64,000 bases of DNA from Phanerochaete sordida (Eukaryota; Basidiomycota; Agaricomycetes; Polyporales; Phanerochaetaceae): the NCBI GenBank assembly GCA_019973155.2, contig BPQB01000079.1, positions 62,001 to 126,000 of the forward strand, in the 5' to 3' direction. The stretch's first letter is position 1; the number at the start of each line of letters is the position of its first letter. The translations under genes and the position numbers were made by a program. This document shows, piece after piece, positions 1 to 64,000 of the stretch. Under the pieces are notes generated by a model. That model had not been told where the DNA came from, searched no databases, and worked only from the letters and a program-made list of their open reading frames with translations.

Positions 1-3000
1 GGTCTTCCCTGCCGACAGGTCGAAGAGCAAGCACACACAGGGAGGTGTTGTGCAGAGACGCGTCTTCGGGGTCCGACGAGGAAGCGAGGAGCGCGAACTT
101 GAAGAAGAGCACCAGGAAGCAACGTAGACCCGCAAGCCGGCGCAATCGCACGCCCAACGCGTCGTTACAGGAAGTCGACGCCTGAAGCCGTGGGGACCGG
201 TCTACTACCGCACAGCAGGCTGAACACGGCCTGCCTTTCTGTGCAAGGAAAGGGCAGGTACTTGGGGGTCACCACTGCGTGCGTGCCGGGTAACAGCTGC
301 CTAGGCCAAACATGAGATACTTCCCGTTTAAACGAGAACGTACCTGCGCGCATATGTCGAGACCTCTTTGTGAACCAGCTCGTCCGCCGCCTGTCTGTAC
401 GTGCCCATTGTCGTATCGCCCTCCACCGCGAGCCTCCGTGGGATCCACACCGCGTCCAGCCGCGTAGCCGTGCAGATTTAGCTGCGCATGCCAGCGCTTC
501 CAGGCTCCCATCTCCGTTCTCCCGTGCCAGGTGCCCTTGGAAAGCATGGGCGACAGAGAGAGCGGAGTAGCCTGCGGCGAGCAGAATACACGCATAAAAC
601 GTCGCCGGGGTTGAGCTTGGGCCTGATGCCGGCTCGGGGTTGGGGTGCGCCTTGTGTGGCGCTCCCGGGCAGAATCCACGTTTCTGTGGGAAGCTTGTCT
701 TTGCGCAGCGGTTTTACATGCTGCGGGGAGATAGGATAGCTGGAGGCGTATAATCCGAATCGGCGAAGGCGAGAGTGGCGCCTCGGAAAGCAAGTATCCG
801 GACAGGGAGCGATGCAGGGCAGAATGCCGTGAAGGCTGTACGTGGCCCGTCTCCATGCCAGACGCGTCCTAAGTGGCCCCTAGACTGTTTGGAGTCTGCT
901 CATTTGACATTGAACACGTCGTAGAAGTGCCCGCGACGCGTCTCTGGCACCTCCAACCAACGCCCCTGGCCACCGTCACAACACATGGCCTCGTGCTTTC
1001 CGACGCGGCCACCTCTTTCTCAGCCGGCAGTCAGCCAGTGCCCTGAAGACGCGTTCACACGGTCATCTGTGTGTGGCACTGGTCGGCTACTGGAGGATCG
1101 AGGTAGCGAGACCGCGCTAGCAGAGGCCTGTAGGGGCAGTGACACGGTCGCCAGGCGTGATGGCGCGGTGGAGGTGCTTTCCGAAGATGCGATAGGACGT
1201 GTTTTGCCAAGATCATTGCAGACGAGCGTGTCGTTCGGGGACCGACGCGTCGTGACACGGACAGTGTCGCGAGATTCAGGTCTCCTGGTAGCGGCGCCGT
1301 CCTCGTGATTTTCGCGTATCAGAGAAGGATACAGCCATCGCTCGAGCTGGTGCCACACAGCCTCTACCTCGGCCAACAAGAGAAGACGAAGACATGGATC
1401 CGCCCAAGGTATGCTTAGGGTTAGGTCGCACCCCCCAGGGTAAGGGGATGGTCGGGTGTTGGCTGGAAACAGCAGACTTGGTGTGGACGGAGGGGAGTTG
1501 GAGGAGATACTGGGGGCCAGGAGCGTTTGGGGCCATCGACAGGGAGGCGGAGAGACTGGTTCCAGAGGTCATCGAGGTTGGAAGGAAACCTGTTTCCAAG
1601 GGGGGTCCGATCCGTGAATGTGCGGTAAGAGCAGGGTAGAAGCGCTCGCGGCGCATCAGGCAGGACCCCAGCTCAAGAGCTGACAAAGATGTCGAATATG
1701 GTAAGCAGCCGCGCGCACTCCCGTCGTCGCACAGGCCGCGGAACGCAGTATAACGTCGAGTCACCAGTGATCAGAACCAAATTATATACAGTAGTAGATA
1801 GGCTGGATCAAGAGTATGTATTATAATAATTATATCGCTGTAATAGTCTACGAGAGAACCGAGAACGAAAGGACAGAATATGTACACAGTACCAATATTC
1901 ACATTAGAAGAAGGCGGTACGCCTGGTAGGGGGTACCGGAGGCTCGGAGTCAATGGACATTTCGTTCGGGGTGTTGGCAGGATCCCCTTCAGCTAATTTG
2001 CATAGCGGATAAGCGTGGGTACGCTCCGGAGCGACGGTGTCGAGCTCCCACAGAGTGATGGTCACCAGGTTCAAAATCTCCGTGCTGAGCTCTCGGAGAC
2101 GTGCACGTGCAGATCCAGTGCGCGCCGTGGTTAGGAGCCGGCAGTCTAGAGTACAGAAGCTTCTGCTGAGGGAGACTGGGTGCGGCGTATTGGGAAAGGA
2201 TCTGACGCCGCGCGACGCGTCGTGCGCGCAAGAGGATGAGACGTCCGGTCTGCGCCAGGCTTGTTGAAACATTTGCGCGATCCCTGGTGCCTCAGCCATT
2301 GATATGAATTTTGCAGAGGCACGCAGAACAGCTCGGCACGCGGAGCACGAGACCTCGGTGTAGCCAGCACATAGCGGATAGTGTAGATCGCCGGAGCGTG
2401 CTTCATTAAGTGCAGTGGAGGTATTATAGCCGATATTATAGGGATAGGGGTAGTCTACAGCGTGATATGGTGCTTCAGAGTCGTCTGGGGGTGGTCTCGG
2501 GGTGCTGCAGTTATGAAGACGTTCGGTTTGGTTGTGTAGGGGAAGATAGACGTCTGCACACGCCGCAGAAGCCCTATGAGTATGCCTGCAGGCAGCATAT
2601 GATTAATACGACGCACCGTTATCCTCATGATCTCCCGCAGCTCTTGTCATCCTCTCCTGAAGTCCTCCATGCACATCCTGATCTGAGCTCGCAGGCTCGC
2701 GTGAATTCCGAGGCAGGTTTTCCAGCAGAGAACCGAAGTCGGGAAGAGATAGAGGCGGGTCAGGCAGGCCAGGCAGTGCAGTCAATATTGGAATAGCTGG
2801 TCCAGCAGCTTACTGCAAACTGCCCGACTGCCGTGGCGGGAGGAGACGAGAAACGTTTGCTCGTCTTCCGCGTTCGACTCCGGACGCGGATCTGACGGGA
2901 TCTCGCTGGTTCCTGGACCCCGACGCCACAAGCGCTTGGGGTCAACCCTTGGGGGGTACGTTACGCGAGATTTTGTTATCGGACCCCCCTTGCCTGTTTC

Positions 3001-3075
3001 TCTCGCCGGCCAAAGACCAAAGGGTGATTGTGGCTTCCACGTGGTCGGATACTCCTCCTTGATCCCCCTTCCCAA
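1..3075. other. region with no secure gene
   Basis: No open frame here carries a recognisable domain or a convincing exon chain. Short starts followed directly by donor-like sequence occur on the plus strand near 1394 (ATG ... GTATGC) and near 1689 (ATG ... GTAAGC). They could belong to a spliced non-coding or very short coding transcript, but I cannot build a protein. An AT-rich patch lies at about 1780-1910, unlike the GC-rich surroundings. Gene decay or a lineage-specific gene cannot be excluded. Confidence 0.4.
1904..2299 (-). CDS. possible orphan ORF, 131 residues
   Basis: This is an open frame on the minus strand with an ATG at 2299 and a stop at 1904. I do not recognise the product. 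The C-terminal half (LRELSTEILNLVTITLWELD, then an acidic, proline-rich end) looks more protein-like than the N-terminal half, so it may be the last exon of a longer gene whose upstream exons I cannot place. There is no domain, signal peptide or membrane segment. It could equally be a chance ORF in GC-rich DNA. Confidence 0.2.
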   Translation of the reverse strand: MAEAPGIAQMFQQAWRRPDVSSSCAHDASRGVRSFPNTPHPVSLSRSFCTLDCRLLTTARTGSARARLRELSTEILNLVTITLWELDTVAPERTHAYPLCKLAEGDPANTPNEMSIDSEPPVPPTRRTAFF

Positions 3076-3157
3076 GGCGCTATAGCCAAGTGGTTAAGGC
3101 GATTGATTAGAAATCAATTCCCGTTTCGGGGCGCAGGTTCGAGTCCTGCTGGCGTCG
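3076..3157 (+). tRNA. tRNA-Ser (anticodon AGA)
   Basis: A full cloverleaf can be folded. The acceptor stem GGCGCTA pairs with TGGCGTC (7 bp, two G-T wobbles). The D-arm region is GCCAAGTGGTTAAGGC. The anticodon stem ATTGA/TCAAT encloses loop TTAGAAA, giving AGA. A long variable arm with stem CCCG/CGGG is typical of class II tRNA-Ser, and the T-arm contains GGTTCGAGTCC. There is no intron and no encoded CCA, as expected for a nuclear eukaryotic tRNA. It decodes UCU and, through inosine, UCC and UCA. A T-run follows within about 10 bases. Confidence 0.95.
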
Positions 3158-3166
3158 TTCGAATTC

Positions 3167-3173
3167 TTTTTTT
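3167..3173 (+). terminator. RNA polymerase III terminator of tRNA-Ser
   Basis: A run of seven T residues starts 10 bases after the tRNA discriminator base, followed by a second T-rich stretch. This is the usual Pol III termination signal on the non-template strand. Confidence 0.85.
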
Positions 3174-3991
3174 CTTCTTTCGTCGCTGCACTAGTACTCC
3201 GAATCTTCATGAATCTGTTTACCGGTGTACACAGAAAAACAAAAATGCACCCACAGGTTTGTGATTGTCCCATTCATCTCTCATGGCCCCTCCGCGGGGC
3301 GCGCTCGCCTGAAGCTTTGTGGCGCTCGGAGCCGGACGACTAGACTGGCGCCCATACGCCGTAACTCGTCTTCTTCTACACCAATCCATCTTGCACCGAC
3401 AGCCCAACAAGCTGCAGCCTTCCACTTTAGTATTCGCGCCACCAGTGAGGTCCATTACTGCTATACAGCGATATTTAGCTGTGAGTGCACGGATCAAGAC
3501 ATGGCTCGCATGAGAGCATTCACTGCAACGCTGGCAAGCTATCGCCGATACTCAACACACCTTCGGCAGCAGATCTACCGCGGTACCTCGAACCGAGCTG
3601 CGAAGTAAAAGGGCATACTGCAGAGCGTACGATGAGCTGCCCGATCCGTGGCTCTCGCACAATGCGGAACCTGAGGCAGCTCATCGCACGCCCGCTACTA
3701 GCCTGGCCAGGACAGACCGCAGATCGGGTCAGCCACTGGCCTATGAACAGCCTAGCTTCTGTTTGCCTGCGGGAAACCTCGGAATAGCAGAAGCTGTGAT
3801 AGGAGTATGGTATCCAGTTCTTCGGGGTCAGGGGGCATCGCGCAACCTTGTGGTTCCGCGGGCCAGGTGGCTGACCTAGAGCAGAAGCTAAATACCACCG
3901 CGGACGCGTTCTCTGCTCCTCTTCAGTGATTTTCGCTACGCACGCACGCACAGACTATACCCTCGCTTCCACCCTCGCGCACCTATACACC
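3174..3991. other. intergenic, upstream of cassette copy A
   Basis: I see no gene here. Several short ORFs overlap on both strands without domain-like sequence or a consistent splice pattern. The last 50 bases before 3992 are pyrimidine-rich and CA-rich, like a fungal 5' leader. Confidence 0.4.
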
Positions 3992-4366
3992 ATGCAACCT
4001 GGCACCTCGCACGATATGCCCTTCATCCGCATCGTCGGCCGGCCCGAGATCACGGACGAGCTGCAAGCCGAGTTCCAGCTTATGCAGCACTGCTACGCCC
4101 GCCAGGATCCCAGCATCCGGTACCGCGGTTTCGAGATGTCGTTGCGGGCCAACACACCGAAGCCCGCCGTCCCAGCGTCCGACAGGCTCCGCGGCATCTG
4201 GATCGGGGCCCCGACCACCGTGGACGACCTCGTCACCTCGTCGCTCCTCCTGCCGCTCGACGTCGCCCGCCAGTGCAAGCACATCACGCACCGCCGCGAG
4301 GGATTTGAGATCAAGGAGGCTGTCCAGGTGTCGAGCTTCGAGGTTGTCCGCCGGGGCTGGTTCTGA
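3992..4366 (+). CDS. small cassette protein, copy A (124 residues)
   Basis: Single-exon ORF; the ATG at 3992 follows a pyrimidine/CA-rich leader. The family is not recognised. It is related to the small proteins at 20546 and on the minus strand at 43863. The shared parts are a central YRGFEM-like segment and a C-terminal HRREGFEIKEA segment, matching YRREGFEMLEARAHIAAVR in the other two. The N-terminal half is diverged. It is soluble, with no signal peptide or membrane span. As in the other copies, a conserved tail of about 440 bases follows, here starting about 130 bases after the stop. The family context supports it as a real gene; the function is unknown. It is the most diverged of the three heads. 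Confidence 0.6.
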   Translation: MQPGTSHDMPFIRIVGRPEITDELQAEFQLMQHCYARQDPSIRYRGFEMSLRANTPKPAVPASDRLRGIWIGAPTTVDDLVTSSLLLPLDVARQCKHITHRREGFEIKEAVQVSSFEVVRRGWF

Positions 4367-4499
4367 GTCTTGGGATCACACAAGGGCACTGTCGTCTCCC
4401 TCTTTGTCGCCTCCTCGCCCCTCCCGTAGCACCTTGTACTCTCGGACGCTGGGCGTCTCGACTCACTGCTGACCCCCTTTGCTCCCCTTCCCCCCACAG

Positions 4500-4939
4500 C
4501 TAGCACGCCACGACCCTCACTGCCGCGCACGCCCGACCCTCTGGACCCTGGAGCTTACGGTAGGCCCGGCCGCGGCCTGTCGGGTGCCGCCGCAGGTCGA
4601 CCCTGGGGTTTCTGCTCGCTCTTCATCATCGACCTGCGCTCACCTCCCTGCCGTCTACATTTCTAGCTCCAAGGACCGACAACAAGGACCGGGGGAGGTC
4701 CTGGCCCCCCTCGCCCGGTCGGCGGTGTCACCGCGTGAACATCGTGAGTACTCTCGACCGTTGACTATGTACCACCAGAGGCTTACATCTGCTTCCTCAG
4801 AAGCGTTCACGGGCAGCTGGCACCATCCTGAGGGAGGGACGGCCGTGGCGCCAAGTCACTTGTCCGCGGCTGTTCTGGCGCAGACCTTTCCGTGGTCCTC
4901 AGGATTAGTACTCGCGCAAGCGAGGAACTAACATGCGCT
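4500..4939 (+). repeat. cassette tail, copy A (spliced, structure-capable)
   Basis: This begins right after an acceptor-like CCCCCACAG at CTAGCACGCC and ends at CATGCGCT. It is clearly similar to 21398-21835 and to minus 43012-42580. Visible parts are a probable 57-base intron (4744-4800, GTGAGT...CTCAG); ATCCTGAGG (4825-4833), perfectly complementary to CCTCAGGAT (4897-4905); an inner GCGCCA/TGGCGC pairing; and a hairpin at 4906-4930 with stem TAGT/ACTA, stem CTCGC/GCGAG and GNRA loop GCAA. One frame is open from 4479 to a TAA at 4929-4931. That frame survives splicing because 57 is a multiple of three, so coding and RNA-structure explanations both remain open. Confidence 0.75.
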
Positions 4940-5214
4940 TCTACGACCTTGAGGGCAATACCGGCGACGCTAGGATCGACGAGGTGGACATATACTGGTC
5001 ATTGTAGTGCGCTAGCATTCTTGTAACCGCGGTCCTTTATACGCATCACGCTTTCATGGCCCTACTTCGCTCAGACGGGTGCGAGTGAGGTGGCGAATTA
5101 TACTATCCGGTATTCCGAGTCAATAAGCAAATTACGTGTAGATTACATGGTCCGAGAACAGCCCTAATAGTGACGACGAACGAACGATGGCGAAAGCGAC
5201 GAAGGAGAGCGCGA

Positions 5215-8200
5215 CTATGCTACCAGAGCAGCCAGCCTCCGGAGGTGTGGCACGTTCAGGTATGCGGGTACATAGGTCTCTAGACCAGACACGTCTCTTG
5301 GTAGTGGCAGTTCGTACGGGCCCACTTCTTCTGTCTCTGGCGGAAGGAGCAGGTGGTCGTTCCTGTCGTTAGCGTTGACGCGAGATGCCACCACACGGAG
5401 GATCTCGGGCGAGATGGGAGCCTGCACGGCACATCGTCAGCGAAAGAACGATGGCAGACAAAACGCTCCCGTACCTCGTAATCCGCGACGTAGTAGTTCG
5501 TGCACATGCGTTGTATTTGCGTGGGCGTCAGCATCCAGCATACGTCGTAAATGATCTCGATATCCGCGGGCGTAGCCTGCAGAGTCTGTCAGCGCGAAGC
5601 CATAGTAGCGAGAGCGGCGCGTGTACCTTCTTGAGCTGGAGCAGCTTGGTGGCCTGCATCAAGTGCTCCAGTTGAAGAGTGCCCTCTGGCATGTCGTGAG
5701 ACTTGCACCACTCCTCTATACGAGTGATATTATATTGTATTTGCATAGCTAAGCGGGGATTAGCATTGGTCGATTGCAGTGAACAGTCAATGCGACAGAC
5801 GTACCTCGTTTCCATGAGCAGAAGTTGCGTCGCATAAGCAGGTCATTAAAGCTCGTGACGCCGATCAACTTGAGCAGCTCGGTCGTGACCTGCTGGATGA
5901 CCGACTCCTCCATGTAGTAGCTCTTCAAGCTCCTCCAGACCTTGTTGAGCAAGTTAAGGATGTCGTCCATGCTGTGGGCAGGTTGGGTATTCGCGTTGAT
6001 GAGCCGGTTGAAGAAGCGTCCACCACCCTCGGTCGTGGTGAAGCCGGGTAATGACTGGCTCTCGATGAGCGCGGGTATCACCATCTTCTGGAGCCGCTTC
6101 TTGGTCTCAAGCATCCAGGTGTGGTAGATGTTGTACTCTAGGCTGTCTAGATCGTGCTTGACGACAGAGACGAGGCGCTCGTAGTCACCCCATTCGAATG
6201 GCCGAACCGCGTTCTCCTCGCCCGGGCCGATGCCCTGGAGCATGTCGCTCTCGGCAATGCAGATGAACGACAGCATCTCGTGGACATTCGACAGCCAGAA
6301 GATGCCGGGAACAATCGCGTCCTCGCCCGTGAAGGACTGGAAGCTTATCAGTACCAGAGGAATTTAGGATAGCGCGGCGAACATACCATAACGTGGCTCT
6401 GGATGGTCTGCATGACGTTCGCGAGGAAACGCTCGCTCTCGGCGATGAGACCGTACTTCCACATCTCGTTCGTGACGAGGCTGATCAAGTTCGCGGGGAA
6501 CAAAATCTCCTTCATCACTGGCGGGTTGTTGGCGTTCGGCGCCGGGATCTTGAGACCACGAATGAGGCCGTCCAGGACGTCCTCGTCGAGGTGCTTGATA
6601 TCCTGCATGAGACGAATCTTCTCCTCGGCTGGGTCATCGTAGATGTCCGAGAGGCTGTTCGAGCGCGGGAAGCGGGGGACGCCATCTTCACCGTTGTACG
6701 CGACAGAGACCGCACGTGGGTTCGACGCCTGACTCTTCTTCGCCATCATCATGAGCTCGTCAACAGATGTCCTTTGGTCAGATGGGCTGATAGCGTAGAC
6801 GCCAGCCGAGCTGTGGCGACGCTGGTGTGAGCGACCGTTGACGGGCGCGGCGCCGTTTGAGCTGACGCCGTTGGCGATCGGTGGCTCGGCCAAACGCAGG
6901 TTGGGTGCGAACGTCGGCGACAGCGGCTGCTGGTCGCGTCCGCGAGACGTCAAGGCGTTGAGAGCGTTCGCGCGGTTGAGCTGCTCGCGCAAGCTGCTGA
7001 CCTCGTTCTTGAGCGTCGTGATTACGGAGCTGTCCTCGGCGGCGCGCTGAGGAGCGGCAGCGGCGGCCTTCTGAGCCTCCTCGAGCTGCGTCGCCTGGCG
7101 AACAATGTCCCCTGTCAGCTTTTGTATCTTCTCTTCCTGCTCCTGGGCGCGCGCCAGAGCCTCCTCAAGACGCCTTTCCACGTCGGCCTTCTGGAGAAGG
7201 AGCTCGTCGCGCTGGGAGATCTCGGCCTGGGCTTCCTGAAGACTGCCCTGCAGCTGCTTCGCGCGCGACTCCGCGTCCTCATGCTTGCTCGTCATGTTCG
7301 CCAACTGCTGCTCGATCTGGACCAGCTGAGCCTCGAGGCTCTTCTTCTCCGCCGTCCGCGTCTGCAGTGTCTGTGTGAGCTCAACGACCTTGTTCTCGAG
7401 CCGGTAGGAGATCTCCTTGAACTTGGAGACCGAGCGTGCTTCAGCCTTGAGGGCCTTGAGCTCCTTCCGTGCCAACCTCCGTCGGAGACATGACTGGAGA
7501 TAGATGACGTGCTTGACGTCGGTACGGAACGATCTCCGTGCAAGACTAGCGGCAAGCATACTTAGCAAACTGTCGAGGCATGCATAGAATAGAACACTTA
7601 CGCTCCACGAAGCAGACTTTGCAGAGTTGTAGCAGCTTGTCCTCGCCTGGATTCGCGGAACATGCGACGAGCCTGAGCACCACGAACGCGGCTCTGGAAC
7701 TTGACGACCGCATTGCGAACTTCGAGGAACTTCCGCCTCTGGACGAACCTCCGGATCGCTGTCTGCATCCGGATTGCAGCGGTTGTCCGTCGGACACCCT
7801 CCACGAAGCGCTGGGCGAGGATACCACGCCACCAGGTCTGAATTTTGATGGTAGCGTGACGCAGCTCCTGGTACTTCTTGACAGCCATCTTCCTCCGCAT
7901 GTTCTTCTGGACGATGGTAACGAGCGCGTTCAGGCGGTTCGAGCGTAATGACTCCAGTGCGGCGAGCATTCCAGCACGGAAGAAAATCTTCGTCAAGCCC
8001 GCCTGGTACTTGTCGGGATCGTTGATCGTGCGCTCAAGGATGAGATTACAGAGCTGCTGGAGCTCCAAGTTCTGGATCATAGGCTTCCACTCCGTTGAGT
8101 GCACAAGCATGTAATACCTGGAGACACGTTAAGATCATACCCGTAGAACAGGACAGGCCACTTACCGCTCAGCGAACTCTTCGTATGTCCATCGCGTAGG

Positions 8201-10738
8201 ATAACCCGCACAGCTGATGCGAATGGTCTCGAGAACACCGCAAGCCCGAAGTTGACCGAGAACCTGACCAGGAGTAAACTCCCAAGCACGCTTCGCTTCG
8301 TTAGGCTTGATACAGCGAATGTAGTGCACGTTCGTCATCCCGAGAGTCTCCATAAGGTTGTTCAGCGAAGCCTTGAAAATCGACGCCTGCGTCGGCTTCT
8401 TCACAGCTGCACCAGGTCGCTTGGGCCCGCTCGAAGCCTGTGCCATTATGGAAGTGCGACCCGGGTCAGGAATGAGCGATTGCCGCTTCGAGCTATTGCT
8501 AGAGACGGTCGGAGAAGCGGGTGTAGCATCGGGGGCCTTCGTGGCAGCGAAAGCGGCGTCAAGGACCTCCTTCAAGAAAGCGTTTTTGGTCTCCATGAGC
8601 AGCGCCATGTGCTCGTCAGGAACAGTGTCACGGTTCTTCTCGAGGAAGCCCTCGACCTCGTAGGTAACATCCAGAGCGTAGTGGGCAATAGTGAACGCAG
8701 AATTGCCGAAGCGAGGCTTCTTGAAGACATCCTTATTCTCCGGCTTCACGAGCTGGTTGTTGAGCTTCTGCAGGAAGGAGGCATCGGTACCCGAGGGAAG
8801 ACGGGACTCCTCGTCTAGCAGAGCGAGGACACCAAGCTTCCCCTCGATGACGTCGATACATGGCTGGTTGTCGGAGAAGTCGATGAATGTCCAATTGATC
8901 TTCTCGCGCATGTACTCCTCTTGTTCGAGCTTGAAGACGTGTGCATTGAACTAATGGACAACAGTCAGCCTCACTCTTCTGAACGACGACAACCAGGTGC
9001 TACTCACCTCTTGCTGTAGTTTCTCATTGGCATAGTTGATCGAGAACTGCTCGAAGGAGTTCTATGATAACAACATGAGTATATGTGATGGTGAATACCT
9101 GACTGAGAGGCATACCTTCTTGAAGTGCTCGAAACCGTAGATATCCAGCACACCAATGAACATCTCAGCCTTTTCCGCAGCCTCTCCGTTCTCCCCAGCC
9201 AAACTCTCGTTGACGATCGCGACGAGCCATTCGAATAGACACGCGTAGACGAATTTCGCGACGGAGTCTCGAACGACAGTAGCCTGTGCGCCGTTGAGCG
9301 CGGTGATAATCTTCTCGGAACGCGTCGTGATCTGTTTCTTGATTGTCCACTTCTTGAAGTCGGCGAGCGGAACACCCAGGAAGCGGGTCGCCAGCTGAAG
9401 TGCTGAATCCGCGTCGTCAATGTTCGCGTCGTTCCGGATCTGGGACACCTGGATGTTTCCGAGATGGAGCAACGCCGACAACAGTTTGAACACAGCCCAC
9501 TGCTTCTCGATACCGATACCGATGGTCGAGAGAGCGGTCTGGGTCGTCCTGAACTCTTCCGCGTCGTCAACGCCGTTGATGGGTGTCGAAGCCGGGCCTC
9601 CTTGCTTCAGGTAGTGGAACTTGGAGACGTCGGCGTCCAAACCAAGATCTTTCCGCTCCTTCAAAGGCGCACCTGCACAGAGCTGGTAGAAGATGTGGTA
9701 GTTCCGCTCTGTGAGAGGCTGGAAGACGACGCGAGAACGCTCGAGGAGGTATGTGCGGATACGAGCACCGACAATCTCTTGCTTGCCATCGAACAGAATC
9801 TGGAAGGGCTCTCAGTATGCACCTTCGCGTTTCTTTCGCGTCAACGCACCTGAATATATTTACCGAATCGTGAAGAGTTGTCGTTACGGGTCGTTTTCGC
9901 GTTACCGAATGCTTCGAGCACAGGGTTGGTAGCCAGGATCTGACGTTCGACCTCAGAGGATTCGTCCAGCGATGTCTTGGTTTTGCCGCGACCTTTGTCA
10001 CTCGGGGGATTGACGGAGGCCAGGTAACGCATGATGAACTTGGCAGACTCTGTCTTACCAGCACCACTACGCGAAGGTCAGCGCGGCCCATAGAGAGATC
10101 AAGGTGTGACGAACCTCTCTCCAGAGACGATGATTGTCTGCCCGGTTCCATCTCTGCTCATCGCAGTGTACGCATCTTCCGCGATAGCAAACAAGTGCGG
10201 CTCCAGCTCTCCCCTCTTTCGGCCACTATATGCTTGGATGATCTCGGGGCCGTAAAGCGTGACGCGCTGGAACGGATTCATGGCGATGAGCACGATACCG
10301 GAGTACGTGTAGATGCTGTGTTGCGCATAGCGATTCCGGATGGTGTGCAGAACTGTATGGCGGCTTCAGAGACAGCAAGCCAGCCTGTAGCGAGGGGTGT
10401 ACACACCTGAAGGCTCGTTAAGATGGGATAGCGTGGCCAAATCATCGGCGGTCTCTAGTAACGGTGGGTTTCGTAGTGGTGGTAGACCTTCGCGGCCGTC
10501 CTTAATCTCCTTCACTGTGGTGTTGACGACAACTTCCTGCGAGATGAGCTCAGTCGCCGCCGTCGCCGAGCACAAAGCGTAGTATGGCGGTACACACCTT
10601 GCCGCGCTCATCCTTGAAGACAAGCTTGATCGTGTCGTCTGCGTTCTTGGTGACGGCGGTGACCTCGCCCGATATCCAGCTGAGCTCTTTGTCTGGGAAC
10701 CATACTTGGGTTCCCTTGCTGTATATGTTCTCCGCCAT
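5215..10738 (-). CDS. MYO2: class V myosin heavy chain
   Basis: Actin motor for polarised transport of vesicles and organelles. The start [16 protein letters not shown] at 10738 opens the SH3-like N-terminal domain. The motor follows, with its P-loop region near 10050 (ahead of [13 protein letters not shown]) and [31 protein letters not shown] switch I sequence. The converter ends at [13 protein letters not shown] near 7980. About six IQ motifs follow (about 7930-7600), then a heptad-rich coiled coil (about 7480-7030), a Ser/Pro-rich linker, and the cargo-binding dilute (DIL) domain from about 6700, containing [15 protein letters not shown], to the end. The stop is at 5215 after a final exon starting [16 protein letters not shown]. 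It is split by many short introns. Length and domain order fit fungal Myo2/MyoE. No break is seen. Confidence 0.95.
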
Positions 10739-10945
10739 GGCGGTAGTGAAGGGGATACCGCAATGTCCCAGCTCTGCGGACGACGAGAGTGCTGGCCGCA
10801 CGAGGCAGGTGTTTCTCACGATCACGCCAATTCACTATTTCCTTGTCCCCCGAACGGTCGTTCCATTCACCGCAAGCTCACACCGCCAAAAGGCACCGCC
10901 GGTCCAGGATCGAGCGTATCATACAAGTCCGTGAGCTACATACAA

Positions 10946-13099
10946 TTAAACCTTCAAAATCTTCCCAAAGTACTCCTGAAGGCCTTGTACATTGTCCACC
11001 ACCGCGCCGACAAACAGATCCGGCCGCACAACAACGGTCACAGGCTTCTCGCTCTCGACGAGATAGGAAGCGTGGGCGAAGCCGTCCCTGTCTGCTAGCA
11101 CCGCAGTCCCGCCCCACAACGCCTCGCTTTCACGCGTGACAACGTACGTTTGGAGGACGCCTGGAGGGTACCGCTGAGCAGCCTGAACGATCTCCTTCGC
11201 GTACTCGGCCTGTCCGCCCGGGGTGAAGATGAACACGGTGTGCTGGTGGGTGTTGAGTAGCTCGAAGAGCGTCACCTCCTTGCCATCGAGGACAAGCCCT
11301 GACGCGCCCGGCGCACGATCGCCCGCGCGTAGCGTCCGGGCGCCCTCGTAGCCCGCGAACGCATGGGCGAGCGCGTCTTCTGTGTCCAGCAGCGGTCCCG
11401 CGCGCTCATCGAGAACGAGGTCGCTGTAACGATAGTTGACACCGAAGAGCTCCAGCGCGTCGTTCCGCCAACGAAGCCAGCCAGTCTTCTTGTCGTCGTC
11501 CACGTCGGTGGCATCCACGGAGTCCTTCGGCTTGAGGCGCGATACCGCGTGGGTGTAGAGCTGGGCGGTCGCTGCTAGCATCTGACTGACGACCGGCAGA
11601 CGCTCGCGGTCTACAGAGTCGAGTAGAGACGGCGCGGCGAAGTCTTTCATGACGAGCGCGAGCTTCCAAGCGAGATTCGCCTGCGCAAAGGCTGATGAGC
11701 CTAGTGGATGGGCGACAAGCTGAAAGGCACTTACAGCGTCCATGAGACTAGTATTGAGGCCCTGCCCACCGGTATTAGAATGCACGCTTGAAGGACGTCA
11801 GACGAAGAACGTGCACATGAAGCCGCAGACTCACTGTGACGCGTCTACAGACAACGTCAGAAAGTCAACATGGGCGGTGAACAATCTGACGACTGACCTC
11901 CGATGACGAAGACCCTGCCTATGTTGTATGTCTCCACCATTCGCATGTTTGGCCTGCGCGCGATCAGTGACTACCCAGTGTTATGGCACTGCAGACTCAC
12001 TTGTGGTACGAGAGCCACTGCCAGGGCCCGAACGTCAGGTTTGGCCAGCTCGTGTGCTCGCGGATGAAGGCCTCTGCGGCCGCGGGATTGCTGAGCTCGG
12101 TGGGGTCGAAACTCTGACCGGTGATACCAACGTGGAACTTGTTCCCTTGCCCGATTTCCATCGGACGGATGAGCATCCTAGAGCCCCGTAAGCGCACGCA
12201 GAGCGCGCAATGAGAGACGCAACTCACGTCCACTTCCCCGGTGCACCATAGGCGTGCCACCACTGTGAGATCCCGTCATTGAAGCCCGAGCCTACTGGTC
12301 CCTGTACGTACCTTGTTGTCGAGCCCATCGATCTCGACATCCCCCCAGACTTGGCCGTCGGCGTCTTTCGTCTCCCCAGCAAAGGACAGCTTCAGGAGCT
12401 TCCTGGTGACACCTCGCGCTCCGTCTGCCCCGATCAGGTACGCGCATTCAATGGCCTCGCTATCGGCAGTCGGCAGGTTATTGTGAAACTTGGCAGTCGT
12501 GGCTACCACGCGGTCGCCATTTTGCTCAAGGTCTAATAAACCAGTCGATAGCTCAACCTTGACTCCGTAACGCTCAAGATGGGCTGCGAGGATGCGGACA
12601 AGCGTCGATTGCTGTAAGCATCTGCCGTTCGCCTACGAAAACGTTAACCGAACAGCCAGCATAGATGCGCAAATAACACACGAAGGGACGATCCGGCCAG
12701 GATTGGCGAGGAGGGTATAGATTCCACTCCTTGGCGACCTCTGTTGTGCCAGGCTTGTACGCGCGTAACGTCGGGATGGGCGTGTCATGCTTCTTGACGT
12801 CGTCTAGAATACCGAGGATCTGGAAGGACTCGTAGGTGCGTGGCTGCGGCGAGGGTTTTGGATCAGACACGCTGCTTGCGCTTGGCTGGGGATCAACGCA
12901 CCTGTATCCCGAAGCCACGAGATCCGACCTGAAAGGCATCCTCCTTCTCTATAACGCGAACAGCGACGCCACTTTGAGCAAGATAGAGGGCGGCGGTGAG
13001 GCCGGTCGGTCCAGCACCGACCTACACCTCGATGTGAGCGCGGCCGTACGCAGGAGGCACGTAACTTACCACAAGGACAGGAAGATTGGCAGACATCAT
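10946..13099 (-). CDS. FAD-dependent aromatic monooxygenase, phenol 2-monooxygenase-like
   Basis: Probable NAD(P)H-dependent hydroxylase of phenolic compounds, flavin-bound and cytosolic. The start MSANLPVLV lies at 13099/13096 and runs through a short intron into VGAGPTGLTAALYLAQSGVA, the GxGxxG FAD-binding fold, followed by the acidic E of IEKE. The second FAD motif is IGADGAR near 12430. Near 11780 is HSNTGGQGLNTSLMDA, the conserved GGQG/NT/D region that ends the FAD_binding_3 domain. The C-terminal 200 residues (GLVLDGKEVTLFELL to FGKILKV) match the thioredoxin-like dimerisation domain of phenol hydroxylases. There are at least eight short introns. It has the same strand as myosin V, 207 bases upstream of it, but is unrelated. 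The substrate cannot be read from sequence. No lesion is seen. Confidence 0.88.
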
Positions 13100-13836
13100 A
13101 TGGAGTGTTCTGACTTCGCTGTTGGCTAGCCGTCCTCGTTTTTATCAACCCAGCCGCAAATTCAGCCATCAGGGGAGTGTATGAAGGCCGCGTCGGATGA
13201 CGGCGCTCGGGTGCGGACACTGCGCGGATGCCTCGCTCGTTCCTGGGCGTGATGTTTCAGCGATGTGTGCGTGCGGATATGATTGGGGTTATGAGCAGAA
13301 ATACGTTGCTCAGGCGTGTATCAACGCTTAGGATGCGTCCAAATGGGCGTTGCATGCTGGAGTGCGGGAAGGAGAGCTCGTTCCAGCCAATGCAGCTGTC
13401 GCTGCCGTTGCCGACGCGTTCGGAAAACCGAGGGTGCCTCGGGTACTCATACGGACGACTGAAATTGTTGCAGCCAGAAGTGTAAGGACGACAGTGATTA
13501 AATCTCGTCCAACTTCATCTGAGAAGTCTTTGCTGTATACTGAGTTCGTTCGGCATCTGCGTCATATGAGTTCCGAGTTCTGCGCCGCATCATACCTTCC
13601 GCCCTCGGTTCCCGATACCAATCCTACACTCACCAGGCGAACTGCGAGATGAATTCCATGAATTCTCTGTTATGTTTGAGCCAAAATGTTATCGCATATA
13701 ACGTGGTAGTAGGAAAGCAAGAGGCGACCGCGTGTACTCGAGCCGAGCCAATCATTTCGAGGCTCTGCGGAATGACCAGCTTCCTTGCCTTTAACGACCA
13801 CCACCACATTCCTTCCCTCTCTCCCGTCTCTTCAGT
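13100..13836. other. divergent intergenic promoter region
   Basis: This 737-base stretch separates the divergent FAD monooxygenase (-) and DnaJ (+) starts. I see no gene. Two GAATTC palindromes three bases apart lie at about 13650. They do not match a spaced heat-shock element, so no regulatory claim is made. Confidence 0.4.
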
Positions 13837-15257
13837 ATGGTGAGAGAAACGTACGTACGACCCCATGTCCGAAGCAGAATCGACGCTTAATTTGACCCAG
13901 GAAATACTACGATCTGTTGGAAGTCTCCCCAGATGCCTCGGAGGCAGACCTCAAAAAAGCCTACCGCAAGAAGTAAGCGGCGTTGTGACAAAGCATCGAC
14001 ACTGTTGCCGACCTGTATTTTGCAGGGCACTCCGGCTACACCCCGACAAGGGCGGCGACCCTGAGCTCTTCAAGGAGGTCACACATGCGTACGAGGTGCT
14101 CTCTGACCCGCAGAAGCGGAGCGTGTACGATGCACGAGGCGAGGCAGGGCTGAGCGAGGCAGGTGGCATGGGTGGCATGGATCCACAGGTGCGTCCCCCA
14201 GCCATCACACCACTTCCTTGCCAACCCGGACACGTCCTAGGATCTCTTCAGCCAGCTGTTCGGCGGCGGCGGCGGCGGGCCCTTCGGCTTCGGTGGCGGC
14301 AGGTCACAAGGGCCACGTAAGACGAAGGACCTCGTCCACCGCGTCACGGTGTCGCTCGAGGACCTCTACAAGGGCAAGGTCACCAAGCTCGCGCTCACGC
14401 GCAACGTCATCTGTGGCAAGTGCAACGGCAAGGGCGGTAAGGAGGGCGCCGTGCGCCCTTGCGGGAACTGCAATGGCCGCGGCATCCGCATCATGCTCCG
14501 CCAGATGGGCCCGATGATCCAGCAGATCCAGCAGGCCTGCGATGAGTGCTCGGGTACCGGCGAAATCATCAACGCGAAGGACCGCTGCAAGGAGTGTAAC
14601 GGCAAGAAGGTCAACTCGGAGAAGAAGATGCTCGAGGTCCACATCGACAAGGGCATGAAAGGCGGCCAAACCATCACTTTCCGTGGCGAGAGCGACCAAG
14701 CCCCAGGCGTTCTGCCCGGCGACGTCGTTATCGTCATCGAGGAGAAGCCACACGATCGCTTCAAGCGTCGAGATACGGATCTCTTCATCTCGGTGGAGGT
14801 CGATCTCCTGACCGCCCTGGCTGGCGGCCAGTTCGCAATCAAGCACCTGGACGAGCGCGCACTCGTTGTGAAGGTTCACCCCGGAGAGGTTCTCAAGCAC
14901 AGTAAGTTACTGCGACGGCTTTGTGGCGTCAGACCGACAGCTAACTTTCTACCAGACGCCCTGAAGGTCATTCCCGGCGAGGGAATGCCGTCGCAGCGTC
15001 ACCACGAGCCCGGCGACTTGTTCATTCGCGTACAGGTCAAGTTCCCCGACAGCATGCCGCTCGAATCTATCCCCTTCCTCGAGAAGGCCCTGCCGCCAAG
15101 AAACGCGCTCGAGCACTTCCCGAAGAACGTCATGCTCGAGGAGGTCGAGGCGGTTGAGGCGGATGCCCGCCAGCACGAGCTGGCTGACGCAGGGGAAGCC
15201 ATGGATGAGGACGAGGATGGTGAGGGCGAGCCCCGCATGCAGTGCGCGAACCAATAG
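13837..15257 (+). CDS. YDJ1: type I Hsp40 (DnaJ), Ydj1/Mas5-like, prenylated
   Basis: Co-chaperone that delivers unfolded proteins to Hsp70 and stimulates its ATPase. Exon 1 is only ATGGTGAGAGAAAC at 13837, spliced to give [19 protein letters not shown]. The J-domain contains the HPD triad (RLHPDKGG). A G/F-rich linker follows. Four CxxCxGxG zinc motifs ([32 protein letters not shown]) lie at about 14415-14610, then the two C-terminal substrate-binding domains. The protein ends in QCANQ, a CaaX box: C-A-N-Q with a terminal Gln favours farnesylation, as for the CASQ end of yeast Ydj1. This predicts attachment to the ER face. It is about 400 residues with at least four introns. The acidic stretch just before the tail is typical. 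Confidence 0.95.
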
Positions 15258-15531
15258 ATGCGTCTGGGACTGAGGCTGTACGACACGGACGTTGGTTCTT
15301 ATTGTATCCATGTGCTGTGCTTGTTATGTGTTCTCTCGTTTCTGCTTCGTTCTCGTGGATGTCTTCCGTGCTGGCTGTATTGCGTCTATCGTCACGATAC
15401 CTATGTCACCCTGCTTTCGTCTTTGCTGCAATGACAAGGAAGCATTAGATGTCTTGTGGTGCGCTAAGGTTATATTGTACAAATGGTGCCAGCACAGTCT
15501 CGTATTTTCGCGTTGTAATGTCCATTGAATG

Positions 15532-16211
15532 CTACCATCTCGTCTGGAGACCCGTAAGCATAGCCATAAGGATGCGATGTGGTGGATACTAACCTCTGGA
15601 TTCTTCTTGAACTCTTCATACGTTTCCCGGTTGAAGAAACTGATTTCTGTCTCGTTTTCTGCGAAAATTATCAGTCTGGGAGAAGGCTGCCTGATATGCA
15701 TCCGCGCGCACCAATGCCATAGTCCGCAAGAACCTTGGACTCATCGTCCAATATCCAGTCATCATGGTCAAGGTTGATGATGAGGTTTGTTGTCTGCAAG
15801 GGACATCAATCGGTGCTCATTCGCTGCAGAAAGCTGTCTCCTGACCTTTGCTCCATGCGCTTTGGTATACAACTTGAGGGTATCTGAGCTCCAGGTTAGA
15901 GTGTCTCGGAGTGTGCTTGAGCAGGCAAACATACCAAGCACGACATTACGATACGGCTTCCATCCTGGCTGCGTCTGGACCGCTTCGGCAGGGGATCAGA
16001 CGAGGGGGTATGAGGGCGAGAATAAACATGGGAACTCACCTTGTCTCGCGAGGTCCTTTAGCTGTCCTACAGTTGTCGTCTCGCAGTTTACGTTATGTAG
16101 TATCAAGTGCTTCTCCGTGCGGAACTCGAAGGACTTGACTATCCGGATTGTGAGAGTCGCCCTGGTTCGTGGGACGGCCTCGTTTGTCAGGACTTCCTGC
16201 TCAGTGGCCAT
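15532..16211 (-). CDS. UPF0538 / C2orf76 homologue
   Basis: Small conserved eukaryotic protein of unknown function with a ubiquitin-like look. The start MATEQEVLTNEAVPRT lies at 16211. Exons read LTIRIVKSFEFRTEKHLILH, then GWKPYRNVVLG, DTLKLYTKAHGAK, TTNLIINLDHDDWILDDESK and ETEISFFNRETYEEFKKNPE. The order and key residues match human C2orf76 (IRSFEHRN, NELVLSLEDDD, ASETEIAFF, ...NPISSW). The last exon is very small. Using the CCAG acceptor just before ACGAGATGGTAG gives NPETRW and stop, which matches the family's short aromatic end. Reading through instead would add an unrelated tail. There are five introns in about 680 bases. The gene is on the opposite strand to DnaJ, 274 bases away tail to tail. 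Confidence 0.87.
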
Positions 16212-16765
16212 TGCGCTGTTCGAGCGGTAAGTTCGAGTGCAAGCTTTGCAGGGAATAGAGTGTGTGTGTTTGCTGCTCAACGCCGTAGACGAATGGCAAT
16301 AAAATGCGATTTATTCCTGCCCAGAAGATGGAGGAACGTTCCAAAAGCGGAATCGTCGCTCGTTCTCGGTCTGTCCTGGTTCATCGCGGACCACCATCGC
16401 ACGCGACTTGCCTCGGACGCTCTTGCGACCACGGACCGGCGACGACGACAGGCTCTAGACAGAACGACCCCTTGGTCATGGCCTGCTTCCCTCGTTGCCC
16501 CTTGGGGGCAGGCACATTGGCAGCATATCACCGAGGAAGCTACTTCCCCACCCCCGGATCACCGTCTGCCCTCGACGCGCTTTCGGCCACTGGTTCGCAC
16601 CACACGCCTCTCCAGTTCCGAGTTCCAATCTAGCTTCACGACTGGCAGAGCGCGAGCGAGCCGAGCGAACCTGCGAATGCATCTGACCAGCGAGACAGAG
16701 CGCTTTACCGAGGTTTCCCCGTCGCCTGCGTCAATATCCTGCCCATTTTCGCAGGGACATCACAG
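16212..16765. other. divergent intergenic region
   Basis: Between the starts of the C2orf76 homologue (-) and the GH3 gene (+). A long plus-strand frame crosses it but has no domain and overlaps promoter sequence, so I read it as non-coding. Confidence 0.5.
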
Positions 16766-16773
16766 CTATAAGA
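16766..16773 (+). promoter_or_regulatory. TATA box of the GH3 gene
   Basis: CTATAAGA lies about 80 bases before the chosen ATG at 16853. An ATG at 16795 opens a 15-codon frame (MESFGPESHRCRAPT) that stops before 16853. Because it lies about 30 bases after the TATA box, it may be at or outside the transcript start. Confidence 0.55.
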
Positions 16774-16852
16774 GGCCCCGTCTCTGGTTGCGACATGGAG
16801 TCATTTGGCCCTGAGAGCCATCGTTGTCGCGCCCCCACTTGAAGTGAAAGCC

Positions 16853-19800
16853 ATGTCGCGCTCGTTCCTGGACGCCTCTATCCCCGACCTCGTGCAGAAG
16901 CTGTCTACGGATGAGAAGATCTCTTTGCTTGGTGCTCCGAACTGGTGGAACACGACGCCAATCCCCAGACTTGATATCCCATCCATTCGCATGAGCGATG
17001 GGCCGAATGTATGTGATCGTCACTCTCACATGCGTCTCGTCACTGACAATCCCCCAGGGTGTTCGAGGCTCATCTCACTTTGTTTCGACTCCCGCGCAAT
17101 GCCTGCCTGTATGTGTACGTCATGCAGACTGGAATAAATGCTTAGCGGGCTTTGACAGTGTGAAACTGCTATGGCATCGACGTTCGACCCAGAGCTCGTG
17201 CGTCAAGTCGGTGCCTTACTTGCGGTCGAAGCAAAAGTGAAATCGTCGGTCGCCCTGCTCGCTCCAACCTGCAATATCCAGAGAACGCCTCTCGGCGGTC
17301 GCGCCTTTGAGTCATTCTCAGAAGATCCTTACCTCTCTGGTAGGCCTCTCTCCTCCCGCTGTTTACGCTGAAATGAACGTGAGCCCATACTCACGCGGCT
17401 TCCGTAGGTATAATGGCTGCGGCGTATGTGAACGGCTTGCAAGAGAATGGTGTCGCCGCTACCATCAAGCATTTCGTCGGGAACGACCAGGAGCACGAGC
17501 GTACGGCTGCAGATTCTGTCATCTCCGACCGAGCTTTGAGAGAGATCTACTTGTACCCGTGCGCACTATCAACACAGGAACCGTATTCTTCGTCTCAAGT
17601 TTGACTCAGATTCATGCTAGCCCAGAAGCTTGCAAAGCCTTTGGCTTTTATGACATCGTCCGTTTCTCGTTTTCCGCTCTCGACGTCTTTCTGACGGTTT
17701 GAGTTAGGTATGGCCGTATTCACGGCATTCATGTAGCTGAACACCCCGTCTTGCTCAAGAAAGTCCTCCGCGGAGAGTGGGGCTTTGACGGACTCATCAT
17801 GAGCGACTGGTTGGTCTACCGTCATTGACTATATGCGTCGGTATATGCCAACTGAAGCACTTGTCTTTCAGGTTCGGGACATACAGCGTTGACGGGTCTA
17901 TCAACGCTGGTATGGATCTCGAGATGCCCGGCCCGCCGCGCTGGCGTACTCCCCTGCTCGTTGCCCACATGCTAAGCAGCCAGAAAGTCCTGGATTCCAC
18001 GCTCAACGAACGTGCCGCCGCGGTGCTATCGTTCGTTCAGAAGCAGGCAAAGAGAAACCCCGAGGTCGTTTACGGCGATGGCGAAGAACGCACTCGGGAC
18101 AGTCCCGAGACCAGGGACTTTACTCGGCGCTTGGCCGCTGAGGGCATGGTGCTGCTCAAGAACGAGAGTGCTGTCTTGCCGATTCAAAGCAACGAGCCAG
18201 GCAAGGTAGTAAAGGTCGCTATTATTGGGCCAAACGCAAAGGAGCGGATCATCTCTGGAGGTGGGTCCGCCCAGCTGAAGCCAAGCTATGTCATAAGCCC
18301 CTTCGATGGCCTCGTCGACAATGCTCCGAAAGGCGTCGAATTCTTGTATGAGGTTGGCTGTTACGGTATGCTCTACGTGGACTCAGTTGTCACTGGTGCT
18401 GATGATTTCACACTTAGCGCACAAGTTCCTCCCCACCTTGGAGAACTTCCTGACCGCACCTTCTGGCGAGATGGGCTGGCTTTGCTCTTTCTACAATCAC
18501 GACGCCGCAGGAGAGCCGACTGGGGCCCCCGTCGGCGAGTTCGTGCTACGCGACACTCGGGTTAAGCTCAACGACTTCCTCCCACCTGGTCTTACTGCGA
18601 CTTGGTCGATTAAACTGAGTGGGAAGCTCGTCGTCGAAAAGACAGCCGACTACGAACTCGGGTTAACTGTCGCTGGACGAGCGAAGCTATTTATCAACGA
18701 CAAGTTGATCATTGACAATTGGACGAAGCAGAGGCCAGGCGAATTCTTCTATGGGTGCGTCTGACTATAAACGTCCTGGATTTGTGCTGATGGTGCGTGC
18801 TGTAGTCAGGGCACTGTGGAAGAGAAAGCAGTCGTTTCGCTCGAAGGCGGGAAGCCTGTGGACTTGTACGTCGAATACACGAACACCAAGCCCCCTGGCG
18901 GTCCAGAGGCGGATCGGTCACAGCCTGCGCTCATGCGAGGAGTAGTACGTGACCCAGTCTGCCATAGCAGCCCTTCTTCTCTGACTTTCTTGCTAGCGTC
19001 TCGGGGGATGCGAGAAGATCAACGCTGACCAAGCTCTACAAGCCGCAGTGGACCTTGCTGCACAGTCAGACGTTGTGGTCATCGTTGCTGGCCTCTCTCC
19101 GGAGTGGGAGAGCGAAGGCTTTGACCGGCCGACCCTGGACATGCCGGGCAGGCAGAATGAGCTCATTGAACGGGTAGGCAAGGCGAATCCAAACACCGTG
19201 GTCTGCCTCCAAGCCGTGAGTTTGCCTTCCGTCTATGATCGTCAGCAATCTGAATAACTGCTCTAGGGATCTGCCGTCGCGATGCCGTGGGTCAATGACG
19301 TCCGTGCTATCATCCAGGCGTGGTATTCCGGCAACGAGGTTGGCAATGCCCTGTCTGACGTCGTCTATGGAAGGGTCAACCCGTCTGGACGTCTGCCCTT
19401 GACCTTGCCGGTCCGCGTACAGGACACTCCGGCATATTTGTGTTCGCGCAGCGAAAATGGGCAGATCCACTACAGAGAGGACCTATTCGTCGGCTACAAG
19501 TGGTATCAAGCTCGCGATATCAAACCCTTGTTCCCCTTCGGGTGAGTGCCCTCGAGACGGGGATGCCATGTTCTAAAGCATTGTTCTAGGCACGGTCTGT
19601 CCTATACTACCTTTTCCGTTACCGACTTGGTCTTGGTCATTTCCTCCCCGGCCTCGCGCTCTATCCCCTTCACCCTCGACGTCTCGGTCAAGGTGACGAA
19701 TACCGGATCTGTCGCGGGCTCCGAGGTCGTACAGGTGTATGTAACCCTCCCCGACATTGGCCTCACCACCCCGACTCTTCAGCTGCGAGGCTTCACCAAG

Positions 19801-20001
19801 GTCAAGGACCTGCAGCCAGGCCATTCCAAGACCGCAAGCGTACATCTCGATAAGTACGCGGTGTCATACTGGGATACAAGGCGTAGCGCATGGGTGGCGA
19901 AGGCCGGCAAGTACGGTGTGGCCGTCGGCAAGAGCAGTGAAGACATCGTGCTTAACGGTGCTTTCGAACTCAAGAGCGATTTTGAATGGAACGGCTTGTA
20001 A
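16853..20001 (+). CDS. GH3 beta-glucosidase with PA14-like insert, intracellular type
   Basis: Hydrolyses beta-glucosides or cello-oligosaccharides. The start [17 protein letters not shown] has no signal peptide, so an intracellular enzyme is inferred. The GH3 N-terminal barrel contains [38 protein letters not shown] and MSDW; the Asp of MSDW, split by an intron at about 17811, is the catalytic nucleophile. The alpha/beta domain starts at [15 protein letters not shown] and is interrupted by a PA14-like insert (about 18430-18900, CSFYNHD to LYVEYTN). It resumes with [26 protein letters not shown] fibronectin-III-like domain closes the protein ([15 protein letters not shown]). It is about 860 residues with roughly ten short introns and is intact. 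The plan matches fungal BglI-type enzymes. Confidence 0.93.
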
Positions 20002-20545
20002 GTAGACATAGGGAATATTTGGAATAACCGTCTATAGACAACATTTGCATCTGGACTGTCGCATGGTGGCTGAGTTCATTGAGGGCGAATGTTTGATCAC
20101 ATTCCTCACATTGTTCTGGTCTCTTCTAAGTCTGGGTGAGCACACCACCATAGTAGTTCTTCGACACGGTTCTGACACGGCTGACAGCGGTAGAATTATC
20201 TGGTCAAGCGGTCTGGACCGTATCGCAAGCTGTTCGGAGCCCCTCTCGGGCAAAGCTAGAGGAAGGGGACTTCAAGTACGATTGCTTGCCCCATTACAGT
20301 GCTTCAGCCGGTTTGCATCTGCTTCTCGAGATAGGAGGTGCGTAGCTCAATCGCGTTCTAGGCTGATCGTAGGGCCCTCCCGCTTTCTCTCCCGCGAGGC
20401 TGACACCACGGCCACGATCTAATGTCAGCCGCAGCGAGGGCGTACATAGGATGCGTCCGCAGATTCCCGACCCCCAGACTCCTTTGCATCCTGACTACTA
20501 CAGACTCGCCCTGCCTCGCCCTCACCTACGCCTCTCACCTACGCC
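20002..20545. other. intergenic between GH3 gene and cassette copy B
   Basis: I see no gene. The last 40 bases are CT-rich (CTCACCTACGCC repeated), like the leader of the following small ORF. Confidence 0.4.
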
Positions 20546-20947
20546 ATGCCTCGCTTTGCCGCTATCCGTAACGTCCTCCGCGGGTCGAAGGACATCACCA
20601 CCCCCAGCACCTCGGCCGCCGACAGTGTCAGCACCGCCAGCAGTTCGCCCCGCCCCTCCGCCCCGGCCCCGCTCCCGCCCGTCGCCTTCGTCTCAATGCA
20701 CCGCCGCACCGACCTCATCTCGCTCGCCGAGGCGCAACGCACGCCCGAGATCGTCTACCACTCCGTCAGCGCGATCCCGGACCCGACTCCCGAGCCCGAC
20801 CTCGACTTCCCGGCACACGACTACCAGCTCACGCTCATCCCGCTCTCGGTCGCCGCCGCCCGACACGACATCAAGTACCGCCGCGAGGGCTTCGAGATGC
20901 TGGAGGCGCGGGCGCACATTGCGGCTGTTCGGGCGGAGCTGTTCTGA
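20546..20947 (+). CDS. small cassette protein, copy B (133 residues)
   Basis: Single exon, start MPRFAAIRNVLRGSKD at 20546. The family is not recognised. It is nearly the same as the minus-strand protein at 43863-43456: identical first 16 residues, a variable Ser/Thr/Pro/Ala-rich middle, then IVYHSV, IPDPTP, LIPLSVAAAR and a C-terminal block YRREGFEMLEARAHIAAVR. This pattern of conserved ends and a free middle suggests selection on the protein. It is soluble, and the N-terminus is basic. A homologous 3' region of about 890 bases follows it, as in copy C. Confidence 0.7.
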   Translation: MPRFAAIRNVLRGSKDITTPSTSAADSVSTASSSPRPSAPAPLPPVAFVSMHRRTDLISLAEAQRTPEIVYHSVSAIPDPTPEPDLDFPAHDYQLTLIPLSVAAARHDIKYRREGFEMLEARAHIAAVRAELF

Positions 20948-21835
20948 TTTCTTCCTGCTTTCGCGTTTCTCTTTCGTTGTGCTCTGGGGCTCAGCGGGTG
21001 GGCGCGGCCTGGGCTGAGGGGCCCAAGGCCCCAGGGATGCTGCAGGCGGGGCTTGGCCCCAGGAGGCTGGCAGTCCCGAGGTCGCGTACTCGCTGGGCGG
21101 GCGGTCGGCGCAGGAAAGGCGCAGCCTGCGTCGCTCGTCCGTCCGTGGGTGGCCAACGGTTTGCCCCGTCCTCGTCCCGTCTCTCAAGGAGGCGGCGGCG
21201 AGGGCGGCGTCCTCCTGCCCTTGGCGGGACACTTGGAAAAGATAAAAGACGAAAAAAAGCTGAAAATAGGAAATTAGAAAAACAGGACTTGGCTTCGCTA
21301 CTGGACTCGGACGTGTACATAATACTTAATACTCCGGGACGCCTAGTTCCTGGGGCTAGCACTGACGCACTGACGCTTGCTCCCCTTGCCCCCGCAGCTA
21401 GCACGCCACGACCCTCACTGCCGCGCACGCACGACCGCCTGGACCCTGGACCATACGGTAGGCCCGGCCGCGACCTGTCGGGTGCCGCCGCAGGTCGACC
21501 CTGGGGTTTTTGCTCGCTCTTCATCATCTACCTGCGCTCATCTCCCTGCCGTCTACGTTTCTAGCTTCACAGGAGCGACAACAAGGACCGGGGTTGATTG
21601 GCCCCCTCGCCCGGTCAGCGGTGCCAGCGCGCGAACATCGTGAGTGCCCTCCATCCTTCACCTTGCGCGACCACAGGCTGACCTCTGCTTTGACAGAAGC
21701 GTCCGCGGGCAGCTGGCACCATCCTGGGGGAGGGGCGGCCGCGGCGCCAAGTCACCTGTCCGTGGCTGCCCTGGCGCAGACCTTTCCGAGGTCCTCAGGA
21801 TTAGTACTCGCGCGAGCGAGGAACTAGCATGCGCT
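20948..21835 (+). repeat. cassette 3' region and tail, copy B1
   Basis: The first part (20948-21390) is G+C-rich and resembles minus 43455-43013, including GGGCTTGGCCCCAG and the GGACT...GGACTCGGAC segment. The tail starts at 21398 after CCCCCGCAG. It has a probable 57-base intron (21640-21696), ATCCTGGGG (21721-21729) able to pair with CCTCAGGAT (21793-21801) using one G-U, and a hairpin at 21802-21826 with loop GCGA, also a GNRA tetraloop. The tail frame ends in a TAG at 21825-21827. The 3' boundary is CATGCGCT at 21828-21835. Against copy A, most base changes in the last 120 bases are transitions that alter the hypothetical protein. Confidence 0.75.
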
Positions 21836-21913
21836 CCCGTCTTTCGTCGACCGGCCTACGCCGCTTCCGTCCAGCCATATGGTCACTCACCGCTTAACCC
21901 CGAGCCTCACTCG

Positions 21914-22112
21914 GACATCGTGAGTACTCTCCGCCTCTGACTGCGAGCGAGCCGAAGCTGATGTCCGCGACAGAGGCCTCTGCGGGCTGCTGGCACCGCC
22001 CTGAGGGAGGGGATCCCGCAGCGCCAAGTCACCTCTCCGCCGTCGCCCTGGCGCAGCCCTTTCCGTGGTCCTCAGGATTAGCACTCGCGCAAGCGAGGAA
22101 CTAGCATGCACA
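21914..22112 (+). repeat. tandem partial tail, copy B2
   Basis: A second, shorter copy of the tail follows B1 by about 80 bases. It starts at ACATC, the exon end just before the probable intron (21920-21973, 54 bases). It contains CCTGAGG (22000-22006) complementary to CCTCAGG (22070-22076), and the hairpin CTCGC/GCGAG with loop GCAA at 22084-22097. The outer TAGT/ACTA pairing is weakened here (TAGC). The reading frame is still open and ends in TAG at the same place. The duplicated unit is therefore the intron plus the structured end, without the small protein. Confidence 0.7.
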
Positions 22113-23241
22113 CTTGTCTTCCCTGGGCAAGCCTGCGACACCATGGGTCCACTCCGTCGCCACCCAGGTGGCCCCCTCGACCTCGAGCCTCGGCGCCAGG
22201 TGGCGTCGCGCCCGCAGCGACGATGCCGCAGGCGTGCAGAGCCGCCCTGCGCGACTCGTGTCTGGTGGCGCGGACTGTCCTCTATCATTTCGTGCGTGGT
22301 CTCTTTGCCGTGTCCTCGTATGTCCTGATCCGAGTCTTCGCAGCGTGCGCGCAGTGCCAGGCCAGCACCGCTCCAGGTCCCCGCTCCAGTAACAGCGACT
22401 CGAAGCATGGCCGTGGGATCTGTGGCGAGCCACGCCCATCGCTCGCGGGCTATGCGGCGATGCTCTAGCGGGTGCACGCCGCTCCAACCTCGACCCTTTC
22501 CACAACGTTCACTCGTGAAAGACTCGCTTATCGCAGTGTCGTCATAGACCTGTCGAGTGTGGCGCCGTAACTCTATCCGTGAGTCGCGTTCCTCTTTGGC
22601 TGCGTCTTTGAGAATTTTGACTTAGTGTGCTCTCAGCCATATGCTGGCCGTCTGGGCTATCTACTTACTCGAAACCGTCACGAGCTCGACCATGTACTTG
22701 GTCTTCGGGGAAGATCGCAAACAGTTGTCAATGTTGAAGGTGGCTAGATAGCGGTCTAGCCGTATCGTGCGGAGTCTCCTCATTACGTTTATTGTATGCC
22801 TATAAATGCAGCGCGCCTGAGCTGATAAACTTTCAGGATCGTATGACGTTTCCCCTCATCCATCGCCGGGTAAGTAAGGCTCTGATCTCTTGTTGAGTAT
22901 CATCACCCTGACGTCTGTTTCATTCATTCGCATCTGCCTGAAGTTCATCTGAAGACGTTGGGCTCCTACTTTGAACAACTTGCTTCGCGTTGTCTGAGCA
23001 AAGGAAGGCTTAGAGGCAATGCAACAACCTCGCTCGAGATTTCACACATCCATATACGCGATGGATCAGATCTGACAGGTCTCTTGTAGCTAACCTCTTA
23101 TTCACATCTGTGCGCCGCATCATCCCCTCGTTCCTCTTGAGGTGCGTGGTCGAGACTATGGCGAAGACCAGGCCCCTTGGAAGCACGTTGCATGAGTGGA
23201 CAAACTTTTCGCCACATATCAAAACCTTGGGACTCTAGGTT
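22113..23241. other. intergenic upstream of P450 no. 1
   Basis: I see no supported gene. ORFs at 22100-22470 overlap on both strands and have no domain. A TATA-like CTATAAATG lies at about 22800 with no gene behind it that I can identify. Confidence 0.4.
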
Positions 23242-23248
23242 TATATAA
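23242..23248 (+). promoter_or_regulatory. TATA box of P450 no. 1
   Basis: TATATAA lies 40 bases before the ATG at 23288. The other two P450 genes in the window also have a TATA-like box about 40-50 bases before their ATG. Confidence 0.65.
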
Positions 23249-23287
23249 CGCGCCAACGCCTTCAGCGTCGCTCCGTAATCGCTGAGC

Positions 23288-25527
23288 ATGGAGGCATCCC
23301 TGTACATTGTTCTCCCCGTTCTCGGAGCCCTGGTCTTCCTCTCGAGGATGCAGAAGCAAGGCAAACAGCCACCAGGGCCCAGAGGTCTCCCTATCGTGGG
23401 CAATATATTCGATATCCCGAAAGCCCGTGAGTGGCTCACATACTCGAGTTGGAGTCGCAAGTACGGTACGCCATTTTTTGAGGCCTGATTGCACCGTCGT
23501 TTGTGCTGAGTGGCTTCCCTGAAGACTCTCCCATCGTCCATCTGCGCCTACTGAACACGGATATGTATATTCTCCACTCTCGCGAAGCTGTGAACGACCT
23601 GCTCGTCAAGCGATCGTCGATCTACTCCGACAGGTACCGAAGATGCTCCACTCTCGCGAATACTGATGTCCATACGGTAGTTCAGGGCTCAATCGACAAT
23701 GCTAAACCTGTACGTCTGCACTTTTATTGTGCCGCTCATGTCGTTCAACGGTAGCAGAATGGGCTGGCAGAGGCTCTTCGCACTTGCACCTTACGGTGAC
23801 GATTGGAAGGCTCGGACACGCATCTTCCAACAGCACTTCAACTCTAGTACCACTGTGAAGTATCGACCAACCTTGCTTACAGCAGCACACCTCCTTTTGT
23901 CGAATATTCGTAAACGACAAGATGCCTTTTTGGAGCATTTCAGACAGTAAGCACTCTTTGCTCCAGTCTCCTTCGGTAGCTCTGATCCTCCAGCCTCGCT
24001 GCATATTCGATTATGGGTGTTACGTACGGCATTGAGGTCCGCGCACAGGATGATCGTTATCTAGAAGTCGCGGAACGCGGCACTCGCTGTCTCGCTCGAG
24101 CAATCAAGGCGGGCGGGCATGCAGGTATACTTTTTCCTCCTCCCGCTTGCTCCCGCTTGTACTGAATATCGTTCAAGTTGACGTTTTACCATTTCGTAAG
24201 CATTTCATGCCGAAGCGACGCGAATAATTTACAACGCCTTACGGCTTTTCGCAGTCCGCTATCTGCCAGCATGGGCTCCTGGCGCCCAGTTCAAGCGCGA
24301 TGCCATCGAGTGGTCAAAGGACGTGACTGCGATGCTCGACGTACCTTTTGAGTTCGTCGAACAAAACCTGGTCGGCATATTCCAGGCGCCTTCCGCCGGT
24401 TTGCTGATGTATTCATTCAGAATGGCGGAGTGCAGAATACTTCTGCTGTGGGCACTGTCTTGCGAGATATTGAGCAGAGCGAAGACCAATCCGGCGCGAA
24501 GGAGGTCGCCCGCGACGCGTTCGGAACCGCATACGTCGGTCAGTTGCACACCGGAATTGTAGACATGTTCAACTGACATCTGCCCTGTTTGCATAGGCGG
24601 AGCCAATACAGTTTGTAAGCTGTGTTGTCACGCAACCCTGATACCTAACAGTTCCCTAGGCTTATGGGGCCCTCACTATTTTTACGCTTGCAATGCTCAA
24701 GTATCCCCATGTCCAGGTGAAGGGCCAAGAGCACATCGATCACGTAGTGGGTAGAGAGCGTCTGCCTGACTTCAGCGATCGTGAAGCACTGCCATATATT
24801 ACCGCTATTGTTCAAGAGGTTTTGCGGTACGTTGCTTGTCACTTGTAACAGACGTCGCGTGTCTGACATCTCTCGAAGCTGGATTGTGATCAGTCCGCTT
24901 GGTACGTACACCCGATGAGCCATCTGCATCTCGAGACTAATCAAATTCTCCTAGCTGTGCCGCATCGCCTGACAGTCGACGACGAGTATGAAGGGTGCCA
25001 TTTTCGCGCAGGCTCATTGTTTGTCGGGAATGCCTGGTGAGTACTAGCGAGACGGGAAAGTGTGCCAGAAGACACGCTCACCGTTTCAGGGCAATTCTGC
25101 ATGACGAGACAAGATACCCGGACCCAGAGGCATTCATGCCCGAGCGCTACCTCGCCCCAGACGGCAAGCTCGACGAGAATGCGCCAGATCCCACTGAGGC
25201 CTGCTTCGGGTATGGCAGGCGGATGTGCCCTGGCCGTCAGTTCGCGCTTGAGGAGATTTGGATCGCAGTCGTGAGCCTGCTCGCGGCCTTCAGCATCGAG
25301 AAGGCAATCGATGAGTTCGGCGCGATCATCGAGCCCAGCGGAGAAGACATGACAGCGTCCGGAGCGGTCTAGTATGTCGGCTGTCCGTTTGCCAATGGCG
25401 GATCTACTTGCTTACGAGAGTCAGCCATCCGGCGCCGTTCAAGGCAGCTTTCAAGCCACGCCATGAGAAAGCAGACGCACTCATCAGGGACGCAGCTGCA
25501 CAGGCCAGCGATGATAGCGCTACGTGA
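23288..25527 (+). CDS. cytochrome P450 monooxygenase no. 1
   Basis: Microsomal haem monooxygenase; substrate unknown. MEASLYIVLPVLGALVFL is the membrane anchor, then [24 protein letters not shown] is the helix C region. Exons join as SDR/AQSTMLNL/MGWQRLF. The helix I region is FGTAYVGGANT. DREALPYITAIVQEVLRW holds the ExxR motif. The haem loop is [11 protein letters not shown] near 25210. The C-terminus continues past a TAG through an intron to YHPAPFKAAFKPRHEK and stops at 25527. A 50-base intron (EQNL to NGGVQN) begins GTCGGC, and another uses GTTTGT. There are about a dozen short introns, and with these splices the gene is intact. It is close to P450 no. 2 ([17 protein letters not shown]). 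The family number is not assigned. Confidence 0.88.
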
Positions 25528-26413
25528 GCTAGATGCTATAGGGATCTGGATACGAAGGAAGCAGATTACGTGGTTTATTCCAAGCAGAAACTATTCCATG
25601 ATGTATCACCCCTACCCGGCCTACCCTCCGAAAGGGCACCTATTTTATGAATAAACCCGTGTGCAGGCAGCTCCTTTCGATGACCAGTGCGTTTTATTCG
25701 TTCTCAAGCAGTGCGCAACGCACACGCTCAACAGTGCGAATACGTGATTGCGTGCGGCCGTCCTGAACGCAGGTCACACGACGACTGTACAAAGCATCCA
25801 GCAAATCCCCGTCAATCGACCAGCATTTGCACACGCGGCCGCACCGCTGCCGCTAAACACCGCACACACCCCCGCGGCACCGCGCAGCGCAAATCCCGCG
25901 CCGATGGCGATCTGCAGCGCGCCATCGGTCACGCGAGAAAACGTCAACGCAGTGCTCCGCAGAGTGCAATCACGCAGCGGCGTCGAAGCCCTTGGTCAGC
26001 GCTGCTCCGGAAGAAGGAAGACGCACCGGCGTGCGCACGTACGCGGTGCCAGCGCGTCCGCGCGATGCGGCGTTTGGCCTGGGAAGAGCCGCACCGAAGC
26101 GGGCTGTGGATGATGTGAACGGCGAGCGGGATGTATGCTGTTCGTGTCAAGTATTGGAATTCGTGAGTAAGATGGCGTGTTCATGAGCAGGACACCGGGC
26201 GCACTCACTCAGCAGAAGTACATCACGTGACAGCATCGTCACCGCACGCACGAAGTCTCGTTCGTAAACCAGATGTGTTGTATATTTCCCTGGGAAAAGA
26301 CCGGCGTGCTGATGTACACATTATCTCTAGTAAATGCACCTGAATGAAAGCAATAAGGATACGACAAGCAGAAGGCTGTGTTACGGACAGCGGGCACGCA
26401 GAAGTCGGGGCGC
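25528..26413. other. intergenic between two convergent genes
   Basis: P450 no. 1 (+) and the Met30-like gene (-) end here. GC-rich frames at 25690-26120 overlap in several phases without domain-like sequence. I see no gene. Confidence 0.45.
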
Positions 26414-29258
26414 TCAGCCACTGAAGCTCCAGATGCGCACGTCACCGTCGTCCGAGCCGGACACGATCTTGTCCTCGCCGAGCGCAACACACGTTACCGC
26501 ACCGCGGTGCCCGACCAGCGTCGCCATGCATCGCCCCTCCTCGCGCACCCACACCTACAGCAAATCCCGGCGTCAGCGACAAAGTACCGAGATGCACGGA
26601 CACAGACAAGCGCACCTTGATCGTCCGGTCGTGGCTGCCACTGACCAATCGGAGCTTGTCGCTCGCGACGGCCCACACGCCCTCGATGTGTCCGAAGAGC
26701 GTCTGGGACGCCTTGCCCGTCTCGAGGTCCCACACCTTGATCGTGTTGTCGAGCGAGCCTGAGATGAGCACCGGCCGCGTGCGCGTCGCGGTGCTCCCGA
26801 CGCTGCTCGAGCGCGCGCCGTTCGCAGCCGAGCTCGCGACCGCGCGGTCCCGCCCGCGGGTGTCTTCCGCCTCGGCGTGGTGCACGATCACGCGCGACGT
26901 CGCGCCGCGGTCGTCGTGCCCGATAGGTTGGGTGTCGGCGTGGTGCGTCGTCGAGCGCGGCTCGCATGCCTGGCGCGGCCCGCGGGGCGTCGGCGCGGGT
27001 TGCTCGGGCTGGTCGGCCGATTGTTCGGCGGAGGTCTCGTCGCAGGCCTCGTCGACCATGAGCAGCTTGAGGCTCTGGACCTGGCCGACGTGGCCGGTGA
27101 ACTGTCGGAGGCACGTTCGCTTCGCAAGGTCCCAGAGCCGGATCGTGCCGTCGTCGGATGCCGAGAAGAGCATCTTCCCAGGGTCGATGCAAGGTTTGCT
27201 GCACTCGCCCTTCAGGGTCGCGACTGTTCCGTCGGAGACTGCCGCACCCTTACTCGACGAGCATCCGAACGAGACGTCGTTGGAGTCCCAAAGCTGCACC
27301 GAGTTGACCCAGTCGCGGTGCCCGCGCAGCGTGAAGCACTCGCCGGTACGGAAATTCCAGACCTTGACGGTCGTGTCGACGCTGCCGCTGGCCAAGACGT
27401 TTGAGTCGAAGTTGAGACAGACTACGCCTTCGGTATGGCCTTCGAGCACCCGTAGGCACTTGCCGGCGCGCCAGTCCCAAACCCGCATCGTGTTGTCCAT
27501 ACTCGCGGTGATGAGCTTCGCCTCGTCGAACTGCAGTGCGCGCACGGCACGGGTGTGTCCGGTGAGGCAGTGTATCTCGCGCCCCGTCTCCAGGTTCCAG
27601 ACGCGAGCTGTTCGGTCGTACGAACCAGTGATAAGGATGGGGAACGCCGGATGAGTGAGGGTTTCGCTAAACTGTAGACACATCACGCCATCGGTGTGGC
27701 CCGATAGCGTGCGCACAGTACATCGCCCGCGGCGCCAGTTGCGCTCGATCGTCAGTCGCTCGCAGTAGACGTCCTTCCACGGTCGCGTGACGGTGTTGCT
27801 AGGTGTGGGGTCGTTGGGTGCCAGGAGTGGGTTGTGTGCCGGCGATAGCGCTATGTCGGTATCGGGATGCGGGTATAATGGTGGCGAGTCTGGTGCCGAA
27901 GCGTCTTGCGAACTCTCTGGCCCTTCCGACCTCTGCCGTTTGAGCGGTGGTTGCTCCGGCCGTGGCGCGTCGACATCGCGCTTGCGCTTCGGCTCAGCCG
28001 CAGGTAATGGAGAGGGGCTAGCGATGGGCGAGCGGTACCGGTGAACCCGTCGCTTCTCGAGGATAGGCAGTCCCCAACCGCACTTGAGGCATTTCTGCCC
28101 GATGTGCTGCTCGCAGATGCCTCTCCAGAGGATGTCGTCGTCGGCGAGAGCCTTCCATCGCTTGCTCACTTGCGCAGCACGACAGAGAGACTGAGCGTCG
28201 AGATAGCCGAGGATCTTCAGGGAGACCTCGCTTGGGAGGACGGCGAAGGGATCGATACGGATAAGATGCGACAGCTGCTCGCTTAGGAGTGACAGTTGCG
28301 AAAAGCAGCACATGGTCAGGAGACCATGGAGGATCAATGCGCGTCGGGGATGCGGAGATGAGGAGAAGTTGGACCAGATCGCGTTCACAGCACTGCGCTC
28401 CTCGACAGGCAGTGCGTCGAGGGCCTACAAATGATACAGGGGGTCAGTATATGCAGTCTGAATGGTGTCCAGGAACGTGCGCCGAGGCTCGCATTATCTG
28501 CGCACGAAGGGCCGCGGCCGTCGTTCATATCGTCAGGCCACGTTGAGGCCTCCGACGATCTAATTCGCGCACTGGACGCAACAAAGGCCGAATATGATGC
28601 CAGGAGCGACCACATGCACGCGATGATTATAGTGGCGTGCGCTTCGCCAGTCGCGTGCCTGCGCCGCCCGAGTCACCAGAGCCCGCGGGTGCCTCTGGAA
28701 GGCCCCGGCGCAGTGACAGAACGCAAAGCGCAGTGTCGTGCCCGGGTGTGCCCTCGAGAGGCGCACGCAGCGAGTCCGAGATCCGTCGCGGGCCCTGACA
28801 AATTGGCGGCGGCGGAGGCGGGAGGACCCTGAGAGCGCACGGACGAGCCCCGACGCACAGGGAACCGGAACGGGGGATGGAAGGGCGGGGCGACTCACCT
28901 GCTGGAGCTTCAAGTTCGTTCCCTCGTCTGCCATCCGCTGGTGCCGCACGCAGAGCTTGCGTCCGGGCGGCGGTGTGAGCTGCGAGGCGTACGCCGGAAC
29001 GTGGTGGATCTCTTCGGAGGACTTGCGCATGGACGCGGACGACTGTGGGGCGAGGATGGGGGCCTCGAAGGCGGCGATGGGGGGCGTCGCAGGCGGTACG
29101 GGGCTGGGGGAACGGGACGCAGGGGCCTTTGCGAGCTTGGGGGCGGGTATGGTGTCGCAGACATAGCCGTTGGACGACGAGGACGCCATCGAGCGCGGCG
29201 AGGGGAAGGGGTAGGAGGAAGACGAGGAGGACGGTGTGGATGCTCGCCTTCGGTGCAT
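26414..29258 (-). CDS. MET30: F-box/WD40 protein, Met30/SconB-like
   Basis: Substrate receptor of an SCF ubiquitin ligase; in ascomycetes this family controls sulfur assimilation and cadmium response (family knowledge). The start MHRRRASTPSSSSSSYPF is at 29258, with an alternative in-frame ATG at 29288. The Ser/Pro-rich N-terminus contains CVRHQRMADEGTNLKLQ, as in SconB. After an intron come ALDALPVEERSAVNAIW and the F-box (LPSEVSLKILGYLDAQSLC, then LADDDILWRGICEQHIGQKC). Seven WD repeats follow (TGSYDRTARVWNLETG, SASDDGTIRLWDL, SGSLDNTIKVWDLETG). The last blade is spliced on and ends VRIWSFSG. A low-complexity acidic/His loop of about 80 residues splits two blades (about 27060-26780). No lesion is seen. 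Confidence 0.92.
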
Positions 29259-29765
29259 TATTTGAGGTCGCAGCTCGAGGAAGAGCAATTGCCAAAGTCG
29301 CGCTACAGCTACGAGAGATCACGTCTTCATTATGTCAGCAAATTCTCCCCTTTTGGGCGCTCTTCCCGCCACGTGGAGGCCATTTAGCCTCGCGCGCCTA
29401 GCCTCGGTCCCTGGCCCCCCGCTGCCCCGGATGGGAACATCGCGCAAGAAAGACGAGGAAAACATTGGATATTCAGTTGTATTCGTGATAATTATGACAA
29501 CATGGCAGCGAGCTACAGGTGCAATCTTCATACGTGCATCGTCGACATGTATACAGTGTGGCGCATCATGCTGGGACAAGAACAGGCCATCCGCTGCGGC
29601 CCACGCATGTACACAGCCGCACTGCACGGTCCTGAGAGCAGAGTACAGCAGCAGTGAGTGAGGACGAGGCCAGACACAGGAAAGACACATCACGATCAAT
29701 AATAAAACGCGAGGAAAGCAGCAGTCATCCTCTCTCACTCATCCTCATCCGTGCTGCCCAGACGA
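29259..29765. other. intergenic, Met30 5' / GSK3 3'
   Basis: This should hold the 5' region of the Met30-like gene and the 3' UTR of the kinase. I see no gene or clear motif. Confidence 0.5.
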
Positions 29766-31280
29766 CTAGTCCAGAGTAATCCGCATCTGCTCCAGTGGTA
29801 TCGGTTGGAAGTTGTCCAGGAAGATCTGACGAGAGGCCAGCTCCGCCTCGCAGTGTGGTGGAACCAGCGTCCGGTTGAGATCAGGGCGGACCGACAGCTC
29901 TGCAAACAAAGAACGCGACCCGCAGCACGGAGCGCGAACACCAGTACGTCAGCCATCGCCCATGTCGCGACACAGAAGGCGCGAAGCGCTCCGCCACTCA
30001 CCCTCCCGTGTAAAGTTAAAGAGCAGCGGGAACTCCTTGCCGTTCGGCATCTTCGCGCCCTCCTGGCGGAGCTCATCGAAGAACGGGTGGCACATGGCCT
30101 CGACTGCACTCAGACGCGCCCCCGGGGTGTACTCGAGCAATTTCGAGACCAGGTCAATCGCTTCTGGCGCCGTGCGGGGGCGGAACACCTGCAATGATGT
30201 CAGTCCAGCGTCCCAGGCACCGCAAGCGGCGATAGTATGCACCTTGGAGAACGGATGAGGCTTGATCTGGGGGAACTTGTGTTCCATGTAGTTCGGGTTC
30301 ATCGTCTTGATCTGCTCACGCGACGGCGTTCCAAGGACCTTGATGATCTCGACGAGCTGGTCGATACCACTCTCGCCAGGGAAAAGGGGCTGACCCAGCA
30401 TCAGCTCGGCCATAACGCAGCCAGTCGACCAGATATCTGGAGGAGGACCAATTAGCGGTGTGAACCATTACGTGTGGCGGAGTGCGCCTACCGATGTTGG
30501 TGGTGTAGTTAGTCGCGCCGAAGATCAGCTCAGGCGCGCGGTAGTACCGCGAGCAGATGTAGCTGACGTTGGGCTCGCCCGCGACGAGGATCTTCGCCGA
30601 GCCGAAATCGCAGAGCTTGAGTACGCCCGTTGACGGGTTCAGTAGCAGGTTCTGGGGCTTGATGTCACGATGGCAGATGCCGACAGAGTGGATGTACATG
30701 AGCGAGCGCAGCAGCTGGTACATGTATAGCTTGATCTGGAGCATGGGCATCGGCTGCTTGAGCTTCGCGTAGTGGCGGCTTGCCCGGTAGACCGTCTCGG
30801 GCACATACTCGAGCACGAGGTTGAGGTACACTTCGTCTTTCTTTGACGGAGCGACGTGAGCACGGGCGGCCCCACACCACAGAGTGCGCGACTCACCTTG
30901 TCGCCGTTGGAGTAGAAGAACGCCTTCAGATCGACCACGTTCGGGTGCGACACGAGGCGCATGATTTGCAGCTCACGGTTCTGTCGCGGCGTCATCATGA
31001 GGGCGGGCGATCTCTCGCGATCAAACGCGGGACGCACCTTGAACCGCTTGTCCTGCAGGACCTTCTTGATGGCAATGTCTGGATTGCCGGGCTCGTCGAG
31101 GAGTCGTGCTTGGAAGACGATACCAAAGGAGCCGTTTCCTATGACCTTGCAGTTCGTATAGGAGAGGTCCTTCTGATCCCCGCTCTTGCCGTCGGAGGCG
31201 ACAACCTTGACGACCTTGCGGGGATCATCGACGGCTAGGAGAGGCAGCGGGTCAGCGTGGTGCTTGTTGCGTTGCGACAT
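29766..31280 (-). CDS. GSK3: glycogen synthase kinase 3 (GSK3/shaggy family)
   Basis: Ser/Thr kinase of the CMGC group. The start [15 protein letters not shown] lies at 31280 (or 31286 with two extra residues). [15 protein letters not shown] is the glycine loop, and [12 protein letters not shown] contains the catalytic Lys. Exons join as [32 protein letters not shown] is the catalytic loop, CDFGSAK the DFG motif. [21 protein letters not shown] is the activation loop, with the Tyr (VSYICSRYY) that is autophosphorylated in this family. The C-terminus ends [12 protein letters not shown] at 29766. It is about 390 residues with five or six introns, so it is essentially a bare kinase domain as usual for fungi. 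Intact. It lies upstream of the Met30-like gene on the same strand. Confidence 0.95.
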
Positions 31281-33674
31281 GGGCAAAAGGGAGAGAGAGG
31301 TAGCAGAGGGAGTTCTGAGTGGAGGAGGCCGACCAGATTTGGAATCGGGGACGGTTCACGGTTCGGAGTCAAATTGAAAGAATACATACGGGAGATCTTC
31401 ACGCCATTTATGGGACCGTGGGTTGCCATTTGAGAGTAGGGACGTGGAATATGCTACGGGTGGGCGGGCTGGAGGCGACGCGGGGGTCGTATATGAGCTT
31501 CGTGCGGAAGTAAAGAATCGGACTGCGTTCACAATGTCGAGAGGTATGCAAGGAGGGCGCGATCCCTGTTGTTTGGTGGCAGCAGACGACACCAGGAGGA
31601 CGTCGTGGAGAGGAGCTTGGTGAACGAGGAGGTGGAAGGGGAAAGAGCGGGGTCTGGTGATCACATTCTCAAAACAGCGGCCAAACACTGGCACCGCCGC
31701 CAAGTTCCGTCGAAAAATGCGGCATTCCACGCTCGCTCTCGCTTGCTCATTGTTATCCGTTGCCACTCCCACAAGCAAGAGCCTTGCTTTTCACGAAAAT
31801 TATCGCCAATGACGACCCTTCGTCATCGCAGGGGCGGCGTCGGGGCGAGGGACGTCTTACTCAGTTTGGTAGTCCGCAAGCGCCCGCGCGCGACGCCCTG
31901 CCCAGAGGCCCTCAAAACCGTCTTGCTGCCTGCTCCTGCTCGCACACACCGCGGCCGCAGCCTTTGTCGCCAGCGACGGCGTGCCCGCAACTCTGCAATT
32001 TACGCACGATGATCTCGCCAGGGTTGACCCCAGCGCAGACGCCTGTTGGCGGTGCACAGCATTCCCCATGCCCAATTGACTCGCGGGCCCCCTTTTCGCC
32101 TCTGCTCGCCACCCTCCGCTGACCGCAACGCGCGCGCAGCGCGGCGACGTGGCTACTCCTGTGGCACCCGACACCGTGCAGTGTCTCCGGTTGGCTCGAT
32201 GTACCCTGGGTATCTTCTCGATTTGCCCACGCGATAACCTACATGTACCGCCTGACATGGCCACGCACTCAAACTCGTATCCTGGAGTGTTCCGGGAGCC
32301 CGCTTATGGTCTAGCTCTGATAGTGCTCCTACAAAGTGGTGCAAAAGGTTCCAGAGGACCAGCACCGGCGACATTGCTGCTACAAACTTCAGACGGCTAC
32401 CCTCGGGTGACAAACCGGTGGACACTCTGCACACACGATCATCAACACTTCATCTCCAAGGTGAAGCATTATTGTCTTCTCCATTGACTGCAGTTACTAA
32501 CTCAACAAATATTCATGCTGTAGCCTTGCCGAACATGCGTCGGACCTTGCGCCCCGAGGAGAGCTTCGCGGTGGGTCCGCGCAGACCCAGGTCAGCTGAG
32601 GCCGGAGGAATGGCCCCTTCTCGAACGACGTCTCTGGCAGCAGTGCGCCGTGCCGCGCCGATAGTCCTCTGCATGGTAAATTCCACGCTTAATCTGGCGT
32701 ATCTTGCTCTCTAGGAGCAGGACTTTGCCAGCGCAGCGCCGCGACATCCAACACGGAATGATGCATATCTTGCTACTTCAGCCGCGGTGTCTAGCTTGTG
32801 TCTAGCTCACTCAGCGAGTGTTTTCTAGCGAAGATTGCGTTTTTTTCTGGTAATCAACGATCTCTCCCCTGTCAGCTTAGAGTTGGCGAGGATCTTATCG
32901 AAGCCTGGAAGGGGTCCTGCCCCTGTATACGCGCCCCGAGCATTTCCCACGTCCGTCTCCTATGCCCTATCGGGCCGCAGCGATTTGAAGTCTTTGGCTC
33001 TCTGTGCCCCTCGTCTGTGGGTTCTATCCGAGGTGCCTTAATAGCACTGCCGGCCGGCGTATCGCTGCGTATCTAGTCGACACGGCTTATGAATTATGGG
33101 CGTGTCCCAGTCCATGGTGGAATCTCGTACATGGCTATCGCTGCGATGCTTCCCACGCCATGAAGACCCAGAAGCCCGGGGAGAACTGGGATCGACTTGT
33201 GAGCCGTATGCGGCGAGGAGAGCGTTCTGAATCAAACCTGATAACTTGGTAAGTTTGCGCCACGATGGTATTGACTGGTCATTTGCGCACTACACCTAGC
33301 TTCTGCAAAGGCTGCTGGGGATGGGCAAGATGTAGGCAGCTTTGTACCGTTCAGGCGTGGAAGGGGTCTCGAACCCGCCATAAATTCCAGTATTTTGTAC
33401 ACGGGCTATCACCACCACATACGGCTTTTAAATTGAGTGGCATGTAAGCTTCAGAGCCTCTGATATTTTTACGACCTCAACAAAACCTCGACAGCGGCCG
33501 TATGGCCTCCCATTGAGGGACAAGGAGCGTTCAGCGGTTTGCGGGGTCCGTACTGTAGGCGCCCAGCCACGACGACAAGGTTGGACCGCGGCGCGGCCTT
33601 GTTTCTTGTACTTTGTGGTCACGAGGAAGTCTGTCCGCTTTTCTCGACGATCTCTGCCTTTTGTTAGTCTCGTC
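31281..33674. other. long intergenic region
   Basis: About 2.4 kb with no supported gene. The part next to 31281 must contain the GSK3 promoter and leader. Near 33352-33400 a minus-strand GGTTCGAGACC resembles a tRNA T-loop, but no cloverleaf can be built. Base composition falls towards AT in 32700-33500, which suggests old, decayed sequence. Confidence 0.45.
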
Positions 33675-35544
33675 ATGATACCACCTCCGACGTTTTTGAG
33701 CGACTACGCCTATCGTTCATCCCGCACGGCGAACGACGAACAAGACACTGCAGTCGGAGCCAAGGAAATGTTGGGCCAGTGGCACCTCAATTCCCTCGGA
33801 CTTCTGCAGCGGCTCCCTCTTGAGCTCCTCGAGAATATCCTGCTGTATTCTGATGTGCTGACCATCATCCGTGCACAAGCGGTAAGGCTCATGTTCTATG
33901 CATAATATAGTCCAGCCACAGCTGATCAAACTTTCCAACTCGCGTCCCCGACAGGTCTCGCAGGCGTTCCTAGACATCGTCAAGACTTCGCTCGCCCTGC
34001 AATACAAAATCGAGTGCTACCTCGCAGACGTCACTGATACCCCAACCGGTAACCGCGTGGACCTCTCAGACCGCCGGCAGAAAGTCCGGCGGTGGCGGAA
34101 AGCCTGGAGCAGGCTGCACTGGTCCGAGAAGCATACCGTACCGTTTCGGACGCGTCAGACGGAGTCCGCACTATGCGTACACTACACTGTCCTCGGAGAC
34201 GCGTGCCTCGGCGAGGAGGGCACGTTCCAGTTCGTGCGTCAGTGCACCGAGCTGCGGCACGTGTCTGCCGAGCGGTGGACGATCAGTGGCCTCCCTGCGC
34301 TGGTCAAGCCAGAAGCCTGGACATTCGATGTCTCGCAAGATGTTCTCGCTATGCTCCAAATGTACGTACCGACTAGTTAGCCGCGCATAGTATATTTTGA
34401 CCAGCGTCGAATCATTTGCTTCATAGACATGACGGCACGACTCTCGTGGACATATGTTTCTTCTCATGCAAGACCGGGATACCGTTCCGAGAACATGGCC
34501 CTTCTAAGATCTCGCTGAACGCTCATAACGTCATCTTTCGCTCCCAGCTCGATGACTGGGACTTCAATATGCGGCTGTACGGCAATGTCATCAGCTTGCT
34601 AATATCACACGGCGTGAACGACGAAGAGCCGCATCGCGAGTTGTTCATCTTCAACTGGCATACTCGGGAAGTCATTCTGGTGAGCTACACATCCTATTCC
34701 GGGCTCTACCAATTTGCTGATGAGTAGTCGCGACTTGCAGGAGCTATTCTCAGAGCCGGATCACTCAGTCGCACTGCAAGACCTCGGATTCATTGACGAA
34801 GAACACATTTTGTGCGGAGGTACTGGAGACGATACAGATTGTATCGCCGTTATCAACCACCGTGCCGGACTCAAGTCCCGCATGGACTTCCACACGTTCA
34901 TACAATCCCATGCAATCCTCATCCTTTCCCTTCCCCCGTTATCCCCTGAGGCCATGTTCGGATTCCTGAACATCTGCTCCAGCCCTCGCTTCTCTTACAT
35001 ATCAGACTCCGGCATTTTTCGAGCACGGCGATCGGAGCCTCTCATCCTGATTGACCTGGGCATACGCCACGGCGACGAAGACCGACTGTACAACCTCATC
35101 ATACCCTCGCACGTCGTCCGTTCCCGCCTTAACGCCTCCAAAGCCGACCCGAACTTCTCGCGCAAGGTTTCGTGGGACCAGTGGGGCCTCGAGTCCCGCC
35201 TCTTCGAGCTGCCCATCGACCGCTTCGGCCAAGTCTCCGGCTCGCACTATCTCCTCGCGTCGCGCGTGACCCTCGGGCCGCGGGAGCACGAGCGGCTCGT
35301 CGTGTGCGATTTCGCACCCAAGCCCATTCTGCAGCACGCCGCCGCCGTCGAGGGTGCCGAGGTCGTGTGGCAGCACTCAGTGGAGGAGGGCGCCACTGGC
35401 CCGTGGGAGAGAAACATCGTCACCGCTGCGCCATACCAGGTCACCGTGTCGGACATCTCGATTACAAGATACGACCAGATTATTCTCATGCAGGACGGCA
35501 TTATCGTTATCCCATTTTCAGGTCAAGGGGTTTATGCCAGGTGA
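33675..35544 (+). CDS. F-box protein of a lineage-specific family, copy 1
   Basis: Probable SCF adaptor of about 550 residues. The start is MIPPPTFLSDYAYRSSRT at 33675. The F-box is LLQRLPLELLENILLYSDVL, then, after an intron, VSQAFLDIVKTSLALQYKIEC. The shared scaffold with the tandem copies at 53-59.6 kb is RRQKVRRWRKAWSRLHWSEK, WTFDVSQDVLAMLQ, VDICFFSCKTG, FNWHTREVIL, and near the end QDGIIVIP. Introns sit at the same three places as in the other copies (after the F-box LxxA, after LQM/LRM, and after the FNW block). It ends QGVYAR at 35544, without the LEIYxI end of the other three. It converges on the TPR-CHAT gene with a 228-base gap. The large C-terminal part is unrecognised. Confidence 0.78.
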
Positions 35545-35772
35545 ATATCATGCCGCTTGAGTCACTATAAGCACTGAAATAAACTTGCATAGTAGCTTCG
35601 ACTTCTACTCCTTCTAGAGGAGCACGTTACGATAACATTCGACGGAAGCACCCGAGTACCTCGCATAATACGTGCCACACCTTTGTTTTATCTGTACAAG
35701 TACAAGGCTAAATAATACACGAGCCTAACCCTTGTCAAGATAGTGAGGAACCCCTAGAGAAGCCAAGCTCAC

Positions 35773-38700
35773 CTATGCCCCGATGTGGACGAAATTTACC
35801 CATCTCTCCAGGTTGACCGTCTTGCTACGCCGCATCTCCTTGATGGCTGAGCAGTACGCTCTCGCGGCTCTCTTGAACCCGACTTCGTTCGGGCGCGGAA
35901 GCGCTCCCCCGTCTGCGAAGATCGCGCCGTAGAAGAGGTTCGCGAACGTCGGACCATCATCGTCCTGCATCTGCCACATCGTCCCGATGACGCTACTGAA
36001 GCCCGAAAACTGCATCGCCGCGGCGAGGTGCAGCACCTCCTCCGTCGCGCTGTCCTGCGTCTGCTCCGCGGTGTGGCAGGCGGACAGGACGGCCAGCTCT
36101 GCGTTCTGCAGGCCGCCTTTGATGCCGATGACGTCCAGCAAGGTGAGTCGCTCGGTAGCCGAGAGGATGAACGCTGAGTTGAAGGGCGCGCCTGCTTCCA
36201 GCGTGCCGTGGCAGGCAAAGTGCGCCCACGGCCGCTCCGCGAGGCCTGTCATCACAACGTCGCGATTGCAGTCGCCGCCCATGGCCAGCGATAGGCCGTC
36301 CTTCTCGGGGAAATGCGCTCGAAGGACGTCAACCTCCGCGCTGACTTCTTTAAGGGACTTGTCCAGCAGCGCGACGCCGAGCAGGCTTCGAGATTCTGAA
36401 GAGTCTTGGCTCCTTGTTGCGCGAGCTGCGATGAGTGCGGCGAGAGTTGGGGTGTATGAAGGGACGTATAGGTCCTGCAGATGCACCTTGGCTTTCGACG
36501 ACTTCACCTGGAGCATGTCGAGCGGGCCTGCGGCGTGCAAGGGCAGCGCAGAAACAACGGAAGTTGGACACCACCAAATCCTCGACCCTTCCTCAACCCC
36601 TAGCACTTGCAGCTTCGCCAGGACCGGCGCGACGAGGAGCTCCCCGAGCTCCTGCAGCGTCCTGCGGAGGGCTCGATCGTATTTCTTCGCGTTCTTCCTC
36701 AGCGTCTTCCGCGCCTCCGCAAGCTCATTGACCATTTCGACGGCTCGTTCGTAGAAATCACTGGACAGCTCGACGCAGCTGAGAGCGTCTCCAGGACCCA
36801 GAATGAGAGCATCCGAACGGTACTTGCTGTGATTGACGATGATGACGGGACCCTCGGCGGAGACCACTCTGAGCTTCTCGTAAGGCGGGAGCCTAAGGAA
36901 CTCCGGGTACCTCTCGCGGATTTTCTCGACGACGTGATCCAGCTCGGCCGACAGGCGACGCTTCGTCTCTAGCATCGTGCCGTACGGGTCGCTAACCCCC
37001 GCTTCGGATGTCGGTGCGGACGAGAACGGGTTCGCAGAGGTGCCGATCGCTTCCAATGCGCGGCTCTTCTCCAGAAATCCGGTACGCAGGTGCGCGAGTT
37101 CGGCATCTTCTGCGAGCTCATCGAGAGGCGTTCGCAGGCGGCGGACTTGAGACCAGAGTAGAGCTCTCCCCTGCTCGAGCATCTCTACGGCGAGTCTGAG
37201 ATCGCCTTGATTGATTGCGAATGCTGCGGCGTCGAGAGGAATCGAGCCCTGCACCCGAGTGACTTCGTGTTGCATATCGAGGGTAGGGGCGATGGCAAGG
37301 TTGCGTTCTGACAGCTCGAAGCAAGCTCGATAACCATCGAGCGTTGAAGGATGCCCATTAGAGTGCGCTAGCTGTGCCCACAGCATTGCAGACCGTAGCT
37401 GTTGTAGCCGGTTTAGCACTGGTTCCGATAGTGCACTGGATGAAAGCAAAGTAAAGCATGTAAGCAGAGTCCTGGGCAGGATGGAGAATCGATTGCACCT
37501 CTCCTTTGCAGACCGAATGGCTTCCAAGATATCTTTACTGTCTCCAGATTTGTCGTATCTTTTGCAAAGAGACAAGGCAAGATCGTGAAGTACGCGCAGT
37601 CGTTCTGGGTGACCTTGTTCCGGAGGATACGACGAAAGCATATTGCGCGCAAGATCAACGCTCTCGTCAAGGTCCTGCTCTTCTCCTCGCGCATCGTATC
37701 TGAGAAGTAGGGCATCGATCAAATCGTTGTTGAGAGCAAGGTGTATGGGGGACTGGTCAGGACGGGCAGCAAGGGTCTGACGGAAGTAGCCGATGGCTTT
37801 GTTAAGATCTTCTGGATCCTTTGTCTGCGCGTACTTGAGCTGGTAGCACCAAGCAAAGTTGTAGACGTTGTAAGGGCGAGCAGCGTGTTCAAGTGGGCAG
37901 GAAAGAAGGGCATCTTCTCCATACTCCATGCACGCTTTGAGGTCCTCTGGGTCTCTGGTCTGCTTTAACCGAAAGCAGAGAGCCGCCGTCATGGAGGTCA
38001 AGAGGGAGCCGCGCATGGGGGAGCCATGAGGACATAGTGCAAGAGCTTCGTGGAGAAATTCGATACCGCGCGTCGAGTCTTGAAGTTGTCCCATCTGGAT
38101 GAACCGCTCGCCCAAGGACGAGGCAAGAGTAGCCAGATTCCCCAAGCGACCTGGATGATCCTTTGGACAGAGCGACAGAGCTTCGTAGCCATACTTGATG
38201 CCGTCACTGATATCGTCCAGATTTCCAGTCCAGTGAAAGCGAGCCGATAGACCGCCCGCAAGAGCCAAAATGCAGGACATTCGGATAGGTGATTCCGCTG
38301 CGTCAGGTGCAAGCTCCAGCGTTTTCTGAAACAGTGAGAGAGCCTCGTTTAGATCGTCGGTGTGCCCGTTGATCATGAACCTTGACATGATAGACTGGGC
38401 AAGACTGCCCAAAATGAAGATGCGACCGGCATGACCAGGAGGGCAAAGAGCCAGAGCCTCGTAGCCGAACGATATACTCTTGTTCAGATCTTCACGGCTG
38501 CCGGTGGTGAAAGCACGTTCCCCGAGACTGGAAGCTAGGTCCGAGGTTAAGTGGGATATGGCAGAGGATGGCCCCGAGGTACCAGAATACAGGGAAATAG
38601 CCTCTTGGAAACACGAGATGGAAAGCTCCATATCCTCCGGCTTGCCGTGTAGATGATAGCGAGATGCCAGCGATGTGGCCAAGGTACCTAACGCCTCCGA

Positions 38701-41355
38701 GCGACCGGGATGCGCAGCAGGAAGGAGAGACAAACAGGATTGCCCGTGCTCTATGCTCTTGTGCAGATCCTCCTCGCGACCGGTGACATTATAGCGGTCG
38801 TGAAGGGCGGTCGCAAGCCCCAGCAACAGTCCTATTCGCAGAGAAGAATCCGAGGAGCAGCATGTAAGAGCTTCCTCGAAATGGTTCACTGACTGCTGAA
38901 GTTCTTCTTGGCTCCCAGTTTCCCGGGATCGTTGGCCCAGCAACGAAGCCAGGTTCCCTAGCGTTTCGGCACGTGCGGGATGACCAGGAGGATGAAATTC
39001 AACGGCTTGCCGCGAGTATTCGACAGGACTGTCCACAGTCGCTTTGCTAGTTTGTCTGGTAAACGTGGATCGTTCTGCCAGGACCCTCGCCAGACCGGAC
39101 ATGAGCTGGGGGCGAGCAGGAAATTGGGGCGGGCAGAGGGCGAGTGCGTCGCGGAAACATTGGGCAGACATGTCTAAGTCTTGCAGATCAGCGGAGAGGA
39201 CAAATCGTGCATTATGGTACTCTGCGAGATGCCCCAACAGGCTCGGATGGAGAAGACTTGTTGGTGGGCAAAGTGAGATGGCGGTTAAGGTGAGTTCCTT
39301 GGACCGATTGAGGTCCTCTTGCTCTCCAGTTCGACCATAACGGACAGCCAGGGCATGAGAGAGACACATCAGCAAACCAGAGCGGGCGTTACAGCTGGAG
39401 GGACACGAAGCAACAGCTTCCTCCGCACGGCTGAGGGCTAAGTCCAGATCTTCCGCCCTTCCGCCCAGCACGAACCGGATTCCAGACAAGGGCGAAAGTC
39501 CGCCCAAGAGGGCACAGCGATGCAGATGTCGAGGCGGGCAAGAGTCTAGCGCGGCTTGTCCCAGCTCGGCGGCTCGCTGGAGCAAATCACGTCGACCCGA
39601 ATGACTGAAGGCGACGAGGGCGGCCGTCGTCAAGCATGTGACTAATAGGATGTGGTCGGTTGCGCCTGGTGCGCAGCAAGTCAAACCGTCCTGGCAATAT
39701 TTAATCGCCATGCGAAGATCTGTCGTATCTCCTGCGTACACGAAACGGTTGCCGAATGAGGACGCTAGGCTGTTGAGGATCATCGCGCGGTGGCGATTAC
39801 CCTGCCCGCAGGCCGCCAGAGCGTCGTTTGCTCGCGAAACACTCTCCTCCAAGGCTGCGCTGCTTCCGAGCCACATGGACCGGAAGAGGAGCGAAGTTGC
39901 TAGTCTCCCTAAAGCGATGGGGCGAAGCGTGGATCTGGGAGGCAGTAGTGCAACCGTGCTGCGGAGGGCTTCGATTCCGTCATCCAGGTCACCAGACTCA
40001 GCCTTGAAGATGAAACGTGTCCACTTCGCGACCGCGAGACTGATGATGGAGCGAGCATGGTCCGGATGACGGGAAGGGCGGAGGGAGAGAGCTTCTGTGC
40101 CGAGCAAGATGCTCGCGTCCAAGTCCTCCTCTCGACTGAAGTCGCGTGTGAATCGCTCTACCAGAGCAGGAACAAGGATGTTGAGTAGGTAGGGGCGAGA
40201 GGGCATCTCGGGTGAGCAGAGAGCGAGAGCTTCGCGAGCCAAGGCGATTGATTCTTCCAGGTCTTCCGGCTTTCCCGCATGTTCGTACCTCGCCAACAGC
40301 GCAGCGGCTACAGCGCTCAGCGCGAGAATGCGTTGCATGTCACTTGCGGCGCACAGGCGGATGTGTTCTCGTGCATGACCTATAGCCGCGTCGAGGTCGG
40401 CAATGTCCCCGCGCTGCTCGTATCGAATGAACAACGCTCGTGATAGAGCGTGCAGTGCCGACGGTCGACCTGAAGAGTCCGTGGAGCAGTACTCAAGCGA
40501 TTCTTCGGCAAATACCATGGCTTGGTCGAGCTCATCGGACGCGCCTGTTTGCGCGAAGCTAACGAGCAACGTTGCAGTGAGGGTCCCGGTGAGCGGCAAG
40601 CGGTCGTGGTGTTCTGGGTCGAAGAGCGACAAGGCTTCGCGGCCTCTATCGACTGCGTCGTGCAGGTCTTCGCCTTCGCCAAGGTGCGAGAAGCGGGTAC
40701 GCAGTACGTTGGACAGCAGGAGCACATATAGGTAACGGTCGGGATGACCGGGGGGATGGAAAAGAAGTGCCTTTTTGCTGACCGCGCCTGCCTCTTGTAA
40801 GTCAGTGGCTTGCCCTGTGAGTTCGAAGCGGTGAAGGAGAGACTCGGCTGATATGCGAAAGAGAGCCGGGAGGCGGTGATCTGTGGAGGGCAATGTAGAG
40901 ATGGCTTCATGTGCTGCGGATATGGCGTCTTCCAGATCTTCCCGTTCACGTGTGCGAGACCAGCGAGAGATCAGGGCAGAAGAGAGCTGGATCAATTGCT
41001 CTGGTCGATCGACGCCGACAGTAACTCCATATGACAGGATTTGGCGGGCGGAAGCTATGTTGCGATCGTCGTCGGCAGGAGAAGATGATTGAGAGATGAA
41101 TCCACGCAAGACCTTGGACCCGTGCTGCTGTAGGACGAGTTGGTTTACGACGACAAAGTTGAAAGCCCTAGTCCACCACGCAGTCGCCCATCGCAGAATC
41201 CCCATACTGCTTATGCAGTCAGCATCAACAGTCACGATAGCTGTTAAACGTGACGCACGTGGGTACGAGGGGAGTCTGCCTAAGTCCGCTCCGTCACGAG
41301 TGTTGCGGTAGCGTAGGGTTTGCGCTTCGTAGGCACGGTACTTGAAGGTTGGCAC
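35773..41355 (-). CDS. TPR-CHAT caspase-like protease candidate, 1860 residues
   Basis: One uninterrupted frame of 1860 codons. From about residue 130 to 1400 it is made of some 25 repeats of roughly 50 residues with the pattern EDLxxAI...REALxLCPPxHPxRxxxLxxLAxxLxxRF, a tetratricopeptide-type array. After a helical linker the C-terminus is a CHAT domain: PVIIVNHSKYRSDALILG, then SFLLG-like strands, HFACHG with putative catalytic His at residue 1716, and LAVLSACHTAE with putative catalytic Cys at residue 1760, then SSVIGTMWQMQDDDGP. The CHAT fold is shared with separase and caspases, so peptidase activity is inferred, not shown. The start at 41355 is uncertain: MGILRWATAW at 41205 is possible. 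The lack of introns is unusual for this window. Confidence 0.88.
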   Translation of the reverse strand: MPTFKYRAYEAQTLRYRNTRDGADLGRLPSYPRASRLTAIVTVDADCISSMGILRWATAWWTRAFNFVVVNQLVLQQHGSKVLRGFISQSSSPADDDRNIASARQILSYGVTVGVDRPEQLIQLSSALISRWSRTREREDLEDAISAAHEAISTLPSTDHRLPALFRISAESLLHRFELTGQATDLQEAGAVSKKALLFHPPGHPDRYLYVLLLSNVLRTRFSHLGEGEDLHDAVDRGREALSLFDPEHHDRLPLTGTLTATLLVSFAQTGASDELDQAMVFAEESLEYCSTDSSGRPSALHALSRALFIRYEQRGDIADLDAAIGHAREHIRLCAASDMQRILALSAVAAALLARYEHAGKPEDLEESIALAREALALCSPEMPSRPYLLNILVPALVERFTRDFSREEDLDASILLGTEALSLRPSRHPDHARSIISLAVAKWTRFIFKAESGDLDDGIEALRSTVALLPPRSTLRPIALGRLATSLLFRSMWLGSSAALEESVSRANDALAACGQGNRHRAMILNSLASSFGNRFVYAGDTTDLRMAIKYCQDGLTCCAPGATDHILLVTCLTTAALVAFSHSGRRDLLQRAAELGQAALDSCPPRHLHRCALLGGLSPLSGIRFVLGGRAEDLDLALSRAEEAVASCPSSCNARSGLLMCLSHALAVRYGRTGEQEDLNRSKELTLTAISLCPPTSLLHPSLLGHLAEYHNARFVLSADLQDLDMSAQCFRDALALCPPQFPARPQLMSGLARVLAERSTFTRQTSKATVDSPVEYSRQAVEFHPPGHPARAETLGNLASLLGQRSRETGSQEELQQSVNHFEEALTCCSSDSSLRIGLLLGLATALHDRYNVTGREEDLHKSIEHGQSCLSLLPAAHPGRSEALGTLATSLASRYHLHGKPEDMELSISCFQEAISLYSGTSGPSSAISHLTSDLASSLGERAFTTGSREDLNKSISFGYEALALCPPGHAGRIFILGSLAQSIMSRFMINGHTDDLNEALSLFQKTLELAPDAAESPIRMSCILALAGGLSARFHWTGNLDDISDGIKYGYEALSLCPKDHPGRLGNLATLASSLGERFIQMGQLQDSTRGIEFLHEALALCPHGSPMRGSLLTSMTAALCFRLKQTRDPEDLKACMEYGEDALLSCPLEHAARPYNVYNFAWCYQLKYAQTKDPEDLNKAIGYFRQTLAARPDQSPIHLALNNDLIDALLLRYDARGEEQDLDESVDLARNMLSSYPPEQGHPERLRVLHDLALSLCKRYDKSGDSKDILEAIRSAKERCNRFSILPRTLLTCFTLLSSSALSEPVLNRLQQLRSAMLWAQLAHSNGHPSTLDGYRACFELSERNLAIAPTLDMQHEVTRVQGSIPLDAAAFAINQGDLRLAVEMLEQGRALLWSQVRRLRTPLDELAEDAELAHLRTGFLEKSRALEAIGTSANPFSSAPTSEAGVSDPYGTMLETKRRLSAELDHVVEKIRERYPEFLRLPPYEKLRVVSAEGPVIIVNHSKYRSDALILGPGDALSCVELSSDFYERAVEMVNELAEARKTLRKNAKKYDRALRRTLQELGELLVAPVLAKLQVLGVEEGSRIWWCPTSVVSALPLHAAGPLDMLQVKSSKAKVHLQDLYVPSYTPTLAALIAARATRSQDSSESRSLLGVALLDKSLKEVSAEVDVLRAHFPEKDGLSLAMGGDCNRDVVMTGLAERPWAHFACHGTLEAGAPFNSAFILSATERLTLLDVIGIKGGLQNAELAVLSACHTAEQTQDSATEEVLHLAAAMQFSGFSSVIGTMWQMQDDDGPTFANLFYGAIFADGGALPRPNEVGFKRAARAYCSAIKEMRRSKTVNLERWVNFVHIGA

Positions 41356-42579
41356 TGGCAGGTTGCTCGGCGAAGGTCACTGCTATGCAAACGTGCTATT
41401 GAGCCTGGAAGCAGGATTTGTCAGTATGTGCGAAAGCGAAGGGCGGTCCAAAGCGAAGAGGTCATTGACCTACACTGCGTTTTGGAGATGGACGAGAGAG
41501 CGAGGAGCATTTGCATGTTTTCTTGGCAGGCTAAACTGCGTGGGAGATGGCGGAGGACCCTTTCCAAACTTCTTTGCATGAGACGCGCGCGCGACGCCGC
41601 TTGGACACATCTAGAGAAGCTGATCATGTCCTTCCCGCTGTTACCGTGTAAGGCGGTTCCCAAGACAGGCACAGAACGAACCTAAATCTCCAAAGAGCTA
41701 AATGCACGACAGGGAACTTGCAGGCTCTCGGGATTTCTGTTGTACTGTATGGCAGCAGGCCGCTGTTTGCATCGAACGGATGAAGTTGGAGAACTCACTG
41801 GATCTATGCACTCTCTCCGCCTGGGGAAGCAGACAGGAAGTGGAACGCGTCGTGATCCGCGTCAAATTGCGGGAGCACAAGCTGCACAGGAATCGCCGCG
41901 AGTCGATGCCAAGGTTCGGCCAGACCTGAGGCTTTGGTGCGGCGTACCTGCAATGGAAGCTTAACAACGAGATGGCTGGGGTCTGGAACCTGTGTGATTC
42001 ACGATCTCATGACTTCTCAAACGGACAGAGAGGTGGCGCCAGCATTAGAATCTGCGCACGATTAACGCAGATTTTGATTTTGGGACCCCATCTTCAGCTA
42101 CAAAGCTCACGGAGCATTCGAAGTTCGGTTCGTTCTATGCGGCCGCCTGGTGCACAGAGACCTGCCCATCTTTCGCTGCTTGATCAACGACACCGACATG
42201 ACAGCCCTGACAGCGTCGCCAGAAAGTAGCAAGTTGTGGGAGCGAATACCTAACAATGCGGCCGTAATTAGCACGGCGATACGTCGAAAAGGAAGGATTG
42301 ACATACCATATGGTCGTTAATGTGTCTTCGGCGGGAGGCTCGGTGCGAGATTGATGACGAGAAGCTATGGTGCACAGGACGATCGACTTCGACGTCGGGC
42401 GACAGAGCCTGGGCGAATAGGTGGGGCGAAAACGCGACAAATCAACGAGATCTGAGGCGCGACGTCGCGCGCAACAGTTCCTACGAAGTGGTATCAAGCA
42501 GGAATGGTAGTTTCAGAAAGCGCTACGCACCAGGCCGAAGGACAGAGTCGATGATTATCAACGTGATGGCTGAGAAAAG
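41356..42579. other. intergenic, upstream of the TPR-CHAT gene
   Basis: I see no gene. Short ORFs on both strands lack domains and consistent splicing. It may carry the TPR-CHAT promoter and leader. Confidence 0.45.
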
Positions 42580-43455
42580 CGCATGCTAGTTCCTCGCTCG
42601 CGCGAGTACTAATCCTGAGGACCACGGAAAGGTCTGCGTCAGGACAGCCGCGGACAAGTGATTTGGCGCCACGGCCGTCCCTCCCTCAGGATGGTGCCAG
42701 CTGCCCGCGAACGCTTCTGTCAAAGCAGATGTCAGCCCCGACTCGCGAGTGATCAAAGTATGAGGGTACTCACGATGTTCACGCGGTGACACCGCCGACC
42801 GGGCGAGGGGGGCCAGGCCCTCCCCCGGTCCTTGTTGTCGCGCCTCTGGAGCTAGAAAATCTCGGTGGGAAAGTAGAGTGAGCGTAGGCCGATAAAGAAG
42901 AGAAGGCTCGAAAACCCAGGTCGGCCAACCCAGCGGCACCCGATGAAGGCCTCCCCAAGGCACACCTCGATGTCCACGTCGGTCTTCAGCAGTGAGGGTC
43001 GTGGCGTGCTAGCTGCGGGGGCAAGGGGAGCAAAAAGGTCAACGAGCAGGGCAGCCTCTAGAGATCCCGAAGTATTATGCCCGAAGGCTTAGATATTATA
43101 ATGTGTCCGAGTCCAAGGCAGACACGAGTCCTGTTTTTCATTTTTCTCTTTTAAAATGTTTTTGTGCGCTTCATATTTTCCGAAGAAAGTTCCATCCAAG
43201 GGCAGAAGGACACCGACCTCGGGAACGCTCTCCTTGAGAGAGGCCCGGAGGGCGGGACATACGCCAGCGACTCGCGGATACCAGCCAGACACGGAGGCGC
43301 GAATTCCATGTCAGCGGCCCTACGAGAATTACGCATCGGTGTCAGCCTTCTGGGGCCAAGCCCCACCTGCGGCGTCCTCGGAGCCTTGAGCTCCTCAACC
43401 CAGGCCTCGCCCATCCGAAGCGATCCAGAAAGCGAAGCGAAAAGGAAGCGGACGC
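42580..43455 (-). repeat. cassette 3' region and tail, copy C
   Basis: Read on the minus strand, this follows the small protein at 43456. The first part resembles 20948-21390 (GGGCTTGGCCCCAG, GGACTCGGAC). The tail starts near 43012 after CCCCCGCAG and ends at about 42580 with CATGCGCT. It has a probable 57-base intron (42773-42717), the complementary pair at 42692-42684 and 42620-42612, and the GNRA hairpin (loop GCGA) at 42611-42587. The inner GCGCCA/TGGCGC pairing seen in the other copies has a mismatch here (TGACGC). The middle part (about 42990-42850) is more diverged than the ends. The tail frame again ends in TAG inside the hairpin. Confidence 0.75.
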
Positions 43456-43863
43456 TCAGAAGAGGTCCGCACGCACCGCCGCAATATGCGCCCTCGCCTC
43501 CAACATCTCAAACCCTTCACGACGGTACTTGATCTCGGGACGGGCGGCGGCGATCGCGAGGGGAACGAGTTTGAGCGGGTAGCTGGGCGTCGGGAAGTCG
43601 ACCTCGGGCGCGGGGGTCGGGTCGGGAATCATGCGAACGGAGTGGTAGACAATGTCGGGGTTGCGTCGCGCTTCAGACAGGGAGATGAGGCCGGAGAATG
43701 TCGTATAGCAGGCGGGGTTGCGAGAGTTGGTGGACGTGCTGATGCGGTCGGCGGCCTCGATGGTGACGGCGGAGGTGGCCGCAAGGGAAGAGGCGGAAGT
43801 GGAGGGGGAGATGGTGTCCTTCGACCCGCGAAGAACGTTACGGATGGCAGCAAAGCGAGGCAT
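43456..43863 (-). CDS. small cassette protein, copy C (135 residues)
   Basis: Start MPRFAAIRNVLRGSKDT at 43863; an upstream in-frame stretch to 44052 exists, but conservation with copy B begins at this ATG. It shares with copy B the N-terminal 16 residues, LISLSEA, IVYHSVRMIPDPTPAP and the end YRREGFEMLEARAHIAAVR plus ADLF. The middle (SAVTIEAADRISTSTNSRN) is unrelated in detail but similarly Ser/Thr-rich. No known domain. A TATA-like TATATACA lies at about 43965-43972 upstream. It is in inverted orientation relative to copies A and B. Confidence 0.68.
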   Translation of the reverse strand: MPRFAAIRNVLRGSKDTISPSTSASSLAATSAVTIEAADRISTSTNSRNPACYTTFSGLISLSEARRNPDIVYHSVRMIPDPTPAPEVDFPTPSYPLKLVPLAIAAARPEIKYRREGFEMLEARAHIAAVRADLF

Positions 43864-44640
43864 TATGTATGAGAATACGGGTGGGGTGATGTAAGGTAGG
43901 GAGTGCGGTGGTAGTGGTAAGAGCGCAAGGTATAGTGGGGAAACGAGAATGCCTGGCGGCATCCTATATACACTCGAGGTGGCTGACTTGGATCGTGGCT
44001 GTAGCGTCAGCCTCGCGGGAGAAGGTGAAGTTAGGGCCGAGATCTGGTCCATAGAGATTAAAATACGTACCTCCTATTCTGAGAAGGAGCCTGGTTGCGG
44101 CTGACGCATTGCAATAAGGTAGTCTATCGGCCCTTCGCGCTCCTATGTCATGCTCATGCTTGGAGTGGGCTCCTTAGAAACTTAAGCTGGCCATTCAGTA
44201 GGCTCGATCGTATTTCTGAGCTGATTGAACGTACAGGGATCCGTGGCGTCGAGCATTATTAGGATGCTCAAAACTCAGAGGTTAACGAGTCCTCCAGTCT
44301 TGAACTTCCTGTCAGGTAAATTGCACTGCTAGTAGAAATAGCCTGACCTCGCGAATGCACGTCAGAATTGGAATAAAAAAACGTGCATACGTGCTCACCA
44401 TCGCAGGTTTAATGAGGGCAGAGAATGCCAAGGCCCTGAGAAACGCGCTGATCGCCATGTAGAAAGTCGCACGACAGCGAGACATGTAACCTTTGTTCTG
44501 CTTTGACGGGTACGCAGGTGACGACCACTCCGAATTTCCATTTCCTGATCCAATTATACGATTGAACCTTCTGATACAAAACTCACAGACTATGTGAACG
44601 CAGATCTGGACGTATGCCCGAGCAACCCTCTGGTCGAGGC
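43864..44640. other. intergenic between cassette C and P450 no. 2
   Basis: This holds the upstream region of cassette C and the 3' flank of P450 no. 2. A minus-strand frame (44312-44944) overlaps the P450 end and shows no domain of its own. No separate gene is supported. Confidence 0.45.
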
Positions 44641-47086
44641 TCACATGTCCTCGACTACTGAATCCTTGATCAACGCTACGGCGTTTGGATGACGCGGCTT
44701 GAAGGCTGCCTGGTAAGGCAGCGGATAGCTGGCAATGCGTTCTGCTCAGCACATCACCACTTCTCCGACGAAGCGACCACATACCAGACCGTCCCCGACG
44801 TATATTCCAAGCTGGGCTCGACGACAGCGCCAGAAGCGTCGACAGCTTCCTCGATGTTGAACACAGCGACGAGGCTCGCGACGACAATCCAGATCGAGTC
44901 GAGTGCGAAGTAGCGGCCGGGGCACATCCGTCGGCCGTACCCAAAGCAGGCCTCGCTCGGATCGGGCGCGGAGGCGTCGAGCTTGCCGTCCGGGGTCAGG
45001 TAGCGCTCTGGTACAAAGGCGTCGGGGTTAGGGTACCGTGTCTCGTCGTGGAGGATGGCCCTGGAGCACGTGTTAAAAGACAACCACTCGAGGGCTTTAA
45101 TCGCGCACCATGAGTTGCCGATGACCAGCGAGCCTGCAGGGAGGTGATACCCTTCGTATTCGTCGTCGACCATAAGACGGTGCGGTGCCGCTAGCGACTA
45201 TGTGTTAGGTACCTCCAGAGTGGGTCGGGACGCCTACCAAGTGGAGCAACCATGATCCAGCTACGAGGTGAAGTGAGTCAAGAATATATGGTACCACACG
45301 TGCAACATACCGTAGTGCTTCCTTCACGACAGCTGTTATGTACGGAAGGGAATCGCGGTCTCCAAAATCGGGGAGACGCTCGTGTCCAACGACGCGGTCC
45401 AGCTCTTGCTGTGCCTTTCTCTGCACGTCCGGAAACTTGAGCATGGCTAGGATGAATGTGTTCAAAGAGGAGTAGGTCTAGTAGCGCAGTTGTCAAGGTG
45501 GCGACTGGTCGTACGATACTCAAGACTGGACTGACCGTATCGGCTCCCCCTAACAGAAGTCGTCAGCACGAGACTTTGAAGTAGCTCATGTTCCAGTATA
45601 GATGGAGACCCACCTGTGTATGCGGTCCCAAATGCCTCGCGAATGATAGTCTCCGTCTCAGGCCGCTTCTCACTATCATCGAGCTCTCGTAGGAGTGAGG
45701 CTACGATTGAGGTGTTCATCTCCCCTGCCGCCTAAACTACCTGTAAGCCCGATGCGGAGTGCAAGCGCAATGTAGTACTTACTATGTCTTTCTTGACATA
45801 CGTGTACGGTCCGTCGAACATCGCTGAAACAGTATCGTACCACTCAGCAGCCTCGCGCTTGAAGTGCATACCAGGAAGCCAGGCAGGCAAGTGGCGCACT
45901 GGAATAAAGTTAGCGCATACACACAGATATGTAGTGCAGACTCACAAAACGGTACGAAGTTTACTGTCGGAGCATGAGTCGATGTGCGGCTTATGGTGCT
46001 AGGGCACGTACCTGCATATGCGCCGACATTCACAATCTTCGCCAAGGACTGTAGCGCCTTCTCCGCAGTTTTGACGTAGGGGTCATTGTCCGGGCGCACC
46101 TCGATGCCAAACGTGATACCAAGTATGGATGATCCTGCGTGACTAGACACCAGTCAGCGGTTAGTACGACTCCCCAAACATATAAAGACTGACTATCGTA
46201 TGTGCTTCATAAAATCTTCTGGTGTAGTGAGGAAGTTGAGCAACAGGTGCTGTGTCGTTTTCAGCAGCTTCGGACGATGCTTCGGCATGGCACTGGTGTT
46301 GTAGTTCTGCTGAAAGATGCGTGCGCGAGCCTTCCATTGGTCTCCGTATTTGGCAAACACAAAATTGCGCTGCCATCCTACGCTACGCGCCATCAGTAAA
46401 GCGGACGCGAGCTAGGTCACAGTGTCCGGCTCACAGATTGGCCATGACAGATTCTCCTCTGGACGATTCACCGTGATGAGCGACAGGTTGTCTGTGATGG
46501 AGAGGCGCACCTGTCGGAGTAAATGGAGGACCGCTTGACGAGTAGGTCGTTCACAGCCTTCTCTGAGTTGAGGACGACGACATGGGTGTTGAAAAAACGC
46601 AGATGGATAATATCCGATCCTGGAAGCAGACGTTGAGAATATGTCGATATTGTGCCGAGCTCGAGGACACACCGTAGGTACGACTCCACTGATTATATGC
46701 AAGCCATTCGCGAGCTTTGGGTACGTCAAGAACGTTTCCCACGATCGGAAGACCCCTACAGTGACGACGGAAAATACCGCACAGCACTAAGCGCCTGCGC
46801 ATTCCGACTGCCCTCTCGTTCTGAATAGCTAACCCATGTATCTTGCCAAATTTTTTGCAGGATGATGAGAGTAATATTTATGTTATACTGTCGAGTCCTC
46901 GTGAGTATAGAGGGGGTACAACGAGCAGGAGCGCAGGGGTGTGGAAATCCCTCGGCGCCTTTTTGGTGCGTTATTTTCCGTCGTCACTGTAGGTCCAGGC
47001 GGTAGCCTTCGTTTCTCCCGCAGGACGAGGAGGAGGATACCGATGAATAAGGCGGAGAGAGCAGAAAGGTAGAGGGTGAACTCCAT
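44641..47086 (-). CDS. cytochrome P450 monooxygenase no. 2
   Basis: Microsomal P450; substrate unknown. The start is [20 protein letters not shown] (membrane anchor) at 47086, then RRLPPGPT. The first intron is long for this genome (about 245 bases, 47038-46758-side region), and exon 2 is [19 protein letters not shown]. Further exons: [103 protein letters not shown] (ExxR), [37 protein letters not shown] and haem loop [12 protein letters not shown] final intron leads to [16 protein letters not shown] and the stop at 44641. It is closely related to P450 no. 1. I found no certain lesion, though the exon after SDR is not resolved. Confidence 0.85.
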
Positions 47087-47122
47087 GCTTGGCTGGTGAC
47101 CTCGAGTCGTGTGCCTACCGGC

Positions 47123-47129
47123 ATTATAA
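47123..47129 (-). promoter_or_regulatory. TATA-like box of P450 no. 2
   Basis: On the minus strand TTATAAT lies about 37 bases before the ATG at 47086, a position like those of the other two P450 genes. Confidence 0.5.
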
Positions 47130-48091
47130 GGGGCTCGGGCACGCCACCATTATGACAGCGTCCGACCTGGAGAATGGCCGGCACCACGGCCAGAACACTG
47201 CGACTCAATTCATGTCAGTTTGAAACCGTCACTTCAGCCACAGACGTGGTTAGATGTGCGATGACATGGTAAGATGGCAGGGATTCTCTTGGGGCCGTCC
47301 GCGCGAGTTTATGCGCCACCTTTGCAGGTCAATTTTCACATTGACTGCAAGCGCATGATGGTCCCGGATATGTTGCGTCATTACCGGTGACATATTCTCA
47401 GTGAGAAGGCTGGAGAACGGTATGCTGTAGCAATATCCTCTTTGCGAACCCAGAGACTTCGCGAACACGGTTCGGAATCGGAAGTCATGTGGGCGACAGT
47501 CTGGTAAAGCAGCAAGGGCCACCGTGAGCAGGTGCCTGAATGAAGACGAGAGAAACTTCACGAAACATAACGCCACCTTTGTAAGAAGCCTCGGAAGGCG
47601 TGCCGGAGTGCTACCCGCGCCAGCATATCTGTGAGAGTCAGCGCCACGACTTCAACATGAGGGCAAGCTTGTCGGATGTTGTGCATGGAGCTGTCATCGA
47701 CACAGAGCAATTGCTACCGGACGATGTCATCCTTTCGTCCAGCTGCTTTTCGAGGGCGGATTTGAGTTTGGCGGACTCGTGGTCACGCTCTATCTCGGCT
47801 CTCGCCAAACAACCGACTCAAAGCAAGTCGGTTTTATTACCTATTATTTTGTGAGCATCCTCATGAAACCTCAGCGAGATGTAATGCACGAACCATTCGC
47901 AGACGAGCTACGGGCAAGATGGACGTCGGTGGTCAAGCTGAGGACGACAGCGCCCAGCCAATGGGAGCGAGCGAATTCGTCTCCCACGTGGCGGGGCTCA
48001 GGCAGAGGCCAACGCTCCCGGGCGATCCGTCCCTTCACGCTCGCCAGTCTCATCCCCTCCTCCGCCCGCCGCCCCGCCGCCTCCCCGCGCC
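47130..48091. other. divergent intergenic region
   Basis: Between P450 no. 2 (-) and the complex I subunit gene (+). No domain-bearing frame is present. The CCGCCCGCC-rich stretch just before 48092 is probably the leader of the NDUFV2 gene. Confidence 0.45.
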
Positions 48092-49050
48092 ATGCTCGCC
48101 GCACGACTCTCCAGGACTCTCAAGGCCGCACGGGGCGCACGGAGGATATCCACCACCCCCGCTCGTCGATCGGACGCGCTGTTCGTCGTACGTCCCATCC
48201 CTGCCCACTCCCCGGCCGAGCCATGCTCACGCCGCCCTGCAGCACCGCGACACCACGTATAACAACCCCAAGGTACACGGAGCGGACCCCCGCAGCCCGC
48301 ACGGAAGGTCTCACAGTGCTTGCAGATCGCGTTCGAGTTCTCGCCCGACAACCTGAAGCGCGCCGAGGAGATCATCGCGCGGTACCCGCCGCAGTACAAG
48401 AAGGCCGCCGTCATCCCGCTGCTCGACCTCGGCCAGCGGCAGAACAAGGGCTGGACGAGCATCAGCGTCATGAACTACGTCGCGAAGCTCCTCGGCATGC
48501 CGCCCATGCGCGTGTACGAGGTCGCGACCTTCTACACCATGTTCAACCGCGAGCCGATCGGCGAGCACTTTGTGCAGGTCTGCACGACCACGCCGTGCAT
48601 GCTCCGCGGCGCGTACGACATCCTCGACACCGTCTGCAAGGACCTCGGCGGCATCAAGCCTGGAGAGACGACCAAGGACGGCAAGTTCACCGTTATTGAG
48701 GTTGAGTGCCAGGGCGCGTGCAGCAATGCGCCTATGCTTGTTGTCGGCGACGACTTCTATGTGCGTTTGCAATGCTCTCACACTTACCTAACTGCGCTGA
48801 CACTACGTGCGGCAACTACAGGAGGACCTGACACCAGAGACAACGAAGAAGGTGCTCGATGCGTTCAAGAAGGGTGAGAAGCCAAAACCAGGGCCCCAGA
48901 GCGGCCGACACACCAGCGAAAACTCGGCAGGTCTGACTGCACTGACATCTGAGGTACGTCCTGCCCGCCGGCTGCCCAGCGATGCCATTACTAAGCCGTC
49001 CGGCGTAGCCATACGGTCCGGGCGCATTCTGCACACCAGAGTTCAGCTAG
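48092..49050 (+). CDS. NDUFV2: NADH:ubiquinone oxidoreductase 24 kDa subunit (complex I)
   Basis: Carries the N1a [2Fe-2S] cluster in the NADH-oxidising arm of mitochondrial complex I. The start [19 protein letters not shown] is an Arg-rich mitochondrial presequence. The first exons join through two short introns to [10 protein letters not shown] and [56 protein letters not shown] and the four cluster ligands in CTTTPC and CQGAC are all present. Later exons give [19 protein letters not shown] and [13 protein letters not shown], with the stop at 49050. It is about 250 residues, normal for the family. It is convergent with the bestrophin gene, with a 150-base gap. Confidence 0.95.
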
Positions 49051-49200
49051 ATATTCCACACCGCATTTTTGAGCACGATACCGGGAAATGACATGGATTG
49101 TTCCTGTGAGATGTACATGGGTATACAGTGTGGTGCATGGCGAGTGAAAAGTGTCCAAATATTCCGCTCGTGAATGGTGCGTGTCCGCTTTTCTTCAGGC

Positions 49201-51077
49201 TCAGTCATCGCCCTGGCCGTCGTCATATCCATACATGCCCTCGCCACCCTCCGGAAGCCTCTCCACGACGTACTCGACCTCTTCCTTCAGGTCTTGGCAG
49301 TACCGCTCCAATGGCAGATCGGACTTGTCCAAGCCTACGCGTCGTTAGCATCATGGTCAGCCAATATTCGACACCGACTTACCGAAAGGCATCTCAATCT
49401 CGTCCGCGATACCCTCGATGCCCATGAGCGTGAATGCTATCACGGTCACGAGCGGGATCATGGCCCAGCCGAGCTCCTTGACTAGCGTGAATGGCAGAGA
49501 GAAGAGGTACAGCGTGACGGTCTGCTTCAGGTGTATGCTGTAGGAGCGCGGTATCGGTGTGTTTGCCACGCGCTCCATGTTGCTGAGGGCGTCGACCATG
49601 CTCTGCACGCTGCACATATGCTGTCAGCTCTGGCTTTGATAGGCGTATGCACGGGACTCACAGCTGGTTCATCGCGTTTGTACCCGCAGGGCCGATCGTC
49701 TCCAGGTATCCGTCGCGCTTGAACATGAAGATCATCCGTGCAAGTTCATGCGAGATACTACTCTGTGCCGTCAGCTCCATTCTCAAAACACCCGCTGAAG
49801 TACTTACACCAGCGGAAGCGGAGTCGTCAGGCTCTCCGGGTCCGAGTTGAAGTCGATCGTCTGGTGGAGGCCACTCAGCAGCGGCGTCTTGCTCGAGCGC
49901 ACGCCGGCCTGCTTCATCTTGTCCTTGCTGCGCTTCACGCGTATGCGCTTCGTCGCGTCGACGCGCGCCCCGCTGTCCGTGGTGCCCTGCCGCGCGGGCG
50001 ACCCGCCCTCGTCGCCGCTCGCGGCCGCGCTGTCCTCGCGCGACGTGCGCTCCGTCGCGGCGTACGACGTCCACGCGCTCGTGCGGCGCGACCCGCCCGG
50101 CGCCGCGAGCCGCGCGACCGTCGGCGGGAGGATCCCCGCGTAGTCGTCCCAGTCGAGCCCGTCCTCGCCGCGCAGGTAGTGCTTCACCGCGAACGCGAAG
50201 CACACGCACAGCTTCAGCGCCGTCACCTTCTTCCGCCGGAGCTGCTTCGCGGTGAGCGTCGCGCCGGCGAGCTTGCCCTTGTCGTCCGCTGGTGGAACCG
50301 CGACGTTCACCCAGATAAGGCGCGAGAGATTTCGGACCTGTGTAGGTGATGAGGTAAAGGATACGGAAAGAGATGGGAGGGCTGACATGAGATATCATCG
50401 ACTGGAAGTCCTTCCTGCCTTCATAATAGCGGTCATAAGATGTTCTGAGGCAAAGAGCTTGAGCAAGGGCCGATTCATATCTTTAAGTGCTCAGCGTACC
50501 CGTTTCTGGAGGGATAGTCAGGTATAGTCCAGTTTCACCGACTATCTCAGACTCACCTGAAGACCAGAATCAATCCAACCTGGGGACACCGTCATATCAG
50601 CGGTGGTTAGGCCCCAGACTCCACAGACACGCACCACGACCGAGAACAGCGGGATGACCGAGTTCGAGAGGGTGATGTTAGTCCCCTTGTGCCATGCATA
50701 TGCCGCAGCGGTCGCGAACAGTGTCACAGTAAGGACGGGGCCGAAGATCTTGGGCACAATCTACGCGGCGGGTGAGACTCGCTCGGCGGCCGTCACAAAG
50801 AAAGAGGACGCGACGCACGCTGCCCTGGAGCCTGAGGACATCTGGGAGCCACGAGTACTATCAGGTAGACGGGTGAGCGGGCAGTCGAGGAGAGACCGAA
50901 TAGCTGGACGCGTACTTTCCGGAGCTGCTGGCGCGTGATGATCTTCTTCTGTGGGTATGTTCAGCAGCTTTTCGGGCCACACCACCTAAGAGGCGGACAC
51001 AAAACGAGGAGAGTGCGCACCCTACCACCTGCAGTGACCGTAACATTCGTCTTCTTCGTCGATGTGACGTTGCCCAT
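49201..51077 (-). CDS. bestrophin/UPF0187 family anion channel
   Basis: Integral membrane protein of the bestrophin-like RFP-TM family, probably a chloride or other anion channel. A proposed N-terminal exon (MGNVTSTKKTNVTVTA, 51077) is uncertain because its splice phase does not fit cleanly. Clear parts: IVPKIFGPVLTVTLFATAAAYAW and LSNSVIPLFSVVVRVCGVWG (membrane), RTSYDRYYEGRKDF (family signature RTSxAYERYWEGR), RNLSRLIWVNV, LKLCVCFAFAVKHYLRGEDGL, a Ser/Arg-rich cytosolic insert, PIPRSYSIHLKQTVTLYLF, LGWAMIPLVTVIAFTLMGIE and EIEMPFG, the counterpart of the bestrophin DPFG motif. It ends VEYVVERLPEGGEGMYGYDD at 49201. The exon between GLQ and RTSYDR is not resolved. Confidence 0.85.
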
Positions 51078-51563
51078 CGTAAACCTGCACCTGAGATTAT
51101 GCCAAGTTCGCGTCCACTCGCGTGCCCGTCGTTTGGATCGTGAAGGTCGTTGATCCTTTTCGTTAGGAGACTCAAGAGCTCAGAGGGCAAGTGTGCAGGC
51201 TGTCGTTACGAGCGCAGCCTCGTCGGGCACAGAGACGGTGGTGGTAGTAGATGATCAAGCTGAAGCGTCAAGACAGCTTGGGACTCGGATGTTCGGGAGC
51301 GCGTCGCGGGATCCGGGGCGATTTCTATTAAGTTGACTACTCTACAACACATATTCTACACTGCTCTGCGGGCTATTAAAACATTCTACTGCTACATACT
51401 GAGAGCGAACAAAACAGGCGCGGCGATAGTACTAGGTTATAACTTATAAGGCGGAGGAGGCATGAGACGATGGGTCAACGATGTAAAGCTCGAGAGGGGG
51501 GAAATGCGAATCCAACAGAGGTCATGGATACAGTCGCGGCTTAAAGGCCTTTATCCAAGCATT
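51078..51563. other. intergenic, 3' flank of orphan gene and 5' flank of channel gene
   Basis: About 485 bases. The part at 51330-51470 is AT-rich (for example TTATAACTTATAAG) and fits a 3' UTR of the minus-strand gene ending at 51564. No gene. Confidence 0.5.
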
Positions 51564-52840
51564 CTAGACGTTAAAGTAGCCAGGAGAACTGAGTTGTATG
51601 ACTGGGGAGTGCAGGACACGAGAGAAACGCGGGGACCGCGGAGTCAAGAGAGCCATGGGAGATGCTAAGTCGTGCGAAGGCTGAGCATGATCCAGTGAGA
51701 AAGGAGATGGAGGAGACAAGGCAGCTTCGTGGAGTGATACGCGACGGGAGGCCTTGGTTGGAGGTTTGGGGTTACCGGAGGCGACGTAGAAGCCAGCCTG
51801 AGAGGACCCAGAGGTAGACGCGGAGGGAGAGACTCCGTCTCTCGGTTGAGTCGTATCAGGCCCGGGAGATACCTGCATCGGCGTCATTGGCTTGTCGTTC
51901 ATGGGGGTAAACGGGTACGGCGAGGTGACGTCCTTCTCATTGTCGCGAATGCTGTTGGACAACAGGGAAGTCAACAGGGAGGCCGGGCGAATCCTGGAGA
52001 CAGTTTGGCGGGGCGCGTTAGGAGGCGTGCGTAGCTCTTGGAGGATTTGACCAGTCGGGGTAATAGGCATGGCGTTGGCTCCAGAAGGGGATGCAGCTGG
52101 GATCGCCAGTCTCGTGAGTGCAGTGCGGCTACGCTTGACAGCTAGAGCGGCGTCGGACGGACTTGTCGTAATCTCCGGTGACTTCACGGTGTCGGAGTGT
52201 CCGAGCTTGTCAAAGTCAGGTGTGGGAGGGAGCAGAAGGTGGCAGTCCAAAGTCGGTTTGTTGGCGGCAAGACGGCGACGGGAAAGTGAAGGAGTGTCGT
52301 GCCCCGGAGTGGTCGAAGCAGAGTCGACATGAGCCGAGTAGCCAAGCTGCGACTGCCTCGCGCCCATCTCGAGGGCATCGCAGCTGTCGCCTGGCGAAGA
52401 CGCGTCTTCGTTGTCCTCGGGAGTTTCGGGGTTGTGAGGTAGCGAGTCTGCTGCATCTGAGCGGGCGTCACGAGTGGTACAGAGAAAATGGCGTACCTTC
52501 ATTGACCTCGATGCAGAGGCGATCCAGGTTCTCAATCAAGGTACGAGCGGATACAGACGTCCCTGACCCGCGGCGCACGTACGCCTGCACGACCTCCGGG
52601 CGTCGGGCGAGTTTCTCCACGTAGGCCTTCGGAAGCAGGTACGGCGCCGAGGAGCGTCGCAGATGTGCCACTTGGCGTATGTCTGCGAGGAAGGAGCAGA
52701 CACGGCTCAGCATGTCCCTTCGACATGTTTCCGGTCCCGCGCATACCTTCCAGGTCTGCCAGAGAAGCGAGTCCTGGGCTCGAGCTCGAGGCTCGACCAC
52801 GTCCTTTGATCTTCTTTTCTTTCTGCCTCTTGTACGGCAT
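51564..52840 (-). CDS. Ser/Thr-Pro-rich orphan protein, about 405 residues
   Basis: I do not recognise this protein. Three exons join in phase: MPYKRQKEKKIKGRGRASSS (basic, NLS-like), then DIRQVAHLRRSSAPYLLPKA with ARRPEVVQAYVRRGSGTSV and LIENLDRLCIEVNE, then a long exon from ADSLPHNPETPEDNED. The last exon is disordered in type and dense in SP/TP sites (LLPPTPDF, PITPTG, MTPMQVSPGP, LTPRSPRFSRVLHSPVIQLSSP), ending GYFNV at 51564. The SP/TP density suggests a substrate of proline-directed kinases such as CDK, MAPK or GSK3 acting in the nucleus (inference). The most ordered part is exon 2. The gene is head to head with F-box copy 2, 186 bases apart. Confidence 0.7.
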
Positions 52841-53026
52841 GCTGTGAAGCGACCTCAAAGGCGGTTTTGTCGAAGGACCTCGGTGACGTCGAGCGGTGGT
52901 GGTTTAGAGTCAAAGCGGATCGGGCGTTAGACGCCGTCACGGCTTGCTCTTCCTCACTTCGTTCTACCACATCCACGAATTTCCGACCTCGTCTTGACAC
53001 AATATCCGAGCACTCGAGGCTTCACC

Positions 53027-54924
53027 ATGACACAGGAACTTGCGCGCTGCTGTACCGCTGTCTCACGATCTGGAGCTGGCAGCGAGCGCAAGGAGCAAAC
53101 TGTCTTCAAATACGCGTGCAGTCGTTTCACCAAGCTGCCGGTCGAGCTAGTGGAGAGCATACTGGCGAGCCTGGACATGCGCGATATTCTGAATGGGAAG
53201 CTGGTGCGCTTGGAACTTTGCTAACCCTTTGAGCCTTGATAACGACGCCCTTACTAGGTTTGCCGTGCTTGGCGCGACCTCATTCGGTCGTCGCTGCAGC
53301 TGCAGTACAAGGTCGAGTGCTCCATTGCCAGCGTGAGCGACGGTCGCCCGATCTCCGGAATCAACCTTCTCGAACGCACTCGACGCGTCAAACGATGGCG
53401 GAACGCCTGGAAGACCCTTCAATGGTCCCAGAAGTACGACGCCACATATCCTTGCCCCTGGCTGGGCGATCGCACTTTCCATGTACAAGGTTGTGTCCTC
53501 GGCGATTTCAACACCTATTCTGGCGGTACATTCGAATTTTACCGCATAGGATCGGAAGCACGACATATTGACTCCAAGCAGTGGGCGGTGGCCGACATTC
53601 TTGGCTCTCTATCGTACGGGAGCTGGACATTTAGCCCTGAGGCGGACCTACTTGCAGTATTACGGATGTACGTATCTTCACGCTGGTTTGGCAGTTGATC
53701 AGTTGAACAATTTCTGTGCATAACCAGTCATCAGAACGCCCGCATGGTCGATGTATGCTTTTACTCTTGTACGACGGGAAGGCCACACCCAGCAGCATCA
53801 ATGCCCACCATTCCACTCACCCTCCACGCACCCGCAGTCGTCGACGACTCGTGGGAGATTGAGCTCACTGTCTGTGACGATCTAGTTGGCGTCTTCGTAT
53901 ACGACGATAACGAAGGACGGACAGAGGTCTGGGTGTACAATTGGGAAGAGGGTAAACTCATTTTTGTAAGTCATGACCGCTCTTCCTTGCGCGCAGACCA
54001 TCGCTCATCTTTCTTACAGAGCGTGTTCTCCGAGAGCGACAAAGACAAGCTCCTACCAGATCACTTCGATTTTCTCAGCCGAGATGTTGTTCTGTTTACA
54101 GCCTTTGGGCATGACACGAATACACTCATAGCTGTGGACATCCGTCATACCATCTCGCCACGCTCCCGCTTTCAAGATCTGTTCATTGTCAGCAAATCCG
54201 TGTCGCTCGATCTACCAAGACTCAGCGGTGGCACGGTATACCAACTCTCTACGATCGCGTGCTCGTCCATGCGTTCGAGCATCTGCGGGGAGGGCATCTT
54301 CGGCTCGCGCCACGCCAACACGCTCATCGTGCTCATGCTCGAGCTCACCGACCAACACGGCGCAGAGCACTCCTACGATCTGGTCGTCTCCCCCGCTTTC
54401 ATCCTCTCGCGATTGGAAGACGTCTCCCGGTACGGTGCGGGGCCTTGGCCTAGCGGCCCTGCGCGCCTTCGCATGCTCACTTGGCCAGACTGGCGCACGC
54501 ACACCCGGATATTCCGCACACTCAGCGTCCCCGAGGTGCCCGTCCACGGCTCGCGGTACCTCACCGCCAAGGCGCTGCCGGACGGGAAGTACCGGCTTGT
54601 CCTGCGCGACTTCGACACCCTTTCCGCGCTGCGGCTCGATAAGGCTGCGGGCGACGCCGACATCCACGAGGGCATTGAGGGAGTGGAGGACGAAGACAAG
54701 CTTTGGGACCAGGAGGCGTGGGTAGGCGCACCGTATCGAGAGGTCGAGTCAGATATCATTGTCGAAGACGAGGACCGCGTCTTCCTCGCAGAGGACGGCA
54801 TTGTCGTCGCGCGACATAGGGACCACCTGGTAAATGTCGACAGCACCAAGTACGTCCTATATCAGCTCTTGTGTCATCAAATGACTGATGAGGCTCCTTC
54901 AGACTAGAGATTTACTCTATCTAA
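53027..54924 (+). CDS. F-box protein, lineage-specific family, copy 2
   Basis: Start MTQELARCCTAVSRSGAG at 53027. The F-box is FTKLPVELVESILASLDMRD, spliced to VCRAWRDLIRSSLQLQYKVE. Then RTRRVKRWRNAWKTLQWSQK, FEFYRIGSEARHIDSKQW, WTFSPEADLLAVLR, an intron, HQNARMVDVCFYSCTTGRPH, VWVYNWEEGKLIF, an intron, HFDFLSRDVVLFTAFGHDTN, VPVHGSRYLTAKALPDGKYR and EDEDRVFLAEDGIVVARHRD. The last intron joins TK to LEIYSI and a stop at 54922-54924; without it the frame would end in an unrelated tail. About 550 residues. The long part after the F-box has alternating strand-like blocks, possibly a propeller (inference). It probably recruits targets to an SCF ligase. Confidence 0.82.
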
Positions 54925-55446
54925 GATAGAATTATATCCCCGAGTATTGTACCACCGCCTGGAACAACTTGAAACACAGAAGCTTGTCGATGCCGGGACG
55001 ATCTCGGCGACGAATACAGAGCTTCTGGCAGAGTGGCCATTCGTGAAGGACGTCTCGCAGCCGGTGTGGTAGCGTTGATTTTATTTCGCTGGGCATTGTT
55101 GGGACTTGTCGTAAAGTTGACTACTCGTGACTTCGTGGGACGCAGCCAGGATGGTGCCCAGCTCGAGGCAAACCTGCTTCAAATATTCGAGAAGGCATGG
55201 CACAATAAGCTGAAGAATTTCTCAGTTGTAAAGAACCGTTACACTGGTGCTGGTCTTCGCTGTAATCCTAGTTTATGCTGGGCGTACGCCACGCGTGCGT
55301 GTCCGAGAGCCCGACATCAGATTAGGCGCCAGCGCGGCGTCGGATTCGAATTCAGGGTCCCGGTCATCAGGCTTGCCGCAGACCGCGACATCGTCTTCTC
55401 CTTCAACCCCAGGTTCCAACGCGGCCTATAAAGCTCCGTCAGTATC
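54925..55446. other. intergenic between F-box copies 2 and 3
   Basis: About 520 bases with no supported gene. The frame at 55033-55431 has no domain and overlaps the expected promoter of copy 3. Confidence 0.5.
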
Positions 55447-57341
55447 ATGACCCGTGCTAACAAGCGTCGCCATGCCCGCTCTCCCGGTATCGAGGAGACA
55501 GAACGTCCAAAGAAGCCAAAAACTCCTATCAGACCTGTATCCAAATCTAGCTCATTCGCCAAACTACCTCTCGAGCTGGAGGAGCGCATTTTGGCAGATC
55601 TAGATGCCCTGGACATTTTAAACGCCGAATTGGTATGTAGAGCTGCGCTGGATTCGAACGTATGATTTATTCCGCCCGGCTTTCTTAGGTTTGTCGCGCT
55701 TGGCGCGATCTCGTCAGGTCGTCCCTGCAACTGCAGTACAAGCTCGAATGCTCCGTTCACGACGTATGCGATGCCAATGCCCCTCGCAGAACTACTCTCT
55801 TTGAGCGGATCGCACGCGTCAGGCGGTGGAAGCAGTCATGGAAGGCCCTTCAATGGTCTGCGAAGTACGTCGACGCACTTCCCTGCGCCGATCTAGGGAG
55901 CCCGGGCCGCGAGTTTCAGATGCAGGGCTCCGTTATAGGATGTTTTAGCCCGGGGTCAGGGAATACATTCGAATTCTATCGAATGTCCTCCAGGATACGG
56001 ACCGTTGAGCCGAGACAGTGGACGATAGCAGGCCTTTTGGACCACACCTCGTACGGTGCGTGGGCTTTTGACCCTGAAGAAAACCTGCTCGCGGTACTTC
56101 AGATGTACGTGAACCCTGTTATACCTCTTTTCGCCCCTCAATAATCTGTATATAATCAGCTGTGCCACGACGGAGACCGTCGAGGTCTGCTTCTACTCGT
56201 GTACCACACCTGGACACCACCCAGAAGCTGGTGCGCCCACGCTCCGCATTGCGCTACCAGCGCATGCTTTGCTTGACGACACATGGCAGCTGGACTTAAG
56301 TATATGTGGCTCAATCGTTATCGTTTATGCGGAGAGTCCGGACGGCTCGCATATCAGCATCTGGTTCTACAACTGGAGACAAGGCGAAGTCCTTTCGGTG
56401 AGTCCTCATGTAGGACCTCACAGCGGCATTGTGGCTAACATTGAGGCAGAGGGTAGTCTGCGACGCAGGTCGCGATGCATTCGTGCTGGACCACGTTGCT
56501 TTCCTCAGCCAAGACACCGTGCTGTTCACTGCTATGGACCAAGAAGCAAACTACCTTGTTGCGGTGGAACTCCGAGACCTTCCCCGCAGGATTTGCCGAT
56601 TTCCTGACGTTTTGTTCCTCGAGCACTGTGTGGTTCTTGAATATCCGGAGCCGAACGCGGGCGTGGACTACGAGCGCTCCACCATCGTCGGCAGCCCGAT
56701 GCATACGCGCGGTTGTGCTGAAGGCGCCTTCGGGATGAAGTACACCAACACCATTATCAGCATCATTCTCTCAATTTCCGACGCGCAAGAGGATCCTCAG
56801 TCGTACGACTTTGTCATCACGTCCCGCTTCATTGTCTCCAGCCTCGCGAACCTCCCTTCGAGAGTGCCTGGCGAATACTGCGACATCGTCCCCTGGAAAG
56901 ACTGGTGCGAGCATACACGGCTGTTTCGTGCGACGAGCGTACCCGAGATGCAAGCCTGCGGATCCCGATACCTCACAGCGCAAGACTTGGACGACGGGAC
57001 GCACCGGCTTGTCGTGCGCGACTTCGACACCGTACTGGCGCTGAAGCTCGACGCGGCCGCGGGCGACGCGGATCTGCATATGGACTGCGAGCCGCACGAG
57101 AACACCGACGGCTTTTGGAAAAGACCCGAGGCTACTGGAGCACCGTATCGAGAGGTTGTGTCAGAGATCATCGTGGAAGCCGATGACCGCGTACTCCTTG
57201 CCGAAGATGGTATTTTCGTCGCGCGGGCAAGGGATAACCTTCCGGGCAGCGACAGCACCAAGTACGTTCAGCTTTCGCACCTTAACTACGGAGTCTCTCA
57301 ACAAAATTGCGTTGAACAGGCTGGAGATATACGAAATATAG
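55447..57341 (+). CDS. F-box protein, lineage-specific family, copy 3
   Basis: Start MTRANKRRHARSPGIEETE at 55447, a basic N-terminus. The F-box is FAKLPLELEERILADLDALD, spliced to VCRAWRDLVRSSLQLQYKLE. The same blocks as copy 2 follow: RIARVRRWKQSWKALQWSAK, FEFYRMSSRIRTVEPRQW, WAFDPEENLLAVLQ, VEVCFYSCTTPGHHPEAGA, IWFYNWRQGEVLS, DHVAFLSQDTVLFTAMDQ, ACGSRYLTAQDLDDGTHRLV and EADDRVLLAEDGIFVARARD. The final intron joins K to LEIYEI, stopping at 57341. About 560 residues, intact, with introns at the positions seen in copies 2 and 4. Closest in sequence to copy 2. Confidence 0.82.
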
Positions 57342-57657
57342 TACCAGTCCTGTGCACGGGGACTGCGAAGCGTTTCCCGCCGAGGAATTCCTAGCCTCAG
57401 ACCTAACGTCCGCCTTTTTTGTTCACTCCACGTCGGTAGCGTTTTGATGAAGGCCTCACATGCATAACATAGACACAAATAATTGAATAATTGCTATTGC
57501 CTTGAGTTTTCTAATAAGTACGTCTGGAAGATCAGTCCTGCGCGTGAGCCTCAGGCGGCCCATCGTCAAGCGGGTGGCGTTAGACGCTGACCGGGTTCAG
57601 AAGCATTGACGCGACGCCTCTTCCTTGAGCGTGGACATCGACCTCAATCTTCTCGTC
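57342..57657. other. intergenic between F-box copies 3 and 4
   Basis: About 315 bases holding the end of copy 3 and the promoter of copy 4. No other feature is seen. Confidence 0.5.
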
Positions 57658-59624
57658 ATGGACTCCGGCCCCAACTTCCTTGAGAACCGCATCCTGGCAC
57701 TTAAAGGCGAACGGCGTCGCTCGAAAAAGTCTGCTTCACCTACTATAATCGCGACAAAGACACGCGCCGGCGTCGTGCGGAGGCTCGACGCGTGCGTGGC
57801 CAACTTGGTGTCCAAGCTGCCCGTCGAGCTGTTAGAGCGCGTTTTGGACGAATTACCAGCGTTGGAAGTATTGAATGCAAACCTAGTACGTTCCTTGATT
57901 TATGTTCGCGGTTTCCGCTCAGTGTCGTGTCAGGTATGCCGTGGGTGGCACGACCTCATCCATTCCTCCCTGCGACTACAATTCAAGATCGAATGCTTCA
58001 TTGCTGGCATTGAAAATAATCCCAACTCCTTGAGTATCAGCCTGCTCGAACGCACTGAGCGGGTCAAGCAATGGAAAAGGGCTTGGAAGAGACTCGATTG
58101 GTCCGAGAAGCAATGCACATCATCTCAAATCCCTCACGTCGGCCTATGGGAAGACCTGGATGACTTCCAAGTTGTGGGCTCTTATCTTGGCGGTTTTAAC
58201 CCCAATGGAGGGAACGACTTCGTCTTTCATCGTATAGGCTCAGAAACACGGAATGTCAGCGCCCAGCAACGAAGTGTGACAGGTACCCTGGAGCCTTCGA
58301 TGACCTGTCGTGACTGGGCATTTAGCCCAGAGGAGGACCTCATAGCTGTTTTGCGAGTGTACGTCTCTTCTCTACAATATTTAGGGGTGTTCACTGACTT
58401 GAGAACATATCAGCCACGGGGATACCGCAGAGGCAGATGTTGTCTTCTATACGATGACAACAGGGGACATGCACCCAGAAGCGTCTTCGCCTACCCTTCC
58501 TCTCAATCTCGACCTCCCTGTTCCCGATGGCGACAGCTTGGCTTCGCTCCTCCTGTGCCAGGATCGCGTCATTATTCTCACAGAGGACCATGATTCTGGT
58601 CGGATAGAGCTCCAAGTTTATGACTGGAAGTGTGGGAATATGCTGGCAGTAAGCCCGTGTTTAATTTTTGACGTGTATGCTCAGGAACCCACTGAACTTA
58701 ACCCGCAGAGCTTGCACAGTAATCGTCGAATGGAAACGATTTGCCTTGACCACGCCGCTTTTCTTTCTCGGGATGTTATCCTCCTCGCGACAACTGGAAC
58801 GAATCAACGGGAAAGAAGTGACTTCCTGATTGCAATCGAGCTTTGTAACCTTTCACGAACACCATGCAGCCTCAAGGACATGCTGATGCACTATCCCTGC
58901 GTGGTGCTCGATTTCCCCGAGCCGCTCAACGGAACGGGCTACGACTGCATCACCATATACTGCGATCCTCTTCGAGCACGCTTCCGTAGCGATGGGCTCT
59001 TCGAGTCACGGAGTACAGCCCCTTTGATCCTGCTAGAGGTTATATTCGCCAGTAATGCATCAGACGATGAAGATGAAGATGCTGAAGACGACGACAGTAC
59101 CATGGTCGACTTCGTTATATCCTCCGAGTTCATCCTCACCATACTACCCGAATTACGGTCAAGACCCATGGGCCCCTGGGGTAATCCCATAGTCTCCCTT
59201 CCCGTCTGGGGCTCTCACATGCGTATACTCGGCTCGCTCCTTACGTCCGAAGTCCGCGTGCACGGCTCTCGCTATCTCACCGCTCGCGCGCTCCCCGACG
59301 ACAAGTTCCAGCTTGTTCTGCTCGACTTTGACACCGGCCCCGCGCTGCGCCTCGACGAGGCAAGCGGGGACGCCGTTGTGCGCCAGGGGGACTACCGCTT
59401 CTGGAACGAACCCCGGGATGCGCCGTCAGGCCCGGCATGTAGAGAGGTCGTCTCAAGCCTCGTTGTGAATATACGCGATTCAGCATTCCTCTTGGAAGAC
59501 GGTATTGCTATCGCACGATATAGGGAGGACGAGGCCGCTGGCAACCAAGAGTACGTATAGCCCTTATCTCGCGCAGCAGTATCACTGACGTGATCTTTCC
59601 AGACTGGAGATATACTCGATATGA
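57658..59624 (+). CDS. F-box protein, lineage-specific family, copy 4
   Basis: The first ATG of the frame is at 57658 (MDSGPNFLENRILALKGERR). The F-box is VSKLPVELLERVLDELPALE, spliced to VCRGWHDLIHSSLRLQFKIE. Then RTERVKQWKRAWKRLDWSEK, FVFHRIGSETRNVSAQQR, WAFSPEEDLIAVLR, an intron, HGDTAEADVVFYTMTTGDMH, LQVYDWKCGNMLA, an intron, DHAAFLSRDVILLATTGTN, VRVHGSRYLTARALPDDKFQ and FLLEDGIAIARYRED. The last intron joins E to LEIYSI with the stop at 59622-59624. It has an extra acidic run (DDEDEDAEDDD) near 59070. About 575 residues, intact. It converges on P450 no. 3 with an 84-base gap, so the two 3' UTRs probably overlap. Confidence 0.82.
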
Positions 59625-59708
59625 AGGGCGGCGTATATAAGAGAGGGTACTGGTTGTTACTTCATTGACCTGCGGGAATAGAGACGTCTGCAAGACAGAC
59701 ACTACGTT

Positions 59709-61949
59709 TTATTCTACCGAGGTGCCAGGTTGAATCAGAGCCAGAGCTGAAGCCGAGCGAGGCTTGAACGACACTTTGAAAGGCACAGGGTAACTGCAGT
59801 AGCGTGAGTCTCCTGCCTCTGATGAGGACCGTCACTACAAATTCGGTAAGCTCACCTGAGCAAACCCGACGTGTACTCGCCGCTGGGCTCGATGACGTTC
59901 CCTGCGGCGTCGACCGCCTTCTCGACGTTGAGCGTCGCGAGGATGTGGGCCATCGCGATCCACATGGAGTCCATGGCGAAGTAGCGTCCGGGGCAGATCC
60001 TGCGGCCGAAGCCAAAGGCAGGCTCGGGGTCCGGCATGTCTTTGTTGAGCTCGCCGTCAGGAGTCAGATAGCGAGTTGGGTCGAAGACGTCGGGGTTTGG
60101 ATAGCGCTCCTCGTCGTGGAGGATCGCCCTGTCAGGTTAGTGAGTGTACGCACGAGGGGATGGGATGCACAGTCTCACCAGGAGTTGCCGACAACGATGG
60201 AACCAGCTGGGAGGTGGTACCCATTGTATTCATCGTCGACTCGAAGCTTGTGCGCGACCCCTGTGCATCGCATAGTCCTGAGAATCAGCAAACGCTGCAC
60301 GCTACATGATGCACACGGTCACATACCGAGGGGAGTTACCTGCCGCCACCTGATTACACACGTCGGCTAATCCTGAACGGCAGACTATGCGGAGGATTCG
60401 GCGTACCTGAGTGTCTCGTTCATTGTCGCAGTGATATAGGGAAGCTCGTCTTTGTCCTCGATGCTCGGGAAACGGTCGCTACCAACAACTCGGTCGATCT
60501 CTTCTTGCGCTCGCTTCTGTATGTCGGGGTACATTACCATGGCCAAGAGGAATGTACCAAGCGAGGAGACCGTCTGTAACCAAAGCTTAGCTTGAGCTGT
60601 TCGAGGAGCAACATTTGAGTAGCCCTTACCGTGTCCGCGCCAGCTGCTCACGATGTCAGCGAGACCCAGTCTTGTGCACAAACGAGAACACACCAGCGTA
60701 GGCCGTTCCGGTGACATGGCGCATATCGTTTTCGCGCGTGGAGTTGTCTTCGTCGGGGTCCAGCTTGCTTAGCATTGTCGTGAGGATGGAAGGAGGCGCT
60801 TTCCCTGAGGCCTATGCAAGTGGTTCAGGTGCGGTAATGCTCTATGGAAGTCCGCGGCGTACCATCGCGTGCTTGATAGACTGGAAAGGCTTGTCGTACA
60901 TGCCTAGCGTCGCCGCTCTCCATTCGGCAGCTGAACGCTGGAATCCTGCGCCGGGGACCCATGAGGGTACGTACTTGACTACGCAGGGGTGTCAGCTACC
61001 ACCAGAGATTATACATGCGAGCGAAGAGCTTACGCCATGGGAGGTAATCAACTAGCACCGGTCAGTAAATTCCTCGAAGGCTGATCTTGGGAATCGAATA
61101 ACACACCCATGTATGATCCTACGTTCCCCACCGACGCCATGCCATTCAGCGCCTTCTCTGCCATGGCGACGTATGGATCGCTGTTCGGCTGAAGCTCCAT
61201 ACCGAAGACAATGCCCAGTATGATGGACGCAGTCATGCTGCGAACTGCCTTGAGTATGGGGCTTGTCTACGACGGTGCAACTCACGTCCGAATCTCCTGC
61301 ATGTAGTCGTCCGGGTGCTCCAACAGACGCGGGAGTAGCTTTCGCGCCTCTTGTGTCTCCTTGTCATAGTACGCAGGGACGGCAGCTGGATGAAAGTACT
61401 GGTGAAAGAGCCGGCGGTGGGCGCGCCATAGGTCGCCGTAGCGTTGAAACGCAAAGTGACGTCCGCCCCAGCCGACGCTGCGAAAAGAGCCGTCACGCTA
61501 CAACTGAACCAAAATACTCCGCAGCGTACTCACAGGTCAAGAAGCATGACCATATATTCCCTGACAGCAGTCATAAACGATCTATGTTGGTCGACGGAAC
61601 TAGACTGACCTGTCAGAGTAGATGTTCGAGCGTCGGTTTAGCAGGTCGTCCGCTGCTTTCGCTGAGTTCAGGACGATGACGTCGGTCCCGAAAATGCGCA
61701 GGTAGATGATGTCCGAGCCTTGAAGTTGGGGGATGCTGATAAGTTTGCATCCAAAGAACAAATAAAAGACGTACTGTAGTCCCGACCCCACTTGGCATAT
61801 GTCATCCATTCGAAGCTCTTCGGGATGTCCCAGGCATTTCCAACAATCGGCAGACCCTTTGGACCAGGGGGCGTGTTGTACCGCTTCCGCTTCACACGAA
61901 GTACCAGCGCAAGAGAAGCGAGCAAAGCGAGGATGACAATGCTGACCAT
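59709..61949 (-). CDS. cytochrome P450 monooxygenase no. 3
   Basis: Microsomal P450; substrate unknown. The start MVSIVILALLASLALVLRVK (anchor) is at 61949, then PPGPKGLPIVGNAWDIPKS. IIYLRIFGTDVIVLN, RRSNIYSDR, VGWGGRHFAFQRYGDLWRAH, ILGIVFGMELQPNSDPYVAM, SIEDKDELPYITATMNETLR (ExxR), [20 protein letters not shown] and haem loop FGFGRRICPGR near 59995. The last coding exon is reached through an intron after SGLL (donor GTGAGC near 59855) and reads SYPVPFKVSFKPRSASALAL, stopping at 59709; ignoring that intron gives a premature stop. About 510 residues, many short introns, no lesion found. More distant from P450s 1 and 2 than they are from each other, but in the same general family. Confidence 0.88.
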
Positions 61950-61995
61950 GGTGCCGTTGTGGGATCATCGAAGCACTGGGGAGTAACAAAAGGAC

Positions 61996-62003
61996 CTATA
62001 TAG
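61996..62003 (-). promoter_or_regulatory. TATA box of P450 no. 3
   Basis: CTATATAG lies 47 bases before the ATG at 61949 on the minus strand. Confidence 0.6.
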
Positions 62004-64000
62004 CCCCTCTAGTGGCGACCGAATGGGAGCCTGTCGTACGAAAATGGCAGTAAATCAAGGCAGTATCAAACCCAGAGCTTACTATCGCGATCCTCCGCCG
62101 ACTCATGTGGCGGCAGCGAATTCAGGAATTATCCTAGCCGTATCTTTGCGCATATTTCGCCTTTTGAGGACCTCCGTTGGTGCGTACCATCTGCATGTCA
62201 GCGCTAAGGCGGGGACCGACCGACGTCTCGGGGAAGACGGAGAGCTGATAAAAATTAGCTTCAAGGAAGATCGCCCGCAAACGGATGCGTATCTTCCACA
62301 GAGTTTGATACCCCCTCATCGAGTACTCCGTGTCATTTGCAAATCCAGCGCTGGGAGTCCGGACATGCTTTTCGCGAAGCACTCACGATTCATGACGCTT
62401 CACAGCGAGCCGTCGGCCGAACAGGTCATTGACCGAGGCGAGATTGTGAACATCGAACAGCAGGGGCGGTCAGGCCATCATACTCCGAGCTTCGCCTCGA
62501 GGCTTGTCTAAATCCCGGCTTACGCTTCGCGTTAGTCTCTCGTTGCACAGTACGCGCAGAAAGCCAGGCCTACTTGTTCGCTATACTTCACGGGACTTCC
62601 CTGTCTTCTGAGCTGCAACAACGGGTAAGTTCGCCGTGCAGAGTCCTGGACAGCTGCGACCCCACTTTCCCGACAGCGGCTCGAGGTATCAAGCACGGTG
62701 TTCCCCTTCAGTCTTCAATATCAGAGCTCACTCGGGCGTACAGCTGATATTGAGCTCATAATTTCAGTGCTGAAGCCTCTTGCGACTCCTGCAAAGAGAT
62801 AGGATTGGTGACGGGAGCAAGCAAAGGTGACCACCGCGAACGATGAATGTGGTTTGTCCGTCGTACGCTAAGCGCGCGCCCAGCGTCGTGCTACGGTGCT
62901 TTCCCACGCTGAGCGCCTGGATCCCGCCGTCCGGCTTTGCGCAGGTTTCTGACAACTCATCGACTCAGCCTAAGGCCGAAGTACCTGTATTCTTTCATCC
63001 AAGTAGTGGATTGAGGACGAAGTGCATGTGCTTTACAGATGACGCGCAGCAGCAATATCTTCAGGCCCATTATGAGCGGTGAAACATACCAACCGACGTA
63101 GATCAAAATCCTATCTCTGGTGGCCGCCGCTGCAGGAGCGTGAAGGAGAAGATAATCGATACTCGACGAAAATGTGAAGATCTAACCTTGAAACAGCTTC
63201 CTGCTCATGCACTCTAGGGGTGCTCGTAGAAGGCTCTCGTCGCGATGCACCTCCAGCTCGGGCGGTACAGTACGTCCCTCGGCAGAGGCTGTCCATCAAA
63301 ACGGCTAGCTGACAAACTCCCAGATACGCCGCCCACCGCCGTCGCCTTGCTGCGCTCGCGCTGGTTATGAGCGCGTCAAGAAGGTATTTCCGCTTGTGTG
63401 CCCGACCTATTAGTGATCTGACGCCGTCAGCAACGCTTCTCCACCCGCAGATTTATGTCCATGCCTGTGCTCCTTGTGATGCGCCCAGGACATTGCTCTT
63501 CCCTCTGTGCCTGAAGCTGTGATGCATCGCGAGACATACGCGTTGCTGTCTGCGTGGCAGCGGTCCGACGAGTATGGAATACGACGCGCCGCGCTGCCGC
63601 AGCCAGCGCATAAAGCCTCAGCGTTCATTGCGAGACTTTGACGATTCTCCTCGCCTTTCAACAGCTCGCTCTTCCCTTGCTATAGTCTGCACGACGCCCG
63701 ATGAAGCTCTGCTCAAGCTCTATCGCTCTCGTAGCGATTCTCACCTCACTTTATCGTAGCACGGCTGCCACAACACAAACGAACGTTGGAGGCGCAATAT
63801 ATTGTGCGCTTTCATGCGTTTTCATTGCCCGCCTCTTGCTTGCTGAATGCAACGTTTGACAGTCATCAGCAACGATCCTGAAGCAAATCATGTACTGACA
63901 GCAGAAGTCGGGTCTGACGGCAGCCTTGTAAGCTCTTAACCCTGCCACCATTTCCATCTACTTATGCGATGAACACAGGACTTCCAGCGTGCAGTGTACG
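62004..64000. other. terminal 2 kb with no supported gene
   Basis: A 162-codon plus-strand frame ends at 62511 but has no domain, and its first codon is not an ATG. The rest has only short frames. I see no RNA gene, repeat or transposon end. The promoter of P450 no. 3 lies in its first few hundred bases. Confidence 0.4.

What the first reader, a model, noticed from the sequence alone, without database searches (positions are those of the whole stretch)
3992..4939. Repeated two-part cassette: small protein followed by a spliced, structure-capable tail (copy A)
Three main loci (this one, 20546-22112, and minus 43863-42580) share the same order: a small paralogous ORF, then a conserved tail that begins at CTAGCACGCC right after an acceptor-like C-run plus CAG and ends at CATGCGCT. 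Tail length is nearly constant (about 433-440 bases). The conserved ends and mixed orientations are what one expects of a dispersed unit. I know no described element with this layout.
Basis: partly seen in the sequence, partly recalled or inferred. Interest (0 to 1): 0.8.

Follow-up and report, generated by a model that had tools for sequence, protein, structure and literature searches.

The report
Gene tail ending in self-cleaving ribozyme
The repeated "tail" behind a family of small fungal genes ends in an RNA with the fold of a hepatitis-delta-type self-cutting ribozyme, and the same RNA occurs at many places in this wood-rot fungus genome, often right beside splice-like signals, which hints at an unrecognised link between RNA self-cutting and splicing.

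Summary
The repeat is real: five full tails (433-440 nt) lie on one contig of Phanerochaete sordida. The tail's sharp 3' end (CATGCGCT, 4939) is the last helix strand of an RNA with HDV-ribozyme strand order. P2 crosses P1 (pseudoknot), and all 6 P2 pairs show two-sided changes. A model built without the contig's own copies finds all four window copies at E 4e-10 to 9e-15. The fold fits the fungal HDV-variant ribozymes of Li and Breaker 2017; Rfam does not recognise it.

Pattern searches give 74 sites on 35 contigs; 44 copies were read in full. In 23 of these 44 a donor-like GTRNGT starts 6-16 nt before the predicted cut. A TATAAATA box lies upstream in 16 of 31 copies, reverse strand 0 of 31. 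In the cassette the tail is far better conserved than the small protein, so it behaves as an RNA module. It is neither a plain 3' region nor a shown transposon. Self-cleavage and splicing are inferred, not shown.

The parts
3992..4366 (+). small ORF of cassette A (124 aa, diverged family member)
   Evidence: translation; 25 aa at 56% identity to B; no Pfam match
4475..4499 (+). pyrimidine-rich tract and CAG, putative 3' splice site before the tail
   Evidence: 54-84% identical between copies, B-D 100%; consensus only, no transcript
4500..4939 (+). tail, copy A
   Evidence: blastn
4560..4666 (+). putative intron 2 of the tail (GT...AG), unusually conserved
   Evidence: 92-97% identical among A, B, D, E; 57-60% against C
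4744..4800 (+). putative intron 3 of the tail (GTGAGT...CAG)
   Evidence: 65-77% identical, B-D 96%, between better conserved exon-like segments
4827..4939 (+). HDV-like ribozyme, copy A; predicted cut between 4826 and 4827; P1 4827-4833 with 4897-4903, P1.2 4837-4845 with 4867-4875, P2 4877-4882 with 4934-4939, P3 4883-4886 with 4894-4897, loop E 4907-4910 with 4925-4927, P4 4911-4915 with 4920-4924, conserved C 4928; C4897 can pair in P1 or in P3, not both
   Evidence: independent model match 4823-4942, E 9.2e-15; pair counts
20546..20947 (+). small ORF of cassette B (133 aa)
21398..21835 (+). tail, copy B, with ribozyme at 21723-21835
   Evidence: model match 21719-21838, E 1.3e-12
22000..22112 (+). 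second ribozyme behind copy B (partial second tail)
   Evidence: model match 21996-22115, E 4e-10
43456..43863 (-). small ORF of cassette C (135 aa)
42578..43012 (-). tail, copy C, with ribozyme at 42578-42690
   Evidence: model match 42575-42694, E 1e-13

Best explanation
The tail is a conserved noncoding 3' RNA module whose last 113 nt form an HDV-like self-cleaving ribozyme of the fungal loop-E variant, one of a genome-wide family (74 pattern sites). In the C79 cassettes the ribozyme lies downstream of a small-protein ORF, probably in one transcription unit. When the transcript folds it should cut itself at 4826/4827, releasing the ORF and upstream exons with a 2',3'-cyclic phosphate end and leaving the ribozyme on the downstream piece. 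In many sister units the same ribozyme starts 6-16 nt after a donor-like GTRNGT, so cutting and splicing would compete for one pre-RNA. Shown here: the repeat, the fold with compensatory changes, the genome-wide family, a TATA box upstream of about half the copies examined, and the decoupling of tail and protein divergence. Inferred: self-cleavage, splicing, one shared transcript, and the competition.
For: Strand order and pseudoknot with two-sided changes: 26 copies, 90.5% of cells paired, slid controls at most 51.1%; 15 copies from outside C79, 97.1% paired, 13 of 21 pairs with two-sided changes, slid controls at most 50.6%. Independent model finds all four window copies. 60 gapped-pattern sites against 0 for the reversed control. 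Features match PMC5640933 section 7, where two examples cut in vitro. GTRNGT within 30 nt of the cut in 25 of 44, 23 of them starting 6-16 nt away; control windows 8 of 44, 2 of 32, 0, 2, 2 and 0 of 30. TATAAATA upstream in 16 of 31, reverse strand 0 of 31. Exon-like segments and ribozyme better conserved than intron 3.
Against: No activity or transcript data. No Rfam HDV model matches even at E 10 in the two stretches searched so. The count of further pair types does not exceed shuffles (466 of 500, 301 of 500 reach it). P4 pairs in only 65.4% of cells in the 26-copy alignment (92.0%). P1.1 and the extra nucleotide between P2 and P3 could not be settled. The C79 tails have neither the adjacent donor nor the extra P0 helix. 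Copies are related, so counts are not independent events. Intron 2 is as conserved as the exons, and copy C is mosaic there, so gene conversion may explain part of the conservation.
Confidence: 0.7

Rival explanations
1. The tail is a mobile or amplified element (retrozyme-like, inverted-repeat type or introner-like) that carries the ribozyme; the small gene is a passenger or landing site.
For: Dispersed copies on 35 contigs, inverted pairs on C14 and C161, near-identical units of over 1 kb; five putative ribozyme introns.
Against: No target-site duplication seen for the C79 tails; full tails only on one contig behind one gene family; no transposase or reverse transcriptase noticed in the interior of the C161 pair, by eye only.
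Confidence: 0.25
2. Ordinary duplicated gene family with a conserved 3' region; the ribozyme fold is a fossil with no present activity.
For: Five tails in a local gene cluster; B and D are 95% identical over gene and tail.
Against: The proteins diverged to 36% (B-E) or a 25-aa match (A-B) while the tails stay 86-88% identical; compensatory changes across the family; the motif lies outside this gene family at most sites.
Confidence: 0.15
3. The fold is a ligand-binding or protein-binding RNA (riboswitch-like control of splicing), not a nuclease.
For: Adjacency to donor-like sites and very conserved joining strands.
Against: Strand order, C-G pair at the cut and conserved C in J4/2 are those of an active ribozyme class; no common gene function was noticed, though contexts were not surveyed systematically.
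Confidence: 0.08

Closest known systems
Fungal HDV-variant self-cleaving ribozymes (Li and Breaker 2017, PMC5640933; abstract, introduction, sections 7 and 15 and passages read)
   Same: HDV strand order, C-G pair at the cut, loop-E-like AGUA/GAA beside P4, several genomic copies with varied neighbours.
   Different: The extra nucleotide between P2 and P3 is undecided here; sites in one genome are far more than the average there (230 in 26 species); placement beside donor-like sites and behind a TATA box is not mentioned in what I read.
Large HDV-like ribozymes with a P1.2 domain (PMC4908430; abstract and passages seen)
   Same: A hairpin in J1/2 between P1 and P2; here 4837-4845 with 4867-4875.
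   Different: Different organisms; whether it speeds cutting here is untested.
R2 and L1Tc retrotransposon HDV-like ribozymes (PMC3774820, PMC4035085; abstract openings in a search listing)
   Same: Dispersed HDV-like ribozymes.
   Different: Those lie at the 5' end of a retrotransposon; here the ribozyme is the 3' end of the repeated tail and no reverse transcriptase was found.
CPEB3 intronic ribozyme (PMC10919898; abstract opening in a search listing)
   Same: HDV-like ribozyme (family recalled) within an intron, with the timing of cutting against transcription held to matter.
   Different: One mammalian gene; here many copies, 23 of 44 starting 6-16 nt after a donor-like site.

Membership tests
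HDV-like ribozyme | Strand order P1-P2-P3-P3'-P1'-P4-P4'-P2' with P2 crossing P1 | tested here: met
HDV-like ribozyme | Conserved catalytic C in J4/2 (recalled C75) | tested here: met
   C106 of the first sequence invariant in 26 of 26; catalysis not shown
HDV-like ribozyme | P1.1 (second pseudoknot, one or two pairs) | tested here: inconclusive
   at most one A-U pair can be drawn by eye
HDV-like ribozyme | Self-cleavage before P1 | not testable with these tools
   needs an in vitro assay
HDV-like ribozyme | Match to an Rfam HDV model (a convenience, not a definition) | tested here: not met
   gathering on the window: only a tRNA; E up to 10 on L050 and on 4700-5000: no HDV model
Fungal loop-E HDV variant (Li and Breaker 2017) | C-G pair at the cleavage site | tested here: met
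   26 of 26, 15 of 15
Fungal loop-E HDV variant (Li and Breaker 2017) | Loop E replaces part of P4 | tested here: met
   AGTA facing GRAA in the alignment (B2, not in it, has AGCA); by sequence only, the paper's figure was not seen and the loop-E letters are recalled
Fungal loop-E HDV variant (Li and Breaker 2017) | Extra nucleotide between P2 and P3 | tested here: inconclusive
   G4883 pairs with C4897 or is the extra base if C4897 pairs with G4833
Retrozyme or transposon | Target-site duplications or direct terminal repeats | tested here: inconclusive
   none seen by eye at the C79 tails and no direct repeat in L068; other families not tested
Introner-like element | Similar introns in unrelated genes, homology ending at splice sites | tested here: inconclusive
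   five putative ribozyme introns share a block of about -95 or -74 to +21 or +25, but some pairs share further upstream blocks, two are tandem duplicates, and splicing is unproven

The most novel reading that the evidence does not exclude
This fungus has a large class of promoter-bearing transcription units, one branch coding for a small protein and most apparently noncoding, in which an HDV-like ribozyme is placed a few nucleotides downstream of a 5' splice site or beside another splice site, so that spliceosome assembly and ribozyme folding decide kinetically between a spliced RNA and a self-cut RNA. In some families a further helix (P0) pairs the exon end, sometimes with the donor, to sequence after the ribozyme and would hold the two cut pieces together.
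Probability: 0.3. Interest if true: 0.85.

Novelty: new variant of a known kind. Interest (0 to 1): 0.65.

Why it matters
Genomic self-cleaving ribozymes are widespread, but few have a known job (recalled). A fungus with dozens of related copies, about half of the 44 read starting within 16 nt of a donor-like site and about half of 31 behind a TATAAATA box, would be a culturable organism in which the purpose of genomic ribozymes and the race between self-cleavage and splicing can be tested. It also shows that Rfam's current models miss a large, covarying set.

Tried and rejected
Rfam: gathering on the window gave only a tRNA; E up to 10 on L050 and on 4700-5000 gave two and three unrelated weak hits. 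Pfam on small proteins A and B: nothing. Core pattern in viral contigs (3 stretches) and bacterial/archaeal genomes (27 stretches): none has the P3/P1/P2 context by eye. The independent model scores these pattern-selected loci at most 21.9 bits; two of them have E 0.0016 and 0.0048, nominally significant but chosen for the core pattern. Whole-tail folding is weakly better than shuffles (z -1.78, 3 of 100 shuffles as good) and decides nothing. P2 was first counted on A3 one column out of register (16.7% paired); one search is the corrected count. P0 as a universal feature: rejected. A strong P0 (score 25 or more, 10-14 pairs) is in 12 of 44, and a thirteenth (L099) has 10 weaker pairs; no C79 copy has more than 8. 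Swapped downstream flanks do as well or better in 0 of 39 (five fam2 copies), 0, 0 and 1 of 41 (fam3), 5 of 42 (two L036-type copies) and 7 and 6 of 42 (C16), probably because those families are related.

Limits of counts: the 44 are held copies passing a fixed expression; L034, L035, the L068 copies and most likely L100, L101, L102, L105, L107 and L111 are not among them. Of the 25 with GTRNGT, L008 and L108 carry GTGTGT at 30 and 20 nt and are probably not donors, leaving 23. The TATA count uses 31 held copies, one (L055) probably a chance match. The 74 sites are 60, 9 of 13 (C7, C11, C17 and C27 not accepted, by eye) and five C79 copies (B, its second copy, C, D and C79:15043); about twenty of the 60 were seen only as the matched pattern. 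One searched control box set (AAACAA, ACGTGAC) has no control.

Full report
WHAT IS THERE. Cassette A is a 124-aa ORF (3992-4366) followed by a 440-nt tail (4500-4939). Blastn of the tail against the own genome (40.8 Mb, 222 contigs; window = C79:62001-126000) gives 15 matches: five full tails, all on C79, and partial ones. The best protein hit of copy B is PsYK624_141560 of Phanerochaete sordida (95% identity) on a contig of 152689 bases, the length of C79. Homologues at 65% exist in P. carnosa, others on environmental contigs. Small proteins A and B have no Pfam match.

THE TAIL ENDS IN A RIBOZYME FOLD. The distant matches share only the 3' part. A 17-base core pattern with up to two mismatches gave 105 hits against 39 for the reversed control. 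Lined-up copies show the order P1 - J1/2 - P2 - P3 - L3 - P3' - P1' - GATNAGTA - P4 - GRAACYNRCA - P2', the order of the HDV ribozyme (recalled; nested double pseudoknot per PMC4908430, passages seen). On 26 copies P1 pairs in 100% of cells with three of six pairs changed on both sides; the crossing helix P2 pairs in 96.2% with six of six; P3 in 99.0%; P4 in 65.4%, because its length varies. Overall 90.5% of cells pair; sliding the partner strand drops this to at most 51.1%. Four of five measures beat all 500 shuffles; 'further pair types' does not (466 of 500 reach it). With 15 copies from outside C79, 97.1% of cells pair, 13 of 21 pairs changed on both sides, further pair types again not exceptional (301 of 500). 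A covariance model from those 15 (P2 not modelled as pairs) recovers all four window copies: 4823-4942 +, E 9.2e-15; 42575-42694 -, 1e-13; 21719-21838 +, 1.3e-12; 21996-22115 +, 4e-10; the next window hit has E 1.1, and bacterial loci selected for the core pattern reach at most 21.9 bits (E 0.0016). E-values are rough, as the tool states.

WHICH RIBOZYME. Li and Breaker 2017 (PMC5640933; abstract, introduction, sections 7 and 15 and passages read; figures and supplements not seen) report 230 fungal HDV variants in 26 species with a C-G pair at the cut, a loop E in place of part of P4 and an extra nucleotide between P2 and P3; two were shown to cut. The first feature is met in 26 of 26 copies, the second by sequence, the third cannot be decided. 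A hairpin in J1/2 (4837-4845 with 4867-4875, read by eye) resembles the activating P1.2 domain of PMC4908430.

TAIL VERSUS GENE. Tail and protein do not diverge together. A and B proteins align over 25 aa at 56%, B and E at 36%, B and C at 55%, B and D at 95%, yet the tails A-B and B-E are 88% and 86% identical over 462 and 455 columns. By segment, leaving out the recent pair B-D (96-100% in all seven segments): putative intron 4744-4800 65-77%, exon-like 4667-4743 78-95%, 4801-4826 92-96%, ribozyme 88-96%. A variable intron between conserved noncoding exons suggests selection on the RNA. Against a simple reading, putative intron 2 (4560-4666) is 92-97% identical among A, B, D and E, and copy C is only 52-60% identical to the others in exon 2 and intron 2 (a mosaic), so gene conversion or a second functional element is possible.

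THE GENOME-WIDE FAMILY. The gapped core pattern finds 60 sites, control 0; a second finds 13, control 1, of which I accept 9 by eye. With five further C79 copies this makes 74 sites on 35 contigs; 44 were read in full by one script. Of 31 held copies with longer flanks, 16 have TATAAATA upstream on the same strand, 354-1071 nt before the end of J4/2, and 0 on the other strand. Within 120 nt before that box, 13 of 16 have AAACAA or AACAAG and 7 of 16 ACGTGAC, without a control. No C79 tail copy has the box; gene A has TAAATA and gene C TATATA about 105 nt before the ATG, gene B none of the searched boxes. No long coding frame was recognised by eye in the C14 and C161 units or between TATA box and ribozyme in L049 and L050; no systematic coding test was made. 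Of 14 neighbour pairs under 8 kb, 9 are divergent, 5 tandem, 0 convergent. C14 and C161 are inverted repeats.

SPLICE-SITE ADJACENCY. In 25 of 44 copies GTRNGT lies within 30 nt before P1; in 23 it starts 6-16 nt before. Control windows farther upstream give 8 of 44, 2 of 32, 0 of 30, 2 of 30, 2 of 30 and 0 of 30; the 8 are probably mostly the C79 donor-like GTGAGT (4744, 83 nt before P1). Copies are related within families, so these are not 25 independent events. Examples: AAG|GTGCGT then P1 (L051), AAAAG|GTGCGTAT then P1 (L030), AAAAG|GTGGGTCC then P1 (L116). In five copies (L047 twice, L049, L050, L051) the ribozyme fills a putative intron ending CTGACC..TCTAG; the shared block runs from about -95 or -74 to +21 or +25, with further upstream blocks shared by some pairs, and the two L047 copies are tandem duplicates. 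In L010, L053, L054 and L110 a CAG|GT donor-like site follows P2' directly, likewise in L034. In 12 of 44 a strong extra helix of 10-14 pairs (P0) joins the exon end, sometimes with the donor, to sequence after P2'. The C79 tails lack both the adjacent donor and P0; their ribozyme follows an acceptor-like CAG or TAG.

HOW IT PROBABLY WORKS. Most likely the RNA cuts itself before P1 during or after transcription. In the cassette this would sever the ORF-bearing part from the 3' remainder; in donor-adjacent units it would race with splicing. All of this is inference from anatomy plus the published activity of the variant class.

NOVELTY. The ribozyme is a member, or close variant, of a known class. 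The copy number, the TATA box, the splice-site placement and the coupling to a small-gene family were not seen in the listings of seven paper searches; the library lacks most subscription papers, and only PMC5640933 and PMC4908430 were opened with success.

Noticed in passing
3076-3157 (+): tRNA-Ser(AGA) gene, 82 nt.
   Followed up: no
25087-25339, 44811-45063, 60044-60131: Diverged cytochrome P450 gene copies (Pfam p450 in open frames at 24992-25369 +, 44757-45197 -, 59855-60136 -).
   Followed up: partly
54472-59376: Three direct copies of a 189-nt segment, 2.3-2.4 kb apart; two overlapping long frames have no Pfam match.
   Followed up: partly
8162-8911 (-): Open frame with a myosin motor domain match.
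   Followed up: no
4560-4666 and copies: Putative intron 2 of the tail is as conserved as exons in four copies and keeps TCGGGTGCCGC even in diverged copy C; perhaps a second structured element.
   Followed up: no
L022, L023, L024, L026: Nearly identical ribozyme units lie near both ends of C182, the start of C28 and the end of C159, perhaps subtelomeric repeats.
   Followed up: no
L030 and L031 (C14), L068 (C161): Head-to-head ribozyme units as long inverted repeats: arms about 790 nt at 93% on C14, several arms of 80-259 nt at 91-98% on C161.
   Followed up: partly
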